Assembly: GCF_022482905.1 (NCBI RefSeq)
Contig: NZ_JAKVOI010000001.1
Coordinates: 620,001 to 684,000, forward strand
Source: Clostridium sp.
GTDB taxonomy: Bacteria > Bacillota > Clostridia > Clostridiales > Clostridiaceae
Direction: 5' to 3'
Length of the DNA: 64,000 nt
The notes below the pieces were generated by a model. That model did not search any database. It saw only the letters and a program-made list of their open reading frames with translations, and had not been told where the DNA came from. Shown here piece by piece: positions 1-64,000 of the stretch; positions within the stretch are counted from its first letter, which is position 1, and each line of letters opens with the position of its first letter. The position numbers and the translations under genes were made by a program.

Positions 1-440
1 GGAAATGTTATGGTGGTCTTCTTATTGGAATTTTGCTCTCACGTACCTTTAGTGGAGTAATAGGTTCAATTTTTAATTGGAGAGTTGTGTATATTTTCGG
101 TGCGTTTTTCATTGTCCTGCTATTTGCTTTTATTTTAGGGCTTTTTCCTAAAGATAAGCCGGCAAATGTAATTCCTTACAAGGAGCTTTTAAGGTCCATA
201 TTATTGGTCTTATATTAGGTGCAGTTATTCTTGATCTTGGAAATCAGTGCGGTCAGGTATCAAATCAGGCAAGAGTACAACTTCTGGGGGACAAGGTTCG
301 CAGCCGTAATAATACTGTATTTATGTTTTCTTATTTTATGGGAGGCGCAGCAGGCTGCTCTTTTGTCCCAAATCTTTGATTTGGTGACAGTCGCTTTTAC
401 AGAGTGCGTGGGAATATTAGCAATGGTAGCATTAGGATAA
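1..440 (+). pseudogene. Decayed MFS efflux transporter (C-terminal remnant, open at left edge)
   Basis: The first 200 bases read in one frame as transmembrane MFS sequence (GGLLIGILLSRTFSG, then FNWRVVYIFGAFF). After about position 195-200 the homology jumps to another frame that reads GAVILDLGNQCGQVSNQARV and MFSYFMGGAAG, which are typical of the second half of 12-TM MFS drug or sugar efflux proteins. That frame ends in a stop near 390. So roughly 120 codons between the two blocks appear deleted and at least one further frame change follows. The gene starts left of the window. It resembles, but is not a copy of, the MFS gene at 37408-38608. Function is lost unless the window edge hides something unexpected. 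Confidence 0.75.
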
Positions 441-642
441 AAAATGATGAGTTGAGGTAAAAACTTTGTTCATGTCTTTTTATTATAATAACAGCCAGGG
501 ATAGTCATAGGGATAAGGAGGAATTGGATATAAAATGGAGGAATATTAAGATGACCATAGAATATGTTTAGGATTGAATTGTCTGCTTATGTCTGATAAC
601 ATATATCTTACGAAAGATGATCTATGAAGGGATTAACTCAAA

Positions 643-1215
643 TTGTGTAAAATAATTAAATTTATACCTGACGGTATTACTGCAGCAAGGATAATTATGT
701 CCATTTTATTTGTATCAAATATTTTGGAACAGTTTAAATATGGGCGGCAGAAAACTTTGAGCCTGATAGTTATATTTTTGTGCATATGCATATCCGATTT
801 TATCGATGGTTATATTGCAAGAAAGTTCAACTGTACTTCAGCAGAAGGTGCCAAATTTGATATTCTTGCTGATTTGTTTTTCCTGGGCTCATCTTATATA
901 ACTTTAGTGGTTTTGAGGATATTGCCTTTATGGTTTCTAATATTTATATGTCTCAAATTTGTAGAATTTTTATGTACTTCAAATTTTATAAAAAGGCATG
1001 ACAGATTATCAATACATCCATTTATTTTTGACAGGCTGGGAAGAATTGTGGCAGTTATGTTCTTTATTGTACCAGGTGCAGCCTGTATTTTTAATGTGTT
1101 CACATATGGCAACTCTGAAAATGGGGTAAATCTTTTATTGTATATTATTCTGGTATTGGGACTATTGTCTTCATATTTTAGAATAAGGAACTGTTTTAAA
1201 TTATTATCTGATTGA
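643..1215 (+). CDS. CDP-alcohol phosphatidyltransferase family membrane protein
   Basis: A 190-residue integral membrane enzyme of the family that swaps CMP of a CDP-activated lipid (CDP-diacylglycerol) for an alcohol acceptor such as glycerol phosphate, making phospholipid head groups. The full family signature is visible: D52, D55-G56, A59-R60, G69, D73 and D77 (DFIDGYIAR followed by G-x3-D-x3-D). Several hydrophobic segments surround it. Length fits PgsA-like members (about 180-200). TTG start with GAAGGG upstream. It precedes a methyltransferase gene on the same strand. The acceptor alcohol cannot be told from sequence, and it is probably not the housekeeping pgsA, which usually sits elsewhere with division or recA genes (family knowledge). 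Confidence 0.85.
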   Translation: MCKIIKFIPDGITAARIIMSILFVSNILEQFKYGRQKTLSLIVIFLCICISDFIDGYIARKFNCTSAEGAKFDILADLFFLGSSYITLVVLRILPLWFLIFICLKFVEFLCTSNFIKRHDRLSIHPFIFDRLGRIVAVMFFIVPGAACIFNVFTYGNSENGVNLLLYIILVLGLLSSYFRIRNCFKLLSD

Positions 1216-1310
1216 TTGCTTTACAGAACAATATCATCTATTATAGGATCTTTTATTTCTCAGAAAACTGTATGACTTACTTTAATTGAAATATTGAAAG
1301 GGGCGGTAAA

Positions 1311-2123
1311 ATGAATGTCAAACAACCTGATTATGGGAACTGGGTTCCTCTAAAAATCATATATGTACTAGGTATCTTGTCTATTGTAATGATATGTATC
1401 AGCATAGTTAGTTTTGGAAAGTTTTCATTTTTGATGAATTTACCTGTCTATATTTTATGGATCCTTCGAATACTTGCTTTGGCAATTACACTCATTGTTA
1501 TGGCATTTTTGCTTTATATGCTGATCTCCCGGTACTTGTTTTCTTATAATGGAGGGGCTGTTTCTTCAAAAATACTGGATTATGTACTTGGACATCTACA
1601 ATGGGACGGGAGCGGAAAACTTCTGGATATCGGCTGTGGAAGCGGGGCAATGACTATAAAGGCGGCAAAAAAGTATCAAAGGGCAAAACTTGTGGGAATT
1701 GATTATTGGGGAATAGAATGGGATTATGGAGAGGCACAGTGCAGACGAAATGCCAGCCTTGAAAGAATTGATGACAGAATTGATTTTATAAGAGGTGATG
1801 CGGCAGCCCTTCCATTTGAAGATGAATATTTTGACGCTGCCGTAAGCAATTTTGTATTTCATGAGGTAAAGAGCCAGAAAGATAAAAGATTGGTGGTGAA
1901 AGAGGCTCTCAGAGTAGTTAAAAAGGGAGGGACTTTTGCCTTCCACGATCTTTTCCTGGATAAAAAACTTTATGGGGATATAGATGAATTTGTTGAAGAA
2001 TTGAAAAAGGATAATGTATCTGAAATTGCAATTATAAAGTCAGAAGATGAGATAAATATACCCAGGATACTTAAACTTCCTTTTATGTTGGGCAGTATAG
2101 CACTGATCTACGGCAAAAAGTAA
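1311..2123 (+). CDS. Membrane-anchored class I SAM-dependent methyltransferase
   Basis: 270 residues. Two hydrophobic segments (about residues 15-37 and 44-72) are followed by a Rossmann methyltransferase domain of the Methyltransf_11/UbiE type. Motif I is LLDIGCGSG (residues 104-112), the acidic end of strand 2 is VGIDYWG, and DAAALPFEDEYFD is the motif II/III region. The N-terminal membrane anchor suggests a membrane lipid or membrane-embedded substrate, which would fit the phosphatidyltransferase gene just upstream, but the substrate is inference only. Good Shine-Dalgarno (AAAGGGGCGG) before the ATG. A TetR gene follows after 78 bases. Confidence 0.85.
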   Translation: MNVKQPDYGNWVPLKIIYVLGILSIVMICISIVSFGKFSFLMNLPVYILWILRILALAITLIVMAFLLYMLISRYLFSYNGGAVSSKILDYVLGHLQWDGSGKLLDIGCGSGAMTIKAAKKYQRAKLVGIDYWGIEWDYGEAQCRRNASLERIDDRIDFIRGDAAALPFEDEYFDAAVSNFVFHEVKSQKDKRLVVKEALRVVKKGGTFAFHDLFLDKKLYGDIDEFVEELKKDNVSEIAIIKSEDEINIPRILKLPFMLGSIALIYGKK

Positions 2124-2201
2124 GCAGTTTTAGGTTATAATGTATTATATAATAAAAGAGAAAACTACTGTAGAGCAGATTATAAAATGGAGAGTGTTGT
2201 A

Positions 2202-2807
2202 ATGGGCAGGGCATATACGGAAGAGGAAAGAGAAAAGATCAGGATAAAAATTAAACAATATGGAAAGGAAATGTTTGAAAAAGATGGCTTTAAGAATTTC
2301 CGTATTCAGAAGCTGACTAAACAGGTTGGAATTTCCCTGGGAGGATTTTATACTTTTTTTAAGAACAAGGAATCTCTTTACAGGGAAATTTTAAATGATG
2401 AAAAAAATAGAATACGTGCAAAGATAATTGACTGGGTAAAAGAATATAATATAGGACCAAGAGATTTTTTTATAGAGATTTCAGATAAATTTCAGGAAAA
2501 AGCCAGGGAAAACAAATTATATGAAGCCAGGGAGGCATATAATCTTGTAGATGAAGTATTCCTTGATACAAATGATTCAAACAAAAAGGAAAACCTGGCT
2601 TTTATACAGAAACTCAGAGAAATATGGGAAAAGAGAAGTATTTATTTAAATAGATCAAATAAAGAAATATACGGAGTACTGGCACTGTTTGGAATTGTAG
2701 CTGTGAAATGGTATGTAATCGATGAAAGTATATTTGAAAAATTATATTTGGAGGTCTGTGGCAATTTAATCGGAAAAGTAGTACAAAAAGCAGATTTCCA
2801 GCTTTAG
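2202..2807 (+). CDS. TetR/AcrR family transcriptional regulator
   Basis: 201 residues with an N-terminal TetR helix-turn-helix (residues about 8-55: FRIQKLTKQVGISLGGFYTF then FKNKESLY) and a divergent ligand-binding C-terminal half that I do not recognise. An upstream in-frame ATG at 2187 exists, but the 2202 ATG has GGAGAG at the right distance, so I prefer it. The gene lies directly before the rifampin-phosphotransferase-like gene, and a large palindrome with a promoter sits between them (2844-2889). The simplest reading is that this repressor controls the downstream enzyme; the ligand is unknown. Confidence 0.88.
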   Translation: MGRAYTEEEREKIRIKIKQYGKEMFEKDGFKNFRIQKLTKQVGISLGGFYTFFKNKESLYREILNDEKNRIRAKIIDWVKEYNIGPRDFFIEISDKFQEKARENKLYEAREAYNLVDEVFLDTNDSNKKENLAFIQKLREIWEKRSIYLNRSNKEIYGVLALFGIVAVKWYVIDESIFEKLYLEVCGNLIGKVVQKADFQL

Positions 2808-2843
2808 ACGAGTTTTTTGAAAGCAGGAAAAGCTTTGTACAGT

Positions 2844-2889
2844 CCGTCTATGAAAAAATATTGACTTTTTCATAGACGGGTATTATAGC
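2844..2889 (+). promoter_or_regulatory. Palindromic operator with embedded promoter upstream of dikinase gene
   Basis: A perfect 14-bp inverted repeat (CCGTCTATGAAAAA at 2844-2857 and its complement at 2866-2879) has 8 bp between the arms. TTGACT at 2861-2866 can serve as a -35 box, with TATAGC at 2884-2889 after a 17-bp spacer. The palindrome is not followed by a T-tract, so a TetR-type operator is a better reading than a terminator of the preceding gene. Confidence 0.5.
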
Positions 2890-2984
2890 CTGAAGCAGGG
2901 CATAAATAACTTGAAATCAGGTTGATTATATAAAATGCATGAGAATGATGATCATGTTCATTGAGAAAGGGGCGGGTGATTATT

Positions 2985-5483
2985 GTGTATGTAATAAATT
3001 TAAACAAAATCGGAAAAGGTGATGTGATGCTGGCAGGGGGAAAGGCTGCCAATTTGGGTGAGATGATTCAGGCAGGTTTTCCGGTACCGTCAGGTTTTTG
3101 TATAACCAGTGAAGGCTATGATCAGTTTATAATGAAAAATAAATTTCAGAGTGTTATAGAAAAATATCTGAAAAAAATTTATCTGGACGGGAGCAGAAGC
3201 AGAGAATTGTCACAGGAATTGATGGATTTGCTGTCCAGAGGAAGATTTCCGGAGGAAATGAAAGAAGATATTGTGAAGGAATATGAAAAGCTTGGAGAAA
3301 AGGTTCCCGCAGCAGTTCGCTCCTCAGCTACAGCTGAAGACCTGCCTGAAGCAAGTTTTGCAGGTCAGCAGGAAACTTATCTGAATGTCAGGGGTAAAGA
3401 AAACATACTTGATGCTGTGAAAAAATGTTTTTCATCCCTTTGGTCTGAGAGAGCAATAGAGTACAGAAAAAAAACAGGATATGACAGGAGAAAGATATCT
3501 CTGGCTGTTGTAGTGCAGAAGATGATAGAGGGAGATGTATCCGGAGTACTCTTTACTGTAAATCCAACTAATGAAAATACTCATGAAATGATGATAAATG
3601 CATCCTATGGACTGGGGGAAGCTGTTGTATCCGGAAAGGTCACGCCTGATATTTTTATCTGGGACAGAAAAGGAGGCAAAATCACAGACGAGATTTTAGG
3701 AAGCAAGAAAATGAGCATCCTGTACCGGAAAAACGGAGGTACAATTCAGGTGGAAAATGAAGAAAAAAATAGGAATAAATTTTCCTTGAGCCGCAGGGAA
3801 ATTGAAGAGCTTGTGAAAATGGCAGGAAATATCGAAGGGCATTATGGTCATCCACAGGATATAGAATGGGCGGTTAAGAATAATAAAATTTATATTCTTC
3901 AGTCCAGGGAAATCACTACACTCGGCAGGAATACAGAAGAGCAGATGAAAACTGCAAAGCTCTCTAAAACTCAGTCTGAAATTATGAACAATCTTATCGA
4001 ACACTGCCCTACTCCAATTTATCCATTGGAGTTTGAACCTTTTAATCATATAACAAAAGTTAAATTGGAGCTGCTTTCTCAATTTGGCATTCTCATGAAA
4101 AGTCAGCTTGGTATGAGAGATGATGGTACGGTATTTATAGAAAAATCAAGTATACATATTTCTCCTAAGATACTTAAGCTTCCCTTTAAGATAAAGCATT
4201 TTCTAGACTATTCAAATAATTTGAGGCATACCAAAGATATTTTCGGCAGCGTGAATTACAGGCTTTCAAAAATAGAGAAAGATAAGATTCAAAATGATCT
4301 TCAGAAACTTTCTCTTGGAGAGCTGCTGGATTGTCTGGGGGAAATAATGAAAATTTCAGATGAAATTGTCTATGTACGTTTCAGATATAATATATTTCCC
4401 GGATTTTTAACAAGCAAGCTCATTCATTCAAAACTTCAGAAAATAAAAAAGGGTATGACGGAATATGACCTTTTAAGCAATTTGAGCTACAGGACCTGGA
4501 ATATGAATAAGGCCGTAGAAAAGCTTGCTCAAATAGTAAATGAGGATAATAATTTAAAAGATGGAATTCTACAGCTGAAATGTGAAGGTGGAAAGGAGCT
4601 TGAAATGAAGCTGGAGAATATGGCATGCTCCTATAGAAAATTTGGGGACTTTTACAGGAATATATTGCAGGAGTTTGGCTGGAAATCCATCAACAGCTAC
4701 CAGGCGTTCAGTACGGTTTCGTGGAATGAGGACAAAGGCAGCCTCATTACCCTGATTAAGGTGGGCATGAAGAATAAAGCTGGAGAATATGACAGAAATA
4801 AATATGATGACATATGCAGCAGAATATGGGATATTTTTTCAAAGAGGACAGCTGATAAGATGCTTGAAAAAGTAGCACAGATAAGATGTTATCATGTTAA
4901 CAGGGAAGATAGTTTGTACATGCTTGAAAAATGTTATGGCCTTTCAAGAAAAATTCTTGGGGAAATCACAATTAAATTTCCTGAGATATTCAAGTATAGA
5001 AAGGATATATTATATTTGACTTTAGATGAAGTGTACAGTCTTAACGAAAGTCAGGACAAAAAATTTTTTGTAGATAAAATTAAAATAAGGGAAAAAAGCC
5101 GGGAAAAAAATAAAATACTATGTGAAAGTCTCGAGTTGGGCGGCAAAAATAATGGAAAAAATGTATTAAAAGGGGTCTGTGGCAACAGAGGAAAGGCTTC
5201 AGGCCGGGTTTGTATTGTAAAAGATATGGATGAATTTTCAAAACTTGAAAGTGGGGATATACTGGTTTGCAGATATACGGATCCTTCCTGGACTCCATTG
5301 TTTTCCATTGCAAAAGCAGTGGTTTCCGATACTGGAGGACCTCTTTCCCATAGTGCCATTGTAGCCAGGGAATACAATATTCCTGCGGTGCTTGGCTGTG
5401 GCAGTGCTACAAGTGTACTTAAAGATGGAGACAATGTAGTAGTGGATGGAGACAGGGGAACCGTCAAATTTTATTTAAGATAA
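2985..5483 (+). CDS. Rifampin-phosphotransferase-like dikinase (PEP synthase superfamily)
   Basis: 832 residues. An N-terminal ATP-grasp domain (PPDK_N; VMLAGGKAANLGEM near residue 15, VRSSATAEDLPEASFAGQQ near 112-130, GDVSGVLFTVNP) is followed by a long variable middle part and a C-terminal swivelling phosphohistidine domain with GGPLSHSAIVARE (catalytic His about residue 789). The His domain is last and there is no TIM-barrel PEP/pyruvate domain after it. This is the architecture of rifampin phosphotransferase (Rph), not of true PEP synthase. Rph moves the beta-phosphate of ATP to the drug; whether this paralogue uses rifamycin or another acceptor is unknown, since the middle (substrate) domain is divergent. 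GTG start chosen for the SD-like GGGGCGGGTG just upstream and because families start at this point; a TTG at 2961 is the alternative. Probably regulated by the adjacent TetR. Confidence 0.8.
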   Translation: MYVINLNKIGKGDVMLAGGKAANLGEMIQAGFPVPSGFCITSEGYDQFIMKNKFQSVIEKYLKKIYLDGSRSRELSQELMDLLSRGRFPEEMKEDIVKEYEKLGEKVPAAVRSSATAEDLPEASFAGQQETYLNVRGKENILDAVKKCFSSLWSERAIEYRKKTGYDRRKISLAVVVQKMIEGDVSGVLFTVNPTNENTHEMMINASYGLGEAVVSGKVTPDIFIWDRKGGKITDEILGSKKMSILYRKNGGTIQVENEEKNRNKFSLSRREIEELVKMAGNIEGHYGHPQDIEWAVKNNKIYILQSREITTLGRNTEEQMKTAKLSKTQSEIMNNLIEHCPTPIYPLEFEPFNHITKVKLELLSQFGILMKSQLGMRDDGTVFIEKSSIHISPKILKLPFKIKHFLDYSNNLRHTKDIFGSVNYRLSKIEKDKIQNDLQKLSLGELLDCLGEIMKISDEIVYVRFRYNIFPGFLTSKLIHSKLQKIKKGMTEYDLLSNLSYRTWNMNKAVEKLAQIVNEDNNLKDGILQLKCEGGKELEMKLENMACSYRKFGDFYRNILQEFGWKSINSYQAFSTVSWNEDKGSLITLIKVGMKNKAGEYDRNKYDDICSRIWDIFSKRTADKMLEKVAQIRCYHVNREDSLYMLEKCYGLSRKILGEITIKFPEIFKYRKDILYLTLDEVYSLNESQDKKFFVDKIKIREKSREKNKILCESLELGGKNNGKNVLKGVCGNRGKASGRVCIVKDMDEFSKLESGDILVCRYTDPSWTPLFSIAKAVVSDTGGPLSHSAIVAREYNIPAVLGCGSATSVLKDGDNVVVDGDRGTVKFYLR

Positions 5484-5676
5484 ACCCTTTACTGGATGTT
5501 TTATACCAATCCCCATACTTCCCCAATATATAACATATACCGCTTTTTCATTGGCGTTCAAGAAGCGCAGGTATGTGCAAAAAAACATATTGAAAATGAG
5601 TATCAATTGAGATATAATTAAGTTATTATCAAAGTTCAAATTGGTTGTAGATATAGTACCTAACAGGAGGTTTAAA

Positions 5677-6474
5677 ATGATACAAAAATTGACTGGAATT
5701 CCAGAAACACTTCTTATACCGCTTTGGGCAAGGGCGGTTGAAACAAAGCGGAAAGATTCCATGTTTAAGGATTATATGGCAGTGGAAATGGTTGAAAAAA
5801 TTGATTATGATTTTTCAAAATTTGATGGAGCGTGGGTTTCACAAACTGGTGTTGCTGTCCGTACTGAGCTATTTGACAATGAAACCCGGAAATTTATAAA
5901 TAGGAATTCTGAAGCTGTGATTGTGAACATAGGCTGTGGATTGGATACACGATATTTTAGAGTGGATAATGGGAAAATCGTGTGGTATGATCTGGATCTG
6001 CCGGAGCCTATCAGAATAAAGAAAAAATTTTTAAAAGAAACGAAAAGATACAGGATGATATCCAAATCGGTTTTAGATTATCCATGGATTCAAGAAATAG
6101 ATGCTCTTGGACGAGCTGTACTTATTATAGCTGAAGGAGTACTCATGTATTTTGAAGAAAGTGAAATCAAAGAGCTTATGAACAAATTGGTGAAAGGATT
6201 CCCGGAGTCGGAAATGATTTTTGAAATGATGACTCCAATGGTAGTAAAAGGCAGCAGACATCATGATACTGCCAAGAAGGTCGGAGTTACATTCAAATGG
6301 GGCATAAAGTCAGGAAAGGAAATGCTGAAATACAATAAAAATATTGAATTTGTATCAGAGAAAAATTTTTTTGACTACCATAAAGCAAGATGGAGATGGC
6401 TGAGGATACCGTCACTTATTCCTGCCTTTAAAAACAATTTTAACGACAGATTAGTACATTTAAGATTTTTATAA
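5677..6474 (+). CDS. LCM-family class I SAM methyltransferase
   Basis: 265 residues of the leucine carboxyl methyltransferase / polyketide O-methyltransferase family (PF04072-type). Seen: WVSQTGVAVRTELFDNETR near residue 50, motif I as VNIGCGLDTRYFR, the acidic strand-2 turn WYDLDLPEPI, and AEGVLMYFEE. Family members methylate carboxyl or hydroxyl groups of small molecules; the substrate cannot be read. ATG at 5677 is preceded by a near-perfect AGGAGGT, so the longer reading from 5641 is unlikely. It stands alone between the dikinase and the MarR gene. Confidence 0.85.
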   Translation: MIQKLTGIPETLLIPLWARAVETKRKDSMFKDYMAVEMVEKIDYDFSKFDGAWVSQTGVAVRTELFDNETRKFINRNSEAVIVNIGCGLDTRYFRVDNGKIVWYDLDLPEPIRIKKKFLKETKRYRMISKSVLDYPWIQEIDALGRAVLIIAEGVLMYFEESEIKELMNKLVKGFPESEMIFEMMTPMVVKGSRHHDTAKKVGVTFKWGIKSGKEMLKYNKNIEFVSEKNFFDYHKARWRWLRIPSLIPAFKNNFNDRLVHLRFL

Positions 6475-6515
6475 ATTATGTTTGGATACTGCTAAAAAAT
6501 CCTCATAAATTTTTG

Positions 6516-6570
6516 TCAGGTACTTGACAAGTCCACTTTGAATTATTATACTATAGTCAAGTACTTGACA
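6516..6570 (+). promoter_or_regulatory. MarR promoter with two palindromic operators
   Basis: A consensus sigma-A promoter is present: TTGACA at 6524-6529, 17-bp spacer, TATACT at 6547-6552. Two copies of the palindrome TCAAGTACTTGA flank it. The perfect one lies at 6557-6568, over the expected transcription start. The other (TCAGGTACTTGA, one mismatch) lies at 6516-6527 and overlaps the -35 box. Their centres are 41 bp apart. This is a textbook layout for autorepression by the MarR protein encoded directly downstream. Confidence 0.75.
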
Positions 6571-6613
6571 AAATACCTAGGTAATTAAAATTAGTGAAAG
6601 GAAGGTATTTCAC

Positions 6614-7213
6614 ATGAGTGAAATAAGAGAAGAAATTTTAGAACAGTTCACATATCTGCATAAACTACTGCACCGTTATCAAATGCAAAATCTTAGGAAT
6701 TTTGGACCTTTTAGCAATCCACATAGAGGTCAGGGTCGTGTTCTTTCAATATTGAAGATGAAACCCGAAATTAGTCAGAAAGAATTGACTTATCTTTTAG
6801 ATATGAGCAGGCAGGCTCTGGCGGAACTTCTGAGCAAATTGGAAAAAAACGAATATATCCAGCGTGAGACATCAGAGAAAGACCGTCGCAGCTTCAATGT
6901 AAAACTGACTGAAAAAGGTGCTGCAGCAGCCAGTGAGATAGATGATGATGCGTCGCCTGAACTGGAGAAAGTGTTTGACTGCCTGAGCAATGAGGAACTA
7001 TCCAATCTCAGTGAATATCTCAAGCGTATTATTAAAGGGCTTCAAGAGCAGTTCGGAGGCGACAACGAGGATTTTGGCAAACAGATGCTGGAGAAATTTA
7101 TGGAACATGGCCATCACTTCAGGGGACATGGAGATGTTTTCTTTGGAGGTGGATTTCATCATGGATGGTACGGCGGCAGACATGATAATGACAGCGAAAA
7201 GAAGAGAGATTGA
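6614..7213 (+). CDS. MarR family regulator with His/Gly-rich C-terminal tail
   Basis: 199 residues. A winged-helix MarR domain covers about residues 10-145 (QGRVLSILKMKPEISQKELT, LDMSRQALAELLSKLEKNEY, the wing TSEKDRRSFNVKLTEKGA). It is followed by an unusual tail rich in His, Gly and Phe (HGHHFRGHGDVFFGGGFHHG and further HD/ND residues) that could bind metal; the metal idea is inference. The promoter carries duplicated palindromes, suggesting autoregulation. No target gene lies on the same strand; the next gene is convergent. A shrunken copy of this gene is found at 13459-13626. Good SD (GGAAGG) before the ATG. Confidence 0.88.
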   Translation: MSEIREEILEQFTYLHKLLHRYQMQNLRNFGPFSNPHRGQGRVLSILKMKPEISQKELTYLLDMSRQALAELLSKLEKNEYIQRETSEKDRRSFNVKLTEKGAAAASEIDDDASPELEKVFDCLSNEELSNLSEYLKRIIKGLQEQFGGDNEDFGKQMLEKFMEHGHHFRGHGDVFFGGGFHHGWYGGRHDNDSEKKRD

Positions 7214-7263
7214 TATGATTTAAGCATATAATAATATAGGGCTTTCTCCACTATATAAAGCTA

Positions 7264-7300
7264 AGGCCAATGCTTGATAAAATGAAGCATTGGCCTGTAT
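7264..7300. terminator. Bidirectional terminator between marR and the chaperone operon
   Basis: A perfect 12-bp stem (AGGCCAATGCTT at 7264-7275 and its complement at 7285-7296) with a 9-base loop, followed by a T-rich run on the plus strand. It lies between convergent genes and can serve both. Confidence 0.75.
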
Positions 7301-7309
7301 TTTCTATTG

Positions 7310-9814
7310 CTATTTTCTCTTCAATTTTTTTAGAGTTTTTTTAACCCGTTCATTGTTGGGATTTATCTGTATAACCTGCTCATAGTGTTCTATTGCCTTG
7401 ATATAATTTTTAGTGTGTTCATATATGATTCCAATATTTAAGTTGTATAATTCACTATCAGGACATAGTTCCAGTGCCTTTGACAAGTATTCTATGGATT
7501 TGCCGTATTGTTTTAGCTTATCGTACAACAATCCGATATTGTTATACGCCTCATGATAGTCAGGTGATATTTCCAGTGCCATCTTGAAGTATGTGAGGGA
7601 TTTGTCATAATCATTTAAATTATAAAAGTATAAAATCCCCAAATTGTTATAGGCAAGTAAAAAATTCGGATCAATTTTCAGAGCCCGCTCATAGTCCGAT
7701 ACAGCAGCATCATACTTTTTTATATTTCTGTAGGAAAATCCTCTGCCGTTGTGGGCAGTTGCATCTTCCGGGTTCAATTCTATGGCTTTTGTATAATATT
7801 CTATGGACTTTTTGAACTGCCCCAAATGGCCGTATATATTTCCAAGATTACTGTAGGCAGTGCTATGATTGGGATTCAGTTTCAGTACTTTTTCAAAATC
7901 CTGTTTTGCGTTGTCGTACTTACCCAATTCACGGTACAGTAGTCCTCTTTCGTTATAAATTTCTGTGTATTTGGATTCTGTTTCCAGGGTGTTTTCTATG
8001 GCATCGGTATATATCTCCACAGCTTTTTTATATTCGTGCATGCTGGTATATACATTTGCCAGATAATAATAATAATCTATATTATTTGGATTTAATTCCA
8101 TAGCCTTGTAAAAGAACTCGACGGATTCTTCAAGACGATCCAGAAGTCCTAGGGCCAGTGCTTTTTCATAGTATATGCTGCTGTCTTCAATATTCATTTT
8201 CAAGACTCTGTTGCACAGGTCAACTATATCCTCATATTTTCTCAATTTGGAAAGAATTTTGATTTTATTCAGGTATAAATCTAAAAAATAGGGGAATATT
8301 CTTAAGGAATCATTACAGAAACTCAAGGCAGCATCATAAAGTCCGAGCTGAAACAATGAAAAGGTCTTGTGAGCATATGCATGAGCCAAACCTGGATTCA
8401 AATTTATAGCTTTATCGCAGGCATGAACAGCCTCTTCAAATTCTCCGAGTTTGCACAGTATATCACTTTTATTGTTGTACAAAATTGCATATTTGTCATT
8501 TATGCTCTCTGCGCGGTTGTAATATTCCAAAGCTTCTCTGTATCTGCCCAGGTCCTGCAACAGTAGGCCCTTGAAATAGTATGACTCCCAGTTATCAGGA
8601 TTCAATTCTATGGATTTATTCATGTAGATCTCAGCCTCTTTTTCCATATTTAAGGCTTTTAGTGTATTACCAAGCAGAAGATATATTCTAAAATCAATAG
8701 ACGTATTTTTTTCAGCATCTTTAATCAGTGAATAGCATTTTTCAAAATTGCTTACATTGAAATAACATCTGGCAAGTTCGTATTGAAAATCCGGATTTTT
8801 TTTGTATTTGTCAATCAAATAGTAATTTGCAGAAATAAATTTTGCACGTATTTCCCTATCATAAGGATATCTGTCCATTAAAGTGTCAAATAATTCTCTG
8901 GCTTTTTCAAAATCCCCAAGGCAAAAACAGCAATCCGCGGCTCCATACATTGAACTCATGCTATGCGGATTCAAAAGAAGTGCTTTGTTATAATCTTCCC
9001 GGGCTTCATTTACTCTACCCAATCTCAGAAATGCATTTCCTCTGTTTAAATGTGCTTCGAAATCATTTTTATTTTCCAGAATAACATCAGTAAATATTTC
9101 TACAGCTTTATCTACATTATTTGTGAACAGATAATACCTTCCATTCAAAATTCTCATATCTGGATGATAGGGATAAATTCTAAGGCTGATGTCCAATATT
9201 TTTCTGGTCTGATATATATGATTGGCTTTCAGTTCACTGTTGGCCTCATAGTAATTTTTTATATAACTGTCATAATCAATGGGTATATCCTTTTTAAATA
9301 GTTCATACCGGAACCCAAAGTCTTTATCTATATTGTTTAATATAAAATCAATGAAATTGTGGGGGAATTTTTTATATAATTCCTCCTTTTTTTCACTCCA
9401 GGAGAAATACTCATCTAAAATTTTCCATATTTTATGGGGCAGATAGTAATTATCCATAAGAAAATTTAGAAGTTCATAACTTATTTCTTTTGATGTATCA
9501 ATCTGATAACATATATCTTCATTTAAAATACCATACCAGTTGTCTGCATTTATTCTTTCAAAAAAATTGTCATATAATTTATCTACACCTGATATCCATT
9601 GTTGTACTGGGGATTCTTCAATGCTGAAGTTTTCCAAATCATTATTTGTTTGGCTCAAATCTGCCTTCAAGGCAGTCTCATAAGCTTCTCTGAGAATTTG
9701 AAATCCATCAGGGTCCTCTTCTGGATGGTGGAGGTTCAATTTTTCCATATAAGCTTCTTTTATCACATTTTTATCACCAGTAGGTTTTATTCCCAATATA
9801 TCCCAAAAATTCAT
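7310..9814 (-). CDS. Large TPR protein with N-terminal atypical J domain (Hsp70 co-chaperone)
   Basis: 834 residues. Residues 1-50 form a J-like domain ([20 protein letters not shown], then [17 protein letters not shown]). The canonical HPD is replaced by HPEEDP, as in the atypical J proteins that partner HscC-type Hsp70s in E. coli (DjlB/DjlC type; from memory). Residues about 215-830 are a long run of some sixteen or more tetratricopeptide repeats (for example [40 protein letters not shown]). Between them is a region shared with the 291-residue protein at 11513-12388. Its ATG overlaps the stop of the Hsp70 gene by 4 bases (ATGA), so the two are translationally coupled. No signal peptide, hence cytoplasmic. 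It probably recruits clients, through the TPR superhelix, to the Hsp70 encoded next to it. Confidence 0.88.
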
Positions 9815-11511
9815 AATGACCTCATCTCTTCAATTTGTGCAAATAATTCTTTTAATTTTTCTGCAGCTTTTTTTATTTCCTGCTCATCCTGTTTCTGTAG
9901 AATATCCTCGAAAAGCTGTAAATTATAATCCAATATTTCTCTGATTTCACCTACTGATTCTTCATACAACCTTTCGCCTTTTGCTATGAGAAGTTTGTTT
10001 TCTTCCTTGTCTCTCGGGTGAATTTTGAGGCTGCTTAATTCTTGAAGCCTTTTTTCAATCTCTTCTTTAGACATATAACCTGGATTTTTTTCAATTACAA
10101 TTCTTTTTTTGAGCCCAGTGGATACTACTGTCACTTCAACTTCCAGAATTCCGTTTATATCATAGGTATATCTTATATCAACGGCCTGCTGTCCCGCTGG
10201 TGAAGGAGGAATGTCCACATTGATTTCTCCAAGCAGTATATTATCTTTTGTCAGTCTGCTTTCTCCCTGCAGTATTTCTACATTGATTATCTTCTGATTA
10301 TCCTGTATTGTATATAATCTTTCAGTTTTACTTACTGGAATTACAGTGTTTCTCTCAATTATAGGGCAGAAATGGCCTGATTCATAATATCCGCCGGGTT
10401 TCTTTACTGAAACATCAGTACCCAGTGTATAAGGGCATACGTCTGTAAGAACTACCTCTCTCAAATGCATATTCCTCTCTTTCATGGCACCCTGTATTCC
10501 TGCACCAAGTGCTACGGCTTCATCTGGATTTATACTTGTATTTGGAATACGCCCGAATAATTTGCTTACAAAAGTTCTGACAAGGGGAAGTTTTGTTGCA
10601 CCACCCACTAGAACTATGGAATCAATTTCCTTTGCCTTTATCTCTGCATCATTTAATGCTCTTTCCACAGGCCTCCTAAGCCTTAATATCAAACTCTGAC
10701 AGGCTTTTTCATACTCTCCAATATTAAAATTGCATTTTAATATTTTACCGTCTATTTTGCAGCTCATTGAAGTTTCCCTGCTGGTGGAAAATCCAATTTT
10801 AGCTTTCTCTGCCTGCTTTTTAATAATTGCCAGAGTTTTATAGTTTAGATTTTCCATATTCAAATTGTTTTTCTTTAAAAACAGTGACAGAATAATGTCA
10901 GTAAAATCCTCTCCTCCAAGGTAATTGTCTCCAGCTACAGCACGTACTTCCATTACATTTTTGTACAGTTCCAGTATGGACACGTCAAAAGTTCCGCCGC
11001 CCAAATCAAAAACAAGGAATTTGGTGCTTAATTCCTGTTGATGAAGTCCATAAGCTATAGCCGCAGCAGTAGGTTCGTTTATAAGCCTTTCAACCTTCAG
11101 ACCCGCCAGTTCCCCGGCTCTCTTTGTAGCTTTTCTCTGGGTGTCGTTAAAATAGGCGGGAACGCTTATAATGGCCTCTTTTACGGATTTTCCAAGATAT
11201 GCTTCGGCGTCTTTTTTCAATGAACGGATTATCAGCGCAGATAATTCTTCTGGCAGAAAGCTTCTGTCACCCAGCGTGAAAATCTTTTTGGAACCCATGT
11301 TTCTTTTGAATACACTTGCGGTCATGTCCGGATGTGTTATCTGTCTTTCCTTTGCAATCTTACCTACAAATATTTGGCCGGAATCATCCATGCTTACCAC
11401 GGAAGGTGTTATGTTTTCATCAAAAACATTGGGGATTATTACGGACTCGTTTCCATTCCAGTATGAAACCAAACTGTTGGTAGTTCCCAGATCTATTCCT
11501 ATAATAGGCAT
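9811..11511 (-). CDS. hscC: HscC-type Hsp70 chaperone
   Basis: 566 residues, shorter than DnaK (about 610-640) and close to E. coli HscC. The actin-like ATPase domain has all phosphate-binding motifs: GIDLGTTNS (residues 5-13), [11 protein letters not shown] (168-178), [12 protein letters not shown] (144-155) and [10 protein letters not shown]. The substrate-binding beta domain ([26 protein letters not shown]) is followed by a short helical lid. The start is placed at MPIIGIDLG because AGGGGAA precedes this ATG; a longer reading adds 12 residues without a ribosome site. It sits in a three-gene operon with a TPR protein upstream (1 base apart) and the J/TPR protein downstream (4-base overlap), not with grpE-dnaJ, so it is a specialised Hsp70, not the housekeeping DnaK. 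Confidence 0.9.
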
Positions 11512-11512
11512 T

Positions 11513-12388
11513 TTAAAATTTCCCCTGTTCAGTATAATCTTTGTCACTTGAAAAGCTGCTGGCTGAATCTAAATTTGATATAATTGTTTCACTGTCCGGA
11601 TATTTAACCCTTATTTTATTATAGATGTTTTTCGACTCTTCATATTTTCCCATATGGAGACAGCAGTCCGCAAGGCCATATTGTACATCTGTGCTGTCAG
11701 ATGACAGTTCAAGGCACTTTTTATAATCTCCATAAGCATGTTCAAGTTTCCCAATTCGTACATATACATGGGCTCTGTATAGATGCGCCTCGAAGTCTTC
11801 ATTATCCAGACCTATGGCATAGGATAATTTATCAAGGGACATTTTAATATTATTTACCTCGGAATAGTATCTTCCTTCCAGAATAATCAGATCCAGATGC
11901 TTCGGGAAAATTTCCTTAGCTTCTAGGATTGATTTTTGACACGTGTATAAATTCTTGTTTTTTAATGCAAAGTACGCTTCATAATATAGATTTATAAAGT
12001 CATCGTAGGAACCATTTATATTTTCCTCAAATAGGTCATATCTCAGTTTATATTGGAAATTTATATTTGACAATACAAATTGTATGAAGGTTTTAGAGAA
12101 TGCACTGCTGAGTTCCTCACTTCTAGTACTCCACTTGAAATATTTGTTGAAAAGTATCCACACTTTATAGGGCAAGTTGCGGTTGTCTGTAAGAAAATTC
12201 AGCAATTCATTGCTTGAGGTTTTAATCCCAAGTTTTGAAATTGAGTCATCTATAAGCATGTTCCATCTTTTAATATCAATTCTTGAAGAGAAATTATCGT
12301 ACAAATCTTTAAGAGTGTTATTGAATTCGACAACGGCATTTTCAGTATAAGTTTCTCTTTTTTTAAAATTCCTAAATAAGTTAATCAT
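11513..12388 (-). CDS. TPR protein, J-less paralogue of the downstream co-chaperone
   Basis: 291 residues. It matches residues about 75-340 of the 834-residue J/TPR protein along its length ([16 protein letters not shown] against [36 protein letters not shown] against [20 protein letters not shown]) but lacks the J domain and the long C-terminal TPR array. About three TPRs are visible (residues 170-280). First gene of the chaperone operon; its stop is one base from the Hsp70 start. I chose the ATG at 12388 with GGCAGGA before it over the ATG at 12418, which has no ribosome site. Possible roles are client adaptor, competitor of the J protein, or scaffold; none is shown. Confidence 0.82.
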
Positions 12389-12547
12389 AACAATCCTGCC
12401 TTTTCCATACTTGGTCATATTATATAAATTTTACAATAAAACTTGTAAATTTTCCATACATCAGTTGAAAATTAGATTATTGATTTATAGTAGAAAGTAA
12501 ATTATTGTATGGTATAATTATATGAATAAAACAATGGGAGGTCCAAA

Positions 12548-12760
12548 ATGGAAAAAATACAATATGTTTGTCCAAAGTGTGGCAGCAGGGAATATGAATC
12601 GGATCAATTTCAGGCAACAGGAGGAAATTTCGCAAAAATATTTGATGTACAGAATAAGAAGTTTATTACTGTCAGCTGCAAGAGATGTGGGTATACGGAA
12701 TTGTATAAAGATCAGTCTTCTACTGGATGGAATATTTTAGATTTGCTAATAGGAAATTAA
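12548..12760 (+). CDS. Small zinc-ribbon protein
   Basis: 70 residues with two CxxC knuckles, CPKCGSREYESD near residue 8 and CKRCGYTELY near residue 44, which make a zinc ribbon of the small nucleic-acid-binding type. GGGAGG lies directly before the ATG, and TATAAT at 12513-12518 is a plausible -10. It is divergent from the chaperone operon. Function is unknown beyond zinc binding. Confidence 0.82.
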   Translation: MEKIQYVCPKCGSREYESDQFQATGGNFAKIFDVQNKKFITVSCKRCGYTELYKDQSSTGWNILDLLIGN

Positions 12761-12805
12761 CCTATTAGCTTTTATAAAAATTAGAATCATTAAATATTAT
12801 TTATA

Positions 12806-13299
12806 GATACTCCAGATTCACATTTAAAGAGAAGACAGGTATATGGACACCAACTATTTGCAGCTATACTTTCATGTGATAAAAAGGGATATAATCTTAT
12901 AGGCGGGTTAAAAACAAATCGTATTATTTACCCGAAAGGGTTTGGCATTCAAATTAAACAGTTTACCCAATATATTGAAAAGAATGATGTTTGCCTCGTT
13001 ACAGTAAACAATTCTCAATACTGGGTTTATCGTTATGAAAGTGCCCTGAAAGGTATTGATAATGTAGTAGTTTTACTATGCTGGCAAAAACAGCTTTAAA
13101 AAAGAAGGAGCGCTCCGTGCATTCTTATGCACTTATATGGAATTAAGCAGTCAAACTATTCTTGAATATTACAGCAATAGATGGCCTATAAAGATATTTT
13201 TTAGGCAGACTAAAAACAACATTGGAATCAATAGATATCAGGTTAGATCTTCTAAAGCTATTGATAGAATATTATTATTGGCTTGTTTAACTTATATAT
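12806..13299 (+). pseudogene. IS701-like transposase remnant
   Basis: The frame starting at 12806 reads VYGHQLFAAILSCDKKGY, then LIGGLKTNRIIYPKGFG and YIEKNDVCLVTV, ending in a stop near 13099. Another frame then continues with ILEYYSNRWPIKIFFRQTKN and NIGINRYQVRSSKAIDRI. These are the middle and C-terminal blocks (including the YxxRWxIExFFR motif with its Glu changed) of IS701-type DDE transposases. The N-terminus is missing and there is at least one frameshift and one internal stop, so the gene is dead. I could not define the element ends. Confidence 0.75.
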
Positions 13300-13428
13300 A
13301 ATGTAGACACTGAAACAAAAGAAATAATGTTTGAAATTTTAAAAGTTAGAAAAACTAATGCAATATTAATAATTATTTCTCATATTACTAAAGGAATAGA
13401 CTTTATAGATAAAATTATTGAAATATAA
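13300..13428 (+). pseudogene. ABC transporter ATPase tail fragment
   Basis: A 42-codon frame reads DTETKEIMFEILKVRKTNAI, then LIIISH and FIDKIIEI before a stop. This resembles the D-loop to H-loop (switch His) part of an ABC exporter ATPase. No Walker A, signature or membrane domain is present, so it is a fragment. It abuts the transposase remnant, consistent with deletion between repeats or insertion elements. Short, so the assignment is tentative. Confidence 0.45.
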
Positions 13429-13458
13429 AATGACAAAAAACTCTATACCTAGACATAC

Positions 13459-13626
13459 TGAGTAAATTGGAAAAAAACGAATATATCCAACGTGAGAAAT
13501 CAGACAAAGACCGCCGCAGCCAGTGAGATATCGGAGGTGACAACGAGGATTTTCGCAAACAGATGCTGGAGAAACTTATGGAACATGGACATCACTTCAG
13601 GGGACATGGAGACATTTCCTTTGGAG
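13459..13626 (+). pseudogene. Deleted copy of the MarR gene at 6614-7213
   Basis: Nearly identical in two blocks to the MarR gene. 13459-13520 matches about 6831-6893 (LSKLEKNEYIQRE region), and then, after an internal deletion, the sequence matches 7054-7150 (GDNEDF, HGHHFRGHGD tail). The promoter, the first half and most of the middle are absent. It cannot make a working regulator. It shows that a second MarR copy once lay here, or that this segment was duplicated and then eroded. Confidence 0.8.
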
Positions 13627-13866
13627 TATGACCCCTTAAAGTAGACATGGCAAATAACCAAAACTACGTTAAGGGTGCTTCTCTATGTCTAGAAAATAAG
13701 TTCATTGAATATGTATAATTCTTAAAGTACTTGTAAAACTATTTTAAGTAAGATATATAGAGGAGAAGTTTGAAACTAAAAGTAGTGGGTGGCCAATAAA
13801 AAAGTGCATAACAAACAAGCCATTCACAAGTAATGGATGGAATAAATTGTCATTATAAAATCAGGC
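13627..13866. other. Non-coding junction between MarR remnant and IS110-family element
   Basis: 240 bases with no gene. It begins with GACCCCTTAAAGTAGACATG and contains ATGTCTAGAAAATAA, which look like the terminal repeat and first codons of an IS3-type element, but too little is left to name it. The part from about 13770 to 13866 is probably the right end of the IS110-family element; I could not fix its boundary. Confidence 0.3.
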
Positions 13867-15120
13867 TTACGCAGTCACAACAGGATCATCAATTATTGTG
13901 TAACCTCTTTTCCTGAACAGTTCCAGAGCTTGTGACCTTGTCAGAATCTTGGATTCCTTGACAGGGCGATGCTCCAAAAACCCTTCCGGAGTATATGGCT
14001 CCAGTTTGCTTAAGATGTTCCAGATAGCGGTCAGAAGCATCTTGCAAACAGCAATGATAGCCTTTTTGTGTCCCCTGTGGGTTTTGATTCTGTGATACCT
14101 CTCTTTGAATTCAGGATGCTTTTTGGATTTTATTAATGCGCTGGCAAGCTGAACAAGAAGAGGCTTCAAATAACAACCAGCACGAGAAATACGTGTGGAT
14201 TTCACTTTACCAGCACTTTGGTCGTTACGTGGGCAACAACCAGCCCAGGAAACCAGATGTTTGGATGACGGGAACACCGACATATCGGGACCAATCTCAG
14301 AGAGAATGACAATAGCGGTCATCGAATTTTTATCTAACCCTGGAATCGTGTAAAGAAAATCCAAAACAGCGGAGAAGGGTTCTGCAATCAGAAGGATCTC
14401 CTGCTCAATTTCCTGTCTGTGGGCTTCAAGCTCGTCGATGTGTGCGAGACATTGTCGGAGTTTGACAGCCTGCTCAGGGGAAATGGCACCATCGACAGCT
14501 GACTGTATTTCTTCAAGCGGAGTTTTACAACGTCCATCGACAAAAGGAGCAACGTCAAAGCGTTCACCCGGATGGTCGAGCATGTAGTTGGTGATAGATC
14601 TGGAAGATTTACCAAATACATCGCTGAAAACATCATCAAGCTTTAGATTTGAGACAGTAAGACAGTTCTGGGCACGGTTCTTTTCACCGGACAGCATATT
14701 TGTCAGCTTAAAGCGATAACGTATCAGGTCACGCAGCTGACGAACTTCAGGGGAAGGAATAAAGCTTGGTTTGATCATATCGCACATAAAAAGATCACAG
14801 ATCCATCTGGCATCCTTGACATCGGTTTTATTTCCTTTTTGAGGCTTTGTATATTTCGGATGTGCAAGGGTAACAAAACAGGTTTTCTCAAGGATGTTGA
14901 ATACAGGAATCCAATACTTGCCGGAGGATTCCATACAGACATCCAAACAGGAGTATTTAGCAAGCCATTCAGCTAATTCTTTTAGACCTTTAGAAAAGGA
15001 AGAAAAACGAGCCTGTTTGTACTCAGTACGTCCATTGGTATCGGTAATTCCGATGCAGGCATAGATCCAGGTTTTGTGGACATCAAGTCCACAGCAGTTT
15101 TTACGAAAGATTTTAAACAT
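13867..15120 (-). CDS. IS110-family transposase (DEDD recombinase)
   Basis: 417 residues, full length for the family. The N-terminal DEDD catalytic domain starts CCGLDVHKTWIYACI (first Asp at residue 13), followed by DVCMESSGKYWIPVF and TDVKDARW. The C-terminal transposase_20 domain reads IPGLDKNSMTAIVILSEIGP and LVSWAGCCPRNDQSAGKVKS, and contains the conserved Ser region. AGGAGG lies just before the ATG at 15120; a longer upstream reading has no ribosome site. IS110 enzymes cut and paste without terminal inverted repeats, guided by an element-encoded bridge RNA (established). The frame is intact, so the element may still move. Its GC content is visibly higher than that of its neighbours. Confidence 0.93.
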   Translation of the reverse strand: MFKIFRKNCCGLDVHKTWIYACIGITDTNGRTEYKQARFSSFSKGLKELAEWLAKYSCLDVCMESSGKYWIPVFNILEKTCFVTLAHPKYTKPQKGNKTDVKDARWICDLFMCDMIKPSFIPSPEVRQLRDLIRYRFKLTNMLSGEKNRAQNCLTVSNLKLDDVFSDVFGKSSRSITNYMLDHPGERFDVAPFVDGRCKTPLEEIQSAVDGAISPEQAVKLRQCLAHIDELEAHRQEIEQEILLIAEPFSAVLDFLYTIPGLDKNSMTAIVILSEIGPDMSVFPSSKHLVSWAGCCPRNDQSAGKVKSTRISRAGCYLKPLLVQLASALIKSKKHPEFKERYHRIKTHRGHKKAIIAVCKMLLTAIWNILSKLEPYTPEGFLEHRPVKESKILTRSQALELFRKRGYTIIDDPVVTA

Positions 15121-15350
15121 AGAGTTCCTCCTACAAAAAGAATGGTAGGGCTGGCAGGGACTGGTCATCCGGCGAAATCGAGTCAACTTCGGAAGAGATA
15201 AGTTTACGGGCTACTGTTTTGCGCCATTCATTGATGCCTTAACGGATGACCGACCTATATAACTATACGGGGTTGCCGCTATACAGCCTCGCCACTCACC
15301 TCCTCAGGTTCTGTAGTGTGCCAGCGACCTACAAGAGAAGAATAACACAA
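15121..15350 (-). ncRNA. IS110 left-end non-coding region, candidate bridge RNA
   Basis: About 230 GC-richer bases precede the transposase start (minus-strand sense). They hold a perfect 9-bp inverted repeat (GGTCATCCG at 15163-15171, CGGATGACC at 15243-15251) and further short complementarities. In IS110-group elements this upstream leader encodes the bridge RNA whose two loops pair with target and donor DNA. Position and structure fit, but I cannot fold it or identify the guide loops. The open frame that runs through here into ppk2 is not a real N-terminus. Confidence 0.4.
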
Positions 15351-15409
15351 AAAAGAGCGAAAGGAAGATGGGAGTTGAAGGGTTTCATAACCCCATCGGT
15401 GCCTTTCGC
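15351..15409 (-). terminator. Strong hairpin with T-run (minus strand) upstream of ppk2
   Basis: GCGAAAGG (15357-15364) pairs with CCTTTCGC (15402-15409), and inside them GATGG pairs with CCATC, so a long stem forms. Read on the minus strand the stem is followed by TCTTTTTT, a typical intrinsic terminator that would stop antisense transcription entering the IS110 element. On the plus strand it lies in the leader of ppk2 just before its ribosome site. Confidence 0.5.
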
Positions 15410-15428
15410 AGAAAGGTGGATTATAACT

Positions 15429-16241
15429 ATGAATAAATTTATAATTGAGTCACAACAGCAAATTGATTTGAGAACTTTTGATCCTAACGATACTGATGGA
15501 TTATCAAAGGATTCCATTAATGAAGAATACTTAAATTTACAAAAGAAGTTTGCACACCTTCAGGATATTTTCTATGCTTCCAAAAAATTTGCACTGCTTA
15601 TAGTACTGCAGGGAATAGACTGCAGTGGCAAGGATGGAAGTACCAGGAAACTACTCACCGGAATAAATCCCAATGGATTCAGAGTAGAAAGCTTTAAAGA
15701 GCCAACTCAAGAAGAATTAGGGCACGATTATCTTTGGAGAATACACAAATCAGTTCCCCAAAGGGGCATCATAACCATTTTTAACAGATCATATTATGAA
15801 GATGTACTGGTTACACGCGTACACGGGCTTATAGATGATAATACAGCTTTTAATAGATTCAAAGAAATAAATATGTTTGAAAAATTTCTTGTAAACAACA
15901 ATACTGTAATAATAAAATTTTTTCTGCATATATCAAAGGACTTTCAGAAGAAAAAATTAGAAGATAGATTGGAGATTCCAGAAAAGCACTGGAAATTTTC
16001 AGCATCAGATCTTAAGGAGAGAAAGTTTTGGAATAAGTACCAGCAATATTACGAAGACTTGCTATGTAATTGCAGTACCGATGAAGCTCCATGGAATATT
16101 GTTCCTGCCAATAAAAGATGGTTTAGAGACTATATTGTGTTAAAAACTACGGTGAATGTACTTAATAATCTAAAGTTAAAATATCCAGATATAGATGAAA
16201 ATATAAAAGAGCTCATAAATAAAGTTAAGGAAAGCAATTAG
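15429..16241 (+). CDS. ppk2: Polyphosphate kinase 2 family protein
   Basis: 270 residues of the PPK2 family, P-loop kinases that move phosphate between polyphosphate and nucleotides. Walker A is GIDCSGKDGSTRK, Walker B is NRSYYEDVLVTRVHG, and the lid region is SASDLKERKFWNKYQQYYED. Family members of this length usually make ADP or ATP from AMP or ADP using polyphosphate, but the class cannot be told reliably by eye. The start is ATG 15429, with AAAGGTGG upstream. The open frame continues 61 codons further up, but those lie in IS-derived, GC-rich sequence and are not family-like. The promoter of this gene may have been replaced by the IS110 insertion. Confidence 0.88.
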   Translation: MNKFIIESQQQIDLRTFDPNDTDGLSKDSINEEYLNLQKKFAHLQDIFYASKKFALLIVLQGIDCSGKDGSTRKLLTGINPNGFRVESFKEPTQEELGHDYLWRIHKSVPQRGIITIFNRSYYEDVLVTRVHGLIDDNTAFNRFKEINMFEKFLVNNNTVIIKFFLHISKDFQKKKLEDRLEIPEKHWKFSASDLKERKFWNKYQQYYEDLLCNCSTDEAPWNIVPANKRWFRDYIVLKTTVNVLNNLKLKYPDIDENIKELINKVKESN

Positions 16242-16334
16242 ATTAATCCATACATTTATTTTATCTATGCTGTTTCTAAGCCATTTCCATTTAATATAAA
16301 AATCATTCAATTCTTGTTTGCCTAAATTAGAAGG

Positions 16335-16402
16335 GCTTATAATTAAGTAGAACTTACAATATTTGGCAAAGATTTAATAGAATATACACATAACACAGGG
16401 AG
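16335..16402 (+). repeat. Upstream segment duplicated near 33285
   Basis: The stretch from GGCTTATAATTAAGTAGAAC through GGCAAAGATTTAATAGAATA recurs at about 33280-33335 with roughly 80 per cent identity by eye. It leads into the cell-wall-binding remnant here and into degenerate sequence there, so it is probably the old upstream region of a duplicated surface-protein gene. Confidence 0.55.
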
Positions 16403-17119
16403 ATGATATTTTATATGTGCACAAAAAGAGTAAGAACAATTATTGGAGCCGTACTTATGTCCTTGAACTGGCCTGAGGGGAGTGATAATGTAGTGCTGGT
16501 GTCTGGCGAAGGTTATGCGGATGCAGTAAGTGCTTCAGTATTGGACAAGAAACTGGATGCACCAATACTTTTAACCACACCTGACACACTGAGCTCGGAT
16601 ACCAGGACAGCACTTGATGCATTGAAACCAAAAAACATATATATTGTTGGTGGGGAGGGCTTTTCAGACGTTCTCTCAGCAGCACCAGCAGCTGCTGCAA
16701 AAGATGAAATATTACTTTTAGCTGATAATGATAAAACTTCAACTAAATCGACAATTGATTTTATAAAAGCAAATAATTCGAAAGTCACGGTTATTGGAAC
16801 TTCGAATATAATAAATGATGATATGTACAAAACTTTCGGAGCAGCTCAGAGGGTAGATGGAGAAGTATACAGATTTGCAACAAACTTGAATGTATTGAAC
16901 AATTTCAAAGAAATTTTCAAGACTGATAAATTATATATTGCAAATGCAAGTTCAGCTACACCGGATAATCTGTATGCAGATGTATTGGCAGCTTCAGCAG
17001 TTGCCGGAAAGTATTCAGCACCACTGGTATTAGTTGACACTGAAGGTTCAAGTGCAACAACAGATGCAATAGCGTATATCAGGAATAATACTGCAGACAG
17101 TACTGATTTGCAAATCTAA
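16403..17119 (+). pseudogene. Cell wall-binding repeat 2 (CWB2) protein fragment
   Basis: 238 residues. Two to three CWB2 units (PF04122) are visible: SGEGYADAVSASVLDKKLDA with PILLTTPD, then KPKNIYIVGGEGFSDVLSAA, and later NLYADVLAASAVAGKYSAPL. CWB2 triplets hold clostridial surface proteins to the wall by binding an anionic polymer. Here there is no signal peptide: the first 25 residues (MIFYMCTKRVRTII...) look like a chance fusion of leader to repeat. The frame also runs into unrelated sequence at its end (DLQI then stop). So this is most likely a truncated remnant of a secreted protein. It could be translated, but it could not be exported by the usual route. Confidence 0.65.
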
Positions 17120-17124
17120 AAAAA

Positions 17125-17745
17125 CCGATTCAATTTTGAAAGCATATTTTTATTTTGTGCCCATTAATGATAACGAAAATTTAAAAATTGAAAAGCTTAA
17201 AATAGATGAATTTAAACGTAATGGATTTACTGTTGTTGAATGGGGTGGTATTATAGTGCTGTAAAAGCGGGTAAAGGAATATGGTCCAATATTTATGTGG
17301 ATAGCATCAGCAAGACCAGTATGATATCCTATACTGAACCTATATATTTAAAGAATCAATTGGTGGGAGTTGCCGGTATAGATATGTCCTTTGATGACCT
17401 AAAAAAATTAATATTGTCTACCAAATTATATGATACAGGAAATGCTTTTTTATTAAGTAATAATTATGATTTTTTAGTGGATAAGTACAGCAAGGATACA
17501 AAATTTGTTGATAATCTTATGAAAAAATTTAACTCCACATCAGAAGAATTATTAGCCACAATAAAAGATATATTAAAAGTTATAGAAAATGTGGACAAGG
17601 CGCCAGTAATGGAACAGCTGAAACTACAGATATTGCTCAAAATTTAATCTATATAACTTCAAAAGCCAATAAAATTTTAGATCTGGCAAAGGAATCAAAG
17701 AGTTCGTCAGAAAGACTAATGAAAGCTATTTTAAAATTCAAACTT
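17125..17745 (+). pseudogene. dCache-type chemoreceptor remnant
   Basis: The frame from 17240 reads WYYSAVKAGKGIWSNIYVDS, then SYTEPIYLKNQLVGVAGIDM and SFDDLKKLI, the membrane-distal end of a dCache_1 ligand domain as found in methyl-accepting chemotaxis proteins. Residues just upstream (KKTDSILKAYFYFVPINDNE) belong to it but in another frame. At about 17615 the frame shifts to NLIYITSKANKILDLAKESK, resembling the end of a receptor signalling domain; the transmembrane, HAMP and kinase-control parts are deleted. No working receptor can be made. A shorter relic of the same segment occurs near 33440-33480. Confidence 0.65.
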
Positions 17746-17804
17746 TAGTCCATCTGAGTTGTTTTCACTCCTGATTCATGCAATATTGCAGCCTATTATA
17801 ATAA

Positions 17805-17861
17805 TCTTCATCAAATCTTCATAGATTTTGTAATTGATTCTTTAAAAATTTCCTTTAAAAT
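17805..17861 (+). promoter_or_regulatory. Promoter with tandem 11-bp response-regulator boxes
   Basis: TCTTCAT occurs at 17805-17811 and again at 17816-17822, exactly 11 bp apart. That is the spacing used by tandem OmpR/PhoB-family response regulators. A plausible promoter follows: TTGATT at 17834-17839, 16-bp spacer, TAAAAT at 17856-17861. This could let the response regulator encoded at 19187 control its own cluster. Confidence 0.5.
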
Positions 17862-17895
17862 GGAAGTTAGAATAAAGATCAAGAGGAGGATTGTC

Positions 17896-19128
17896 ATGGA
17901 GAAATATTATAGGAAAGCTGCTTTGCTTGGAATTTTGATGAGTATACTGTGGTTGCTTTTGGTAAATACGCAGCCATTTTCAGATTTTGCCTATTACGAT
18001 GGACTGGCCAGACAGATAGCTAACGGAGGGCTTTGGGGAGACACCTACACTTCTGTTGGGTATCCCATTGTGCTGGGGTTTGTATATAGAATTTTTGGCA
18101 GCAGTCTGACTGCAGCAAAAATTTTTAATTTAATGCTTACATTCGTAAACTATGTACTTTTTTATAAAATATTAAAAAAGGCAGATTTGAGTGAAAAGAA
18201 ACGTAGATTTATATATGGTCTATTTGTTGTTTTTCCCAGCAATATATTTTACAATAGTATTCTGGCTGGGGAAATACTATTTACTACAATATTGTTTTTA
18301 ATAACGTATTTGTATTTCTATGATGTTAAATATAAATATATACTGATTGGGATACTGACGGCTACAGGGGCCATGATAAAACCATTTTTCCTGGGGGTTT
18401 TCCTTCTGTTTTTTATAGTGGAACTGTCCTTGAAAATAAAGTTTTTGACGGTATTGAAACATTCACTTATCATATTTATGATAAGTGCCATAGCCCTATC
18501 TCCGTGGTTGTATAGGAATACCAGACTTATGGGGCAGTTAACTTTTATATCCAACAACGGAGGAATAGTACTTTATATAAACAATAATTCCCAGAACAGA
18601 TATGGCATGTGGATGGATGCCGGAAATGTGGACAATTCTATTGTTAAAAAGACTGAGTATATAAGTGCCAATGCTACACAAAAAAACAAAATGCTCTCCA
18701 GGGCAGCCTGGAAATGGATAAAAGCACATCCTGCAGAATTCATTCAGCTTGGGTTCAAAAGGCTGTTTATTACCTACATTGGTTTCAGTGAAATAGGCTA
18801 TAGTTTCAACGGCTCAAACATAAATCCAATTTTAAAATTTATATTTATATTTTATGCTTATGCTGTAAGATATATGATATTTATTCCAGCTCTGATTATG
18901 CTTCTTGTATATAGTATAAAGACAATTAAGAGATTTTCAAGCAAAAAATCTGTAGATTGCTATTTGATATACAATCTTATTTGTTTCTACATGTTTGCCC
19001 TTGTGTATTTTATTTCTGAAGGTCAGCCCCGATATTCGTTTCCCTGTACCTTTGTCATGATTTACTTTTTCTCATGTTTTTTGGATAAAATTTATTCTAT
19101 AAAATTCGCAGGAAAGATCAGACGTTGA
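17896..19128 (+). CDS. Membrane glycosyltransferase, family 39 / ArnT-PMT type
   Basis: 410 residues with about ten to twelve hydrophobic segments. The first extracytoplasmic loop holds the acidic motif FSDFAYYDGLARQIANGG and GYPIVLGFVYRIFGSS, typical of GT-C glycosyltransferases that take sugars from polyprenyl phosphate donors and modify wall polymers, lipid A-like targets or proteins. AGAGGAGG precedes the ATG at 17896. The gene heads a cluster with a two-component system and an M50 protease, which suggests regulated cell-envelope modification. Donor and acceptor are unknown. Confidence 0.8.
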   Translation: MEKYYRKAALLGILMSILWLLLVNTQPFSDFAYYDGLARQIANGGLWGDTYTSVGYPIVLGFVYRIFGSSLTAAKIFNLMLTFVNYVLFYKILKKADLSEKKRRFIYGLFVVFPSNIFYNSILAGEILFTTILFLITYLYFYDVKYKYILIGILTATGAMIKPFFLGVFLLFFIVELSLKIKFLTVLKHSLIIFMISAIALSPWLYRNTRLMGQLTFISNNGGIVLYINNNSQNRYGMWMDAGNVDNSIVKKTEYISANATQKNKMLSRAAWKWIKAHPAEFIQLGFKRLFITYIGFSEIGYSFNGSNINPILKFIFIFYAYAVRYMIFIPALIMLLVYSIKTIKRFSSKKSVDCYLIYNLICFYMFALVYFISEGQPRYSFPCTFVMIYFFSCFLDKIYSIKFAGKIRR

Positions 19129-19186
19129 AAAATGTTATAATTAAGTTGAAGTTCAAACTTTGGACTGCAGAGAGGTGAATATTGGA

Positions 19187-19882
19187 ATGAGGGGACACAC
19201 TGTATTGGTAGTAGATGATGACAAGGATATTCTGGATATAATAAAAATTTATCTCCAGAATGACAGGTTTGAGGTGATTACTGCTTGCGACGGAGGGGCA
19301 GCAATAGAAAAATTGAAAGAGCAGGATGTGGATTTGATAATATTGGATATAATGATGCCTGGCCAAGATGGTCTGCATACCTGCCTTGAAATTAGAAAAG
19401 AGAAAAAGATACCCATAATAATGCTTTCTGCAAAAGATGATCCAAGCAGTAAAATATTAGGTCTTGATATTGGGGCTGATGACTATATGACCAAGCCTTT
19501 CAACCCACTGGAGCTGGTGGCCAGGGTAAGATCCCAAATCAGAAGATATTCGGAATTCAATGGGGAAAGTACTCAGAACAAAAGTAAAATTATTATAGAC
19601 GATCTACTTATAGATAATGAATCCCATCAGGTATATGTAGGAGGAAATCCAGTGGAACTTACTCCCATTGAATTTTCTATTTTGAAGGTGCTTGCAGAGA
19701 ACAGGGGAAGGGTACTCAGTACAGAGATCATATATGAAAATGTATGGAATGAACCTTTTTACAATTCCAAGAATACTGTGGCAGTTCATATAAGAAACAT
19801 AAGAGGAAAAATAGAGATAAATCCGGAAAAGCCAGAATACATAAAAGTGGTCTGGGGAGTAGGCTATAGAATTGATAAATAG
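19187..19882 (+). CDS. OmpR/VanR-family response regulator
   Basis: 231 residues. The receiver domain has VVDDDKDILD (acidic pocket), phospho-acceptor Asp in LIILDIMMPGQDG and Lys in DYMTKPFNPLELVARV. The C-terminal winged helix has VELTPIEFSILKVLAENRGR and NTVAVHIRNIRGKIE. GAGGTG sits 9 bases before the ATG at 19187. Its stop lies inside the start of the histidine kinase gene (11-base overlap), so the two are coupled. The likely target is the promoter at 17805-17861. Confidence 0.92.
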   Translation: MRGHTVLVVDDDKDILDIIKIYLQNDRFEVITACDGGAAIEKLKEQDVDLIILDIMMPGQDGLHTCLEIRKEKKIPIIMLSAKDDPSSKILGLDIGADDYMTKPFNPLELVARVRSQIRRYSEFNGESTQNKSKIIIDDLLIDNESHQVYVGGNPVELTPIEFSILKVLAENRGRVLSTEIIYENVWNEPFYNSKNTVAVHIRNIRGKIEINPEKPEYIKVVWGVGYRIDK

Positions 19883-21251
19883 AGTTAAAACATTTTTTCT
19901 AAAAAGCATATCCAGGCAACTTCTTATTATCAATATATTTAGTTTCATGGTGCTGGTAATTGGAATAGTTGTTTCTGTCCAGATCATAATTTCTGATAAA
20001 AATAACACCCAAAATTTTGTCAATGCGTCAAATGATGCTTATGTACAGGTTGTAAGATATGTTAAGTCCACTGATCTTCAAAATAATTGCTATATAGATA
20101 ATCTGGCAAAATTGAATAATGTGAATATAGCAGTTGCCGACATGAAGGGCAATGTAGTTCTTAAATCAAATGCAGTAAAAGACAGATATATGGATTTGAA
20201 TTCTATAAGAGAGTGTATGGTGAAAGATCACACTGGGAAAACAGTATATGAATTATATGATTTGAATATATCAGGAAACAAGTATGCACTTGTTACATGG
20301 AAAGTTTCAGGATCTTACTATGAAATATTCAAACATGTATTTATAATAGCATTCCCAATTGTAATTTCACTGGGAATAGTTTATCTCTGGTCCTATAAAA
20401 AAGTCAGGTATATAAAATATATTTGCAGGGGTATAGTAAAAATTTCCCGGGAAAATTTCAAGTGTAAGCTTGAGGAAAAGGGCGATGACGAACTGGTAGT
20501 TCTGGCAGAGGAAATAAATAGGATGTCCTTTAATTTGAAAAATATGCTGAATCGTGAAAAATCTCTTCAAAGGTTTAAAAATAAATTGATAACGAATATG
20601 TCCCATGATTTGAGGACTCCGCTTACAGCTTTAATTGGATATCTGTATTTGTTAAACGACGAAAACACTTCCGTAAAAGATAGAGAAATCTACAGTAAAA
20701 AATCTCTGGAAAGGGCAGAAAAGCTCAAGCTGTTGATAGACAATCTGTTTCAGTATTCAAAGCTGGAAAGCGGTGAAGTAGAACCTGAGCTTTGTAATGT
20801 GAACATAGTTGAAATTATGGAACAGATTATAGGGGAGATGTCAATTCTAGCGGAGAAATCGGGAATTGAATTTGTAAAAAAATATGATATACCGAATCTG
20901 AAATTGAATGTTGATCCCTATCTTATTAGCAGGGCTTTTCAAAATATATTGTCCAATGCTGTAAAATACAGTGTAAAAAACAGCAGTGTATACGTTGATA
21001 TAACTTCAGATAAAGAAAACACAGCGGTGAGCTTTCAAAGCAAGCCCATTCAGAATTTGTCAGATGAGCAAATTGGAAAGATATTTGAAAGGTTTTATAT
21101 GGGGGACAAGTCAAGAAATTCACATGAAAATAATTCAGGATTGGGACTCGCCATAGTCAAGAATATTGTGAAGCTGCATAAGGGACAAGTATGGGCGGAA
21201 AACAAAAACAATACCTTTATAATATATATCAAATTAAGAAATAATATATAA
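19872..21251 (+). CDS. Sensor histidine kinase
   Basis: 459 residues. TM1 is at about residues 15-37, followed by an extracytoplasmic sensor region of about 120 residues, TM2 near 158-178 and a HAMP-like linker. The dimerisation box is NMSHDLRTPLTALIGYL (phospho-His), and the HATPase domain has NILSNAVKYS (N box) and NNSGLGLAIVKNIVKLH (G box). TTG start, overlapping the response regulator. Partner of the regulator at 19187; it resembles VanS-type kinases, but the signal is unknown. An M50 protease gene follows after 21 bases. Confidence 0.9.
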   Translation: MINRVKTFFLKSISRQLLIINIFSFMVLVIGIVVSVQIIISDKNNTQNFVNASNDAYVQVVRYVKSTDLQNNCYIDNLAKLNNVNIAVADMKGNVVLKSNAVKDRYMDLNSIRECMVKDHTGKTVYELYDLNISGNKYALVTWKVSGSYYEIFKHVFIIAFPIVISLGIVYLWSYKKVRYIKYICRGIVKISRENFKCKLEEKGDDELVVLAEEINRMSFNLKNMLNREKSLQRFKNKLITNMSHDLRTPLTALIGYLYLLNDENTSVKDREIYSKKSLERAEKLKLLIDNLFQYSKLESGEVEPELCNVNIVEIMEQIIGEMSILAEKSGIEFVKKYDIPNLKLNVDPYLISRAFQNILSNAVKYSVKNSSVYVDITSDKENTAVSFQSKPIQNLSDEQIGKIFERFYMGDKSRNSHENNSGLGLAIVKNIVKLHKGQVWAENKNNTFIIYIKLRNNI

Positions 21252-21272
21252 AATAACAGGGAGGATTATAAT

Positions 21273-22007
21273 GTGAAAGATGATGTGGATTTAATAAAAA
21301 AGCCGAGTATCGGGAAAATAGTATTTAATGTATTCATAGTTTCTCTAACAATATCAGTGCTGGGACTTGTCTTTAACTTTTACTATGCATTTGGATATTT
21401 GCTTATTTTAATCATTCATGAAGCAGGGCATTATGTTTCCGCAAGATTTTTAAATTTAAAAGTTGTTTTTGAAGGGTTTACGCCTTTTGGTGCATATATT
21501 GTTACTGAAAGTATTGAAAACTGCAGGGAAAATGCAATTGTTGCAATAGGAGGACCGTTGTTTGGAGGCATACTTGGATTTATTTACTATGCAATTTATT
21601 ATTTTACCGGAGATACTACATCTTTGGTGCTGGGTTCTACTGCAATAATACTGAACTTGATGAATTTAATTCCTGTAAAACCTCTTGACGGCGGACATAT
21701 AGCCGAGGCAATATCTCCAATTATATGTTATATAGGTCTTCCACTTATAGTGTATTTACTTATATCTATAAAGGGTTTGAAAGGCAAAATTTTATTGTTT
21801 TTTATTCTTGGAATAGGAGTTTATGAAACATATAATTTTACTAAAAAATATAAAAATAGTTCCTATTTCAAGCTGGATAAAAACAGCAGAATAAAATTCA
21901 TAGTAATTTATGGTATAATGCTAGTGCTATTGGCAGTTAGCGGTATATATCTTTATACATTATTTGATTTTAATGAATTGTTTCAAAGCATTCTTCGATA
22001 TAAATAA
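21273..22007 (+). CDS. M50 family membrane metalloprotease (site-2 type)
   Basis: 244 residues, mostly membrane segments. The zinc motif HEAGH (LIIHEAGHYVSARF, residues about 48-62) and the second conserved motif NLIPVKPLDGGHIAEA mark an S2P/SpoIVFB-like intramembrane protease. GTG start, with GGGAGG upstream. Last gene of the GT39-regulator-kinase-protease cluster; it might process an anti-sigma factor or a surface protein, which is inference. Confidence 0.88.
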   Translation: MKDDVDLIKKPSIGKIVFNVFIVSLTISVLGLVFNFYYAFGYLLILIIHEAGHYVSARFLNLKVVFEGFTPFGAYIVTESIENCRENAIVAIGGPLFGGILGFIYYAIYYFTGDTTSLVLGSTAIILNLMNLIPVKPLDGGHIAEAISPIICYIGLPLIVYLLISIKGLKGKILLFFILGIGVYETYNFTKKYKNSSYFKLDKNSRIKFIVIYGIMLVLLAVSGIYLYTLFDFNELFQSILRYK

Positions 22008-22031
22008 TTATTGAAGATAAATGGTTTATAG

Positions 22032-23122
22032 TTATGTGTCTAATAGATTTTTAACATCATTTTCTTTTTCAAATAACAGACATCCACCCTTATGTTCTCC
22101 AGTTAGCATTTTATTATCATTAAGTTTTTTGAATAATGGTGATTTTAAAGCCTCTTTTAGGCTGGATTCTTTCAAATTTACATCTGAATAGGGTGAGAGC
22201 GGGCATGGTTCTGTGTTACCATTGGCACTTATGTGAAAAAATCCTCTTCCAGCCGCCAGACATCCACCCATGTATTTCTCATCACCAGGAAATGATAAAA
22301 ATACCATGTTTTCAAATGCTTGTCTTAATTCTTCCAGATTTTTTCCCAGCAAGAGGCGTTCTTTGTTTGTAGGTGCAAGTTTTTCAGTGGATTTGATTAC
22401 CGGAGTATACTCTACAAATATCAGTATTTTTGTTCCTTTATTATAAAGCTCCTGCACAAATCCTTTGTTTGTGACAGTTGTTATATTTTCGGTTGTTACA
22501 GTTATAGAACATCCAAAAAAATTCTTTTTTTATTTAAATTATCCACTGCAGCCATTATTGAATTATAGGTATTTTTCCCACGCCTGGAGTCAGTTTGACA
22601 CTCATTGCCTTCAATACTTATCATTGGCACCAGATTTCTATTTTTATCAAATAAATTCATATAATCTTCATCAAGCATGGTTCCATTTGTGAAAATCGGA
22701 AAAACTATTTCTTTAACAGAAGAAGCTTTTTCAATAATACTTCTTCTCATTAAGGGTTCTCCACCTAAAAGCAATATAAATGAGATCCCAAGTTCCTTTG
22801 CTTCATTGAATATATTTTCCCATCTTTCTTCTGATATTTCGCTACTCTTTAAATTATCTCCGCAGGAGTTATTGGCCCGTGCATAACATCCCTTGCAGTA
22901 TAAATTGCAGTTTGAGCAAATACTTGCCATTAAAAATGGAGGAATATGTTGTCCTTCACTTTCAAGAATATTTCTTCTATTCTTTGCAGCTGTTACCGAT
23001 AGCATATACTTTATTAAAAATTTAGTTTCTTTTGGATTTTTTACAGATGATTTCAAAACGTTCTTTATTATAATTTCAATACCATTGCTCATATATTCAG
23101 ATAAATTAAATGCTTTTTCCAT
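22032..23122 (-). pseudogene. Radical SAM enzyme gene with a homopolymer frameshift
   Basis: Two frames together make one protein of about 360 residues. The N-terminal part (23122 to 22502) has the [4Fe-4S]/SAM motif CNLYCKGC inside CSNCNLYCKGCYARANN, then LGGEPL. The C-terminal part (22457 to 22032) has VEYTPVIKS and a Cys-containing tail (GGCLAAGRG, CPLSPYSDV, GGCLLFEKE) that could bind a second cluster. Frame is lost between NLNKK and the expected GCSITVTTENITTVTNKGF, where seven A (22515-22521) and seven T (22525-22531) lie a few bases apart. A one-base change in either run would restore the gene. It could be a real mutation, slippage variation or a sequencing error. GGAGG precedes the ATG. 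The TetR gene upstream overlaps by 17 bases. Confidence 0.8.
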
Positions 23123-23705
23123 TATTAACCTCCAAAGCTTCTGATTCGATCAATAGATTCAATTCCATATCGATGAGTTCATCTCTTTCTTTTTTGTTCA
23201 TAATGTCAATTTTACTGAAAGATTTAAATTCATCTGCTCTATAAAATACCAGTTGCATAAATGAAATCAATTGATATGAAATAATTCTGCACTTTTTCTC
23301 ACTTTTGTTTTCTTTAAAACAACTTTTGACCAAGGGAAGTATTTCCAGAGCTTGAATAAATTTTTCCTTTAACAAAATATAGGGAAGTATCTGTTTTGTA
23401 TATTTTTCATAATTGACAATCATATCACTAATACTAATCAAGAAATTTCTAAGCTTATCTTTTGGTGAACTGCTGCTGTTTGTCATATTTTGAAAATATA
23501 TATCTGCGGTGTCGCCTATTAATTTATTTACTGAAATATTTACCAGTTCATCTTTGGAATTAAAGTAGTAATTTATTGTTGATAAATTCACGTTGGCTCT
23601 TTTTGTTATTTTTCTTGAGGTTATTTCTGAAATATCATCACATTCCTGCAATAATTCTATTACAGTTTTTATCAATAGAGCCTTTGTATTATTTAATTGC
23701 TTCAA
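23106..23705 (-). CDS. TetR family transcriptional regulator
   Basis: 199 residues. The N-terminal helix-turn-helix reads SEITSRKITKRANVNLSTIN and YYFNSKDELV. The C-terminal half is divergent. TTG start with GAGGT 7 bases before it. The downstream radical SAM gene starts inside its last codons, so the pair is one operon. A perfect 14-bp palindrome lies just upstream (23721-23734), suggesting autorepression. Confidence 0.88.
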   Translation of the reverse strand: MKQLNNTKALLIKTVIELLQECDDISEITSRKITKRANVNLSTINYYFNSKDELVNISVNKLIGDTADIYFQNMTNSSSSPKDKLRNFLISISDMIVNYEKYTKQILPYILLKEKFIQALEILPLVKSCFKENKSEKKCRIISYQLISFMQLVFYRADEFKSFSKIDIMNKKERDELIDMELNLLIESEALEVNNGKSI

Positions 23706-23720
23706 TTTAATACCTCGCTT

Positions 23721-23745
23721 TCAAACATGTTTGATACATGTTTTA
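23721..23745. promoter_or_regulatory. TetR operator candidate
   Basis: TCAAACATGTTTGA (23721-23734) is a perfect palindrome, and the half-site ACATGTTT recurs right after it. It lies 16 bases upstream of the TetR start codon, where an autoregulatory operator is expected. Confidence 0.6.
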
Positions 23746-24059
23746 TTGTAACTTAATTGTAATGATATATCAATATGTCATTTGAATGATTAAGAAAAAA
23801 GTAATTTAAGATTTGGTATTTTTGTAACAGGGTTTATAGTTTTAATAGAAATATATATTAAGAAAACCTTTTATATTTAATTTTAAAGCTTTAATTATGA
23901 TCAGTTTGTTATTTTATCTAGCTTATTTACAGACAAATTAGTCTTTATTATGTGATAAATAATTCGTTTAACCTTACAAAATAAAGATACATAATTAGCC
24001 TGTTATACCATTGAAAATTATGTTGAAAACGATAGAATAATAAATGGGAGGTAAAAATA
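23746..24059. other. Divergent intergenic region before the aldolase gene
   Basis: AT-rich and without a gene. It holds the promoters of the TetR gene (minus) and the KDPG aldolase (plus). TGAAAACGATAGAA near 24024-24037 partly matches a catabolite-response element but lacks the final CA. GGGAGG directly before 24060 is the aldolase ribosome site. Confidence 0.35.
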
Positions 24060-24695
24060 ATGAAAAAAATGAATATTACAAAAACAATGTACAAATCAGG
24101 TGCGCTTGCAATTGTGAGAGCCGAAACATTTGAAAGAGCGTGTGAAATTGCGGAAGGATGCATAGAAGGTGGTATTCCTGTAATGGAAATGAGTTTTACA
24201 CTAAATAATGCAGGTGACATCATCAATGGCCTAGTAAAAAAATATGGTGATAGTCTATGTGTAGGATCAGGTACAGTTTTAGATTCTGAAACTGCTAGAT
24301 ATGCTATATTAAAAGGAGCTGAATTTATTATTGCACCAAACTATTGCCTAGAAGTTGCAAAAGTATGTAATAGATATCAGGTTCCGTATGCCCCTGGGTG
24401 TACTTCTATTTCAGCTGCTGTTGACGCATTAAGTGCTGGGGCTGCATTTATAAAGGCGTTTCCTATTTCTGATTTTTATGGGCCAAAACTAGTTAAGGTA
24501 TTTAAAACTCCAATTCCAGATATGCCTATATTAGCTAGTGGTGGAATAAATTTAAATAATTTATCTAAATGGTTGGAAAATGATGTTGATATTTGTGGTT
24601 TTGGTGGTTTATTAACTAAAGGTAGTTCTAGTATGATTGCAGAAAATGCAGCTAAAATTCGAAAAATCATTGATGATTATCGTAATAAGAAATAA
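24060..24695 (+). CDS. eda: KDPG/KHG aldolase
   Basis: 211 residues, the normal size for 2-keto-3-deoxy-6-phosphogluconate (and 4-hydroxy-2-oxoglutarate) aldolase, a class I Schiff-base enzyme that splits KDPG into pyruvate and glyceraldehyde 3-phosphate. Visible: EGGIPVMEMSFTLNNA (Glu of the active site), GSGTVLD, IIAPNYCLEVAKVC, and the Schiff-base Lys in FIKAFPISDFYGP. It lies 500 bases upstream of the PTS operon on the same strand and shares its AT-rich composition, so it likely serves the same sugar-acid pathway. 6-phospho-2-keto-3-deoxygalactonate is an alternative substrate. Confidence 0.9.
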   Translation: MKKMNITKTMYKSGALAIVRAETFERACEIAEGCIEGGIPVMEMSFTLNNAGDIINGLVKKYGDSLCVGSGTVLDSETARYAILKGAEFIIAPNYCLEVAKVCNRYQVPYAPGCTSISAAVDALSAGAAFIKAFPISDFYGPKLVKVFKTPIPDMPILASGGINLNNLSKWLENDVDICGFGGLLTKGSSSMIAENAAKIRKIIDDYRNKK

Positions 24696-25194
24696 ATAAC
24701 AATATTTTATGGATTTTAGATTTGTTAAGAGAATAGTGATAGAGGTATGCCTAAGTTTTATTATATTTATATGCAGAATAATACTCTATTAATTGGATGA
24801 GTTAGTTAATGTGAATTATTTACTAGTTTGAATGAAAACTTATACTAACATCATTAATTTGGGGACGTTAGGCTGCTGTATTAGAGTAATCCTCAAGGTA
24901 CATTTTACAGTGGATTTTTATGAAATAAAATAGATATTCCATTTCTATATGTGATCTTATAACCTTATTTGTGACACGGGTATTAGTAATTTATGTAGCT
25001 ATTTTCCAATGGGAATACATCAATATTTACTAGCATGGTTTTCCATTAGGCAAAGATAGAAAACTAAGTTAGATAAGATTAGTATACCCTACTGGGTAGA
25101 AAATCTTAAAATAGATGAGTTGTAATGTTTGTTAGAAGTCAAGATAGTTTTCTATTGAATGTTATGACTGAATTATACAAGGAGGAATAATAAA
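24696..25194 (+). promoter_or_regulatory. 500-bp leader of the PTS operon with structured RNA candidate
   Basis: No gene fits here. ATAGAAAACTA (25056-25066) pairs with TAGTTTTCTAT (25145-25155). Inside lies a smaller hairpin in which AAGATT and TACCC pair with GGGTA and AATCTT (about 25077-25109). A PTS operon leader of this kind could hold a regulator site or an antiterminator, but no known riboswitch or RAT motif was recognised and no sigma-54 promoter was found. AAGGAGG before 25195 is the IIB ribosome site. Confidence 0.35.
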
Positions 25195-25677
25195 ATGAGT
25201 ATTGCTTTAACAAGAGTAGACTTTAGATTAATTCATGGACAAGTAATAACTAGATGGCTCAAGCAGTGTGAAATTAATGAAATCGTTACAATAGATACTA
25301 CATTAAGTAAAGATGAATTCATGCAAGAAGTATTCAAGATGGCTGCACCTAAAGGAGTGAAGATCCGAATTTTATCTGTGGAAGAAGCTGTGAAAGCTCA
25401 ACAAAATAATGACTTCGAAAATAACAAGGTATTGATCTTGTTTAAGAATGTCCAAGAGTTAGATAGTGCTGTAAAAACTGGTTTAAAGCTTAAAGAAGTT
25501 CAAATTGGAGGATTAGGTGGAGGACCAGGAAGAAAAGCAGTTAATAATGCAATTACATTAGATCGCAAAGATGCCGATATTTTATTGGCTCTTGAAGAGA
25601 TGGGAATTAATATTTATTTACAAACAACTCCTGATTACCCGTCCGAAACATTACAAAAAGCTGTTGCGAAGCTTTAA
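25195..25677 (+). CDS. PTS mannose/sorbose-family IIB component
   Basis: 160 residues. The IIB active-site His is in LTRVDFRLIHGQVITRWLK (about residue 15); it takes phosphate from IIA and passes it to the incoming sugar. Later landmarks are DEFMQEVFKMAAPKGVKIRI and GGLGGGPGRKAVN. First gene of an operon IIB-IIC-IID-dehydrogenase-SIS-IIA-DapA with small gaps. Cytoplasmic. Sugar specificity cannot be read from IIB; the neighbouring aldolases point to a sugar acid or amino sugar acid. Confidence 0.92.
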   Translation: MSIALTRVDFRLIHGQVITRWLKQCEINEIVTIDTTLSKDEFMQEVFKMAAPKGVKIRILSVEEAVKAQQNNDFENNKVLILFKNVQELDSAVKTGLKLKEVQIGGLGGGPGRKAVNNAITLDRKDADILLALEEMGINIYLQTTPDYPSETLQKAVAKL

Positions 25678-25697
25678 TTAAATGAGGGGGATAAGAA

Positions 25698-26444
25698 ATG
25701 ATTATAAAAGCTGCGTTAGTCGGTTTGATTTATTGGCTTGCTATGGGTAGAGCACAATATTATTTTTCATACGCATTTCGTAATCCGGTTGTATTAGGTG
25801 TTTTTATTGGATTAGTTTTTGGAGATGTAAAGACAGGCCTAGTATATGGAGCAACAATTCAATTGATGTATATGGGTACTATTGCGGCTGGAGGTAATAT
25901 TCCTAATGATCCAGGCTTGGCCGCTTGTATTGCTATTCCTGCTGCTATTGTTAACCAGCTTACTCCAACGGCTGCAGTGGCAATTGCTGTTCCTGTTGGT
26001 ATATTAGGTGTTCTAATAAACAATGTTCGTCGTACAATAAATTCTTTTTACAACACAAAAGCAGATTCATTTGTAGAAAAAGGGGAATATGATAAATTAT
26101 CTACGTTTTCGTTTTTATTACCTTGGCTTACAAATGGCGTGTTATATATCACTCCAGTATTTATTGCCACTTTATTTGGGCCAAATGTAATAAAAGTCTT
26201 TCTTAAAGTTATTCCAAAGTGGGTTATGAATGGGCTTGGAAATGCTGGAGGAATGTTACCAGCATTAGGATTTGCTTTAACACTAGTAGTTATGGGTAAA
26301 AAACAATATATTCCATTCTTTGTTTTAGGCTTTTTCCTGCATGCTATTTTAGGATTTTCAATGTTAACTGGTGCAGCTATTGCTCTCAGTATGGCCATGA
26401 TAGTTTCATTATTTAAACAAAATGAGGAAGGAGAATCGGCATGA
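25698..26444 (+). CDS. PTS mannose/sorbose-family IIC permease
   Basis: 248 residues with about seven hydrophobic segments. The family signature GATIQLMYMGTIAAGGNIPN, with DPGLAACIAIP after it, forms part of the sugar channel. With IID it makes the membrane translocator. Its stop overlaps the IID start by 4 bases. GGGGG-containing ribosome site 10 bases before the ATG. Confidence 0.92.
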   Translation: MIIKAALVGLIYWLAMGRAQYYFSYAFRNPVVLGVFIGLVFGDVKTGLVYGATIQLMYMGTIAAGGNIPNDPGLAACIAIPAAIVNQLTPTAAVAIAVPVGILGVLINNVRRTINSFYNTKADSFVEKGEYDKLSTFSFLLPWLTNGVLYITPVFIATLFGPNVIKVFLKVIPKWVMNGLGNAGGMLPALGFALTLVVMGKKQYIPFFVLGFFLHAILGFSMLTGAAIALSMAMIVSLFKQNEEGESA

Positions 26445-27280
26445 GTGAGATATATGAAAAAAAGAATAATATTATTACCAGGATGGATTTAATGAAAGCT
26501 TGGTTGAAATGGATTACAGCAGTTGAAGTTCCTAATAGTTTTGATAGGATGCAAGCTTTAGCTTTTGGATTTTCATTGAATAAAATACTAAGAAAAGTTT
26601 ATAAGGATGATCCAGAAGAATTAAAAGAAGCAATGAAGCGTCATACGTCAATGTTTAATACTAATTGTGATTGGGGAAGTCTTATTCATGGTATTGTAAT
26701 TTCACTTGAGGAAGAAAGAGCAGCAGGTAATAAGAATGTTACACCTGAAATGATTGAATCTTTGAAGATTGGACTTATGGGTCCATTAGCTGGTATTGGT
26801 GATAGTGTTGACCAGGGAATTGTAGGTACTATACCACTTGCAATTTTTGTGCCATTAGCACTTAAAGGGTCAATTATTGCTGCCTTTATGCCAGGGCTTA
26901 TTTATATGGCATGGTCATATGGATTCTCATGGTTTTTGTGGCAAAAAGGATATAAATTAGGTAAAAGTGCTGTACTGGAAATTTTACATTCTGGTAAGGT
27001 TAAGAAAGTTATTGATATTGCTAGTATTGTCGGATTATTTATGATTGGATGTTTATCATCAGCGTATGTTACATTCAAATTTACGTGGGTAATCAATGCG
27101 AGTACAGCGCAAAAAGTTGCAGTACAAAGTATTTTAGATGGTATGATGCCTAAATTATTACCTTTTACTTTAGTTATGGGTATGTATCTATATATAACTA
27201 AGATAGGCCCAAAATACTTACGTCTAATCATTTATACAATGGTTTTTGCATTAGTTTTAACGTTTATTGGAGTTATTTAA
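26441..27280 (+). CDS. PTS mannose/sorbose-family IID component
   Basis: 279 residues. HTSMFNTNCDWGSLIHGIVI and LKIGLMGPLAGIGDSVDQGI are signature blocks of IID. The C-terminal end has hydrophobic segments. It pairs with IIC in the membrane and is translationally coupled to it (ATGA overlap). Expected length for the family. Confidence 0.92.
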   Translation: MSEIYEKKNNIITRMDLMKAWLKWITAVEVPNSFDRMQALAFGFSLNKILRKVYKDDPEELKEAMKRHTSMFNTNCDWGSLIHGIVISLEEERAAGNKNVTPEMIESLKIGLMGPLAGIGDSVDQGIVGTIPLAIFVPLALKGSIIAAFMPGLIYMAWSYGFSWFLWQKGYKLGKSAVLEILHSGKVKKVIDIASIVGLFMIGCLSSAYVTFKFTWVINASTAQKVAVQSILDGMMPKLLPFTLVMGMYLYITKIGPKYLRLIIYTMVFALVLTFIGVI

Positions 27281-27341
27281 ATTAATGTTCTAAGTTATAA
27301 ACATGAGATATTACTATTATTTTGAAATGAAGGTGAAAAAT

Positions 27342-28271
27342 GTGAAAGTTTTAATTACACCAAGAGGATTTGCAAATTATGGTTTAGATCAAGTTAAATA
27401 TATGGAATCTAAGGGATTATCTGTTCATTATAACAATACTGGAAAACAATATACAAAAGAAGAATTTCACAAATTAGCTGCTGATGCAGATGCTATTATC
27501 GTAGGTGTTGATATAATAGATCGTGAGCTAATGGAGAAATGTCCTAAGTTAAAGGCTATTTGTAAATTTGGTGTAGGAACGGATAATATTGATTTAGATT
27601 ATGCAAAAGAAAAGGGAATTTTTGTAGGTAGAACAGTTGGATCTAATTCCCAAGCGGTTGCAGAACATGTCATAGCTTTAATGCTTGCAGAATCAAAGAA
27701 TTTATATTGCACTATTAAGGAAGTTAAGGAACACAAATGGAACAAGCCAACAGTAAAAGAAATTAGTGGTAAAATATTAGGCATTATTGGTTTTGGAATG
27801 ATAGGTAAAAAACTTGCAAATTTTGCAAATGGAATGTCTATGAAAGTGTATGCCTATGATGCTTTTGGAATTCCTGATAAAATTGCAAAAGAATGCAATG
27901 TAGAGAAAAAATCTTTTGAAGAAATTATAAGCGAAAGTGATTATATTTCTTTACATGTGCCACTTTTAGACTCTACAAAACATATGATTTCCACTGAACA
28001 ATTCAAAAAAATGAAAAAAGATGCTTGCTTGATTAATGCGGCAAGAGGAGAAATTGTTGATGAAAAGGCTTTATATGGAGCTTTAGCAAATAATGAAATT
28101 CGTTCAGCTTGTTTTGATGTTTATAGTTCAGAACCACCAAAATTTGATGATAATCTAACTACATTGGATAATTTTTTTCTAACACCTCATATAGCTGCAA
28201 GAACAGTAGAATCGGAAAAAAGAACTTGTAAGATGTCAAGCAAAATTATCGTTAAATCTTTGATGGGATAG
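27342..28271 (+). CDS. D-isomer-specific 2-hydroxyacid dehydrogenase (SerA-like)
   Basis: 309 residues. The NAD-binding motif is GIIGFGMIGKKLANFA. Catalytic Arg lies in NAARGEIVDEKAL and the His in FLTPHIAARTVES, with Glu between them. It lacks the ACT domain of long 3-phosphoglycerate dehydrogenases. I chose the GTG at 27342 because AAGGTG stands 6 bases before it; the ATG at 27303 lacks a site. Within this operon it more likely oxidises or reduces a sugar-acid or 2-keto-acid intermediate than serves serine synthesis; that is inference. Confidence 0.85.
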   Translation: MKVLITPRGFANYGLDQVKYMESKGLSVHYNNTGKQYTKEEFHKLAADADAIIVGVDIIDRELMEKCPKLKAICKFGVGTDNIDLDYAKEKGIFVGRTVGSNSQAVAEHVIALMLAESKNLYCTIKEVKEHKWNKPTVKEISGKILGIIGFGMIGKKLANFANGMSMKVYAYDAFGIPDKIAKECNVEKKSFEEIISESDYISLHVPLLDSTKHMISTEQFKKMKKDACLINAARGEIVDEKALYGALANNEIRSACFDVYSSEPPKFDDNLTTLDNFFLTPHIAARTVESEKRTCKMSSKIIVKSLMG

Positions 28272-28282
28272 GTGGTAATATT

Positions 28283-28888
28283 ATGGATAACGAATTACAA
28301 AGCTTTTTAAGCAATCTTAAGGAAGAATTCAACAAAAGTATCAAAAGTGTTGGCGTAGAAAATATTAAAAAAGCTGCTGAGATCATATTACAAAGTGAAA
28401 AAGAAGGTGGACGTGTTCATGTAACTGGAATTGGTAAGCCAGGTCATGTTGCAGGATATATTGCTTCTTTGTTATCAAGCACAGGTACTAGTACTTACGA
28501 ATTACATGGAACAGAAGCCGTTCATGGTTCAAGTGGCCAAGTAAAGAAAGGTGATGTTGTTATTGCCATATCTAATAGTGGTGAAACATTAGAATTAAAG
28601 GCAACTGTAGAAACTCTGATAGCAAATGGAGCACATATTATTAGTTGTACAGGTAATATAGCATCATGGTTAGCAAAACATTCTGAAGTATGTTTGCCGG
28701 CACATGTGAATAAGGAAGGTGATAATTTAAATAAACCACCACGTGCTTCAATTTTATCAGAAATTCTAATTCTTCAATGTTTAAGTATTGTACTACAAAA
28801 TGAAAAGAAATTAGATTTAAAACAATATGTAAAATGGCATCCAGGCGGGAGTCTTGGTAAAAGTATAAAAGAAATGAACAGAAGGTAG
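28283..28888 (+). CDS. SIS-domain sugar-phosphate isomerase (KpsF/GutQ-like, no CBS)
   Basis: 201 residues, one SIS domain. GRVHVTGIGKPGHVAGYIAS, ELHGTEAVHGSSGQVKKGDV, and VVIAISNSGETLEL are the phosphosugar-binding loops, and the C-terminal HPGGSLGK matches arabinose-5-phosphate isomerases of the KdsD/GutQ group. The CBS pair of those enzymes is missing. Eleven bases after the dehydrogenase stop and eight before the IIA gene. Probably an aldose-ketose isomerase acting on the imported 6-phosphosugar. Confidence 0.85.
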   Translation: MDNELQSFLSNLKEEFNKSIKSVGVENIKKAAEIILQSEKEGGRVHVTGIGKPGHVAGYIASLLSSTGTSTYELHGTEAVHGSSGQVKKGDVVIAISNSGETLELKATVETLIANGAHIISCTGNIASWLAKHSEVCLPAHVNKEGDNLNKPPRASILSEILILQCLSIVLQNEKKLDLKQYVKWHPGGSLGKSIKEMNRR

Positions 28889-28896
28889 GAAATTTT

Positions 28897-29301
28897 ATGG
28901 CAAAGTTAAATATAGTAGTTGGAACACATGGAAGATTTGGTGAAGAACTTATAAAATCTGCAGAGATGATTGTCGGAAAGATGGAAAATGTTACATCAGT
29001 GTCCTTATTACAAGCAATGTCTTTTGAGGATTTTATGAATCAGGTGGATTCTGTCCTAAGTAATTTTCAAGGGCCAATTTTGGCATTAGTAGATTTATAT
29101 GGAGGAACTCCATGTAATGTGCTTACAGCATTAACTAAGAAATACCATTATAATGTAATAACTGGTTTGAATTTACCTATGTTGATAAATCTATATCTTA
29201 ATATTGCTGATAAGGAAACAATAGATATTGACGAGGTAATTAAAAACTGTATTAATGATTTGCAATCAAGTTGTGTACATACGAACAAGATGGTTAAATA
29301 G
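28897..29301 (+). CDS. PTS mannose-family IIA component
   Basis: 134 residues. The phospho-accepting His is in VVGTHGRFGEELIKSAEMIV (about residue 10); LVDLYGGTPCNVL is the second signature. It receives phosphate from HPr and hands it to IIB. Present as a separate polypeptide placed late in the operon, not fused to IIB. Confidence 0.9.
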   Translation: MAKLNIVVGTHGRFGEELIKSAEMIVGKMENVTSVSLLQAMSFEDFMNQVDSVLSNFQGPILALVDLYGGTPCNVLTALTKKYHYNVITGLNLPMLINLYLNIADKETIDIDEVIKNCINDLQSSCVHTNKMVK

Positions 29302-29354
29302 TCCATTAGTAATATTACACTAGTTAAATAAAATAATTGATAAGGAGAAAAAAT

Positions 29355-30242
29355 ATGTTCAAAGGTATTATTACACCAATTGTTACACCATTTAATCGTG
29401 ATGAAGAACAGTCAATTAACTATGAGGCTACTGAACAATTAATAAACCATTTAATTAGGAAAGGTATTGATGGTATATTTATCCTAGGTAGTAATGGTGA
29501 ATTCCATGTAATTGATGAAGATGAAAAGATAGCTTTTGCTAAAAGAGTAATTGAGATTGTTGATCATCGTGTTCCGGTTTTTGTAGGAACAGGTGCGTGT
29601 TCAACTAAAGAAACTACACGTTTATCTCAAAAAATGGAAGAAGTAGGTGCAGATGCATTATCTGTTATTACTCCATATTTTATTAAACCTATGGATGAAG
29701 AGCTTTATAAGCATTTTAAAGAAGTTGCAAGCAGTGTTAAAATTCCAATCGTATTGTACAATATTCCTAAATCAACTGGTTGTAATATTCCTAAACAAGT
29801 TGTAGTACGTTTAGCTGAGATTGATAATATTCAGGCTATTAAAGATAGTAGTGGTGATATTGAGAATTTGAAGGATTATATTGAATCAAGTAAAGGTAAG
29901 GATATGAGTGTATTGGTTGGTTCAGATTCTAAGATTTCTATTGGCTATAACTTAGGTGCAACAGGTGCGATTGCAGGCACAAGTAACGTTATCACAGATG
30001 TTTTAGTAAAATTAAATAAGGCTCTTAAAATAAATGACACTGAAACTGCTAAGTCTTTACAGGCAGATATTGATGTGTTAAGAAATGTCTTAAAACTAGG
30101 TACAGTTCCCTCAATTTTGAAACGATCAATAGAATTAGCTAATATTGCATCTGTAGGACCTGCTAGAAAACCAGTTAGAGAAACAACACGTGAAGTTGAT
30201 GAAAAGATTAAAGAAATGCTTAGGCATTATCAATTGATTTAA
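29355..30242 (+). CDS. DapA/NanA-family aldolase or lyase
   Basis: 295 residues, a TIM-barrel Schiff-base enzyme. Visible: GIITPIVTPFNRDEEQSIN, GSNGEFHVIDEDEK (in place of the usual GTTGE loop), catalytic Tyr in IVLYNIPKSTGCN and catalytic Lys in IQAIKDSSGD. ATG 29355 has AAGGAG upstream. In a PTS/KDPG-aldolase setting a 2-keto-3-deoxy sugar-acid aldolase or N-acetylneuraminate-lyase-like activity is likelier than dihydrodipicolinate synthesis. Last gene of the operon. Confidence 0.86.
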   Translation: MFKGIITPIVTPFNRDEEQSINYEATEQLINHLIRKGIDGIFILGSNGEFHVIDEDEKIAFAKRVIEIVDHRVPVFVGTGACSTKETTRLSQKMEEVGADALSVITPYFIKPMDEELYKHFKEVASSVKIPIVLYNIPKSTGCNIPKQVVVRLAEIDNIQAIKDSSGDIENLKDYIESSKGKDMSVLVGSDSKISIGYNLGATGAIAGTSNVITDVLVKLNKALKINDTETAKSLQADIDVLRNVLKLGTVPSILKRSIELANIASVGPARKPVRETTREVDEKIKEMLRHYQLI

Positions 30243-30330
30243 AGTAATCAAGACGAATAGAAGTGAGCTATACTCGAATTGCTGAACACATATGAGTTAT
30301 CTGTAATAATCATATTAAAGGAGATAAGAA

Positions 30331-30870
30331 ATGTCAGGTAATGATAATAGATATAATATAGAATAAAAAAAGATGCAGTAAGGGCTTATACTGGAAGAAA
30401 GAAGATCTATCATAACTGTTAGGAGTAAATGATCAGACATTAAGAAACTGGCTAAAAAACAAAAATAGGATAGAGGATCCTTCGAGCTTAAGAATTGATG
30501 AACCTGAGGAATTAGTTGATGTACTAAAAAAGGCTGCTGCACTCTTTGCCGGGACAACCGAAGGTATCTATAAGTTTATAAGAAGTTAGTGTTATAAACA
30601 TTCGGTTATAAAGATTCAAGCATTACGTAGTGGATATTATTTGTGGAATAGTCCATCAAAAAGCAAAACAAAAGCTGAAAAATGAGCATATACGGAAGAT
30701 AGCACAGGAAAGTGTGAATTGCTCTACCCGAAAAAATATAAAATATAGAAAGAAGCAAAGCGTGATGTATTTTGGTATATTGAAATATATTATAATAACC
30801 AGAGGAGAAACCAGGCAATTAATTATAAGGTACATGCCACTGTTGATGACAGAATTTCAGTATGAGATTT
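30331..30870 (+). pseudogene. IS3-family element remnant (orfA and end of orfB)
   Basis: The frames read KKDAVRAYTGRKK and, with stops and shifts, LGVNDQTLRNWLKNKNRIED and DEPEELVDVLKKAAALFAGT (orfA, HTH and leucine-zipper region), then EAKRDVFWYIEIYYNNQRRN and QAINYKVHAT (end of the orfB integrase). The catalytic DDE core is deleted and several stops are present, so it is dead. Confidence 0.7.
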
Positions 30871-31401
30871 AATTTATTCTCTATCTACTGTAACTATAAT
30901 AGGTGATAAAAAATATATTAGAGATAGATTTTTTTAGAACTAAAATTGTGAAAGAAAAATCAATTTTATCTCCATTATATTAAAATTAATAGATTAGTAT
31001 TTATTTGAATTTTCTTAAAGATATATAATGAATTTTTAAGTATAATATAACATTGTGCGTTAGATTATAATAATAAGTTATAAACCTATTACAAAAACAT
31101 GATACAATAAAGTCAATATGGATAACATATATTATGATATCCATATTGACAAGTTAATGTTAATTTATAAGTAACTATCTTATGAACGAATTTTCTTAAA
31201 AAATATACTTGCATATATTTAAAAAAAGTTATTCCTAAATTTAAGATTTTAAATTTAATTTACGTTTATTTAAAGGTAAAGCTAACCTAAAAAAATTTGT
31301 ATTATAAAACTAGCTTTAATTAGAGTTAATAACTTACAGTCCGTTCATTTTAAACAGCTGTGTTGAAATTATAGTTGGCCAGGACAGGAAAGGTAAAAAA
31401 T
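30871..31401. other. AT-rich spacer upstream of the CdaR-like gene, with a palindrome
   Basis: No gene. A 13-bp perfect inverted repeat (GTCAATATGGATA at 31112-31124, complement at 31138-31150) with a 13-base loop stands out; TTGACA overlaps its right end (31146-31151), but no -10 box at 17 bp follows. It could be an operator for the downstream regulator or the end of a lost element. The rest is low-complexity A/T. Confidence 0.35.
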
Positions 31402-32478
31402 ATGATGTTAATTGATATTTTTAAAGAATTCATTAATATTGTTCGACAAAATAAAAAGTATATTATTGGTTTATTAAATCAAGGTGGAAATGTTATTTGT
31501 TGTAGTAAAGAAGAATATATAGGATATCATTTTGATATTAAAGATTCCAATACCCAAAATATGTTTTATGAAATTAGAGTTAAGAATAAAGATTATGGAT
31601 ATATTTGGGTTAGTGGTAATGATGAAAATCTTAAAATGATCAGTACTTTATTACTTGATACTTTGAAAACACGATTAATGTATGAGATAAACACTAGAAC
31701 ATTAAAGCAAAAAGTTACGAAATATGATGAATTAATAAAATACTTGATTAATGACAAATATTTTGATTTGAATCATATCTTAGATTTAATTAATCAATTA
31801 GGAATTGATAAAAACAAAACTAGAATAGCTGTATATATTGTTAATAATAAAGGATTTAACTCGGAAGAGATTATGCATTTAAAATTAAAACCTGATAGTA
31901 AAGAAATGATATATTCTTTGTTAGATAGAAACAGTTTATTACTATTTAAAGATATACCTAATGATTTAGATAATGTTAAAGTAAAGAAGTACTTTCAAAA
32001 GTATATTAGAAGCCTACGAGATTGGGGATTACAGGAATGTTCATATCTAGTAGGTTCCATGCAAAATAAGTTAAGACGTTATATTATAAGTTATCAGAAT
32101 TGTTTGTGGTTAGCGAAGAATATACATTCTTCTATAGATAAACCGGTGTTCTTTACAAATTATTTATTTAAGTATTTTGTTTCGAAAATTCAGCTTGATA
32201 ATATTCGAAACATATTTGATTTTTATAAGGATAGAATCAAAGGTTTTGATATTGATGAGTTTATTACTATTGCAAATCAATTGTTTATAAATGATTACAA
32301 TATTACTCAGACTGCAGATGATTTATTCTTTCATAAGAATACTTTAATTTATAAACTCAAAAAATATGAGAAAATTTTTGATATTAATATTAGAGGTAGT
32401 TTCCAAGGAAAGGTTTTGATGATATTGATTGCTAGTGCATTAAAGGAATATCAAAGACAAAAACAGGTTGGTGAATGA
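31402..32478 (+). CDS. CdaR/PucR-type transcriptional regulator
   Basis: 358 residues. The C-terminal helix-turn-helix (FITIANQLFINDYNITQTAD then DLFFHKNTLIYKLKKYEKIF) is the HTH_30 type of sugar-diacid regulators (CdaR, PucR). The N-terminal 100 residues look like a small sensor domain (KYIIGLLNQGGNVICCSKEE), and a GGDEF-like middle domain of this family is weakly conserved. ATG 31402 has AGGAAAGG upstream. The gene is followed at once by a IIB-like gene and lies downstream of the PTS operon, so control of that operon is likely. Confidence 0.8.
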   Translation: MMLIDIFKEFINIVRQNKKYIIGLLNQGGNVICCSKEEYIGYHFDIKDSNTQNMFYEIRVKNKDYGYIWVSGNDENLKMISTLLLDTLKTRLMYEINTRTLKQKVTKYDELIKYLINDKYFDLNHILDLINQLGIDKNKTRIAVYIVNNKGFNSEEIMHLKLKPDSKEMIYSLLDRNSLLLFKDIPNDLDNVKVKKYFQKYIRSLRDWGLQECSYLVGSMQNKLRRYIISYQNCLWLAKNIHSSIDKPVFFTNYLFKYFVSKIQLDNIRNIFDFYKDRIKGFDIDEFITIANQLFINDYNITQTADDLFFHKNTLIYKLKKYEKIFDINIRGSFQGKVLMILIASALKEYQRQKQVGE

Positions 32479-32480
32479 GT

Positions 32481-32954
32481 ATGAGTACAAGAATTAAGCT
32501 TACACGTATTGATCAAAGGTTATTGCACGCAACTGTGGCTTTAAATTGGAATCAGTTTGTAAATGCAAATTATGCTATAGTAGTAGATCCGAGTTATAGT
32601 AAAGATCCATTTATTACTAAAGTAATGCAATTATGTCTTCCTGAACCAATGAAGGTTAAAATTTTCTCCGTTGAAGAGTTAATAGATTTTATAAATGAAG
32701 ATAGTAAGACAAAACGTAATTTAATGGTTATATTTAAAAATTTAGCTATTGCCAAAGAGGCGGTGGAAGCAGGATTTAAAACAGTTGAAATTCAAATACC
32801 TTATCCAGCTAGTCGTATTGTGATTAAGAAACTTTCAGATTTTTTTAATGAAAAAGAAATTCAGTATATACGTTTTATTCAGAAAAAAGGAATTAAACTT
32901 TTTTTCCAAACGGCACCATTAGATAATAAAGAGTATTCAGTTTTTGAAAAGTAA
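32481..32954 (+). CDS. Divergent PTS IIB-like protein paired with the regulator
   Basis: 157 residues, homologous along its length to the IIB at 25195 (LTRIDQRLLHATVALNWNQF against LTRVDFRLIHGQVITRWLKQ; VMQLCLPEPMKVKIFSVEEL). The His of the active site is kept, but the following GQV is changed to ATV, and the glycine-rich loop (GGLGGGPGRK) is replaced by QIPYPASRIV. There is no IIC/IID/IIA next to it. So it looks like a IIB adapted to phosphorylation-dependent signalling rather than transport. The ATG at 32481 is favoured by GGTTGGTGA; an ATG at 32475 overlaps the regulator stop. Confidence 0.82.
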   Translation: MSTRIKLTRIDQRLLHATVALNWNQFVNANYAIVVDPSYSKDPFITKVMQLCLPEPMKVKIFSVEELIDFINEDSKTKRNLMVIFKNLAIAKEAVEAGFKTVEIQIPYPASRIVIKKLSDFFNEKEIQYIRFIQKKGIKLFFQTAPLDNKEYSVFEK

Positions 32955-33635
32955 AAAATAAAATATTTTTAAAAATTAGTTAGGAATATATATTTATACA
33001 TATAAAAATACTCAGAATACAGTAGAAATTTTTGTCTATATTATTCAACATTTGAGCATATTTATAAAATTGAATTCAATACTTATTAATTAAAGTATGT
33101 CTAAAGAGTAAATGTCAAATAAGAAAGTGCTCGAAAAATATGAGATAATCTTCTAAAATAAGTTTTAAAGTTTTTCAAGTTGGCTTTAAAAAACTTAAAA
33201 GAAGATTTTGCATGGATGTATAAAATACAACTCAAAACTATAGAATGAATGATTAGATACTTTTTATAAAAGAAAATTAAGCTTATAATCTAAGTAGGAC
33301 TTGCAGCGTTTCGCAAAGGTTTAATAGAATATTGGAATGTAAACAGAAAACTAAATAACTTTTTTAAGGTTGTTTAACCTAAGCTAATTCTTAAATTCCC
33401 GTTTAACCAGATTATCTATTTTTAAATCATAGCATTTATCCATATGTGGGTTTAGCATCAGCAAGACTAGCATGATATTCTATAAGGTATTTAATGACGG
33501 CTGATGAAATAGGAGTGCTGAGACAAGATCTATAAAATCAATAGCAATCTTCTAAAAAATGCAGAATTTATAGCAAAAGATTCTCAGAAGGCTGTAAATA
33601 AAATTTTTGAAATTAATAAAAAAGGTATCAAATCA
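32955..33635. other. Degenerate intergenic region with relics of a duplicated surface-protein/receptor locus
   Basis: No intact gene. 33148-33208 can form an imperfect hairpin (AATCTTCT with AGAAGATT), possibly a terminator for the regulator pair. About 33280-33335 matches 16335-16385, and about 33440-33480 (GCATCAGCAAGACTAGCATG) matches the dCache remnant at 17300-17330. From about 33560, codons such as SQKAVNKIFEINKKG lead into the next gene and may be its decayed N-terminus. Confidence 0.5.
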
Positions 33636-34601
33636 GTGGATGAATTACTGGGATATTCTCCGCAGCTTACAAAGGAAGAGATTAAAAAAATATATAATAA
33701 TCTTTCACATGAATTTTCCGTGAAGTCCTTTGATGAAGCGATAAAGCAGTGTAACAAATTAATAAAAAAGTATTATTCATGCTTCCCTTTTTTGCTCTCC
33801 ATGATTCAATTGTTATTAAATTACTCCATACTGGCAAAAACGGAAGCGGTAAAAAAACAAATTTTTCAACAGTGCATATTGCTGAGCAGGAGGGTAAAAG
33901 ATGAGTCTGAGAATATTTCTGATATAAAAGATGCAAATACCAAGGAAGCGTTGGCAGAAATGGCATCGGGAAACAGTGAAGAGGTCATCCGCCTGTTGGA
34001 TAATGAATTGGCTCCCTACAGCGGAGATGATGTCATACTTGTCAATGCATATAGGATGCAGGGAAAAGCTGACCAGGCAAAGCTCGTGAATCAGATACTG
34101 CTTTATAACAACATAATAAACACATTGACACTTTTAAACAATTATCTTTTCTTGAATGTGGGAAAACCAGTTCTATTTGAGAAGATCTATTCCCAGGGTC
34201 TTCAAATCATCGATTCCTTTCAGCTCACGGAGATTTTGACAAATGATGTTTTTGGAATTCATATCACTGCCGCGCAGGGATATCTTACGGAGCAAAGGAA
34301 AGAAAAGGCAATTGATGCTTTAGAGCGATATGTGGATACTGTATGCAAAATTCAATTTCCATTGTATTTTAAAGGAAATGAGTATTTTAACCAGGTAGTC
34401 GAATGGTTTGAGGACAATAATTGTATCGGAACAAATACTCCAATAGATGAGATAACAATCAAGAAAAATTTTGTTGATACCATTGCCAAAAATCCTGCAT
34501 TTGCACCTTTAAAAGGAGATGAACGGTACAATTTACTTGTTGAAAAATTGAAAGGGAAATTAGGTGAGACAGATGGATGCCATAAATATAGAAAATCTTA
34601 G
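33636..34601 (+). CDS. XRE-type regulator C-terminal part, helix-turn-helix missing
   Basis: 321 residues. It begins VDELLGYSPQLTKEEIKKIY, which in related proteins directly follows an N-terminal XRE helix-turn-helix (…VDELLG…). The rest (KKYYSCFPFLLSMIQLLLNY and a helical, TPR-like region) is the usual effector part of regulators found before ABC exporter genes. No helix-turn-helix can be read in frame upstream; only NKIFEINKKGIKS remains. So either the regulator is N-terminally truncated and non-binding, or it is made from this GTG as a DNA-free protein. The end overlaps the ABC ATPase gene by 29 bases. Confidence 0.65.
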   Translation: MDELLGYSPQLTKEEIKKIYNNLSHEFSVKSFDEAIKQCNKLIKKYYSCFPFLLSMIQLLLNYSILAKTEAVKKQIFQQCILLSRRVKDESENISDIKDANTKEALAEMASGNSEEVIRLLDNELAPYSGDDVILVNAYRMQGKADQAKLVNQILLYNNIINTLTLLNNYLFLNVGKPVLFEKIYSQGLQIIDSFQLTEILTNDVFGIHITAAQGYLTEQRKEKAIDALERYVDTVCKIQFPLYFKGNEYFNQVVEWFEDNNCIGTNTPIDEITIKKNFVDTIAKNPAFAPLKGDERYNLLVEKLKGKLGETDGCHKYRKS

Positions 34602-35490
34602 AAAATCCTATGATGGGAAGGTCAATGCTTTGAACAATGTAAGTTTGAGCATACCGAAAGGTGAGATATTCGGCTTTCTCGGACCCAATGGATCGGGGAA
34701 AACCACCACAGTCAGAATACTAAATGGGATTCTTTCAGCCACATCAGGTCATGCTGAAATTTTCGGAAGACCTTTGGGGAAAAATAATATTGAGATTCAT
34801 AGATTGTGTGGAGTCATGACTGAAAGCGCTTCTTGTTATGAAAATCTCACTGCCAGGCAAAACCTGATATTCTTTGGAAAAATGCATGAGATGGGGGAAA
34901 AACTCATTGATGAACGGGTGGACTTTATATTAAAAAGACTGGAGCTGTCAGCTGTAAAGGACAATAAGGTGAAATCCTTCAGTACAGGTATGAGAAAGAG
35001 GGTTTCACTGGCTGTGGCACTAATTCACAATCCACAAATTTTATTTGTTGACGAACCAACTTCCGGTCTGGACCCGGAAAATGCACTGAATGTTACAAGG
35101 CTCATAAAAGAACTTGCAGAGGAAAACCAGGTTACCATATTTCTCTGCACCCATCAGTTAAAATATGCTGAGGATATTTGTACACTGTACGGTTTTATAA
35201 ACAATGGCAATGTTCTCGGCCTGGGTACCTTTGACCAGCTTGCTTCAAGGAAAAATGCAGCTCTTCAGTTGAAGATAAAAGGGAAAAATATTTCGAGTAA
35301 ATTTGGATTTATTAATAATGGCAATGACGCATACAGCAAATCTATTTCAGGAGACAAAGAGGTGAATACTCTAATACAAAGCATACTGGCAGACGGCGGT
35401 GAAATCTATGAGGCGGTACAGCAGAAATGGTCCCTGGAGCAGCTGTACTTTAAATATATAAAAGGTGTATCCGATGATACAACACTATAA
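34573..35490 (+). CDS. ABC transporter ATP-binding protein
   Basis: 305 residues. Walker A GPNGSGKTTT, signature SFSTGMRKRVSLAVAL, Walker B ILFVDEPTSGLDP, switch His in LCTHQLKYAEDI. It belongs to the DRA/CcmA-type exporters (drug, peptide or Na+ efflux). AGGTGAG precedes the ATG at 34573. Works with the permease encoded next. Confidence 0.9.
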   Translation: MDAINIENLRKSYDGKVNALNNVSLSIPKGEIFGFLGPNGSGKTTTVRILNGILSATSGHAEIFGRPLGKNNIEIHRLCGVMTESASCYENLTARQNLIFFGKMHEMGEKLIDERVDFILKRLELSAVKDNKVKSFSTGMRKRVSLAVALIHNPQILFVDEPTSGLDPENALNVTRLIKELAEENQVTIFLCTHQLKYAEDICTLYGFINNGNVLGLGTFDQLASRKNAALQLKIKGKNISSKFGFINNGNDAYSKSISGDKEVNTLIQSILADGGEIYEAVQQKWSLEQLYFKYIKGVSDDTTL

Positions 35491-35509
35491 GGTTGAGGTG
35501 AATGAAAGA

Positions 35510-36307
35510 ATGATGAATAAAAGTGAAAAGGCATTGATATATAAAGATATAAATGAAATAACAAGTTCAAAACGGGTTATTCTTCCCATGACTATCGTAC
35601 CAATTGTTCTGATTGTAATCATACCTCTGGTGATGCTTATCGGTGCGAATTTTATTGGAAATGATTCAAGTACGTTTACAAAGATGGCTCCTCTTTTAAA
35701 AAAGCTGCCTTCGGAATATGGTGCATATACTCCTGCCCAGCTTTTAATAAAGGTATCGTTGAATTTTATGTTTCCGTCATATTTCCTTATAATTCCGATA
35801 ATGTGTTCAGGAGTTATCGGGGCCAGCAGTTTTGTGGGAGAAAAGGAACACAAGACCATGGAGTCCCTGCTTTACACGCCAATATCCATGGAGCAGCTGC
35901 TCAGATCCAAGATTTTAGGTGTCTTTGTGCCATCTTACATAATTACCTTTATTTCATTTATAATCTTTGGCATTATATTTGATATTGGAGGCTTCATCTA
36001 TTTTGGAAAACTGATTTTCCCGGATATAAAATGGCTCGTAATCATATCTTGGATTGTACCTGCAGTTAATTTACTATCGCTGACATTTACTGTGATGGTA
36101 TCTGCGAAATCGGAAACCTTCCAGGAAGCACAGCAGGTAAGCGGCTTTCTTCTCATTCCGGTAATTCTTTTATTGGTAGGCCAGATGACAGGAGTACTTT
36201 TGCTCAATAATCTTGTAATGTTTATAGGAGGCGGCGTTCTGCTAATACTTGATTACATGTTGATAAAAAGGATTTCCTCCAGGTTTATTCCTGAAAAACT
36301 GATTTGA
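35510..36307 (+). CDS. ABC-2 type transporter permease
   Basis: 265 residues, six hydrophobic segments. EKEHKTMESLLYTPISMEQL is the cytoplasmic loop motif of ABC-2 permeases (Na+/drug exporter type). GAGGTG stands 9 bases before the ATG at 35510, which avoids the 15-residue extension overlapping the ATPase gene. Substrate unknown. Confidence 0.85.
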   Translation: MMNKSEKALIYKDINEITSSKRVILPMTIVPIVLIVIIPLVMLIGANFIGNDSSTFTKMAPLLKKLPSEYGAYTPAQLLIKVSLNFMFPSYFLIIPIMCSGVIGASSFVGEKEHKTMESLLYTPISMEQLLRSKILGVFVPSYIITFISFIIFGIIFDIGGFIYFGKLIFPDIKWLVIISWIVPAVNLLSLTFTVMVSAKSETFQEAQQVSGFLLIPVILLLVGQMTGVLLLNNLVMFIGGGVLLILDYMLIKRISSRFIPEKLI

Positions 36308-36409
36308 ATATATGATATTAAGATAGAATATATAAAATTTGTGAGATAAATAAAGGCAACAGGTTTAATTGAATTAAAAATTATTATGATTCCCACAAAG
36401 AATCTAATC

Positions 36410-37270
36410 CTAAAAAGTTTCTAGAAAATGTCTGGCTACAGAAGTTAAATAATGATTTTTAAGTCTTACTATAACGATATTTGTATTTAACTGAAGTTCC
36501 GGAATCTCTTTATACTTTAGGCTTTGACTATGTGTAAGATTAGTCCAATCCTTTGGTACGATTGCCACTCCAATTCCAAGTCCTGCCAATAATAATATTG
36601 ATCTGGTATCTTCAATTTTACAAAGTATTCTTGGTTTTAATCCCTTTTTGTGAAAGAAACTTAATATGTCTTTTTCGAATCTTCTGTGTACTAATAGAGG
36701 CTTAGTGGAAAGTTCTTCTAAGGATATGTAATTATCACTTTTCCCTAAGTCTATTTGATTATTTGATACTGCAGTCATTGGTTCAACAAGTAAAGATATA
36801 GATTCGAAAATGTCTGAATTTAAAGGACTGCGTACAATGCCAATTTCTATAACGCCTCTTTTTAGTAATTCCAATATTTCATCTGTACTGCATTGACGTA
36901 TTTCAAAATTTATATCTGGATACTTTTTATGAAAATCATAGACTTTTTGTGTTAAAAGATTTTCAGTAGCAGAAGATAAACAGCCAATCGATAAGGTACC
37001 CTTAATTCCTTCATTAATATCTTTTAATTCTTTAATGGTCTTTTCAGTCAAATCCAGTATTTGTTTGGCCCTGTATGCAAGCATTTTACCTGTTTCTGTT
37101 ACTCGAAATTTACGGGTGGTTCTTTCTACCAGTTTTACTTCTAATTCATCTTCAAGGAGTTTAAGCTGCTGACTTAGATAAGGTTGGGCCAGATGCAGCT
37201 TATTAGCAGCTTTTGTAATACTGCCTTCTTCAATAATAGTGAGAAAATAGGACATTTGCCTGTTATCCAT
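36410..37270 (-). CDS. LysR family transcriptional regulator
   Basis: 286 residues. The N-terminal winged helix-turn-helix reads FLTIIEEGSITKAANKLHLA, then QPYLSQQLKLLEDELEVKL. The substrate-binding domain follows (LSIGCLSSATENLLTQ, VHRRF). AGGAGTG before the ATG at 37270. It is divergent from the MFS transporter gene at 37408 with 137 bases between, the classic layout for a LysR protein controlling its neighbour. Confidence 0.9.
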   Translation of the reverse strand: MDNRQMSYFLTIIEEGSITKAANKLHLAQPYLSQQLKLLEDELEVKLVERTTRKFRVTETGKMLAYRAKQILDLTEKTIKELKDINEGIKGTLSIGCLSSATENLLTQKVYDFHKKYPDINFEIRQCSTDEILELLKRGVIEIGIVRSPLNSDIFESISLLVEPMTAVSNNQIDLGKSDNYISLEELSTKPLLVHRRFEKDILSFFHKKGLKPRILCKIEDTRSILLLAGLGIGVAIVPKDWTNLTHSQSLKYKEIPELQLNTNIVIVRLKNHYLTSVARHFLETF

Positions 37271-37407
37271 AATAATCACTCCTGTGTGTTATTTATAATT
37301 ATTTACTTATATATTATATAGTTTTTAGATATTTTTCTTATATACCATTTCTTGATACAATAATACATAAGTCGTCAGATAAAGTCAAAATTTAATCAGG
37401 AGGATCT

Positions 37408-38608
37408 ATGAATTACATTCAAAAAGATACAAGGGAATTTCGTATGACTAGTATTGCCCTATTTGCAGGTGGGTTTAATACTTTTGCCATCTTATATAGT
37501 ACACAACCTTTAATGCCATACCTATCTAGGGAATTTTCTATTTCGCCAACTGTAGCTAGTTTATCATTGTCAGTGACAACTTGCATTTTAGCAGTAAGCA
37601 TGCTGATCTTTGGTTCATTATCAGAAGTATTGGGACGAAAGCCAATAATGTCTTTTGCTATATTTACATCATCAATTCTAGCAGTGTTGACTGCATTTGT
37701 TCCTAATTTTCATAGCTTACTTGTACTGAGAGGTTTGCAGGGCTTTGTTTTAGCAGGACTGCCAGCAATTGCTATGGCGTATATCAGTGAGGAAATTGAT
37801 AAGGCAAGCCTAGGTATGATTATGGGACTGTACATCAGTGGAAATTCTATTGGTGGAATGAGTGGACGTATTATTATTGGGGTTATTACTGATTTCTTTA
37901 ATTGGAGAGTGGCACTAGCTTGCATAGGAATTTTGGGAATTATAGCTGGTGTTGTATTTTGGAGCAAGTTGCCGGCATCCAAACATTTTGAACCACGTTC
38001 TTTTGAAATAAATGAATTATTAAAATCTATGGGCAGTCATCTGAAAAGTCCTGATTTGCCTATATTGTATTGGTTTTTTGGTTATGGGAAGTTTTGTTGC
38101 TTTATATAACTTTATTGGCTTTCAGCTAGTTGAGCCTCCTTATAGTCTTAGTTCAACCCTGGTCAGCTTTATTTTTGTTATTTATGTTGTTGGAACATTT
38201 AGTTCTACCTTTATGGGACATTTGGCAGATAATCAGGGAGAATATAAGGTTCTTTGTATTGCTCTTTTAACAATGTTTATTGGGATAGTTGTAACATTGG
38301 ATATGAATCTGGTGTTAAAAATTATTGGCATTGCTCTCCTGACTTTTGGCTTTTTTGGATGCCATTCAATTATTAGTAGTTGGATTGGTAAAATAGCAAC
38401 GCATGATAAGGCACAGGCTTCATCATTGTACCTGCTTTTTTATTATGTAGGCTCTAGTGTTGGAGGAACTGCGGGTGGAACCTTCTGGTCATCTTACGGA
38501 TGGCATGGAGTTGTTGGCATGATTGTATGCTTTTTAGTATTAGCCTTCTTTATTTCGATCCGACTGTCATCAATTACAACAGTTGTTAATGCAGAAAATC
38601 AAAGATAA
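37408..38608 (+). pseudogene. MFS transporter split by a frameshift in a T6 run
   Basis: Two overlapping frames together give a full-length 12-TM major facilitator of about 399 residues (YajR/YnfM/arabinose-efflux type): FGSLSEVLGRKPIM is the loop 2-3 motif A. The first frame ends at 38109 in GYGKFCCFI, and the second reads LVMGSFVALYNFIGFQLVEP onward. Removing one T from the TTTTTT at 38074-38079 joins them as YWFLVMGSFV. So this is either a recent inactivation, slippage-based switching, or a sequence error. AGGAGG precedes the ATG. Probably controlled by the divergent LysR. Confidence 0.8.
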
Positions 38609-39321
38609 TATGGATAGGTATTATCCTATGTTCAAGATACTAACCTTTCTATTTCAAAGAAGAGAGAGAACTAAAAAGACAAATAATAGAATGGGAAAGT
38701 AAGTAAAATAAATTGTCATTTTAAAATTAAATAGTATAGTGGTATTATATGTTGCTAATTAAAAAGACTAGCTGCTGATTCCATTAAATTAGTGGAACTG
38801 GTAATCTGAAAAGTCAAATAAAATAGTAACGTCCTGGAGACTATTCTAATATTCCGAATAATATTTTTATGAATAAGAATAAAAATGTTATAAGTGCGGT
38901 GAAGTTGGAGGAGAGTATATACTAACAGATAAAGCAAGGATATGATGGGAATAGTGAGATAAAAGGTGCTATGATTGTTAGCAGATTTAAAGTTAATCCC
39001 ATTAACAGGTATGATGTAAATTATGATTATAGTATATCTGTAAAATCTTTAAAAAATTTGTAGGAAAAATCACAGGAATAAAAAGGAATTTAAATAGATA
39101 AAATAAGGTACTTTAATAAGCCTTCGATAAAGTTGAATTGAAGGTTTATTGGAGTGCTTTAAATTATTTTACTTTCTATATAATAGGAAATTTCAAAAAA
39201 TAATGGATAATTGGTTTTTAAGGAAAAATAATAGATTTTTTGCATATTTATGGAGAAAAAACAATGCTTATACTATAATGAAGACATAAACTATAAATAT
39301 TTGAGAAATGGCGGGAGTTAT
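38609..39321. other. Non-coding region upstream of the helicase-PLD gene
   Basis: About 700 AT-rich bases without a recognisable gene. 39115-39150 forms an 11-bp stem (AATAAGCCTTC with GAAGGTTTATT, one G-U) and may be a terminator or a leader hairpin. At 38702-38725 AATAAATTGTCATT followed by TAAAAT resembles 13851-13870 next to the IS110 element; this may be a trace of an insertion sequence end. No promoter could be singled out. Confidence 0.35.
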
Positions 39322-42300
39322 ATGTCTGAAGATAAGATGAATTCTGTATTTGATTATTACATAGATTATGAATTTGAAACAAGAATGATGGATAATTCAA
39401 TTAAAGGTAAGGGTAAAGATGAACCTATTTCTATTTTAAAGGATGTAAATAAGATAAAAGGTATAATCAATAGCAAGAAAGCTGAAGCTATATATAATAA
39501 ACTAAAGAATCAAAAAAGTATTAAAGAAAGTAGTTCTAAAGATAAAGTGAAGCATGTTTATTCAAAAATTAAATATATGTTAGAGAATAAGCTTGAATTA
39601 AATGATTTTGTTGATGAATTTGATTTTGACAATAAGGATAAATTGGTAGTAGAAATACAAGCTATAAAGGAAGATAATAGAATTACCGTATGTTATCCGC
39701 TAATAGAAAGATCTGGCAAGACAAGAATAAAAAAGCCTGTTGTTACATTTAACTGTACAATAGCAGAAAATAATTTAAAAGTTGATAAATATTGTGTTAA
39801 CAAAGATAGTCTATTGACAATTTTGGCATATGCCCAGGATATCTCGCGTGGTGAATTTGAACTTGCAGTTGGAAATATATTTAAAAGTACATATGAAAAG
39901 ATTAATAGTTTTGATGGACAGGATTCAATCCATGAAATACTTAAACTAGTTGATGACGAGGTGTTTGCTTCATTTAATAATAATAAGATCAAATCTATAT
40001 TGGATTTTAACAGATATGAATATTGGGAAAAATTAAATAGGGTATTTATTACTTTGGAGGAACTAGATGAATTAAAATCACCTATATTTAGAGATGAATT
40101 AAAAGTATGCAAAGATAAATATTTAAAAGGAAAAGATGTGCCATCCGTACTTGAAAAATATATATTTGGAAATAGTAATGCTATTGAATATGAAAGTATT
40201 AAAGATAAATTTAAATTTCATTATGGTAGTTATACAGATAAATACCCTATAAATGAAAAGCAATGGGATATTGTAAAAATTTCAGATTATAACGAGCTGA
40301 TTTCTGTAAATGGTCCTCCGGGAACAGGTAAAACTACTCTTTTAAAAGAATTAATTGCAGATAATATAGTTAAGAAAACTAAATCATTAGTAGATGTGTG
40401 GAATAAAAAATGGACAAAGTGCTCAAATGGGGTCTTAATAAGTCCATTGGGAGGAAAAAATAAAAGGTCAATTGTAGTAACAAGTACAAATAATCTTGCA
40501 GTAGATAATATTGGACTTGAGCTTCTAAAAGAAATTCCTTATTTTACTGATTTAGCTGAAGATATTAAAGATGATTATAAGGGTATAATTTGTGCAAGGC
40601 TAGGAAAATATGCGAATTTAGAGTGCTTTTATAATGAGCAGTTTAATAAGTTAATAGAGAGTCTGGAAAATATAAGGAAAACCACTTTTGATGAAACATC
40701 TGTAGAAAAATTTAAAATTTTATGGGATAAATTAGGAAAAATAAAGAAGGACATTTCAACATTTTATGATGAAAGGAATAAATTATATGAACTTTTAGGA
40801 GTAAAGGATATAAATAATGATCTACTTAATAAAAATGAGAATGTCTATAAAGAAAGATTAATTGAGCAAAAAGGTATTATAGATAATATTAGTATTGAAG
40901 AAGACAAAGTTAAAGAGAATATTCATAATGTTGATCATGAAATTGAAAAATGCAAAAAGCTGAAAGATAAGTACAATGGTGATAAGAGTATTGAAAAAGA
41001 TAATAATAGAAATTTATTTAAAACTTTGGAAGAGTATAGAAAAAAGTCAGTAAATGGTTTTATAAAAAAGATAATGCTTTTTATATCCAATGAATGGAAA
41101 AATTTCTTTGAAAATTATCCTTCTGAGGAATATATACGTAATGAAATAGATAAATCAGATAAAAAATTAGAAAGACTGGAGATGGAAATTGATAAATTGG
41201 CATCGAATATTGATTCCAATGAGAACGAATATAAAAAGTTAATTGAAATGGAAAGTGTTTTCCCATCTAAAATTAAAGAAGCTGAAAATCTAAGTATAGA
41301 TTTAAGTAAAAAAATAGAGATTATAAACTCTTTTAAGAAAATATGCAAAAATCTTGAGCTGACTTTGAAAATGGATGATTTGTCTAGCAGAAGCTTATAT
41401 AATGTTTCAAATTGCAGTGAACTTTTAAAAATGCGCAAGAATATTTTTGATACAAGCCTTAAAGTGATGCAACTATATATAGTAGAGAATAGAGAAAGTA
41501 TTGCAAATAATTTAGGAATAATCTTACAGAAGAATGGTCAAATGTTTAGATGGTGTAAGCCTTTTTATAGTTCTAAGGATGAATATTGGGGGCAACATAA
41601 GGTTGGGATATTTGCACTTTGGGAAACTTTTTTTATGTGCTTTCCAGTTATTACAACAACATTGCATTCATTTAGGAAAGATATGATTCAAATGATTCCT
41701 AACTTAATCGATTTGATAATGGTAGATGAAGCCGCTCAAATATTGCCTCACTATCTATGTGCTCCCCTCTATAGAACAAGTAGATCCATAATAGTGGGTG
41801 ACACAAATCAATTGGAACCGATAAGGCTTCTAAAAAATGATTTAATCGAAAACTCTGGAGTTGACGAAGATCTGAGGAAGGATATATGTATTGAGAATAA
41901 CAGTGCCCAGGATTATGCTGATAGAAATTGTGATGTGTTTGAAAAGTTAAAAAATAAAAGGACAGGTATTATACTAAATGAGCATAGAAGATGTGAAGAA
42001 AGTATCATAAAATTTTCCAATAAATTTGTATACCATGATAAATTGATAGTAACCAACAAAGATAATAATGAAAAATTATTTGGAAATAATCTTATAGCCT
42101 TTGATGTTAGAGGAATTAAAGGAGAACAACATTTTAATAATCTTGAAATAAGTGCATGTAAAAAAATAGTGGAAGAATACAAAAATTCATATGGACATGA
42201 AGTTGTAAAGAGAATAGCTATAATTTCACCGTTTAATAAACAGGTTAGACAATTAAAAAATGAAATACATGAGGTTGAGATAGGTACTGTACATACATTC

Positions 42301-43179
42301 CAGGGAAGGCAGAAAGACGTTATTATATTTACTACAGTAATTGATGATGTAAGAGGCAATAAAGCAGGACTTTCCAATTTTATAGGTGCAAAAGGGAATT
42401 TATTGAATGTTGCTTTTTCCAGAGCTATTAAGCAATTTATTATGGTAGGAAATTTGAAGGCCATAGGAGAGGGAAGTTATTTCTTAAAAAAAGCCCTTGA
42501 TACTATTATGAAGAATGGCAAAATATACAGTTTTTTCAATATGACCTTTGATAAACAAAGTGAGAAGGATATAGAAAATTGGGAAAAAGCTTTTGATGTA
42601 TTGTCAGGAGGAAATACTAATATTCACATTCATAATATGGAGTTAATAAATTTTCTTAAGATACATTGCCCTAAAAATATTGTAGTTGGTTCTGCAGCAC
42701 ACTATGAAATCCTTAAAGAAATAATAAGACTTGCAAATAAAAGTATCTACATTTTTTCGCCATGGATATCTGATTATGTTGTGGATTATAAATTCTTGAG
42801 ATTGGTAATCAGTGCAATTAGAAAAGGAGTGAAAATATATATTTGCTTTGGATACAAGGGTAAAAATATTTCGCTGGATAGTAAAGAGAATATAAAAGAT
42901 GTTTTAATAGAGAACGGTGGATTTTACTACGATATTGAAAAAATAACAGAATCAATTTTTTATATGAAAGAAAAATTGGGAGTGAAAATTGTATATTCAC
43001 CTCCAGTACACACAAAGCTCCTGTTAATTGACGATGTATATATGTTGATTGGTTCCCATAATTGGTTATTGAACAGCGGTAAAGGGCGTAATGATAATTA
43101 TAAGGAAATGAGTTGTCTTGTTAAGAGTACAGATTCAATTGAATATGTTAAAGACAGGTATATAAATAATTTTTTATGA
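39322..43179 (+). CDS. SF1 helicase - phospholipase D fusion, Mokosh type II-like defence protein
   Basis: 1285 residues. A poorly conserved N-terminal part (1-300) is followed by an AAA_11/AAA_12 (UPF1/COG1112) helicase. Walker A is NGPPGTGKTTLL near residue 330, motif II VDEAAQILPHYL near 801, then IVGDTNQLEP, NEHRRCEESI, and motif V/VI GTVHTFQGRQKDVIIF and LNVAFSRAIKQFIMVGN. A charged coiled coil (about 470-700) is inserted between Walker A and motif II. The C-terminal 200 residues form a PLD nuclease/transferase domain with one HxK motif (VHTKLLLIDD near 1229) and GSHNWLLNSGKGRND. The fusion of an RNA-helicase-like SF1 core with PLD is the make-up of the single-gene Mokosh type II system (MkoC; from memory). 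ATG 39322 has GGCGGGAG before it; ATG 39250 would add 24 residues. It stands alone, flanked by mobile-element debris. Confidence 0.82.
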   Translation: MSEDKMNSVFDYYIDYEFETRMMDNSIKGKGKDEPISILKDVNKIKGIINSKKAEAIYNKLKNQKSIKESSSKDKVKHVYSKIKYMLENKLELNDFVDEFDFDNKDKLVVEIQAIKEDNRITVCYPLIERSGKTRIKKPVVTFNCTIAENNLKVDKYCVNKDSLLTILAYAQDISRGEFELAVGNIFKSTYEKINSFDGQDSIHEILKLVDDEVFASFNNNKIKSILDFNRYEYWEKLNRVFITLEELDELKSPIFRDELKVCKDKYLKGKDVPSVLEKYIFGNSNAIEYESIKDKFKFHYGSYTDKYPINEKQWDIVKISDYNELISVNGPPGTGKTTLLKELIADNIVKKTKSLVDVWNKKWTKCSNGVLISPLGGKNKRSIVVTSTNNLAVDNIGLELLKEIPYFTDLAEDIKDDYKGIICARLGKYANLECFYNEQFNKLIESLENIRKTTFDETSVEKFKILWDKLGKIKKDISTFYDERNKLYELLGVKDINNDLLNKNENVYKERLIEQKGIIDNISIEEDKVKENIHNVDHEIEKCKKLKDKYNGDKSIEKDNNRNLFKTLEEYRKKSVNGFIKKIMLFISNEWKNFFENYPSEEYIRNEIDKSDKKLERLEMEIDKLASNIDSNENEYKKLIEMESVFPSKIKEAENLSIDLSKKIEIINSFKKICKNLELTLKMDDLSSRSLYNVSNCSELLKMRKNIFDTSLKVMQLYIVENRESIANNLGIILQKNGQMFRWCKPFYSSKDEYWGQHKVGIFALWETFFMCFPVITTTLHSFRKDMIQMIPNLIDLIMVDEAAQILPHYLCAPLYRTSRSIIVGDTNQLEPIRLLKNDLIENSGVDEDLRKDICIENNSAQDYADRNCDVFEKLKNKRTGIILNEHRRCEESIIKFSNKFVYHDKLIVTNKDNNEKLFGNNLIAFDVRGIKGEQHFNNLEISACKKIVEEYKNSYGHEVVKRIAIISPFNKQVRQLKNEIHEVEIGTVHTFQGRQKDVIIFTTVIDDVRGNKAGLSNFIGAKGNLLNVAFSRAIKQFIMVGNLKAIGEGSYFLKKALDTIMKNGKIYSFFNMTFDKQSEKDIENWEKAFDVLSGGNTNIHIHNMELINFLKIHCPKNIVVGSAAHYEILKEIIRLANKSIYIFSPWISDYVVDYKFLRLVISAIRKGVKIYICFGYKGKNISLDSKENIKDVLIENGGFYYDIEKITESIFYMKEKLGVKIVYSPPVHTKLLLIDDVYMLIGSHNWLLNSGKGRNDNYKEMSCLVKSTDSIEYVKDRYINNFL

Positions 43180-43197
43180 TTATGTGATTCAAAAAAA

Positions 43198-43775
43198 GAG
43201 CTAAGAGTACAGGTTAAATTAAACAGCCTTGAAGATCTGGTACCAAAAGATCATTTATTGAGAAAAATAGATAAATCTATAGATTTTAATTTTATATATG
43301 ATGAAGTGGAAGAACTATATTCTGATTTTGGGAGGACAAGTATTGATCCGGTGGTTCTCATAAAGATAGTACTCATCCAGTATATCTTTGGAATACTTTC
43401 AATAAGACAAACTGTAAGAGATATTCAAGACTTACCTACATTTAACAAGAACTATGAGAGAAGATTTAAAAATACTGAAATATTCACAAACATATTTGTA
43501 AAAATACTTGAGACAGTTGAAAAAGAAGGATTTTTAGTACCTGAGCAGGTGTATATTGACTCAACCCACATAAAAGCAAGTGGTAAACAAGAAAAAATTC
43601 AAAAGAGTTAATATACAGGTTGAGGTGAAAAAACACAAAGATAAACTGGACAGCGAAATCGATGCCGACAGGCAGCATCATGGTAAAAAGCCATTAAAAA
43701 AACTAAAAAAATAGAAACAAGGGAAGTTGTGCAGAGCACTACCGATAAAGAAAGTTGAATGTTCTATAAAAATGA
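43198..43775 (+). pseudogene. IS1182-family transposase remnant
   Basis: The frame from about 43200 reads VQVKLNSLEDLVPKDHLLRK, IDFNFIYDEVEELYSDFGR, then NKNYERRFKNTEIFTNIFVK and VYIDSTHIKASGKQ, i.e. the DUF772-type N-terminus and first catalytic Asp region of IS1182 transposases, with a deletion in front of FNKNYERRF. After a stop at 43611 another frame continues (KLDSEIDADRQHHGKKPLKK, then VVQSTTDKES). The C-terminal catalytic half is missing. Confidence 0.75.
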
Positions 43776-44130
43776 GAAGGAGAAATGCTATGAGTGTGGA
43801 ATTCCGTGCGATTAAGCTAAAACAAATTATAATCGGATGGATGAACTGCTTCAAGCTGGCAGATATGAAAAGTACACTTAAAACATTAGATAAGTGGCTG
43901 AGAAAAAGGATTCGATTATGCTGTTGGAAACAATGGAAGAAAATCAAGACAAAGTATGATAATTTAAAAAGGCTTGGTATTGATGAATATAAAGCATGGG
44001 AGTATGCCATACAAGAAAAGGCTATTGGAGGATATCCAAAGCCCTATTTTGTCCAGAACACTATCTAATAAATCTTAAAGAGCAAGACTTTATAACATTA
44101 GCCGAGAGATATCTATAATTAGGTAATTCT
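43770..44130 (+). pseudogene. Group II intron maturase (reverse transcriptase) C-terminal remnant
   Basis: The sequence reads IIIGWMNCFKLADMKSTLKT, then LDKWLRKRIRLCCWKQWKKI and KTKYDNLKRLGIDEYKAWEY, the maturase/thumb end of group II intron-encoded proteins. After a frameshift the last residues can be read as LAERYL. The reverse-transcriptase fingers and palm are gone; the remnant is fused to the IS1182 remnant. It is followed in the right order by intron domains V and VI. Confidence 0.75.
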
Positions 44131-44133
44131 TAT

Positions 44134-44212
44134 TGAACCGCTGTGTACCGAACGATACGCACAATGGTGTGAAAGGTCGCTGAATAAAATAATTATTCAG
44201 CTCCTACTCGAT
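44134..44212 (+). ncRNA. Group II intron domains V and VI (3' end, orphan)
   Basis: GAACCGCTGTGTACCGAACG and the following GATACGCACAATGGTGTG form the domain V type hairpin of bacterial introns whose ORF ends as above. Domain VI follows as a perfect stem (GCTGAATAA with TTATTCAGC, about 44180-44201), then the 3' end CTCCTACTCGAT, the usual terminal sequence. Domains I-IV are missing, so it cannot splice. Confidence 0.65.
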
Positions 44213-44379
44213 TGTTAAAGACATTAGCTATAGTTGTAGTTAACAATTCTTCTTTATAATCAGCATTGTAAGAAAAAACAAATGTAATGCTTTTATAATA
44301 GAGGAGCAAAAAAAGACAGGATTTACACTGGCGGCTGATATATAATATAGAAAAACTTAGAGGAGGGAGTTGATCTTAG

Positions 44380-44730
44380 ATGAATTATAATGTTTGTATT
44401 AGGAAATCCATTGAATATATAAATAGTAATCTGGATAAAAAAATAGGGCTTCAAGATATTGCAGGGAAGGTGTTTCTGTCGAAGTTTCATTTTCATAGAA
44501 TCTTTCATGCTGCTACAGGAGAATCGGTAGCCGAATATATAAGGAGAAGAAGACTTGAAGAAGCTGCGAAGGAGCTTGTAAATACGGAAAGCAAAATTGT
44601 GGATATAGCATTGAAATATCAATTTAGTTCACAGGAAGCTTTTACGAAAGCATTTAAAAAACTTTATGGAGCACCTCCCAGGAAGTTCAGAAAAAATCCA
44701 AACAACGGTATTGTTTTTATGGCAGCATAA
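44380..44730 (+). CDS. Minimal AraC-family regulator (DNA-binding domain only)
   Basis: 116 residues, just the double helix-turn-helix: IGLQDIAGKVFLSKFHFHRI with FHAATGESVAEYIRRRRLEE, then IVDIALKYQFSSQEAFTKAF and KKLYGAPPRKFRK. No ligand domain. Such MarA/SoxS-size proteins are usually controlled by their own level rather than by ligand. GGAGGGAG precedes the ATG. Only 21 bases separate it from the clpP-like gene downstream, so they may be co-transcribed. Confidence 0.88.
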   Translation: MNYNVCIRKSIEYINSNLDKKIGLQDIAGKVFLSKFHFHRIFHAATGESVAEYIRRRRLEEAAKELVNTESKIVDIALKYQFSSQEAFTKAFKKLYGAPPRKFRKNPNNGIVFMAA

Positions 44731-44751
44731 ATACAGTAAAGGAGTGGTTTG

Positions 44752-45339
44752 ATGAGTTATGTGCCAGTTGTTGTTGAACATACACATTCGGGAGAACGTT
44801 CCTATGATATATATTCCAGACTTCTAGAGGACAGGATAGTAATGTTGAATGAGGAGGTGACGGATGCAACGGCAAGTGTCATTGTGGCACAGCTTTTGTA
44901 TCTCGAATCCGAGAACCCTGATGAAGATATCAATTTTTATATAAATAGCCCAGGAGGATCAACTACCGCTGGGATGGCAATATACGATACAATGCAGTAT
45001 ATAAAGCCGGATGTGTCAACCATATGTATTGGTATGGCCGCCAGTATGGCATCCTTTTTACTGATGGCAGGTACAAAGGGGAAAAGGTATGCGCTTCCAA
45101 ATAGTGAGATATTGATTCATCAGCCATCAGTATATGGAGGAATGCAGGGCCAGGCTACGGATATAGAAATTCACACCAGGTGGCTTCTTGAAACCAAGAA
45201 AAAAATAAATGGAATATACAGTGAAAGAACAGGGAAGCCTATTGAAAAGGTAGAAAAAGATATGGAAAGGGATTATTTTATGTCTGCAAAAGAGGCTGTG
45301 GATTACGGAATAGTAGACGAAGTGCTTTCTAAAAAATAA
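44752..45339 (+). CDS. clpP: ClpP protease subunit (second copy type)
   Basis: 195 residues. The catalytic triad is visible: Ser98 in [12 protein letters not shown], His123 in [10 protein letters not shown] and Asp174 in [22 protein letters not shown] is the oxyanion strand. Compared with housekeeping ClpP the Ser motif is GMAASMAS instead of GQAASMGA, and there are two extra residues after the active His. It is not next to tig or clpX, so it is probably an accessory ClpP that forms mixed or alternative rings. AAGGAG precedes ATG 44752. Confidence 0.9.
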
Positions 45340-45356
45340 TATGATAGTTCAATATT

Positions 45357-45386
45357 AAAAAAGGGCCTTGAATAAAGGCCTTTTTT
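45357..45386 (+). terminator. Terminator after clpP
   Basis: AAAAAAGGGCCTT and AAAGGCCTTTTTT form a GC-cored hairpin around GAAT, with the closing T-run at 45381-45386. It lies 17 bases after the clpP stop. Confidence 0.75.
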
Positions 45387-45470
45387 GTACTTAAATGGAT
45401 TTTTTGAATTACTTATTATAATATGTAGGTATAAGAATTTTTAATAAATGGAAAAGAGGTAGATACTGTT

Positions 45471-45842
45471 ATGGGAAATAAAATTCTCGTTGTATACTAT
45501 TCACTTGAAGGAAATACAAAGTTGATAGCCGAAGCTATCTCAAAAGCTGTATCAGGTGATGCACTGGAGATAAAGCCCCAAAATGATATAGATCCAAACA
45601 GCAAGATGAGATATTTGATAGGTGGTAAAAAATCTGTGACCAGGGAAAAACCGGAGCTTTTGTCCTATGATATAAAGTCGGAAGAGTATGATGTTTTATT
45701 TATTGGAACTCCAGTCTGGGCGTGGAATTTTGCTCCTGCCATGAGAAGCTTTTTTGCCAGGACTAGTTTGAGACATAAGAAGATAGCTTTGTTTAGCTGC
45801 AACGGTGGAAATAATGGAAAAACTTTTGAAAATATGATGTGA
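45471..45842 (+). CDS. Flavodoxin-family protein, C-terminally short
   Basis: 123 residues. The FMN phosphate loop is YYSLEGNTKLIAEAI (near residue 10), and the isoalloxazine loops are FIGTPVWAWNFAPAMRSFF and LFSCNGGNNGKTFENM. The frame stops right after FENMM; related proteins go on for about 30-40 residues with the last helix. So it may be truncated, though the flavin site itself is complete. SD AAGAGGT before the ATG. Confidence 0.78.
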   Translation: MGNKILVVYYSLEGNTKLIAEAISKAVSGDALEIKPQNDIDPNSKMRYLIGGKKSVTREKPELLSYDIKSEEYDVLFIGTPVWAWNFAPAMRSFFARTSLRHKKIALFSCNGGNNGKTFENMM

Positions 45843-45943
45843 TATAATTATTTATGTTAAATTTATTATAGGAAAAGGGGGGAAGTCCGCTGAATGATAA
45901 AATTCTGCATATGCAGTCAGTTTTATTATTCGACGGTATTGTT

Positions 45944-46969
45944 ATGAATTATAAAGATGTGTTAAAAAATGCACGGGAAAACTTGGAGGGAAGCTGCAGG
46001 GTATGTCCTGTTTGTAACGGCAATGCCTGTGCCGGCGAAGTGCCAGGTATGGGCGGCAAGGGAACAGGGGACTCTTTCAAAGAAAATTTTGATGCACTTG
46101 GCAGGTATAAATTGAATATGAGAGTCATACATAATGCCAAAAATCCGGACACTTCCATAGAATTGTTTAGGAGAAAGATGGATATACCTGTTTTGGCAGC
46201 TCCAGTTTCAGGAACCACGCTTAATATGGGAGGGAAGTTTACTGAAGAAGAATATATCTCCTGGGTCATAGGCGGATGTCTCGATGGTGGAATATATCCT
46301 ATAGTGGGAGATACTGCTGTGGATTCTTTTTTGATAACTAATTTGGAAAAGTTAAAGCAGTATAATGGTAATGGTATAGCTGTAATAAAACCCTGGGAAA
46401 ATAAAAACGTTATAAGCAAAATAAAAATTGCAGAAGAGGCAGGGGTTTTTGCTGTAGGAATGGATATAGATGCAGCAGGACTCATAACCCTGGCACTCCA
46501 TGGAAAACCTGTAGGACCTAAAACTATAGAGGAGATAAAGGAGATTGTGGAAAGTACCGAACTTCCATTTATATTAAAGGGTATAATGACACCGGATGAA
46601 GCAGAACTTGCTGTGAGGGCCGGAGTGGACGCCATAGTGGTTTCCAATCATGGAGGCAGGGTTCTAGATCAGACTCCGGGAGTGGCGGAAGTGCTTCCCA
46701 ATATAGCAAAGGCAGTTAAGGGGAAGATTACAATATTGGCAGATGGCGGAATCAGAAGCGGTGTGGATGTACTTAAAATGTTGGCACTTGGTGCAGATGC
46801 AGTACTTATAGGAAGACCTTTTGTAACTGCATCCTTTGGCGGGCAGCGAGAAGGTGTAAAATTGTATGTGGAAAGTTTAAAGAGTGAACTGAAGTCAGCC
46901 ATGGTTTTAACGGGTTGTAACTCCATTCGGGACGTAAGCAGCAGGATATTGTATAGCACAAAATTATAA
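45944..46969 (+). CDS. FMN-dependent alpha-hydroxyacid dehydrogenase/oxidase with Cys-rich N-terminus
   Basis: 341 residues, FMN TIM-barrel enzyme (lactate oxidase/LldD family). VLAAPVSGTTLN, the Lys in FILKGIMTPDEAEL, the catalytic His in DAIVVSNHGGRVLDQTPG, and DGGIRSGVDVLKMLALGADA with IGRPFV are family landmarks. The N-terminus holds four Cys in CRVCPVCNGNAC, unusual for lactate oxidases and able to bind a metal or Fe-S cluster (inference). Start uncertain: 45944 fits family N-termini but has no good SD; a CTG at 45890 has a strong GGGGGGAAG, and an ATG lies at 45911. Confidence 0.82.
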   Translation: MNYKDVLKNARENLEGSCRVCPVCNGNACAGEVPGMGGKGTGDSFKENFDALGRYKLNMRVIHNAKNPDTSIELFRRKMDIPVLAAPVSGTTLNMGGKFTEEEYISWVIGGCLDGGIYPIVGDTAVDSFLITNLEKLKQYNGNGIAVIKPWENKNVISKIKIAEEAGVFAVGMDIDAAGLITLALHGKPVGPKTIEEIKEIVESTELPFILKGIMTPDEAELAVRAGVDAIVVSNHGGRVLDQTPGVAEVLPNIAKAVKGKITILADGGIRSGVDVLKMLALGADAVLIGRPFVTASFGGQREGVKLYVESLKSELKSAMVLTGCNSIRDVSSRILYSTKL

Positions 46970-47007
46970 TTGACTGGGTGCTTAATCGGAAAGAAAGGAT
47001 AGAACTT

Positions 47008-47706
47008 ATGAGTATCAATATTTTGGTTGTAGACGATGAACAGTCCATAGCGGATCTGATTGAAGTTTATTTAAAAAATGAAGGTTTTACAATATATAAA
47101 TTTTATAACGGTCAGGATGCGCTGCGGTGTGTTGAGTCGGAACAGTTGGAGCTTGCAATACTTGATGTAATGCTGCCGGATATTGATGGTTTTACTCTCT
47201 GCCGGAAAATCAGGGAAAGTAATAATTTCCCTATTATCATGCTGACTGCCAAAGAAGAAGAGATTGACAAGATTACCGGATTGACATTAGGTGCAGATGA
47301 TTACATAACAAAACCTTTTCGCCCTCTGGAGCTTGTTGCCCGTGTCAAGGCGCAGCTCAGGAGATTTACCAAATATAATTCTGCGGAGCCAAATCAGGAA
47401 GAACACTTGATTGCCTTTTCAGGACTGGTACTGGACATGGACACCCATGAATGTACGCTGAATGAAAAAAAGCTGTCTTTAACTCCTACAGAGTTTTCAA
47501 TTCTCTGGGTTCTTTGCTCCAATTGTGGACGGGTGGTAAGTTCGGAAGAATTGTTCCATGAGGTATGGAAAGACAAGTATTTCACCAACAGCAATAATAC
47601 TGTAATGGTTCATATCAGGCATCTAAGAGAAAAAATGCATGACAGCGCGGAGCATCATAAATATATCAAAACGGTATGGGGAGTTGGTTATAAAATTGAA
47701 AAGTAA
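47008..47706 (+). CDS. vanR: VanR-like response regulator
   Basis: 232 residues. Receiver domain: VVDDEQSIADLIE, phospho-Asp in LAILDVMLPDIDGFT, Lys in DYITKPFRPLELVARV. Winged helix: LSLTPTEFSILWVLCSNCGR and NTVMVHIRHLREKMHD. AAAGGA before ATG 47008. Overlaps the kinase gene by 11 bases. Clustered with VanZ and a D,D-carboxypeptidase, so it probably senses cell-wall stress or glycopeptides. The gene name is by similarity to VanR and does not imply vancomycin resistance, as no vanHAX ligase genes are here. Confidence 0.88.
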   Translation: MSINILVVDDEQSIADLIEVYLKNEGFTIYKFYNGQDALRCVESEQLELAILDVMLPDIDGFTLCRKIRESNNFPIIMLTAKEEEIDKITGLTLGADDYITKPFRPLELVARVKAQLRRFTKYNSAEPNQEEHLIAFSGLVLDMDTHECTLNEKKLSLTPTEFSILWVLCSNCGRVVSSEELFHEVWKDKYFTNSNNTVMVHIRHLREKMHDSAEHHKYIKTVWGVGYKIEK

Positions 47707-48829
47707 GATAGATAAAAGAAGAAATGATTATACCAAATTAAAAGGGAAAGTATTTTTTCAGATGCTTCTGATTACAGTTGCCGCGGCTGTGATTGTTTAT
47801 CTATTGCGCCATATTCTTCGCGGACAGATCGGAGATCGTATTGTTAGATATTTGGTCAGCGCTTTTCATTTTCAAAATTCGGACGCACAGGAAATCTATC
47901 AGTTGGTGATCCGCAACAATATGGAAATGATCCTTTTCGTTGTAATCCTAATATTTTTAGCCGTCCTTTTTCGATTTTCTGTTTCCTGGTTTACCAAATA
48001 TTTTGATGAAATAAGTACTGAAATGGATAAACTTACTGAGGAGTCTGATGAAGAAATTACATTATCACCGGAATTGGATTTTATGGAAAATAAGCTTAAT
48101 CAGATAAAAAGCAATCTGGAAAAGCAAAAGAAAGCTGCTCTTGATGCCGAGCAGCGCAAAAATGATCTGGTAGTTTACCTGGCTCATGATATAAAGACAC
48201 CTCTGACCTCCGTTATAGGCTACTTAAGTCTTCTGGATGAAGCTCCTGATATGCCTCCTGAACAGAAGGCAAAATATGTTGGCATTACCCTGGAAAAAGC
48301 TTATCGATTGGAGCAGCTTATAGATGAGTTTTTTGAGATCACAAGATTTAATCTTCAAACTATTGTTTTGAATAAAGAAAAAATCAATTTACTGTTCATG
48401 CTCCAGCAGATGGCGGACGAATTCTATCCAATGCTGACTCCACAGGGAAAGCAGGTATCCGTCAATGTGCCTGACAACCTTATTCTGTGGGGAGATGCGG
48501 ACAAACTGGCCCGTGTATTCAATAATATTCTGAAAAATGCCATAGCCTACAGCCATGAAAACAGCGTCATTGACATTTCCGCCGGGCAGCAGGATAAAAA
48601 TATCGTTATAACTTTTACTAATAAGGGGAATCCAATTCCACGAGAAAAACTGGGAACGATATTTGAAAAATTTTTTCGGCTGGACACATCACGTTCCACC
48701 AATACAGGTGGTGCCGGGCTTGGATTGGCTATTGCCAAGGAAATCGTAAATGCCCATGGAGGTAATATTTCTGTGCAAAGTGATACAGAAAAGACAGTTT
48801 TTACTGTGGTGCTCCCACTTATATGTTAA
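47696..48829 (+). CDS. vanS: VanS-like sensor histidine kinase
   Basis: 377 residues. TM1 near residues 17-38 (FFQMLLITVAAAVIVYLL), a short external part of about 35 residues, TM2 near 76-98. Phospho-His in VVYLAHDIKTPLTSVIGYL; N box NILKNAIAYS; G boxes GAGLGLAIAKEIVNAHGG. TTG start inside the response regulator gene; the open frame upstream is overlap. The short sensor loop fits VanS kinases. Its 3' end overlaps the convergent vanZ-like gene by 11 bases. Confidence 0.88.
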   Translation: MKSKIDKRRNDYTKLKGKVFFQMLLITVAAAVIVYLLRHILRGQIGDRIVRYLVSAFHFQNSDAQEIYQLVIRNNMEMILFVVILIFLAVLFRFSVSWFTKYFDEISTEMDKLTEESDEEITLSPELDFMENKLNQIKSNLEKQKKAALDAEQRKNDLVVYLAHDIKTPLTSVIGYLSLLDEAPDMPPEQKAKYVGITLEKAYRLEQLIDEFFEITRFNLQTIVLNKEKINLLFMLQQMADEFYPMLTPQGKQVSVNVPDNLILWGDADKLARVFNNILKNAIAYSHENSVIDISAGQQDKNIVITFTNKGNPIPREKLGTIFEKFFRLDTSRSTNTGGAGLGLAIAKEIVNAHGGNISVQSDTEKTVFTVVLPLIC

Positions 48830-49523
48830 CTCTAATTTTAAATACGAATTGCAGTAAAGGTATTAAAAATGGGTAAAACACAAACAGCATACCGGCGAAT
48901 GCAATGGCCATATAAAAGCATGCTTCTTCATGAAGGAGCAGGGGTATTTTTCCCGTATTGGTACTTTGAATAGAAATCCTGTCCTGCAGTTTTGATAAAT
49001 ACTTTTTCAGCAGCCTGAAAGTTACCCATCCAATTAACGCTCCGAGAGTATTCATCAGTAAATCATCAATATCCGTTATTCTTCTATTGAACAATTGACT
49101 CAATTCTATTATAAAAGAGAATGTGACACCTGATAATGCTGTTTTCCATAATACTTCATACTTTTTCCAAATACATGGGAGCATAAATCCAAGAGGTATA
49201 AAAAGCAATATATTTTCCATGTATGGGCGGGCGTTCTCCGCAATCCAGCGAAATGGAATCAGATTAATCTCATCCGGTGAAATATTCAATCCCTTTGGTG
49301 TTATTATTCCAAAGCTGTTACGGACAATATCTCCTATGGAAGCAATACCAGTAAAACTCAGCACGCCAGTAAGATAGTACACAAAGATATATACGATTAT
49401 AATATGTTCAATTGACAGTTTACGGCCAGTCTTTTTGCTTTGAGAGGTCAGTAGTATATGGTATGGAATCAAGAATGGCAAAGTACCAATAAAACATGTA
49501 ATCGACACTATAATAATAAACAT
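48819..49523 (-). CDS. vanZ: VanZ family membrane protein
   Basis: 234 residues with five or so hydrophobic segments. NLIPFRWIAENARPYMENIL, then LFIPLGFMLPCIWKKYEVLW, and IELSQLFNRRITDIDDLLMN with TLGALIGW are the VanZ (PF04892) signatures. VanZ proteins give low-level teicoplanin or lipoglycopeptide tolerance in some bacteria (established for the family). CGGAGGTG before ATG 49523. Convergent with vanS and divergent from the carboxypeptidase gene. Confidence 0.87.
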   Translation of the reverse strand: MFIIIVSITCFIGTLPFLIPYHILLTSQSKKTGRKLSIEHIIIVYIFVYYLTGVLSFTGIASIGDIVRNSFGIITPKGLNISPDEINLIPFRWIAENARPYMENILLFIPLGFMLPCIWKKYEVLWKTALSGVTFSFIIELSQLFNRRITDIDDLLMNTLGALIGWVTFRLLKKYLSKLQDRISIQSTNTGKIPLLLHEEACFYMAIAFAGMLFVFYPFLIPLLQFVFKIRVNI

Positions 49524-49581
49524 TAGATTCACCTCCGTTGTAATTGACTCGTTCATAATAGCATATAAAAAAAAGAAATGT

Positions 49582-49609
49582 CTTAATAAAACCTTAAGAA
49601 ATTCATAAG
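49582..49609 (+). promoter_or_regulatory. Three 11-bp-spaced response-regulator boxes
   Basis: CTTAAT (49582), CTTAAG (49593) and CATAAG (49604) repeat with exact 11-bp spacing in the intergenic region between vanZ and the carboxypeptidase gene. This is the helical-phase pattern of tandem OmpR-family binding and would let the VanR-like protein control both divergent genes. Confidence 0.55.
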
Positions 49610-49678
49610 ATGGAATTACAACATGGCTCTTTTTTCTGTGGTTAAATAATACCAGTACAGAATAAGGAGCTGTTTTAT

Positions 49679-50611
49679 ATGGTACAAAAAGAAAAAATGG
49701 AAAACTCAAAAATATACATACTTGTAATATTTCTATTGATGGCTGTCATTGTTGCTGGTGTTTATAAATTCATCATTACCTCGGAAAACAAAAATATCTT
49801 TAAGATAGAACCGGATTCAACTGTCTCCATATCTCCCGATAAGCTGAACAGCCCCAATGTTATTCTGATCCGTTTAAAAGATCATGCTATCCTGATGCAA
49901 AAAAACAGCGAAGAAAAAATCTATCCTGCTTCTTTGACTAAAATTATGACAGCCGTTGTTGCAATAGAAAACTTATCTGATCTCAATGAAGAAATAAGAC
50001 TTACCAAGTCCACATTTCAGGGGCTGTACAAAGCAGATGCATCGATGACAGGCTTTCAACCGGGTGAAAAGGTAAGTACCATTGATCTTTTATATGGGGC
50101 ACTGCTTCCAAGCGGTGCAGAGTCCTGTATTGGGCTTGCAGATCAAATTGCAGGTTCGGAGCAGGGATTTGTAACGATGATGAATCGAAAGGCGGCAGAT
50201 CTTGGTATGGACAATACCCATTTTGAAAATGCAACGGGACTTCACAATGAAAACCATTATACAACAATAAAGGATCTGGCTATTCTTCTAAACTATGCAT
50301 TGAAAAATGATACTTTCCGGGAGATTTTTACTTCGTCCCGTCATTCCACACAACCTACGAACAAGCACCCCGGAGGGATAACCTTTTATAGTACCTTGTT
50401 TCAAGAACTCAACAATCAAAACATTATTGGCGGGGAAATTTTAGGAGGGAAAACTGGATATACCGATGAGGCAGGGCTGTGTCTCGCCAGTTTTGCCAAA
50501 GTGGGCAGACAGGAATATATTCTGATTTCAGCTGGTGCGAAGGGGAATCACAATTCACAGCAGTATAATATTACCGATGCATTAGCTGTATACAACAGTA
50601 TAGGAAAATAA
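49679..50611 (+). CDS. D-alanyl-D-alanine carboxypeptidase (serine type)
   Basis: 310 residues. An N-terminal membrane anchor (residues 11-33) is followed by a penicillin-binding carboxypeptidase domain: SxxK in YPASLTKIM (Ser85, Lys88), second motif SGAES in LLPSGAESCIGLADQ, and KTG in GGKTGYTDEAG. It trims the terminal D-Ala of peptidoglycan stem peptides outside the membrane, like PBP5/DacA; removal of D-Ala-D-Ala targets also lowers glycopeptide binding. The C-terminal amphipathic anchor domain of DacA is absent. AAGGAG before the ATG. Likely regulon member of the VanRS-like pair. Confidence 0.88.
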   Translation: MVQKEKMENSKIYILVIFLLMAVIVAGVYKFIITSENKNIFKIEPDSTVSISPDKLNSPNVILIRLKDHAILMQKNSEEKIYPASLTKIMTAVVAIENLSDLNEEIRLTKSTFQGLYKADASMTGFQPGEKVSTIDLLYGALLPSGAESCIGLADQIAGSEQGFVTMMNRKAADLGMDNTHFENATGLHNENHYTTIKDLAILLNYALKNDTFREIFTSSRHSTQPTNKHPGGITFYSTLFQELNNQNIIGGEILGGKTGYTDEAGLCLASFAKVGRQEYILISAGAKGNHNSQQYNITDALAVYNSIGK

Positions 50612-50682
50612 TACTATAGTATTTACATGGATAGACGATAAAAATATAAAGAATATTTTACATAAGGGGGGGAACTTTGAAT

Positions 50683-51402
50683 ATGATGATAGGTTCTGTA
50701 TCAACAAGATCATTTTTTAATGAAGGGACTGTGAAATCACAGAATAATATGTATGATGCTGAAATCAAATCACTTCAGGATCAGAAAACACAAATTCAAA
50801 AGCAAATTGACCAAATAAAAAGCGGCAGTGCAAATACACAGATAAAAGAACAGCTGATATCTGCACTAAAAGAGCAGATGGAACAGATAGACTCTCAGAT
50901 TCAGCAAAAACAAATGGAGAGGTTCCAGCAGCAAAAAACAAATGGCGACAATGAAAATTCCAATCAGGTTAATGCTGACAATGCAATGGATAAAAACGGT
51001 ACTCATGATGATTATCTACTGATGGATATGGCAGCGTCTTATAAAAGTATAAAAAAAGTAGGCGGTATAAAAACTTCTCTTGAATCTTCGGCGGCTGTTT
51101 TAAGGGAAGAAGCTAATTTGGATGAGGGAAGAGACAAATTCCATCATGCGGGGAAACAAATTGCTGAAAAGAGAGCAAAAGCCAATGAAAATATTGCACA
51201 CAGCAATACATTGAATTCTGAAATTTCCAAACAGTCATCCAGGATAGATGAAGATATTAAGTATACTGTAGAATACAAGGACGATTTAACCTATGGAAGT
51301 AATATTGAAAATGAGAATGATATAAAAAGCGATGATGGTAAGGTTAATGGTTCAAGAAATCTTGAAAAAATGGATAAAAAGAGCTTAGATACCCTAGCTT
51401 AA
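50683..51402 (+). CDS. Coiled-coil protein, FlxA-like, function unknown
   Basis: 239 residues, highly hydrophilic. Residues about 20-85 are a long coiled coil (IKSLQDQKTQIQKQIDQIKS, then LKEQMEQIDSQIQQKQMERF), resembling FlxA-type proteins. The rest is charged and low in hydrophobics, without signal peptide or membrane segment. An AGGGGGGGA ribosome site precedes two in-frame ATGs (50683, 50686). I do not know its role. Followed by its own terminator. Confidence 0.7.
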   Translation: MMIGSVSTRSFFNEGTVKSQNNMYDAEIKSLQDQKTQIQKQIDQIKSGSANTQIKEQLISALKEQMEQIDSQIQQKQMERFQQQKTNGDNENSNQVNADNAMDKNGTHDDYLLMDMAASYKSIKKVGGIKTSLESSAAVLREEANLDEGRDKFHHAGKQIAEKRAKANENIAHSNTLNSEISKQSSRIDEDIKYTVEYKDDLTYGSNIENENDIKSDDGKVNGSRNLEKMDKKSLDTLA

Positions 51403-51431
51403 TATGAAATAACTGTGAGACTGCAGAAAGA

Positions 51432-51472
51432 GCTTTTTATGATATATTAAAATATCATGGAGAGCCTTTTAT
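51432..51472 (+). terminator. Terminator after the coiled-coil gene
   Basis: GCTTTTTATGATAT (51432-51445) pairs with ATATCATGGAGAGC (51452-51465) including G-U pairs, followed by CTTTTATT. Confidence 0.5.
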
Positions 51473-51689
51473 TATGTGGAAAATTAATCAAGTCTTAAAA
51501 TAACCTCAATTGTAAATTAAATTGCAACCCTTGCGATTCCAGTTTCACATAATCCATACAAAAATAAATATTTATAATATGTGGTTGCATCTTGGATTGC
51601 AGAAGATTGGCGATTAGCCAGTCTTTTTGTTTGCTAATTGTTATAATTTCATATATCCTTTATTAGTTGGCGGCAGAAATGGAGGATAT

Positions 51690-52985
51690 ATGTCAAAGTT
51701 TTTTATTTATGAAGCGAGATTAGATTTGCAAAAGTACCTAAAGGAAGGCCTTTCATTTAAAGAAATCGCTCGCCGTATGGGAAAAGATCCAACCACTATT
51801 TCCAGAGAAGTTCGTAAATACAGTTCTGAAGTAGCAACAGGCTATCCTGGATTTCCATTTAACGCTTGCAAGAATCGCTTTAACTGTAGATTAAAAAGCA
51901 TTTGTGGAAAGGACTGTAGCAGGAAATCTGTAACCTATTGTAAACTATGCTCTTCCTGTAACACGAACTGCAAAGAGTACATAGAAGAAATATGTACTGC
52001 AAAATATCGTGTTCCTTATGTCTGCAATGGCTGTGAAGCCATTGGCAAATGCACTCTCATGAAAAGTATCTATGATGCTGAACATGCTCACATCAAAGCT
52101 CACGAGAAGATTTCTAACTCTAGAAGTGGTCTTTGCGTTTCTGAAAATGAAATTAGCAGATTGAATCGTATAATTTCACCACTCATTCAAAATGGGCAGT
52201 CTGTCAATCAGATTTACATTAATCATCAGGATGAGTTGATGTGTAGTGAAAAGACCATTTATAACTATATTGATGCCTGTCTTTTTGATATTAGAAATAT
52301 CGACCTTCCACGAAAAGTAAGATTTCGTGAACGCTATAAAAAGCCGGAGTTCAAGGTGGATAAAGGCTGCCGCATTAGCCGCAACTACAAAGATTTTGAA
52401 ACCTTTATTAACAAGAATCCTGATACTGCAATTGTGCAGATGGATTCTGTCATGGGAGTCAAGGGCGGTAAATGTCTTTTAACTATTCACTTTGTTGACT
52501 GCAGCCTGATGCTTGCGTCCCTGAGGGATGCCAACACTTCAAAGTCTGTTACTGATGTATTTAATCATCTTGATAAGATACTTGGCCAGGAATTGTTTTC
52601 AGAGTTATTTCCTATCATTCTTACAGACAACGGGAGTGAGTTTTCCAACCCAAAAGCCATTGAATATCGGGATAGATTTCCATTTTTGCGTACACATATA
52701 TTTTATTGCGATGCAGGTAGTCCTTATCAAAAAGGTGCTATCGAAGTAAACCATGAATTGATTCGTCGGGTTCTTCCAAAAGGTAGTAGCTTTAATGAAC
52801 TTACACAGGATGATATCAATCTGATGATGAATCATATTAATTCCTACAAAAGAAAAAAGCTGAATAAACGCAGTCCGTACGAAACATTCAGCTTTTACCA
52901 CGGAGAAGAGGTTTTGCATAAACTTGGATGTTATCCGGTTGCCGCCGGAGATATCATGCTAAAACTAGCTCTTCTTAAAAAGTAA
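51690..52985 (+). CDS. IS30-family transposase
   Basis: 431 residues. The N-terminal helix-turn-helix reads LKEGLSFKEIARRMGKDPTT, then ISREVRKY. Next comes a Cys-rich probable zinc region (residues about 60-125, CGKDCSRKSVTYCKLCSSCN), unusual compared with classical IS30 enzymes. The DDE core has Asp in IVQMDSVMGVKGGK, Asp in IILTDNGSEFSNP and Glu in YQKGAIEVNHELIR. Full length, no stops. GGAGG before ATG 51690. Probably active. Confidence 0.92.
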   Translation: MSKFFIYEARLDLQKYLKEGLSFKEIARRMGKDPTTISREVRKYSSEVATGYPGFPFNACKNRFNCRLKSICGKDCSRKSVTYCKLCSSCNTNCKEYIEEICTAKYRVPYVCNGCEAIGKCTLMKSIYDAEHAHIKAHEKISNSRSGLCVSENEISRLNRIISPLIQNGQSVNQIYINHQDELMCSEKTIYNYIDACLFDIRNIDLPRKVRFRERYKKPEFKVDKGCRISRNYKDFETFINKNPDTAIVQMDSVMGVKGGKCLLTIHFVDCSLMLASLRDANTSKSVTDVFNHLDKILGQELFSELFPIILTDNGSEFSNPKAIEYRDRFPFLRTHIFYCDAGSPYQKGAIEVNHELIRRVLPKGSSFNELTQDDINLMMNHINSYKRKKLNKRSPYETFSFYHGEEVLHKLGCYPVAAGDIMLKLALLKK

Positions 52986-53143
52986 TCTTTAAATAATCAG
53001 TGCCGCCAACCTATTATCTGACCAAAGATTCAAGGGTGGATTCTCCGATTACAAAAAAATCGAGAGGGAGTTGACCTCCATTTGGCATGCTTATTTTTCA
53101 CAATCATACACCAGAAATGAAGAGAAATCAAACAGCATTTGAA

Positions 53144-53252
53144 TTACAAATGTGGCTCTTCGCTTACAAAACTGGACTTTAGGTTACAAAAACTGCGTTT
53201 CATTTACAAGGATTAAGTTTTAAATTACAAACATAGTTTTTCGTTTTACAAA
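53144..53252 (+). repeat. Phased TTACAAA array at the right end of the IS30 element
   Basis: TTACAAA (TTACAAG once) occurs at 53144, 53164, 53184, 53204, 53225 and 53246, i.e. every 20-21 bp or about two DNA turns. The sequence between copies is not conserved beyond CTG/GTGG after some copies. It resembles an array of protein-binding sites, most simply for the transposase. Only one inverted copy (TTGTAAA, 51510) is seen at the left end. Confidence 0.7.
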
Positions 53253-53303
53253 GTGGCATCTCATCTTTCAATTAATCAAGTCTTAAAATAATGCAATATA
53301 TAT

Positions 53304-53350
53304 TTGACATTGTATCTAATTTATATTACAATATGTAATATAAATTAGAT
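53304..53350 (+). promoter_or_regulatory. Sigma-A promoter covered by a 17+17 bp perfect palindrome
   Basis: TTGACA (53304-53309), 17-bp spacer, TACAAT (53327-53332). The inverted repeat ATCTAATTTATATTACA (53314-53330) with its exact complement at 53334-53350, 3 bp apart, covers the spacer, the -10 box and the start site. It lies 24 bases before the XRE gene: an evident autorepression operator. Confidence 0.75.
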
Positions 53351-53374
53351 ATGACAATCAAGAGGGGGCTATGG

Positions 53375-53578
53375 ATGAAAAATAAGCGAATGAAAATTGC
53401 CCGTATTGAACATGACATGAAACAGGAAGATCTTGCAAAAGCCGTCGGGGTTACACGTCAGACTATTGGTATGATTGAATCGGGAAATTATAATCCATCG
53501 TTGAAATTGTGTATTTCAATATGCAAAGCACTTGACAAGACATTGGACGAATTGTTCTGGGAGGGGATTGAAGAATGA
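53375..53578 (+). CDS. Small XRE-family regulator
   Basis: 67 residues, a bare helix-turn-helix: [20 protein letters not shown], then [20 protein letters not shown] and [10 protein letters not shown]. This is the short YgzD/Cro-like type that is usually paired with a membrane protein gene. AGAGGGGG lies before ATG 53375. Its stop overlaps the next start (ATGA). Autorepression through the palindrome at 53314-53350 is likely. Confidence 0.9.
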
Positions 53579-54057
53579 GAAAAAAGCTAATTGAAGATGA
53601 GAGAATTGCAGCTCAAAGACGTAAAATTCAAAGTGATGCCTGTGGTATATTGCTTATTGTACTGCTTGTTTCAACACTTGTTCAGCAGTATGTTTTTGAT
53701 GCACCTTTTTCACAGTATGCTGTAGAATTTGTGTGCTTTGTGGGAGTTTCCATATATATTGTAATTAGAAATATCATTTTAGGAAATGATCTCTATGGAA
53801 CAAAAAATAATGGTAAGAAATTAGTGATGGTGAACAGTCTTGTAACTGGTATTACAATAACTGTTATTGTAGGAATTTCAAATTATATAAGATATAGTGA
53901 AAAATTTACACCCGGTTTGCTGTTTGCAACTTTGACAGTTACATTTGTCTGCGGAACTTTTGCAGTGTTCATGGTACTTTCATTTGTATATTTTTTAAGC
54001 AGGAGAAGACAGAAAAGAATATTGGAAAAACTGGATAAAGAGGAAGACGATATGTAA
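53575..54057 (+). CDS. Four-TM membrane protein paired with XRE regulator
   Basis: 160 residues with four hydrophobic segments (about 24-42, 50-68, 82-102, 118-140) and charged ends. It looks like the DUF6773/DUF3796 group of small membrane proteins that follow a mini-XRE gene in Firmicutes; the number is from memory. Translationally coupled to the regulator. Function unknown. Confidence 0.75.
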
Positions 54058-54087
54058 TATGCAGCATATATCCTCCCCTTTCTTCAA

Positions 54088-56622
54088 TCAATCTTTCAGG
54101 TTATTGTTTACCTCTGACGACAACCTGAATTTTAATTTTTCTATTTTTAAGTAGGATTTTGAAAGTATCTTTGGCCAGCATCTAACATAATCCATTATCT
54201 TATCAAAAGATAATATGGAGAAACCAGTTTCTGAAATTTTGCGAATTAAATATTTATGCTCGTATTTTGCAAGAATACCCAATTCTTCTTCTGTAAATTC
54301 AATAATTTCAGTGTCATCCATGCTGGATACGGAGATTAAGTCATAGTAGACTTCGTATAGCATGTCAGGAATAAGCTTTATATTGTCTCTAATAAATTTC
54401 TTTTGTACCTTGTCGAGTTTTTTCCAGCACTCGTCGGGATTGAGACTCAAATTGTCCATGCCTTTCTGTATTAAAATGTAGTTATAATTAAAGTCTATAG
54501 AGAGTTCATCGATTTTCTCATTGAAAAATTCTTCTCTCATTAAATGGCGATAAAACTCATCCTCGTCAACATGCAGTCTTAATTGATCTTTAGGCGGCAG
54601 ACAGGATTGCTCCCATTTTTTTGAATTTGTCAGTCGACTCATTTCCAGTATTGCTTCCATGGATCTTGATTCATGCTTATATGTGCTTATTTTCAAGAGT
54701 GCCCGTAATACGCCTCTGTCTATCTGAGCTTCTCCTCTTTCATTTATGAGATGAGGTACTTTGCGTTCCATAAGGGATCTCAGCAGCATTGCCCTTCGGA
54801 TAATGAACAGCTGATCACGCCGTTCATCTGTCTGATTGAGACCCAGGGTATTTACATAGCCTCTCAGTCTGCTTATGAAATCAGGACCTTTTGCACTTTC
54901 AAATTCTCTGTTGAATTGCTTATATTCAGTTTCATCTGTGATGTTTTCCCCGCAAAATTCTTCAAAGGTACTGCTGGTTCCACCTGCAAATACAAAAATG
55001 GCTTTCCCGACAGGATGTATTGAATTGTCTTCTCTGAATATACCATCCTGCATAGGAGCTAGGAAATACTTCAACCATCCAAGCTTTTTTTCGAAGGTTG
55101 AATCGAACTCATCGAAAAACACCAATGGAATTTTGCCCATGAGAGAAATATCCCTTACTTTATGAAAGCTTATAATTAAATCCGACAATGTTTGAAACTG
55201 GGATAAATTGAAGTCCAGCTTTTTAATCAGATTTGGAGCTACACAGGAAGCAACCTCCGTTACCCCGAAAGATTTTCCGGAACCAGGTGTTCCAAACACG
55301 GCAATGCAGAGAGGACGAACTACATTTCTGGAAAGTATGTATTCCGACATGAGATTTTTAATACTCTTGTAGGCCTCAAATTCATCTCTGTCAACAGTTT
55401 TTAGTTTGCCAAATTGTGCTATTGGTATATATTTAAGGGCACTCTCCTCTCCGTTTCTAACGATGTCATAGGCTATTTCAGCAAGGTTGGTGGAAGTCTT
55501 GTCTTTTATAATGTACCAGGATGATTGATATTTGGGATTATTTGAATTAGGTATTTCAACATCCTGTATATATTTTTTATATATGAAGTCATTTTCTCCT
55601 TCACTGAAAATTGAAGGACTTGGAAAAATGTCTTCTACGATATTTCTGCCAAAACCGTGTTTGAAATATTTTTGTGTGGCAACAATTCCCTCTCTTATAC
55701 CATCGTCAATGGATTCATCAATAGATTTATCTTTGCGCCTTCCCAAAACCATGGATTTTGCCAGCCCGGCAACAAAACAGGAAGTAAGTCCGTACATTTT
55801 ACCGTTGATCTGCTTTATTAGATCTCCCTCAAAGGCATATGTCAAAAAATACAGCTTGGATTTGGTCTCGCCGTTATTTTTATAATATATGGCACCTTCC
55901 AAACCAAGAGGAACAATCAGGCGGCTGCATTTTGACAGAAAAGTAAGGCTTGGATTGTTTTTTATCTGCCATACAAAGTCCAGTGCCGTTCTTTCCCAGG
56001 AAAGATTCTTGCTTATATTGACCTCCTTGGAACGCAGGTCATCTCCGTTTATAACTATTAGAGTATTCTTCATATGAAACTTTTCGAGATGCTTCCATAA
56101 TTTCGTGGAACTGGAAGGGTTATCCATTTTGTATATAATTGTAGGATGGCTGCCGGGATCTTTTAAAGCCGAGGGCCAGAATTCTTCATTGTCGTTAAAA
56201 CCATTGTTTTCGTCATCAAGTATAATCAGGTCGGCATTTTTATTATCAGTCACAATTGGAAACAATTTTGGATTGCCAAAAAGTATATCCGTAAAACCCA
56301 GAAATGATTTTACTCTATATATTCTGTTTTTATTTTTCTCATCCGATGCTGATGGAAAGAGCCCTAATTGTATGGTGGAATTCAGAAGCCCGTCAGGCAG
56401 ATGATTCTTGTCATAGTTTATTTTTGGCGAAACAACATTTGCACCTGTGGACAGAGCTACAAATTTGGCCAGAAGCAATGCTTCTCCTTCACTTAACCTG
56501 CTGCATATATGTGGATACTGCTGCCAACTCAAGTCACTAATATACTCGTTGTTGATTTGCCAGAATAGTAGGTTGACACATACATCCCCTGATACAACAA
56601 TATTAAAATTCTTGATTTCCAT
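54088..56622 (-). CDS. AAA+ ATPase with sugar-kinase-like N-terminal half, unknown function
   Basis: 844 residues. The AAA+ core has Walker A VFGTPGSGKSFGV (near residue 445) and Walker B PLVFFDEFDS (near 505), followed by FVFAGGTSS (sensor-1 like) and DFISRLRGYV (Arg finger region). The first 330 residues resemble a PfkB/ribokinase fold by eye: VVSGDVCVNL at the start, ADLIILDDENNGF, TIIYKMDNPSSS, LIVINGDDLR, and LEGAIYY followed by YGLTSCFVAGLAKSMV where kinases carry the catalytic GAGD. Catalytic residues of sugar kinases are not convincingly kept. The last 200 residues are unrecognised. No membrane segment. It is divergent from the DUF2207 gene and convergent with the XRE pair. I do not know what it does. 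Confidence 0.7.
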   Translation of the reverse strand: MEIKNFNIVVSGDVCVNLLFWQINNEYISDLSWQQYPHICSRLSEGEALLLAKFVALSTGANVVSPKINYDKNHLPDGLLNSTIQLGLFPSASDEKNKNRIYRVKSFLGFTDILFGNPKLFPIVTDNKNADLIILDDENNGFNDNEEFWPSALKDPGSHPTIIYKMDNPSSSTKLWKHLEKFHMKNTLIVINGDDLRSKEVNISKNLSWERTALDFVWQIKNNPSLTFLSKCSRLIVPLGLEGAIYYKNNGETKSKLYFLTYAFEGDLIKQINGKMYGLTSCFVAGLAKSMVLGRRKDKSIDESIDDGIREGIVATQKYFKHGFGRNIVEDIFPSPSIFSEGENDFIYKKYIQDVEIPNSNNPKYQSSWYIIKDKTSTNLAEIAYDIVRNGEESALKYIPIAQFGKLKTVDRDEFEAYKSIKNLMSEYILSRNVVRPLCIAVFGTPGSGKSFGVTEVASCVAPNLIKKLDFNLSQFQTLSDLIISFHKVRDISLMGKIPLVFFDEFDSTFEKKLGWLKYFLAPMQDGIFREDNSIHPVGKAIFVFAGGTSSTFEEFCGENITDETEYKQFNREFESAKGPDFISRLRGYVNTLGLNQTDERRDQLFIIRRAMLLRSLMERKVPHLINERGEAQIDRGVLRALLKISTYKHESRSMEAILEMSRLTNSKKWEQSCLPPKDQLRLHVDEDEFYRHLMREEFFNEKIDELSIDFNYNYILIQKGMDNLSLNPDECWKKLDKVQKKFIRDNIKLIPDMLYEVYYDLISVSSMDDTEIIEFTEEELGILAKYEHKYLIRKISETGFSILSFDKIMDYVRCWPKILSKSYLKIEKLKFRLSSEVNNNLKD

Positions 56623-56787
56623 AACTTTTAATCCTTTCTTAAACTATAGGTTGTATTCAAAATAATAATTATATTATAACTCCAATTCTTTGGATTTTAT
56701 ATAGATTTTACAAATCCTGTTTTTAGTATGCAGGCTGCAGGTATCTATGATAAAATGAAGACAACAAAATTTTTTGGGAGGACAAAG

Positions 56788-58572
56788 ATGAAAAAATTTT
56801 TATTGTGCTTTTTTGTATTGATTGCTATAGTTTTTTTCCTGCCGGCTAAGGCTTTAGCTTCGGATTCGGTCAATCTGTCTAAATTTTATATATACAGTAC
56901 GATAAATGAAGATGGTTCCGTTTCCATGAAGGAATTAATAACTTTTGATTTTGATGGCAGCTACAATGGAGCCTATAGAGACATATCAACGAGGAATACA
57001 GATGGCATATATGGTGTCAATGTAGCTCTTGTATCTAAAAGTGCTTCGGAAGTACCATTCAGACATGTTGAAAGTGCCGAAAACGGAGACAAGGATGTGT
57101 TTGAACTTATAAAACAAGATGACGATTTGTATAGAATAAAAATTTATACTCCTTCGCGGAATGAAAAGAGAACTTTCCAAATAACATATACAATGAAAAA
57201 TGTAGCAACAAGGTACAAAGATACAGGTGAATTTTTTTATGACTATTGGTCATCCGGAAATGAAACCGAAATAGATGATTTGAAAATACACGTTGTCATT
57301 CCAAAAGTTATGGAGACAGGGGACATTAAAGCCTATTATCATGGAGTGCTGAATGGAAGGGTGTCCGTCAAAAATGAAAGTGTGGATTATGCTTTCCAGC
57401 ATGTTGGTTCAAATGAACTTGTTGAAACTAGAGTGCTCTTCCCTCAAGAGGCAATATCGAAATCTGCGAATGTTAAAAATGAGGATAAATTAAAAGATAT
57501 TTTAAATGAGGAATTCAATTATAAGAAGCAGCTGGAAGCAAAGATGGCACGGAGTGCCTTGGTGGCAAAAATATTCAATGCAGTAAGTACAGCATTGGGA
57601 TTGCTTTTTATTATCATTGTATTCAATGTATGGAGAAGATTGAAATATGATTCCCGTGATGAATACAGTGTTTACGTTCCATTTGATATTCCTGAAGAGT
57701 GTACGCCTGCAGTAGCGGCATATCTTGTGAACGGATCAGTAAATGGAAGAACACTATATGCCACCATACTGGATTTGTGGAGAAAAGATTATTTAAGCAT
57801 ACGAAAAGTGGAAACTGAAAGTAAAAAACATAAGGCCGACTTTATCATGACAAAAAATAATAAAAACTTAGAAGGGCTTCTGAAACATGAAATATATTTT
57901 ATGGCCTGGCTTTTCGAGACCATCGGTGATGGAGAAACTGTTGCCCTGTCATCCATAAGAAAAGCCAGCGAAAATGGAGGCTTTGACAGTAAATTTGGAG
58001 ACTGGACTTATAAGATAAAAGATGAGGCCAAGTCAAGAAATTATTATGATAAGAGGGCAAACAGTGCAGGTGTAAAGCTAATTGCAATTTCTATAGCAGC
58101 CATAATCTTTTCCATAGTAGCTATTGTATTAAAGGCTTATCTTGGTGTATTCTCCATGCTTGTATCAGTTTTTGTACTGATTTGTGGGATATACTATTGT
58201 TTCAGAAGAAGCCAATACGGGAAATCCCAGTATGAAAAATGGATTAAGTTCAGGAATTATATTAAAAATACGGAATTTACTTATAATGAAGATACTGGAT
58301 ATATAGAAAAGTATATTCCCTATGCAGAGGCCTTGAACATGGAAAAGAACAGTATGGGAAAACTCAAATCCGTGTTTGAAAATACTTCTCCCAATATGGG
58401 ATGGATATACTATTACCTTATATTTGACAGTATGAATTTAGATGAGCATGAACAATTCAGCTATTATATGTATAATTCTTTCAATACAGGATCTTCAGGA
58501 GATTCAGGTACAGGAAGCTATGGAGGCGGTTCAAGCGGAAGTTCCGGTGGTGGAGGTGCCGGTGGATTTTAA
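56788..58572 (+). CDS. DUF2207 family secreted/membrane protein
   Basis: 594 residues. A signal peptide (MKKFLLCFFVLIAIVFFLP, cut after ALA) is followed by the DUF2207 external domain (INEDGSVSMKELITFDFDGS with YNGAYRDI), a TM near 270-290, a cytoplasmic winged-helix-like region (VAAYLVNGSVNGRTLYATIL), two TMs near 425-470, and a Gly/Ser tail ending SSGGGGAGGF. The family is widespread in Firmicutes and its role is unknown. GGGAGG before ATG 56788; the upstream extension is not needed. Confidence 0.87.
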   Translation: MKKFLLCFFVLIAIVFFLPAKALASDSVNLSKFYIYSTINEDGSVSMKELITFDFDGSYNGAYRDISTRNTDGIYGVNVALVSKSASEVPFRHVESAENGDKDVFELIKQDDDLYRIKIYTPSRNEKRTFQITYTMKNVATRYKDTGEFFYDYWSSGNETEIDDLKIHVVIPKVMETGDIKAYYHGVLNGRVSVKNESVDYAFQHVGSNELVETRVLFPQEAISKSANVKNEDKLKDILNEEFNYKKQLEAKMARSALVAKIFNAVSTALGLLFIIIVFNVWRRLKYDSRDEYSVYVPFDIPEECTPAVAAYLVNGSVNGRTLYATILDLWRKDYLSIRKVETESKKHKADFIMTKNNKNLEGLLKHEIYFMAWLFETIGDGETVALSSIRKASENGGFDSKFGDWTYKIKDEAKSRNYYDKRANSAGVKLIAISIAAIIFSIVAIVLKAYLGVFSMLVSVFVLICGIYYCFRRSQYGKSQYEKWIKFRNYIKNTEFTYNEDTGYIEKYIPYAEALNMEKNSMGKLKSVFENTSPNMGWIYYYLIFDSMNLDEHEQFSYYMYNSFNTGSSGDSGTGSYGGGSSGSSGGGGAGGF

Positions 58573-58603
58573 GAAAATAAGGGTTATTGGAGAATAAGCT
58601 AGA

Positions 58604-58625
58604 GGGGACTGGGGGAGTAGTCCCC
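58604..58625 (+). terminator. Hairpin after the DUF2207 gene
   Basis: GGGGACT and AGTCCCC form a 7-bp GC-rich stem 31 bases after the stop. The following sequence has only a short T-run, so termination strength is uncertain. Confidence 0.4.
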
Positions 58626-58639
58626 GGTTTAAGGACCTT

Positions 58640-59050
58640 CTATTCATCTAGCAGTGGATATAACTCTTTTTCTTCCCTGAAAATTCTATTTGACAGGACT
58701 TTAAAAATCTTTTTAGTATCTTCATAAAATTCATCAATGCTATTTTTGATCTTATTGGGAGTATTGTATTTCGATTTATAACTATTATATATTCCGGTAA
58801 CTTCCTTCATTTCTTCACTGTATTTTTTGCCGAACATATTAAGTAACTTGTTTGGACTGCTTGAAAGGTGTGGATACAGGTATTTGTCCTCATTAAACAA
58901 ATGTATTCTGAGTTTACCGCTTAAAGTATTTATGCTCCTGGCAATTTCAATTGAATTTTCATCTACAGTGTGATTTTTAACATTCTGAAGCACATAATCA
59001 GTCAAATTCATTATTTCATTATGTTGCCTTTCTAAATTTTTAACATCCAT
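58640..59050 (-). CDS. Hemerythrin domain protein
   Basis: 136 residues, a four-helix HHE domain. Likely di-iron ligands are in LERQHNEIMN, IHLFNEDKYLYPHL and REEKELYPLL. Such proteins bind O2, NO or store iron, and in anaerobes are linked to oxidative defence (family knowledge). AAGGAAGG precedes ATG 59050. Same strand as the aminotransferase upstream, 62 bases downstream of its stop. Confidence 0.85.
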   Translation of the reverse strand: MDVKNLERQHNEIMNLTDYVLQNVKNHTVDENSIEIARSINTLSGKLRIHLFNEDKYLYPHLSSSPNKLLNMFGKKYSEEMKEVTGIYNSYKSKYNTPNKIKNSIDEFYEDTKKIFKVLSNRIFREEKELYPLLDE

Positions 59051-59112
59051 ATTATAAGACCTTCCTTTCATCTTTTAATATGTTAACATATGATATGGTT
59101 AATTTCTGTAAC

Positions 59113-60297
59113 TTATGTTACAGAAATATTTTTTATTGCTCTGGCCAACCTTTTGATACCCTCCTCAATCATTTCTTCATTGGAATTTGTATAATTCAAT
59201 CTTAGCGTGTTGCTTCCATTTTTATTGATATAAAATGGATCACCGGGAACGAAAGCAACATTTTCTCCTGCTGCAACTTTAAATAAATCCAGTGATGAAA
59301 TTTCTTCAGGAAGAGTTATCCAGAGAAACATACCTCCTTCAGGTTTTGTACTTTTTATGTTTTCAGGAAAATATTTTTCAATCATATATACCATGCAATC
59401 TCTCTGTCCTTTATATAGTTCTCTGATTTTTCTTATATGATCTTCAAGATCATTGTCTATCAAAAACTGATATACAACTCTTTGTGAATAATAATTGGTG
59501 TGCAGATCGGCCGCCTGCTTTGCGATTATTAATTTTTCCATGATTTCATCTCTGGCACATATCCAGCCCAGTCTCATTGCAGGGGCTACTATTTTGGAAA
59601 ATGAACCAAGCATGATGGAATTATCTTCAAGATATGTTCTTATAGGAGGAAGGTCTTTTCCTATAAATCTCAATTCACCATAAGGATCATCTTCAATGAG
59701 AATTGTATTGTGCTCTTTCAGGATATCTGCAGTTGTTTTTCTATTTTTTCCTGAATATGTAATTCCAGAAGGATTTTGAAAATTTGGAACCGTATAAAAT
59801 AATTTGGGACTGCAGGAGTCAAGACAATCTTCAAGTGCATTGGTATCCACGCCATCATCGTTTAGTGGCACGGAATTGAAAACGGGTTCAAAAAGTGAAA
59901 AGGCCTGTATTGCACCTAAATAACCGGGACGTTCAATAAGAACATTGTCATTTTTGTTCAGAAATACTTTTCCAAGCAAGTCCAACCCTTGCTGTGAACC
60001 ATTTGTTATCAATATTTCATCAGCATTAATTCTTAATCCGAATCTCTCGAAGTATCTTTTAGCTATATATTCTCTTAAAGGGAAATAGCCTTCTGTAGTA
60101 CTATATTGAAGGATATTACTGCCATTTTCATCTAGGACTTTCTTTGAAGCTTCTTCAATTTCTTTAATTGGAAAAGAAGATGGATTTGGAAGTCCGCCTG
60201 CAAATGATATTATTTTGGGGTTTTCTGTTACTTTAAGGATTTCTCTTATGAATGATTTCTGAACTTTATTCATTCTTTCGGCAAATGATATATTCAT
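59113..60297 (-). CDS. PLP-dependent aminotransferase, class I (LysN/2-aminoadipate type)
   Basis: 394 residues, fold type I. The PLP Lys is in GSFSKIVAPAMRLGW; ITNGSQQGLDLLGKVF, YTVPNFQNPSG and IEDDPYGELR are further cofactor landmarks, and RLNYTNS carries the carboxylate-binding Arg. It matches the aminotransferase half of MocR proteins and 2-aminoadipate/multisubstrate aminotransferases. A T-box leader directly upstream ties its expression to the charging level of one tRNA, so it works in amino acid synthesis; which one is not settled. Confidence 0.88.
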   Translation of the reverse strand: MNISFAERMNKVQKSFIREILKVTENPKIISFAGGLPNPSSFPIKEIEEASKKVLDENGSNILQYSTTEGYFPLREYIAKRYFERFGLRINADEILITNGSQQGLDLLGKVFLNKNDNVLIERPGYLGAIQAFSLFEPVFNSVPLNDDGVDTNALEDCLDSCSPKLFYTVPNFQNPSGITYSGKNRKTTADILKEHNTILIEDDPYGELRFIGKDLPPIRTYLEDNSIMLGSFSKIVAPAMRLGWICARDEIMEKLIIAKQAADLHTNYYSQRVVYQFLIDNDLEDHIRKIRELYKGQRDCMVYMIEKYFPENIKSTKPEGGMFLWITLPEEISSLDLFKVAAGENVAFVPGDPFYINKNGSNTLRLNYTNSNEEMIEEGIKRLARAIKNISVT

Positions 60298-60360
60298 TGA
60301 TATTACACCACTTTCTAAAGTTTATTGTAGGTTTTGCCCAATGCGCATTTGGAGAAACCT

Positions 60361-60650
60361 AAAAAACCCTTCGTCCTATTATAGGACGAAGGGTAGAATC
60401 CGTGGTACCACCTAATTTTGTACAAATGTACACTCTTTGTATAGTACGGGCATATATGTGCCGATACTATCTCCCTTTTAACAGTGGGATTCTGTTAAAG
60501 TCTACTTACCTATAAGGCTTTCGGTTTAAAACTCCGTGACTACCTTCATTACATCAATCATGAGAAGTTTTCACCTGCGTTCTCTCTCTTTGTTTCAAGT
60601 ATGTAATTACTCTTTCACATCAATGTATTTACTATATTATATCATATGAT
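60361..60650 (-). promoter_or_regulatory. T-box leader of the aminotransferase gene
   Basis: Read on the minus strand: the T-box sequence AGGTGGTACCACGG (plus 60400-60413) is followed by a perfect terminator stem with T6 (ACCCTTCGTCC pairing across 60366-60394, run at 60361-60366). Upstream lies a stem I candidate whose base pairs ATTACAT with ATGTAAT and which contains AGAGAGAGAACG. In the stem I loop CATGATTG lies unpaired, allowing ATG (Met) or ATT (Ile) as specifier; I cannot decide. High charging leads to termination, low charging to read-through (established mechanism). Confidence 0.85.
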
Positions 60651-60761
60651 ATTGGAATTACAATATTTTTATATCATAGTTTTCTATTAGTATTGGAATT
60701 ATATTTTATTTTGATAAAATGGATACTATAGTAATAATATAGGTAGTAAGGAGAGTGAACC

Positions 60762-61253
60762 ATGAAGAGTATTGTATTTGCAGGAGGATGTTTCTGGGGA
60801 GTCCAGGCATACTTTGACAGTAAAAAAGGAGTTTTAAATACAAAGGTAGGTTATGCAAATGGAAATGGGAAAAAACCCGGCTATGAAGAAGTTTGCAGCG
60901 GGAATACGGGATTTGTTGAAGCCTGCTTTTTGGAATATGATTCCAGAATTATAGAACTTGAAAAACTGCTTGAGGTATACTGGAGGATAATAGATCCAAC
61001 GCTTTTAGACAGGCAGGGAAACGACATAGGAAATCAATATAGGACTGGAATTTATTATATAGATAAAAGTGATGTCAATATTATAGAAAAATTCATAAAA
61101 ACCCAGCAGAAAAATTATAGTAAGAAAATTGTAACGGAAGTTCTTCCACTTGAAAATTTTTATGATGCCGAGGAATATCATCAGAAATATCTTGAGAAAA
61201 ATCCAGGAGGCTACTGCCATATACCAAAAGAGCTGATAAACAGACGCCTATAG
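60762..61253 (+). CDS. msrA: Peptide methionine sulfoxide reductase MsrA
   Basis: 163 residues. The catalytic motif [11 protein letters not shown] (Cys at residue 10) and [14 protein letters not shown] mark MsrA, which repairs the S-form of methionine sulfoxide with thioredoxin. C-terminal PGGYCHIP offers a possible resolving Cys. AAGGAGAG before the ATG. The end overlaps the convergent MGMT-family gene by 6 bases. Confidence 0.93.
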
Positions 61254-61583
61254 AAAAGTACCGTCCCATAAACATTTTTTCATATCTATTTTACCATCAC
61301 TTTTAAATATAATACCTTCTGATTTCAAGATATATCTTTGAATATCAGAGTTCCCAAAAACATGGTCCGGTGACAGTTCACCGGACTTTTTTACGACCCT
61401 GTGGCAGGGAAGATGAAGATTTTCAGGAGCTTTTGACATAGCCCAGCCAACCATTCTTGCATTTCTTGGTTCCCCAAGCATCATTGCTATCTGACCATAG
61501 GTGGCAACTTTTCCTTCAGGTATTTTTGAAACTATTTCGTAAACGCGTGAAAAAAATTTTTTTGGCAAATAAATCAGCTCCAT
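61248..61583 (-). CDS. Small MGMT-family DNA-binding protein with PCHR motif
   Basis: 111 residues, only the C-terminal domain of O6-alkylguanine-DNA alkyltransferases: [20 protein letters not shown] (recognition helix region), and [13 protein letters not shown] with the acceptor Cys. Alkyltransferase-like proteins of this size normally carry Trp in place of Cys (PWHR), whereas this one keeps Cys. So it could be a minimal active alkyltransferase or a Cys-bearing ATL-type damage sensor. It lacks the GIG-like loop expected after the motif (it has VFGN). Confidence 0.85.
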
Positions 61584-61679
61584 TTCTTATAATTTATGAA
61601 GTCCGCTTGACACTGGTATTATACCAAAGTATATAGTAATTATTATAATGAAGAATTACTTTTTTAGGAAGGTGATATT

Positions 61680-62846
61680 TTGCAAAATTTCATATATTCT
61701 ATTCCGACCAAAGTAGCATTTGGAAAGGGAATGATAGATAAACTCCCGGAATTTATTAATGAATTCGGCAGTAAAGTTTTATTGGTATATGGAGGAGGAA
61801 GCATAAAGAGAACAGGACTGTACGACCGTATTATTGGACTTTTGGATAATAACGGCATTGCTCACTATGATTTATCAGGTGTAGAACCTAATCCACGTGT
61901 AAATACGGTAGAAAAAGGAATCAAGATCTGCAGGGAGAATGGTATTGATGTAATTTTACCTGTTGGCGGTGGCAGCAGCATAGATTGTGGAAAAGCAGTA
62001 GCAGCAGGATACTATTATAGCGGAAAAGTATGGGATCTGGTACTGGATAATAGCCTTGTAAAAGAGGCCCTTCCAATTATTACTGTATTGACTTTGGCAG
62101 CTACTGGATCTGAAATGGACTGTTTTTCTGTAATTTCCAATGAAGAGACCAATGACAAGATGGAAATTGAAAATTATTTGTTATATCCCAGGTATTCTAT
62201 TTTAGATCCGGAAAATACTTTTTCAGTGCCGGCATATCAGACTGCCTGTGGAACTGTTGATATTATCTCCCATCTATTTGAAGTCTATTTTAATGGTGTG
62301 GAAGGTACATATTTTCAGGAACGCGTAATTGAAGGAATGCTGAAAACCTGTGTGCACTACGGACCTATAGCATGTAAAAAACCTGATGACTACGATGCAA
62401 GAGCCAATTTAATGTGGACGGCAAGCTGGGCTATCAATGGATTTATAGCATGTGGTAAAATGGGACCCTGGCCGGCACATGCCATGGAACACCAGTTAAG
62501 TGCATATTACGATGTTACGCATGGACATGGACTTGCAGTAGTTATTCCAGCTTTAATGAAATATATACTGAATGAAAAAACGGCAACGATATTTTCAAAT
62601 TATGGTAAAAATGTATTCGGGATAAATTCAGAACTGACCAATATGCAAATTGCGGAGAGAGCCATAGAAAAAACCAGAAAACTATTTGAAGACATGGGAT
62701 TGAAGTGCAGATTGAGAGATCTTGGTATCAATACAAAGGACAAATTTGAAATAATGGCTGAAAAGGCCAGCGAATCGGGAACTGAAGAATGTGTTGTACC
62801 TCTGTATAAAAGTGATATTATAAAAATTTACGAATTGTGTTTTTAA
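61680..62846 (+). CDS. Iron-containing alcohol dehydrogenase (BdhA-like)
   Basis: 388 residues. NAD(P) loop PVGGGSSIDCGKAVA, metal ligands in TVDIISHLFEVYF (Asp, His), PAHAMEHQLSAYYDVTHGHG (two His). It resembles clostridial NADH/NADPH-dependent butanol dehydrogenases that reduce aldehydes to alcohols at the end of fermentation. TTG start 61680 with GGAAGGTGA before it. The next gene begins 22 bases after its stop, so they may be an operon. Confidence 0.9.
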   Translation: MQNFIYSIPTKVAFGKGMIDKLPEFINEFGSKVLLVYGGGSIKRTGLYDRIIGLLDNNGIAHYDLSGVEPNPRVNTVEKGIKICRENGIDVILPVGGGSSIDCGKAVAAGYYYSGKVWDLVLDNSLVKEALPIITVLTLAATGSEMDCFSVISNEETNDKMEIENYLLYPRYSILDPENTFSVPAYQTACGTVDIISHLFEVYFNGVEGTYFQERVIEGMLKTCVHYGPIACKKPDDYDARANLMWTASWAINGFIACGKMGPWPAHAMEHQLSAYYDVTHGHGLAVVIPALMKYILNEKTATIFSNYGKNVFGINSELTNMQIAERAIEKTRKLFEDMGLKCRLRDLGINTKDKFEIMAEKASESGTEECVVPLYKSDIIKIYELCF

Positions 62847-62868
62847 CTGTGAATGGATGGTGTAGATA

Positions 62869-64000
62869 ATGGGAAAAAATATTGAATTTCTATATTTGAA
62901 TGAAGAAGATATGATAGATGCCGGTGTGTTGGAAGCCGAACGCTGCGTAGAAGTTATGGAGGAAGCAAATGTCCTGTTGAGTAAGGGTGATTATTTGATG
63001 GGGGGCAGAGATAACAATGAACATGGTATTGAAGTAATATTTCCTAAAAAATCAGAAATAGAGGAGTTCCCGGTTGCAGATACAAGGGACAGGCGCTTTA
63101 TGGCAATGCCGGCCTATCTTGGGGGAAGATTTCACCTTGCAGGAGAAAAGTGGTATGGTTCCAATGGAAGAAATAGTGAAAAAGGATTGCCGCGTTCTAT
63201 TTTGATGATGATATTGAATGATGTAGAAACAGGCAAACCGCTGGCAATCATGTCTGCCAATCTCCTGAGTGCAATGAGGACAGGTGCCATGTCGGGAGTT
63301 ATAGCAAAACATCTGGCAAGAAAGGACTCCAGGGTTATTGCACTGGTTGGTGCAGGAGTAATAAACAAGGCTTGCATTGCAAGTATTCTGCCATATTTTG
63401 GACATATTGAAAATATCAAGATAAAAGGGAGTTCCAGGACATCAAAAACAGCCAGGAATCTAATGCAGTTTATTCGTGAAAATTATCCATGGGTAAAGAA
63501 TGTAGAAATCTGCGGGACTTTGCAGGAAGCAGTGGAAGATGCTGATATTATTAGTGAAGCTGTATCTGCAAAACAAGATGAATGGCCTGTATTTGATGGT
63601 AACTGGCTAAAGCCGGGATGTATACTTATTTCCTCAGGAACAATGGAAATAGACAGGGATTTTATTTGTAATAGAATAACCAAAGTAGTTGACAATATCC
63701 ATATGTATGAGAACTATATTACGACCTATGAACATCATGATGAGAAAACTGGGAAAAGGATATCCACCGGTACGCCGGGAATGTTTTTTGTCGACATGAT
63801 ACAGGACGGAAAGATAACCGTAAATGACATAAAATCATTGGGCGATATTGTCAGAGGGATTACTCCAGGAAGGATATCTGAAGAGGAGATGTTTTTGATA
63901 AGCTCCGGAGGTATGCCGATTTTAGATATTGCATGGGGATATGAATGTTATAGAAAGGCATTGCTGCTTGGAAAAGGAACAAAACTGAATCTGTGGAACG
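62869..64000 (+). CDS. Ornithine cyclodeaminase / tyramine oxidase subunit B family, open at right edge
   Basis: 377 codons visible without a stop; the gene runs off the window, probably near its end since family members have about 370-390 residues. LVGAGVINKACIASILPYFG is the Rossmann NAD(P) motif, LLSAMRTGAMSGVIAKHLAR with the Lys/Arg before it is the substrate region, and AMPAYLGGRFHLAGEKWYGS a signature block. The family is mu-crystallin/OCD; the long N-terminus with the GRDNNEHG segment points to the group annotated tyramine oxidase subunit B, whose reaction is not firmly known. ATG 62869 with GGATGGTG before it. Confidence 0.82.
   Translation, partial: MGKNIEFLYLNEEDMIDAGVLEAERCVEVMEEANVLLSKGDYLMGGRDNNEHGIEVIFPKKSEIEEFPVADTRDRRFMAMPAYLGGRFHLAGEKWYGSNGRNSEKGLPRSILMMILNDVETGKPLAIMSANLLSAMRTGAMSGVIAKHLARKDSRVIALVGAGVINKACIASILPYFGHIENIKIKGSSRTSKTARNLMQFIRENYPWVKNVEICGTLQEAVEDADIISEAVSAKQDEWPVFDGNWLKPGCILISSGTMEIDRDFICNRITKVVDNIHMYENYITTYEHHDEKTGKRISTGTPGMFFVDMIQDGKITVNDIKSLGDIVRGITPGRISEEEMFLISSGGMPILDIAWGYECYRKALLLGKGTKLNLWN

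Follow-up and report, generated by a model that had tools for sequence, protein, structure and literature searches.

The locus examined here raises the question of whether a single long protein encoded on a clostridial chromosome, in which a helicase is joined to a PLD domain, is a Mokosh type II anti-phage defense protein, and whether it belongs to the same lineage as the MkoC proteins of the E. coli type. The gene lies in a 64,000-nt stretch of Clostridium sp. contig NZ_JAKVOI010000001.1 (positions 620,001–684,000; hereafter the window, in whose positions all coordinates are given). The excerpted literature characterizes Mokosh by the domains it contains and by the viral transcripts or phage genetic material on which it is presumed to act, and the COG1112 label for its helicase comes from an excerpt of a published account. 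We read the window protein as a single-gene Mokosh type II-like anti-phage defense protein on a branch of its own, observed here in Bacillota (probability roughly 0.8).

One intact frame joining a helicase to a PLD domain

The mechanically called open reading frame spans 39250–43179; given that GGAG directly precedes the ATG at 39322, we preferred this start over the beginning of the frame, in agreement with the original prediction made from the DNA. From there the gene is a single intact frame of 1285 stop-free codons (Table 1). Three Pfam domains were matched above their curated cut-offs (AAA_11, 5.8e-18; AAA_12, 1.7e-25; PLDc_2, 2e-8), and the five motifs quoted in the prediction lie in the same frame and occur once each, confirming its picture of one intact protein with a UPF1-type SF1 helicase and a C-terminal, single-HKD PLD domain. 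Besides Walker A and Walker B, these are HRRCEES (residues 888–894) and HTFQGRQKD (991–999) among the later helicase motifs and VHTKLLLID (1229–1237) in the PLD signature, where GSHNW follows at residues 1244–1248. The HxKx4D pattern occurs once in the whole protein, and the Pfam search gave no kinase match.

Table 1. Features of the mkoC-like gene and its flanks (window positions).
Feature	Position	Strand	Residues or evidence
mkoC-like gene, helicase-PLD fusion, 1285 aa	39322..43179	+	PADLOC MkoC 1.7e-145; Pfam AAA_11, AAA_12, PLDc_2
Walker A / motif I, GPPGTGKTT	40312..40338	+	residues 331-339
Walker B / motif II, DEAAQ	41725..41739	+	residues 802-806
Helicase second core domain, AAA_12 and later motifs	41935..42456	+	residues 872-1045
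PLD domain, PLDc_2	42715..43149	+	residues 1132-1276
HKD catalytic signature, HxKx4D...GSxN	43009..43065	+	sequence motif
N-terminal region, candidate sensor/regulatory part	39322..40251	+	residues 1-310; without Pfam match
Charged insert in helicase domain 1, coiled-coil-like	40639..41421	+	residues 440-700; composition, alignment
Group II intron RNA remnant, upstream	38710..38944	+	Rfam RF02004 at 38793-38921, 45.9 bits (cut-off 34.5)
Transposase fragment (DUF772)	43258..43611	+	Pfam 1.3e-7
3' remnant of second, different group II intron (maturase GIIM domain and 3' end)	43727..44216	+	Pfam GIIM 2.9e-16

The N-terminus is divergent, as had been expected: residues 1–328 gave no Pfam match, alignment of the N-terminal region against the PDB returned nothing below an E-value of 0.28, and similarity to E. 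coli-type MkoC is detectable only beside the P-loop. The inserted coiled coil proposed earlier is consistent with residues 440–700, which are charge-rich (39.5% D, E, K, and R), poor in proline and glycine (2.7%), and show heptad-like hydrophobic spacing at residues 470–560 and 630–700; judged from this composition and periodicity, the segment would fit a coiled coil.

The PLD part alone matched the MkoC profile (2.4e-23, profile positions 986–1132) and, weakly, DrmC (7.8e-6). Its own profile found the NucT nuclease as the best PDB match (3e-5), along with PLD1 and, weakly, mitochondrial cardiolipin hydrolase (0.024). The predicted structure, of the monomer only, is alpha/beta (mean pLDDT 76.3, pTM 0.76), with the first 26 residues below 50. 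Walker A and HKD motifs are both intact in 12/12 close relatives (one probably a duplicate), and residues G331–K337, D802, E803, H1230, K1232, D1237, S1245, and N1247 are invariant in 13 aligned rows spanning both fusion types. The nuclease site is not universal among E. coli-type fusions, since one of eight (L059) is without the full HKD pattern.

In the mechanism we propose, an ATP-driven SF1 helicase, comprising the N-terminal region, domain 1 with its coiled-coil-like insert, and domain 2, would load onto nucleic acid derived from the phage, most probably RNA or a structure that contains RNA, and would travel along or remodel it. The PLD domain supplies one HKD where the usual active site has two, and may pair with that of a second molecule; the paired domains would then cut the bound nucleic acid or trigger an abortive response. 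Within this proposal, anti-phage activity, the RNA target, PLD dimerization, and N-terminal sensing are the parts that we infer.

Mobile-element remnants, distribution, and neighbors

The gene does stand between decayed mobile elements, with a group II intron remnant upstream and a transposase fragment and second intron remnant downstream. Upstream of the first remnant, the next gene is not a mobile element, encoding an MFS transporter split over two frames. Relative to sister genomes, in the stretches compared, homology ends at 38628 on the left and restarts at 44245–44286 on the right; the mkoC-like gene and the remnants are thus an insertion. Same-orientation intron pieces on both sides had raised the idea that the gene sits inside one group II intron. 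This was rejected because the upstream remnant is of the L090 type (82% identical to part of L090, where a reverse-transcriptase ORF follows) and the downstream remnant of the L089 type (DNA match at 43887–44216). L090 has a 597-aa frame with RVT_1 and L089 a 482-aa frame with RVT_1 and GIIM; the two have only 153 bp of DNA in common, at 71%, and neither has DNA similarity to the window's opposite flank.

Its own genome holds one full copy of the gene, which is accessory and patchy, given matches through the PLD end in 1/13 genus genomes and in one of the 13 family genomes that match at 1e-50 (13/206), and occurrence in 3/391 genomes of a class sample. A related gene in genome G035 contains nine stops. 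With tblastn, the protein matched 654 plasmid and six phage records, none with one place covering 80% of the protein, and the locus showed no DNA similarity to plasmids in a near-mode search. Given the same frame length and motifs, L049, from the viral contigs, is probably the same chromosomal gene as L045 of Ruminiclostridium hungatei. A search for a type I partner, MkoB, in 291 class genomes, including its own, found none at E ≤ 1e-40, the control being likewise silent.

No local defense island was seen, because the three genes scanned near the mkoC-like gene in the window gave no PADLOC match. Among the eight relatives listed, with neighbors picked by eye and L046 left out of the scan, four have clear PADLOC-matching neighbors: a GmrSD-like gene (L043), a metallophosphatase-ATPase and a Schlafen-group helicase (L048), a type IV REase-like gene (L042), and PDC-S23 (L044). 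No PADLOC match was found for the neighbors of L039 (0/2) and L040 (0/3), and one of two for L045 gave a weak P-loop match only. An E. coli-type relative lies among annotated anti-phage genes, and a Vibrio relative adjoins drt3a/drt3b.

Profile specificity and the origin of the fusion

The comparison with MkoC profiles suggested in the original prediction gave a near end-to-end match (484.7 bits, positions 34–1132 of 1136 in the PADLOC Mokosh type II profile). The MkoC profile by itself is not diagnostic of Mokosh type II. Six PLD-less helicases of ~1000 aa (L021–L026) score 924–964 bits in the genome search (two PLD-less helicases gave 963 and 929 bits by hmmscan), with the match stopping at position 963–969 of 1136, ahead of the PLD, and with the HKD pattern in the open frame of none of the six. 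The PLD therefore needs its own check.

That the window protein is a housekeeping UPF1-like helicase of RNA or DNA metabolism which happens to bear a PLD is very improbable. In its motifs the window protein is of the general UPF1/IGHMBP2 type, and another helicase with a local MkoC match is present in each of the 13 genus genomes; those helicases, however, match only profile positions 607–1026, the seven placed in our trees are ~20% identical to the window protein (mean 19.6%, helicase core), and the gene extending through the PLD occurs in a single genus genome, inserted beside mobile-element remnants. The chromosome's only other AAA_12 helicase is a member of this ~20% group. The conditions under which the original prediction would fail, checked as far as possible, did not overturn it. 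Decay of the flanks (two intron remnants, a transposase fragment, and the frame-split MFS gene) would suit a silent relic that lost its function while trapped there, but we consider this very unlikely given the uninterrupted frame, the retained catalytic residues, and a plausible ribosome-binding site, in contrast to the stop-ridden relative in G035. Degradation of phage or plasmid DNA, as in other helicase-nuclease systems, is a rather unlikely alternative to an RNA target: the DrmC and NucT matches point to it, as do SMUBP-2 and DNA2 among the helicase PDB matches, whereas excerpts from three papers give Mokosh an RNA helicase or an action on viral transcripts.

The Mokosh type II-like reading leaves the question of whether fusion occurred once or twice. 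We refer to the window protein and its close Bacillota fusions, a clade with members 32–36% identical, as window-type. AU tests reject placing the window-type fusions in one clade with those of the E. coli type (p = 6.8e-13, 2.1e-5, and 2.9e-73, the last without the far outgroup), so that the predicted assignment to Mokosh type II is supported by architecture but not as to shared lineage with E. coli-type MkoC. In the best helicase tree, window-type, MkoA, and the PLD-less group fall together on one side of a 97/96 branch. The window protein could tentatively represent a third Mokosh lineage, in which a type I-like helicase without the kinase was fused independently to an MkoB-like PLD, giving a kinase-free single chain in Bacillota with its own N-terminal sensor region that converged on the type II architecture. 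In line with this, the data do not reject a grouping of window-type with MkoA (p = 0.34 and 0.47), and an [FY]G[YFLI] motif in the PLD, a pattern picked after viewing the alignment, occurs in 11/11 window-type, 5/5 MkoB, and 0/8 E. coli-type rows. However, joining window-type, E. coli-type, and the PLD-less helicases is also allowed (p = 0.16 and 0.46), so fusion may have occurred once, with the PLD lost later; L061, without a PLD and nested within the E. coli-type clade, suggests that such losses do occur. Mean identities to the window protein are, moreover, lower for MkoA (22.8%, helicase) and MkoB (18.5%, PLD) than for E. coli-type proteins (25.5% and 21.3%), and MkoA is a long branch. With both joinings allowed, a close affinity to MkoA was not established, and the PLD tree is silent on one versus two fusions because it holds three groups only and no outside root.

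These trees omitted L038 (same values as L039), L033, L034, and L049 (considered duplicate entries of L045, L046, and L045, respectively), L027 (346-aa frame), and L028 (nine stops). Eight core helicases were kept, with L008, L011, L012, L014, L015, L016, L019, and L020 left out. Long branches were dropped from the first AU tree (L006, L063, and L032) and from later trees (L006 and L032), with L097 also dropped from two later helicase trees (those giving p = 2.1e-5 and 2.9e-73).

Comparison with known Mokosh systems

The PLD-less MkoC-like helicases share the helicase superfamily core with the window protein, which alone carries the PLD. With Mokosh type I, the UPF1-like helicase and PLD are common to both, including the [FY]G[YFLI] motif of MkoB, but type I consists of separate kinase-helicase and PLD genes, with MkoA beginning protein-kinase-like (by annotation and PADLOC kinase-type matches), whereas the window protein is one fused, kinase-free polypeptide by Pfam. 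The type I operons compared were L100–L104, from Anabaena, Streptomyces, Nostoc, Tolypothrix, and Pseudanabaena plasmids.

Against Mokosh type II, the window protein agrees in all architectural respects: one gene product, an SF1 UPF1-like helicase ahead of a C-terminal PLD with one HKD, a near whole-length MkoC match, and catalytic residues in common with E. coli-type MkoC. It is 20% identical (13-row alignment) to, and 114 aa longer than, our E. coli-type reference (L050, WP_000344098.1; 1171 aa, 1689 bits to PADLOC PDLC03924), whose group lacks the [FY]GY-like PLD motif in 8/8 rows. By the AU tests, its helicase falls outside the E. coli-type clade and does not form that clade's sister group, a matter of lineage that lies beyond the published architectural definition. 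Given an N-terminus largely without detectable similarity beside conserved helicase and HKD sites, comparing these lineages would let the putative sensing part be told from the cutting part in the window protein and E. coli-type MkoC.

Gene Structure and Insertion Site

The mkoC-like gene encodes a fusion of a helicase and a phospholipase D (PLD) domain, in which each of the motifs quoted in the original prediction (GPPGTGKTT, residues 331–339; DEAAQ, 802–806; HRRCEES, 888–894; HTFQGRQKD, 991–999; VHTKLLLID, 1229–1237) was found exactly once. A purely mechanical ORF call would begin at nt. 39250; however, this start is less likely than the ATG at nt. 39322, given that GGAG lies directly upstream of the latter. 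Pfam searches placed AAA_11, AAA_12, and PLDc_2 above cut-off and found no kinase domain in the protein, while all NCBIfam matches were below cut-off, the best being IGHMBP2-family helicases.

Across five sister-genome stretches, homology to the left of the gene extends to nt. 38628 (MFS gene, genome G004, 89%) and resumes on the right at nt. 44245–44286 (AraC-ClpP genes, genomes G002, G005, and G008, 85–89%), with no homology of at least 80 bp between these limits, indicating that, compared with those stretches, ~5.6 kb including mkoC has been inserted. The G+C content is 25–31% along the gene versus 31–43% in its surroundings. We also noted that the gene does lie between decayed mobile elements, as had been proposed, with an intron remnant on its 5′ side and a transposase fragment and a second intron remnant on its 3′ side. 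The two intron remnants derive from different introns and share the same orientation; with the transposase fragment, they make the spot look like a repeated landing site.

Features of the window
Feature	Position (nt.)	Strand	Details
MFS transporter gene	37408–38608		split over two overlapping frames; unbroken 401-aa frame in G004 (locus L054)
Group II intron RNA remnant, upstream	38710–38944 (DNA match)		Rfam RF02004, 45.9 bits (cut-off 34.5)
mkoC-like gene	39322–43179	+	1285 aa, stop-free frame
Transposase fragment	43258–43611		Pfam DUF772
Second group II intron, 3′ part	43727–44216		Pfam GIIM; DNA match to intron locus L089 ending at 44216
Transposase-like ORF	51627–52985		near the 844-aa protein gene; HTH domains alone in Pfam; the name IS30 was assigned by eye
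844-aa protein	54088–56622	−	FGTPGSGKS P-loop; no Pfam, PADLOC, or PHROGs match; predicted uncharacterised ATPase
T-box leader	60379–60632	−	112.8 bits (cut-off 93)

MkoC Profile Match and Proposed Activity

Passages in two papers (PMC10013915, PMC11672841) define Mokosh type II as a single gene with an N-terminal COG1112-type RNA helicase and a C-terminal PLD nuclease. The proposed match to this system held, as the PADLOC MkoC profile aligned nearly end to end (34–1132 of 1136 positions, 484.7 bits, 1.7e-145) and the C-terminal 207 residues, scanned in isolation, still matched MkoC (positions 986–1132, 2.4e-23) and, nearly equally, MkoB (1.4e-19). The other Mokosh profiles scored 141.7 bits (MkoA) and 61.6 bits (MkoB) against the whole protein. 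The gene is confirmed as Mokosh type II-like, and as such is largely ordinary.

The profile is, however, not diagnostic for type II. At ≤1e-50, MkoC was detected in 13 of 206 genomes of the GTDB family (own genome counted), and the match reached the PLD end in one, the window's own. Six of the 13 carry frames of 979–1032 aa (L021–L026; L022 has a stop inside its match) that score 924–964 bits, yet their matches stop at profile position 963–969, short of the PLD, and the HKD pattern was found in none of the six. Such PLD-less helicases could be over-called as type II, and PADLOC calls of this type need a separate nuclease check. A further locus (L028, genome G035) is a decaying copy, with nine in-frame stops in a match to MkoC positions 167–1022.

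UPF1-like SF1 helicases bind nucleic acid and travel along it using ATP, and PLD enzymes with a single HKD motif form a complete active site only as a pair. By analogy, the helicase of the window protein would bind nucleic acid and translocate with ATP, while its PLD, bearing one HKD, would pair with a second copy to complete the active site. The PLD profile matched NucT and PLD1 best in the PDB, and mitochondrial cardiolipin hydrolase weakly. A predicted model of the last 232 residues is alpha/beta (mean pLDDT 76.3, pTM 0.76; first 26 residues <50). A passage in Nature Communications (PMC11291487) states that Mokosh degrades foreign viral transcripts and that MkoA and MkoB domains are homologous to the piRNA pathway; among the matches listed from the open-licence PMC literature, no title was devoted to the Mokosh defence system.

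Relatives and Their Neighbours

With the window protein as query (≤1e-45), a sample of 391 genomes of the class contained three with a match (own counted), and such a query found 1 of 225 in the order. Scanning genome contigs with a 3-row alignment yielded 11 loci from 154 candidate stretches: seven in Paenibacillus and one each in Clostridium sp. MCC353, a Lachnospiraceae MAG, Ruminiclostridium hungatei, and an uncultured Clostridia MAG. All 11 combine Walker A and HKD within one open frame, as does a viral-contig locus, probably a second record of the R. hungatei gene. A 13-row alignment (the window protein, 10 of the 11 relatives, the E. coli-type, and a faecal-contig fusion) shows no variation in the catalytic residues of either domain; in it, identity to the window protein is 32–36% for the Bacillota relatives and 20% for the E. 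coli-type. The full HKD pattern is present in 7/8 E. coli-type fusions used in later trees; a Yoonia plasmid fusion of this type (L059, nt. 3001–6420) has a PLD without it.

Neighbours were tabulated for eight of the 11 relatives, and 15 neighbour proteins, picked by eye at seven of these loci (L046 left out), were scanned with PADLOC. Clear defence-type neighbours were seen at four loci (L042, 1/1; L043, 2/3; L044, 1/2; L048, 2/2 of the picked proteins), a weak P-loop match at L045 (1/2), and no matches among those picked at L039 (0/2) and L040 (0/3).

Descent of the Helicase and PLD Domains

Trees were built on helicase columns, excluding the insert and PLD, and contain long branches. The 11 window-type rows (the window protein and its Bacillota relatives) fall on one side of a branch in a 35-row tree (90/89; 97/97 in a later tree). 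The PLD-less ~1000-aa helicases group with the E. coli-type, so that a single clade of window-type and E. coli-type fusions, the latter including L061, which has lost its PLD, was rejected (p 6.8e-13). Rejection persisted with five MkoA and a Hymenobacter fusion added (42 rows, p 2.1e-5) and without the far outgroup (35 rows, p 2.9e-73). The best 42-row tree brings window-type and MkoA together with four further PLD-less helicases on one side of a branch (97/96). Several results weigh against a stronger claim. Joining window-type with MkoA was allowed (p 0.34 with 42 rows, 0.47 without the far outgroup), as was joining it with the E. coli-type and ~1000-aa PLD-less rows (p 0.16 and 0.46, both without the far outgroup). 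Mean helicase identity to the window protein is 30.1 and 28.0% for PLD-less rows, 25.5% for the E. coli-type, and 22.8% for MkoA. The type I operons are genuine in the three of five scanned, with neighbouring genes scoring 783–903 bits to MkoA and 259–290 bits to MkoB. Another helicase-PLD fusion, on an Acinetobacter soli plasmid (L097, nt. 887–4477; 331 bits to MkoC), lies on a very long branch outside both fusion clades, has an MkoB-like YGY motif, and adjoins a HipA-family toxin gene.

Comparison by hhalign shows homology between the PLDs of the two fusion types (99.3, 3.6e-20); the N-terminal regions of these types are alignable over just 87 columns adjoining the P-loop. The pattern [FY]G[YFLI], picked after viewing the PLD alignment, follows a strand in 11/11 window-type, 5/5 MkoB, and 0/8 E. 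coli-type proteins. Taken together, the trees, this motif, and the N-terminal comparison place the window protein, which has type II architecture, on a separate branch of descent, and the difference in lineage is real. The E. coli-type MkoC L050 (WP_000344098.1, 1171 aa), which we take to be the experimentally tested type II protein or close to it, scores 1689 bits to MkoC over positions 1–1135, and E. coli-type PLDs lack the motif that window-type fusions have in common with the MkoB of Mokosh type I.
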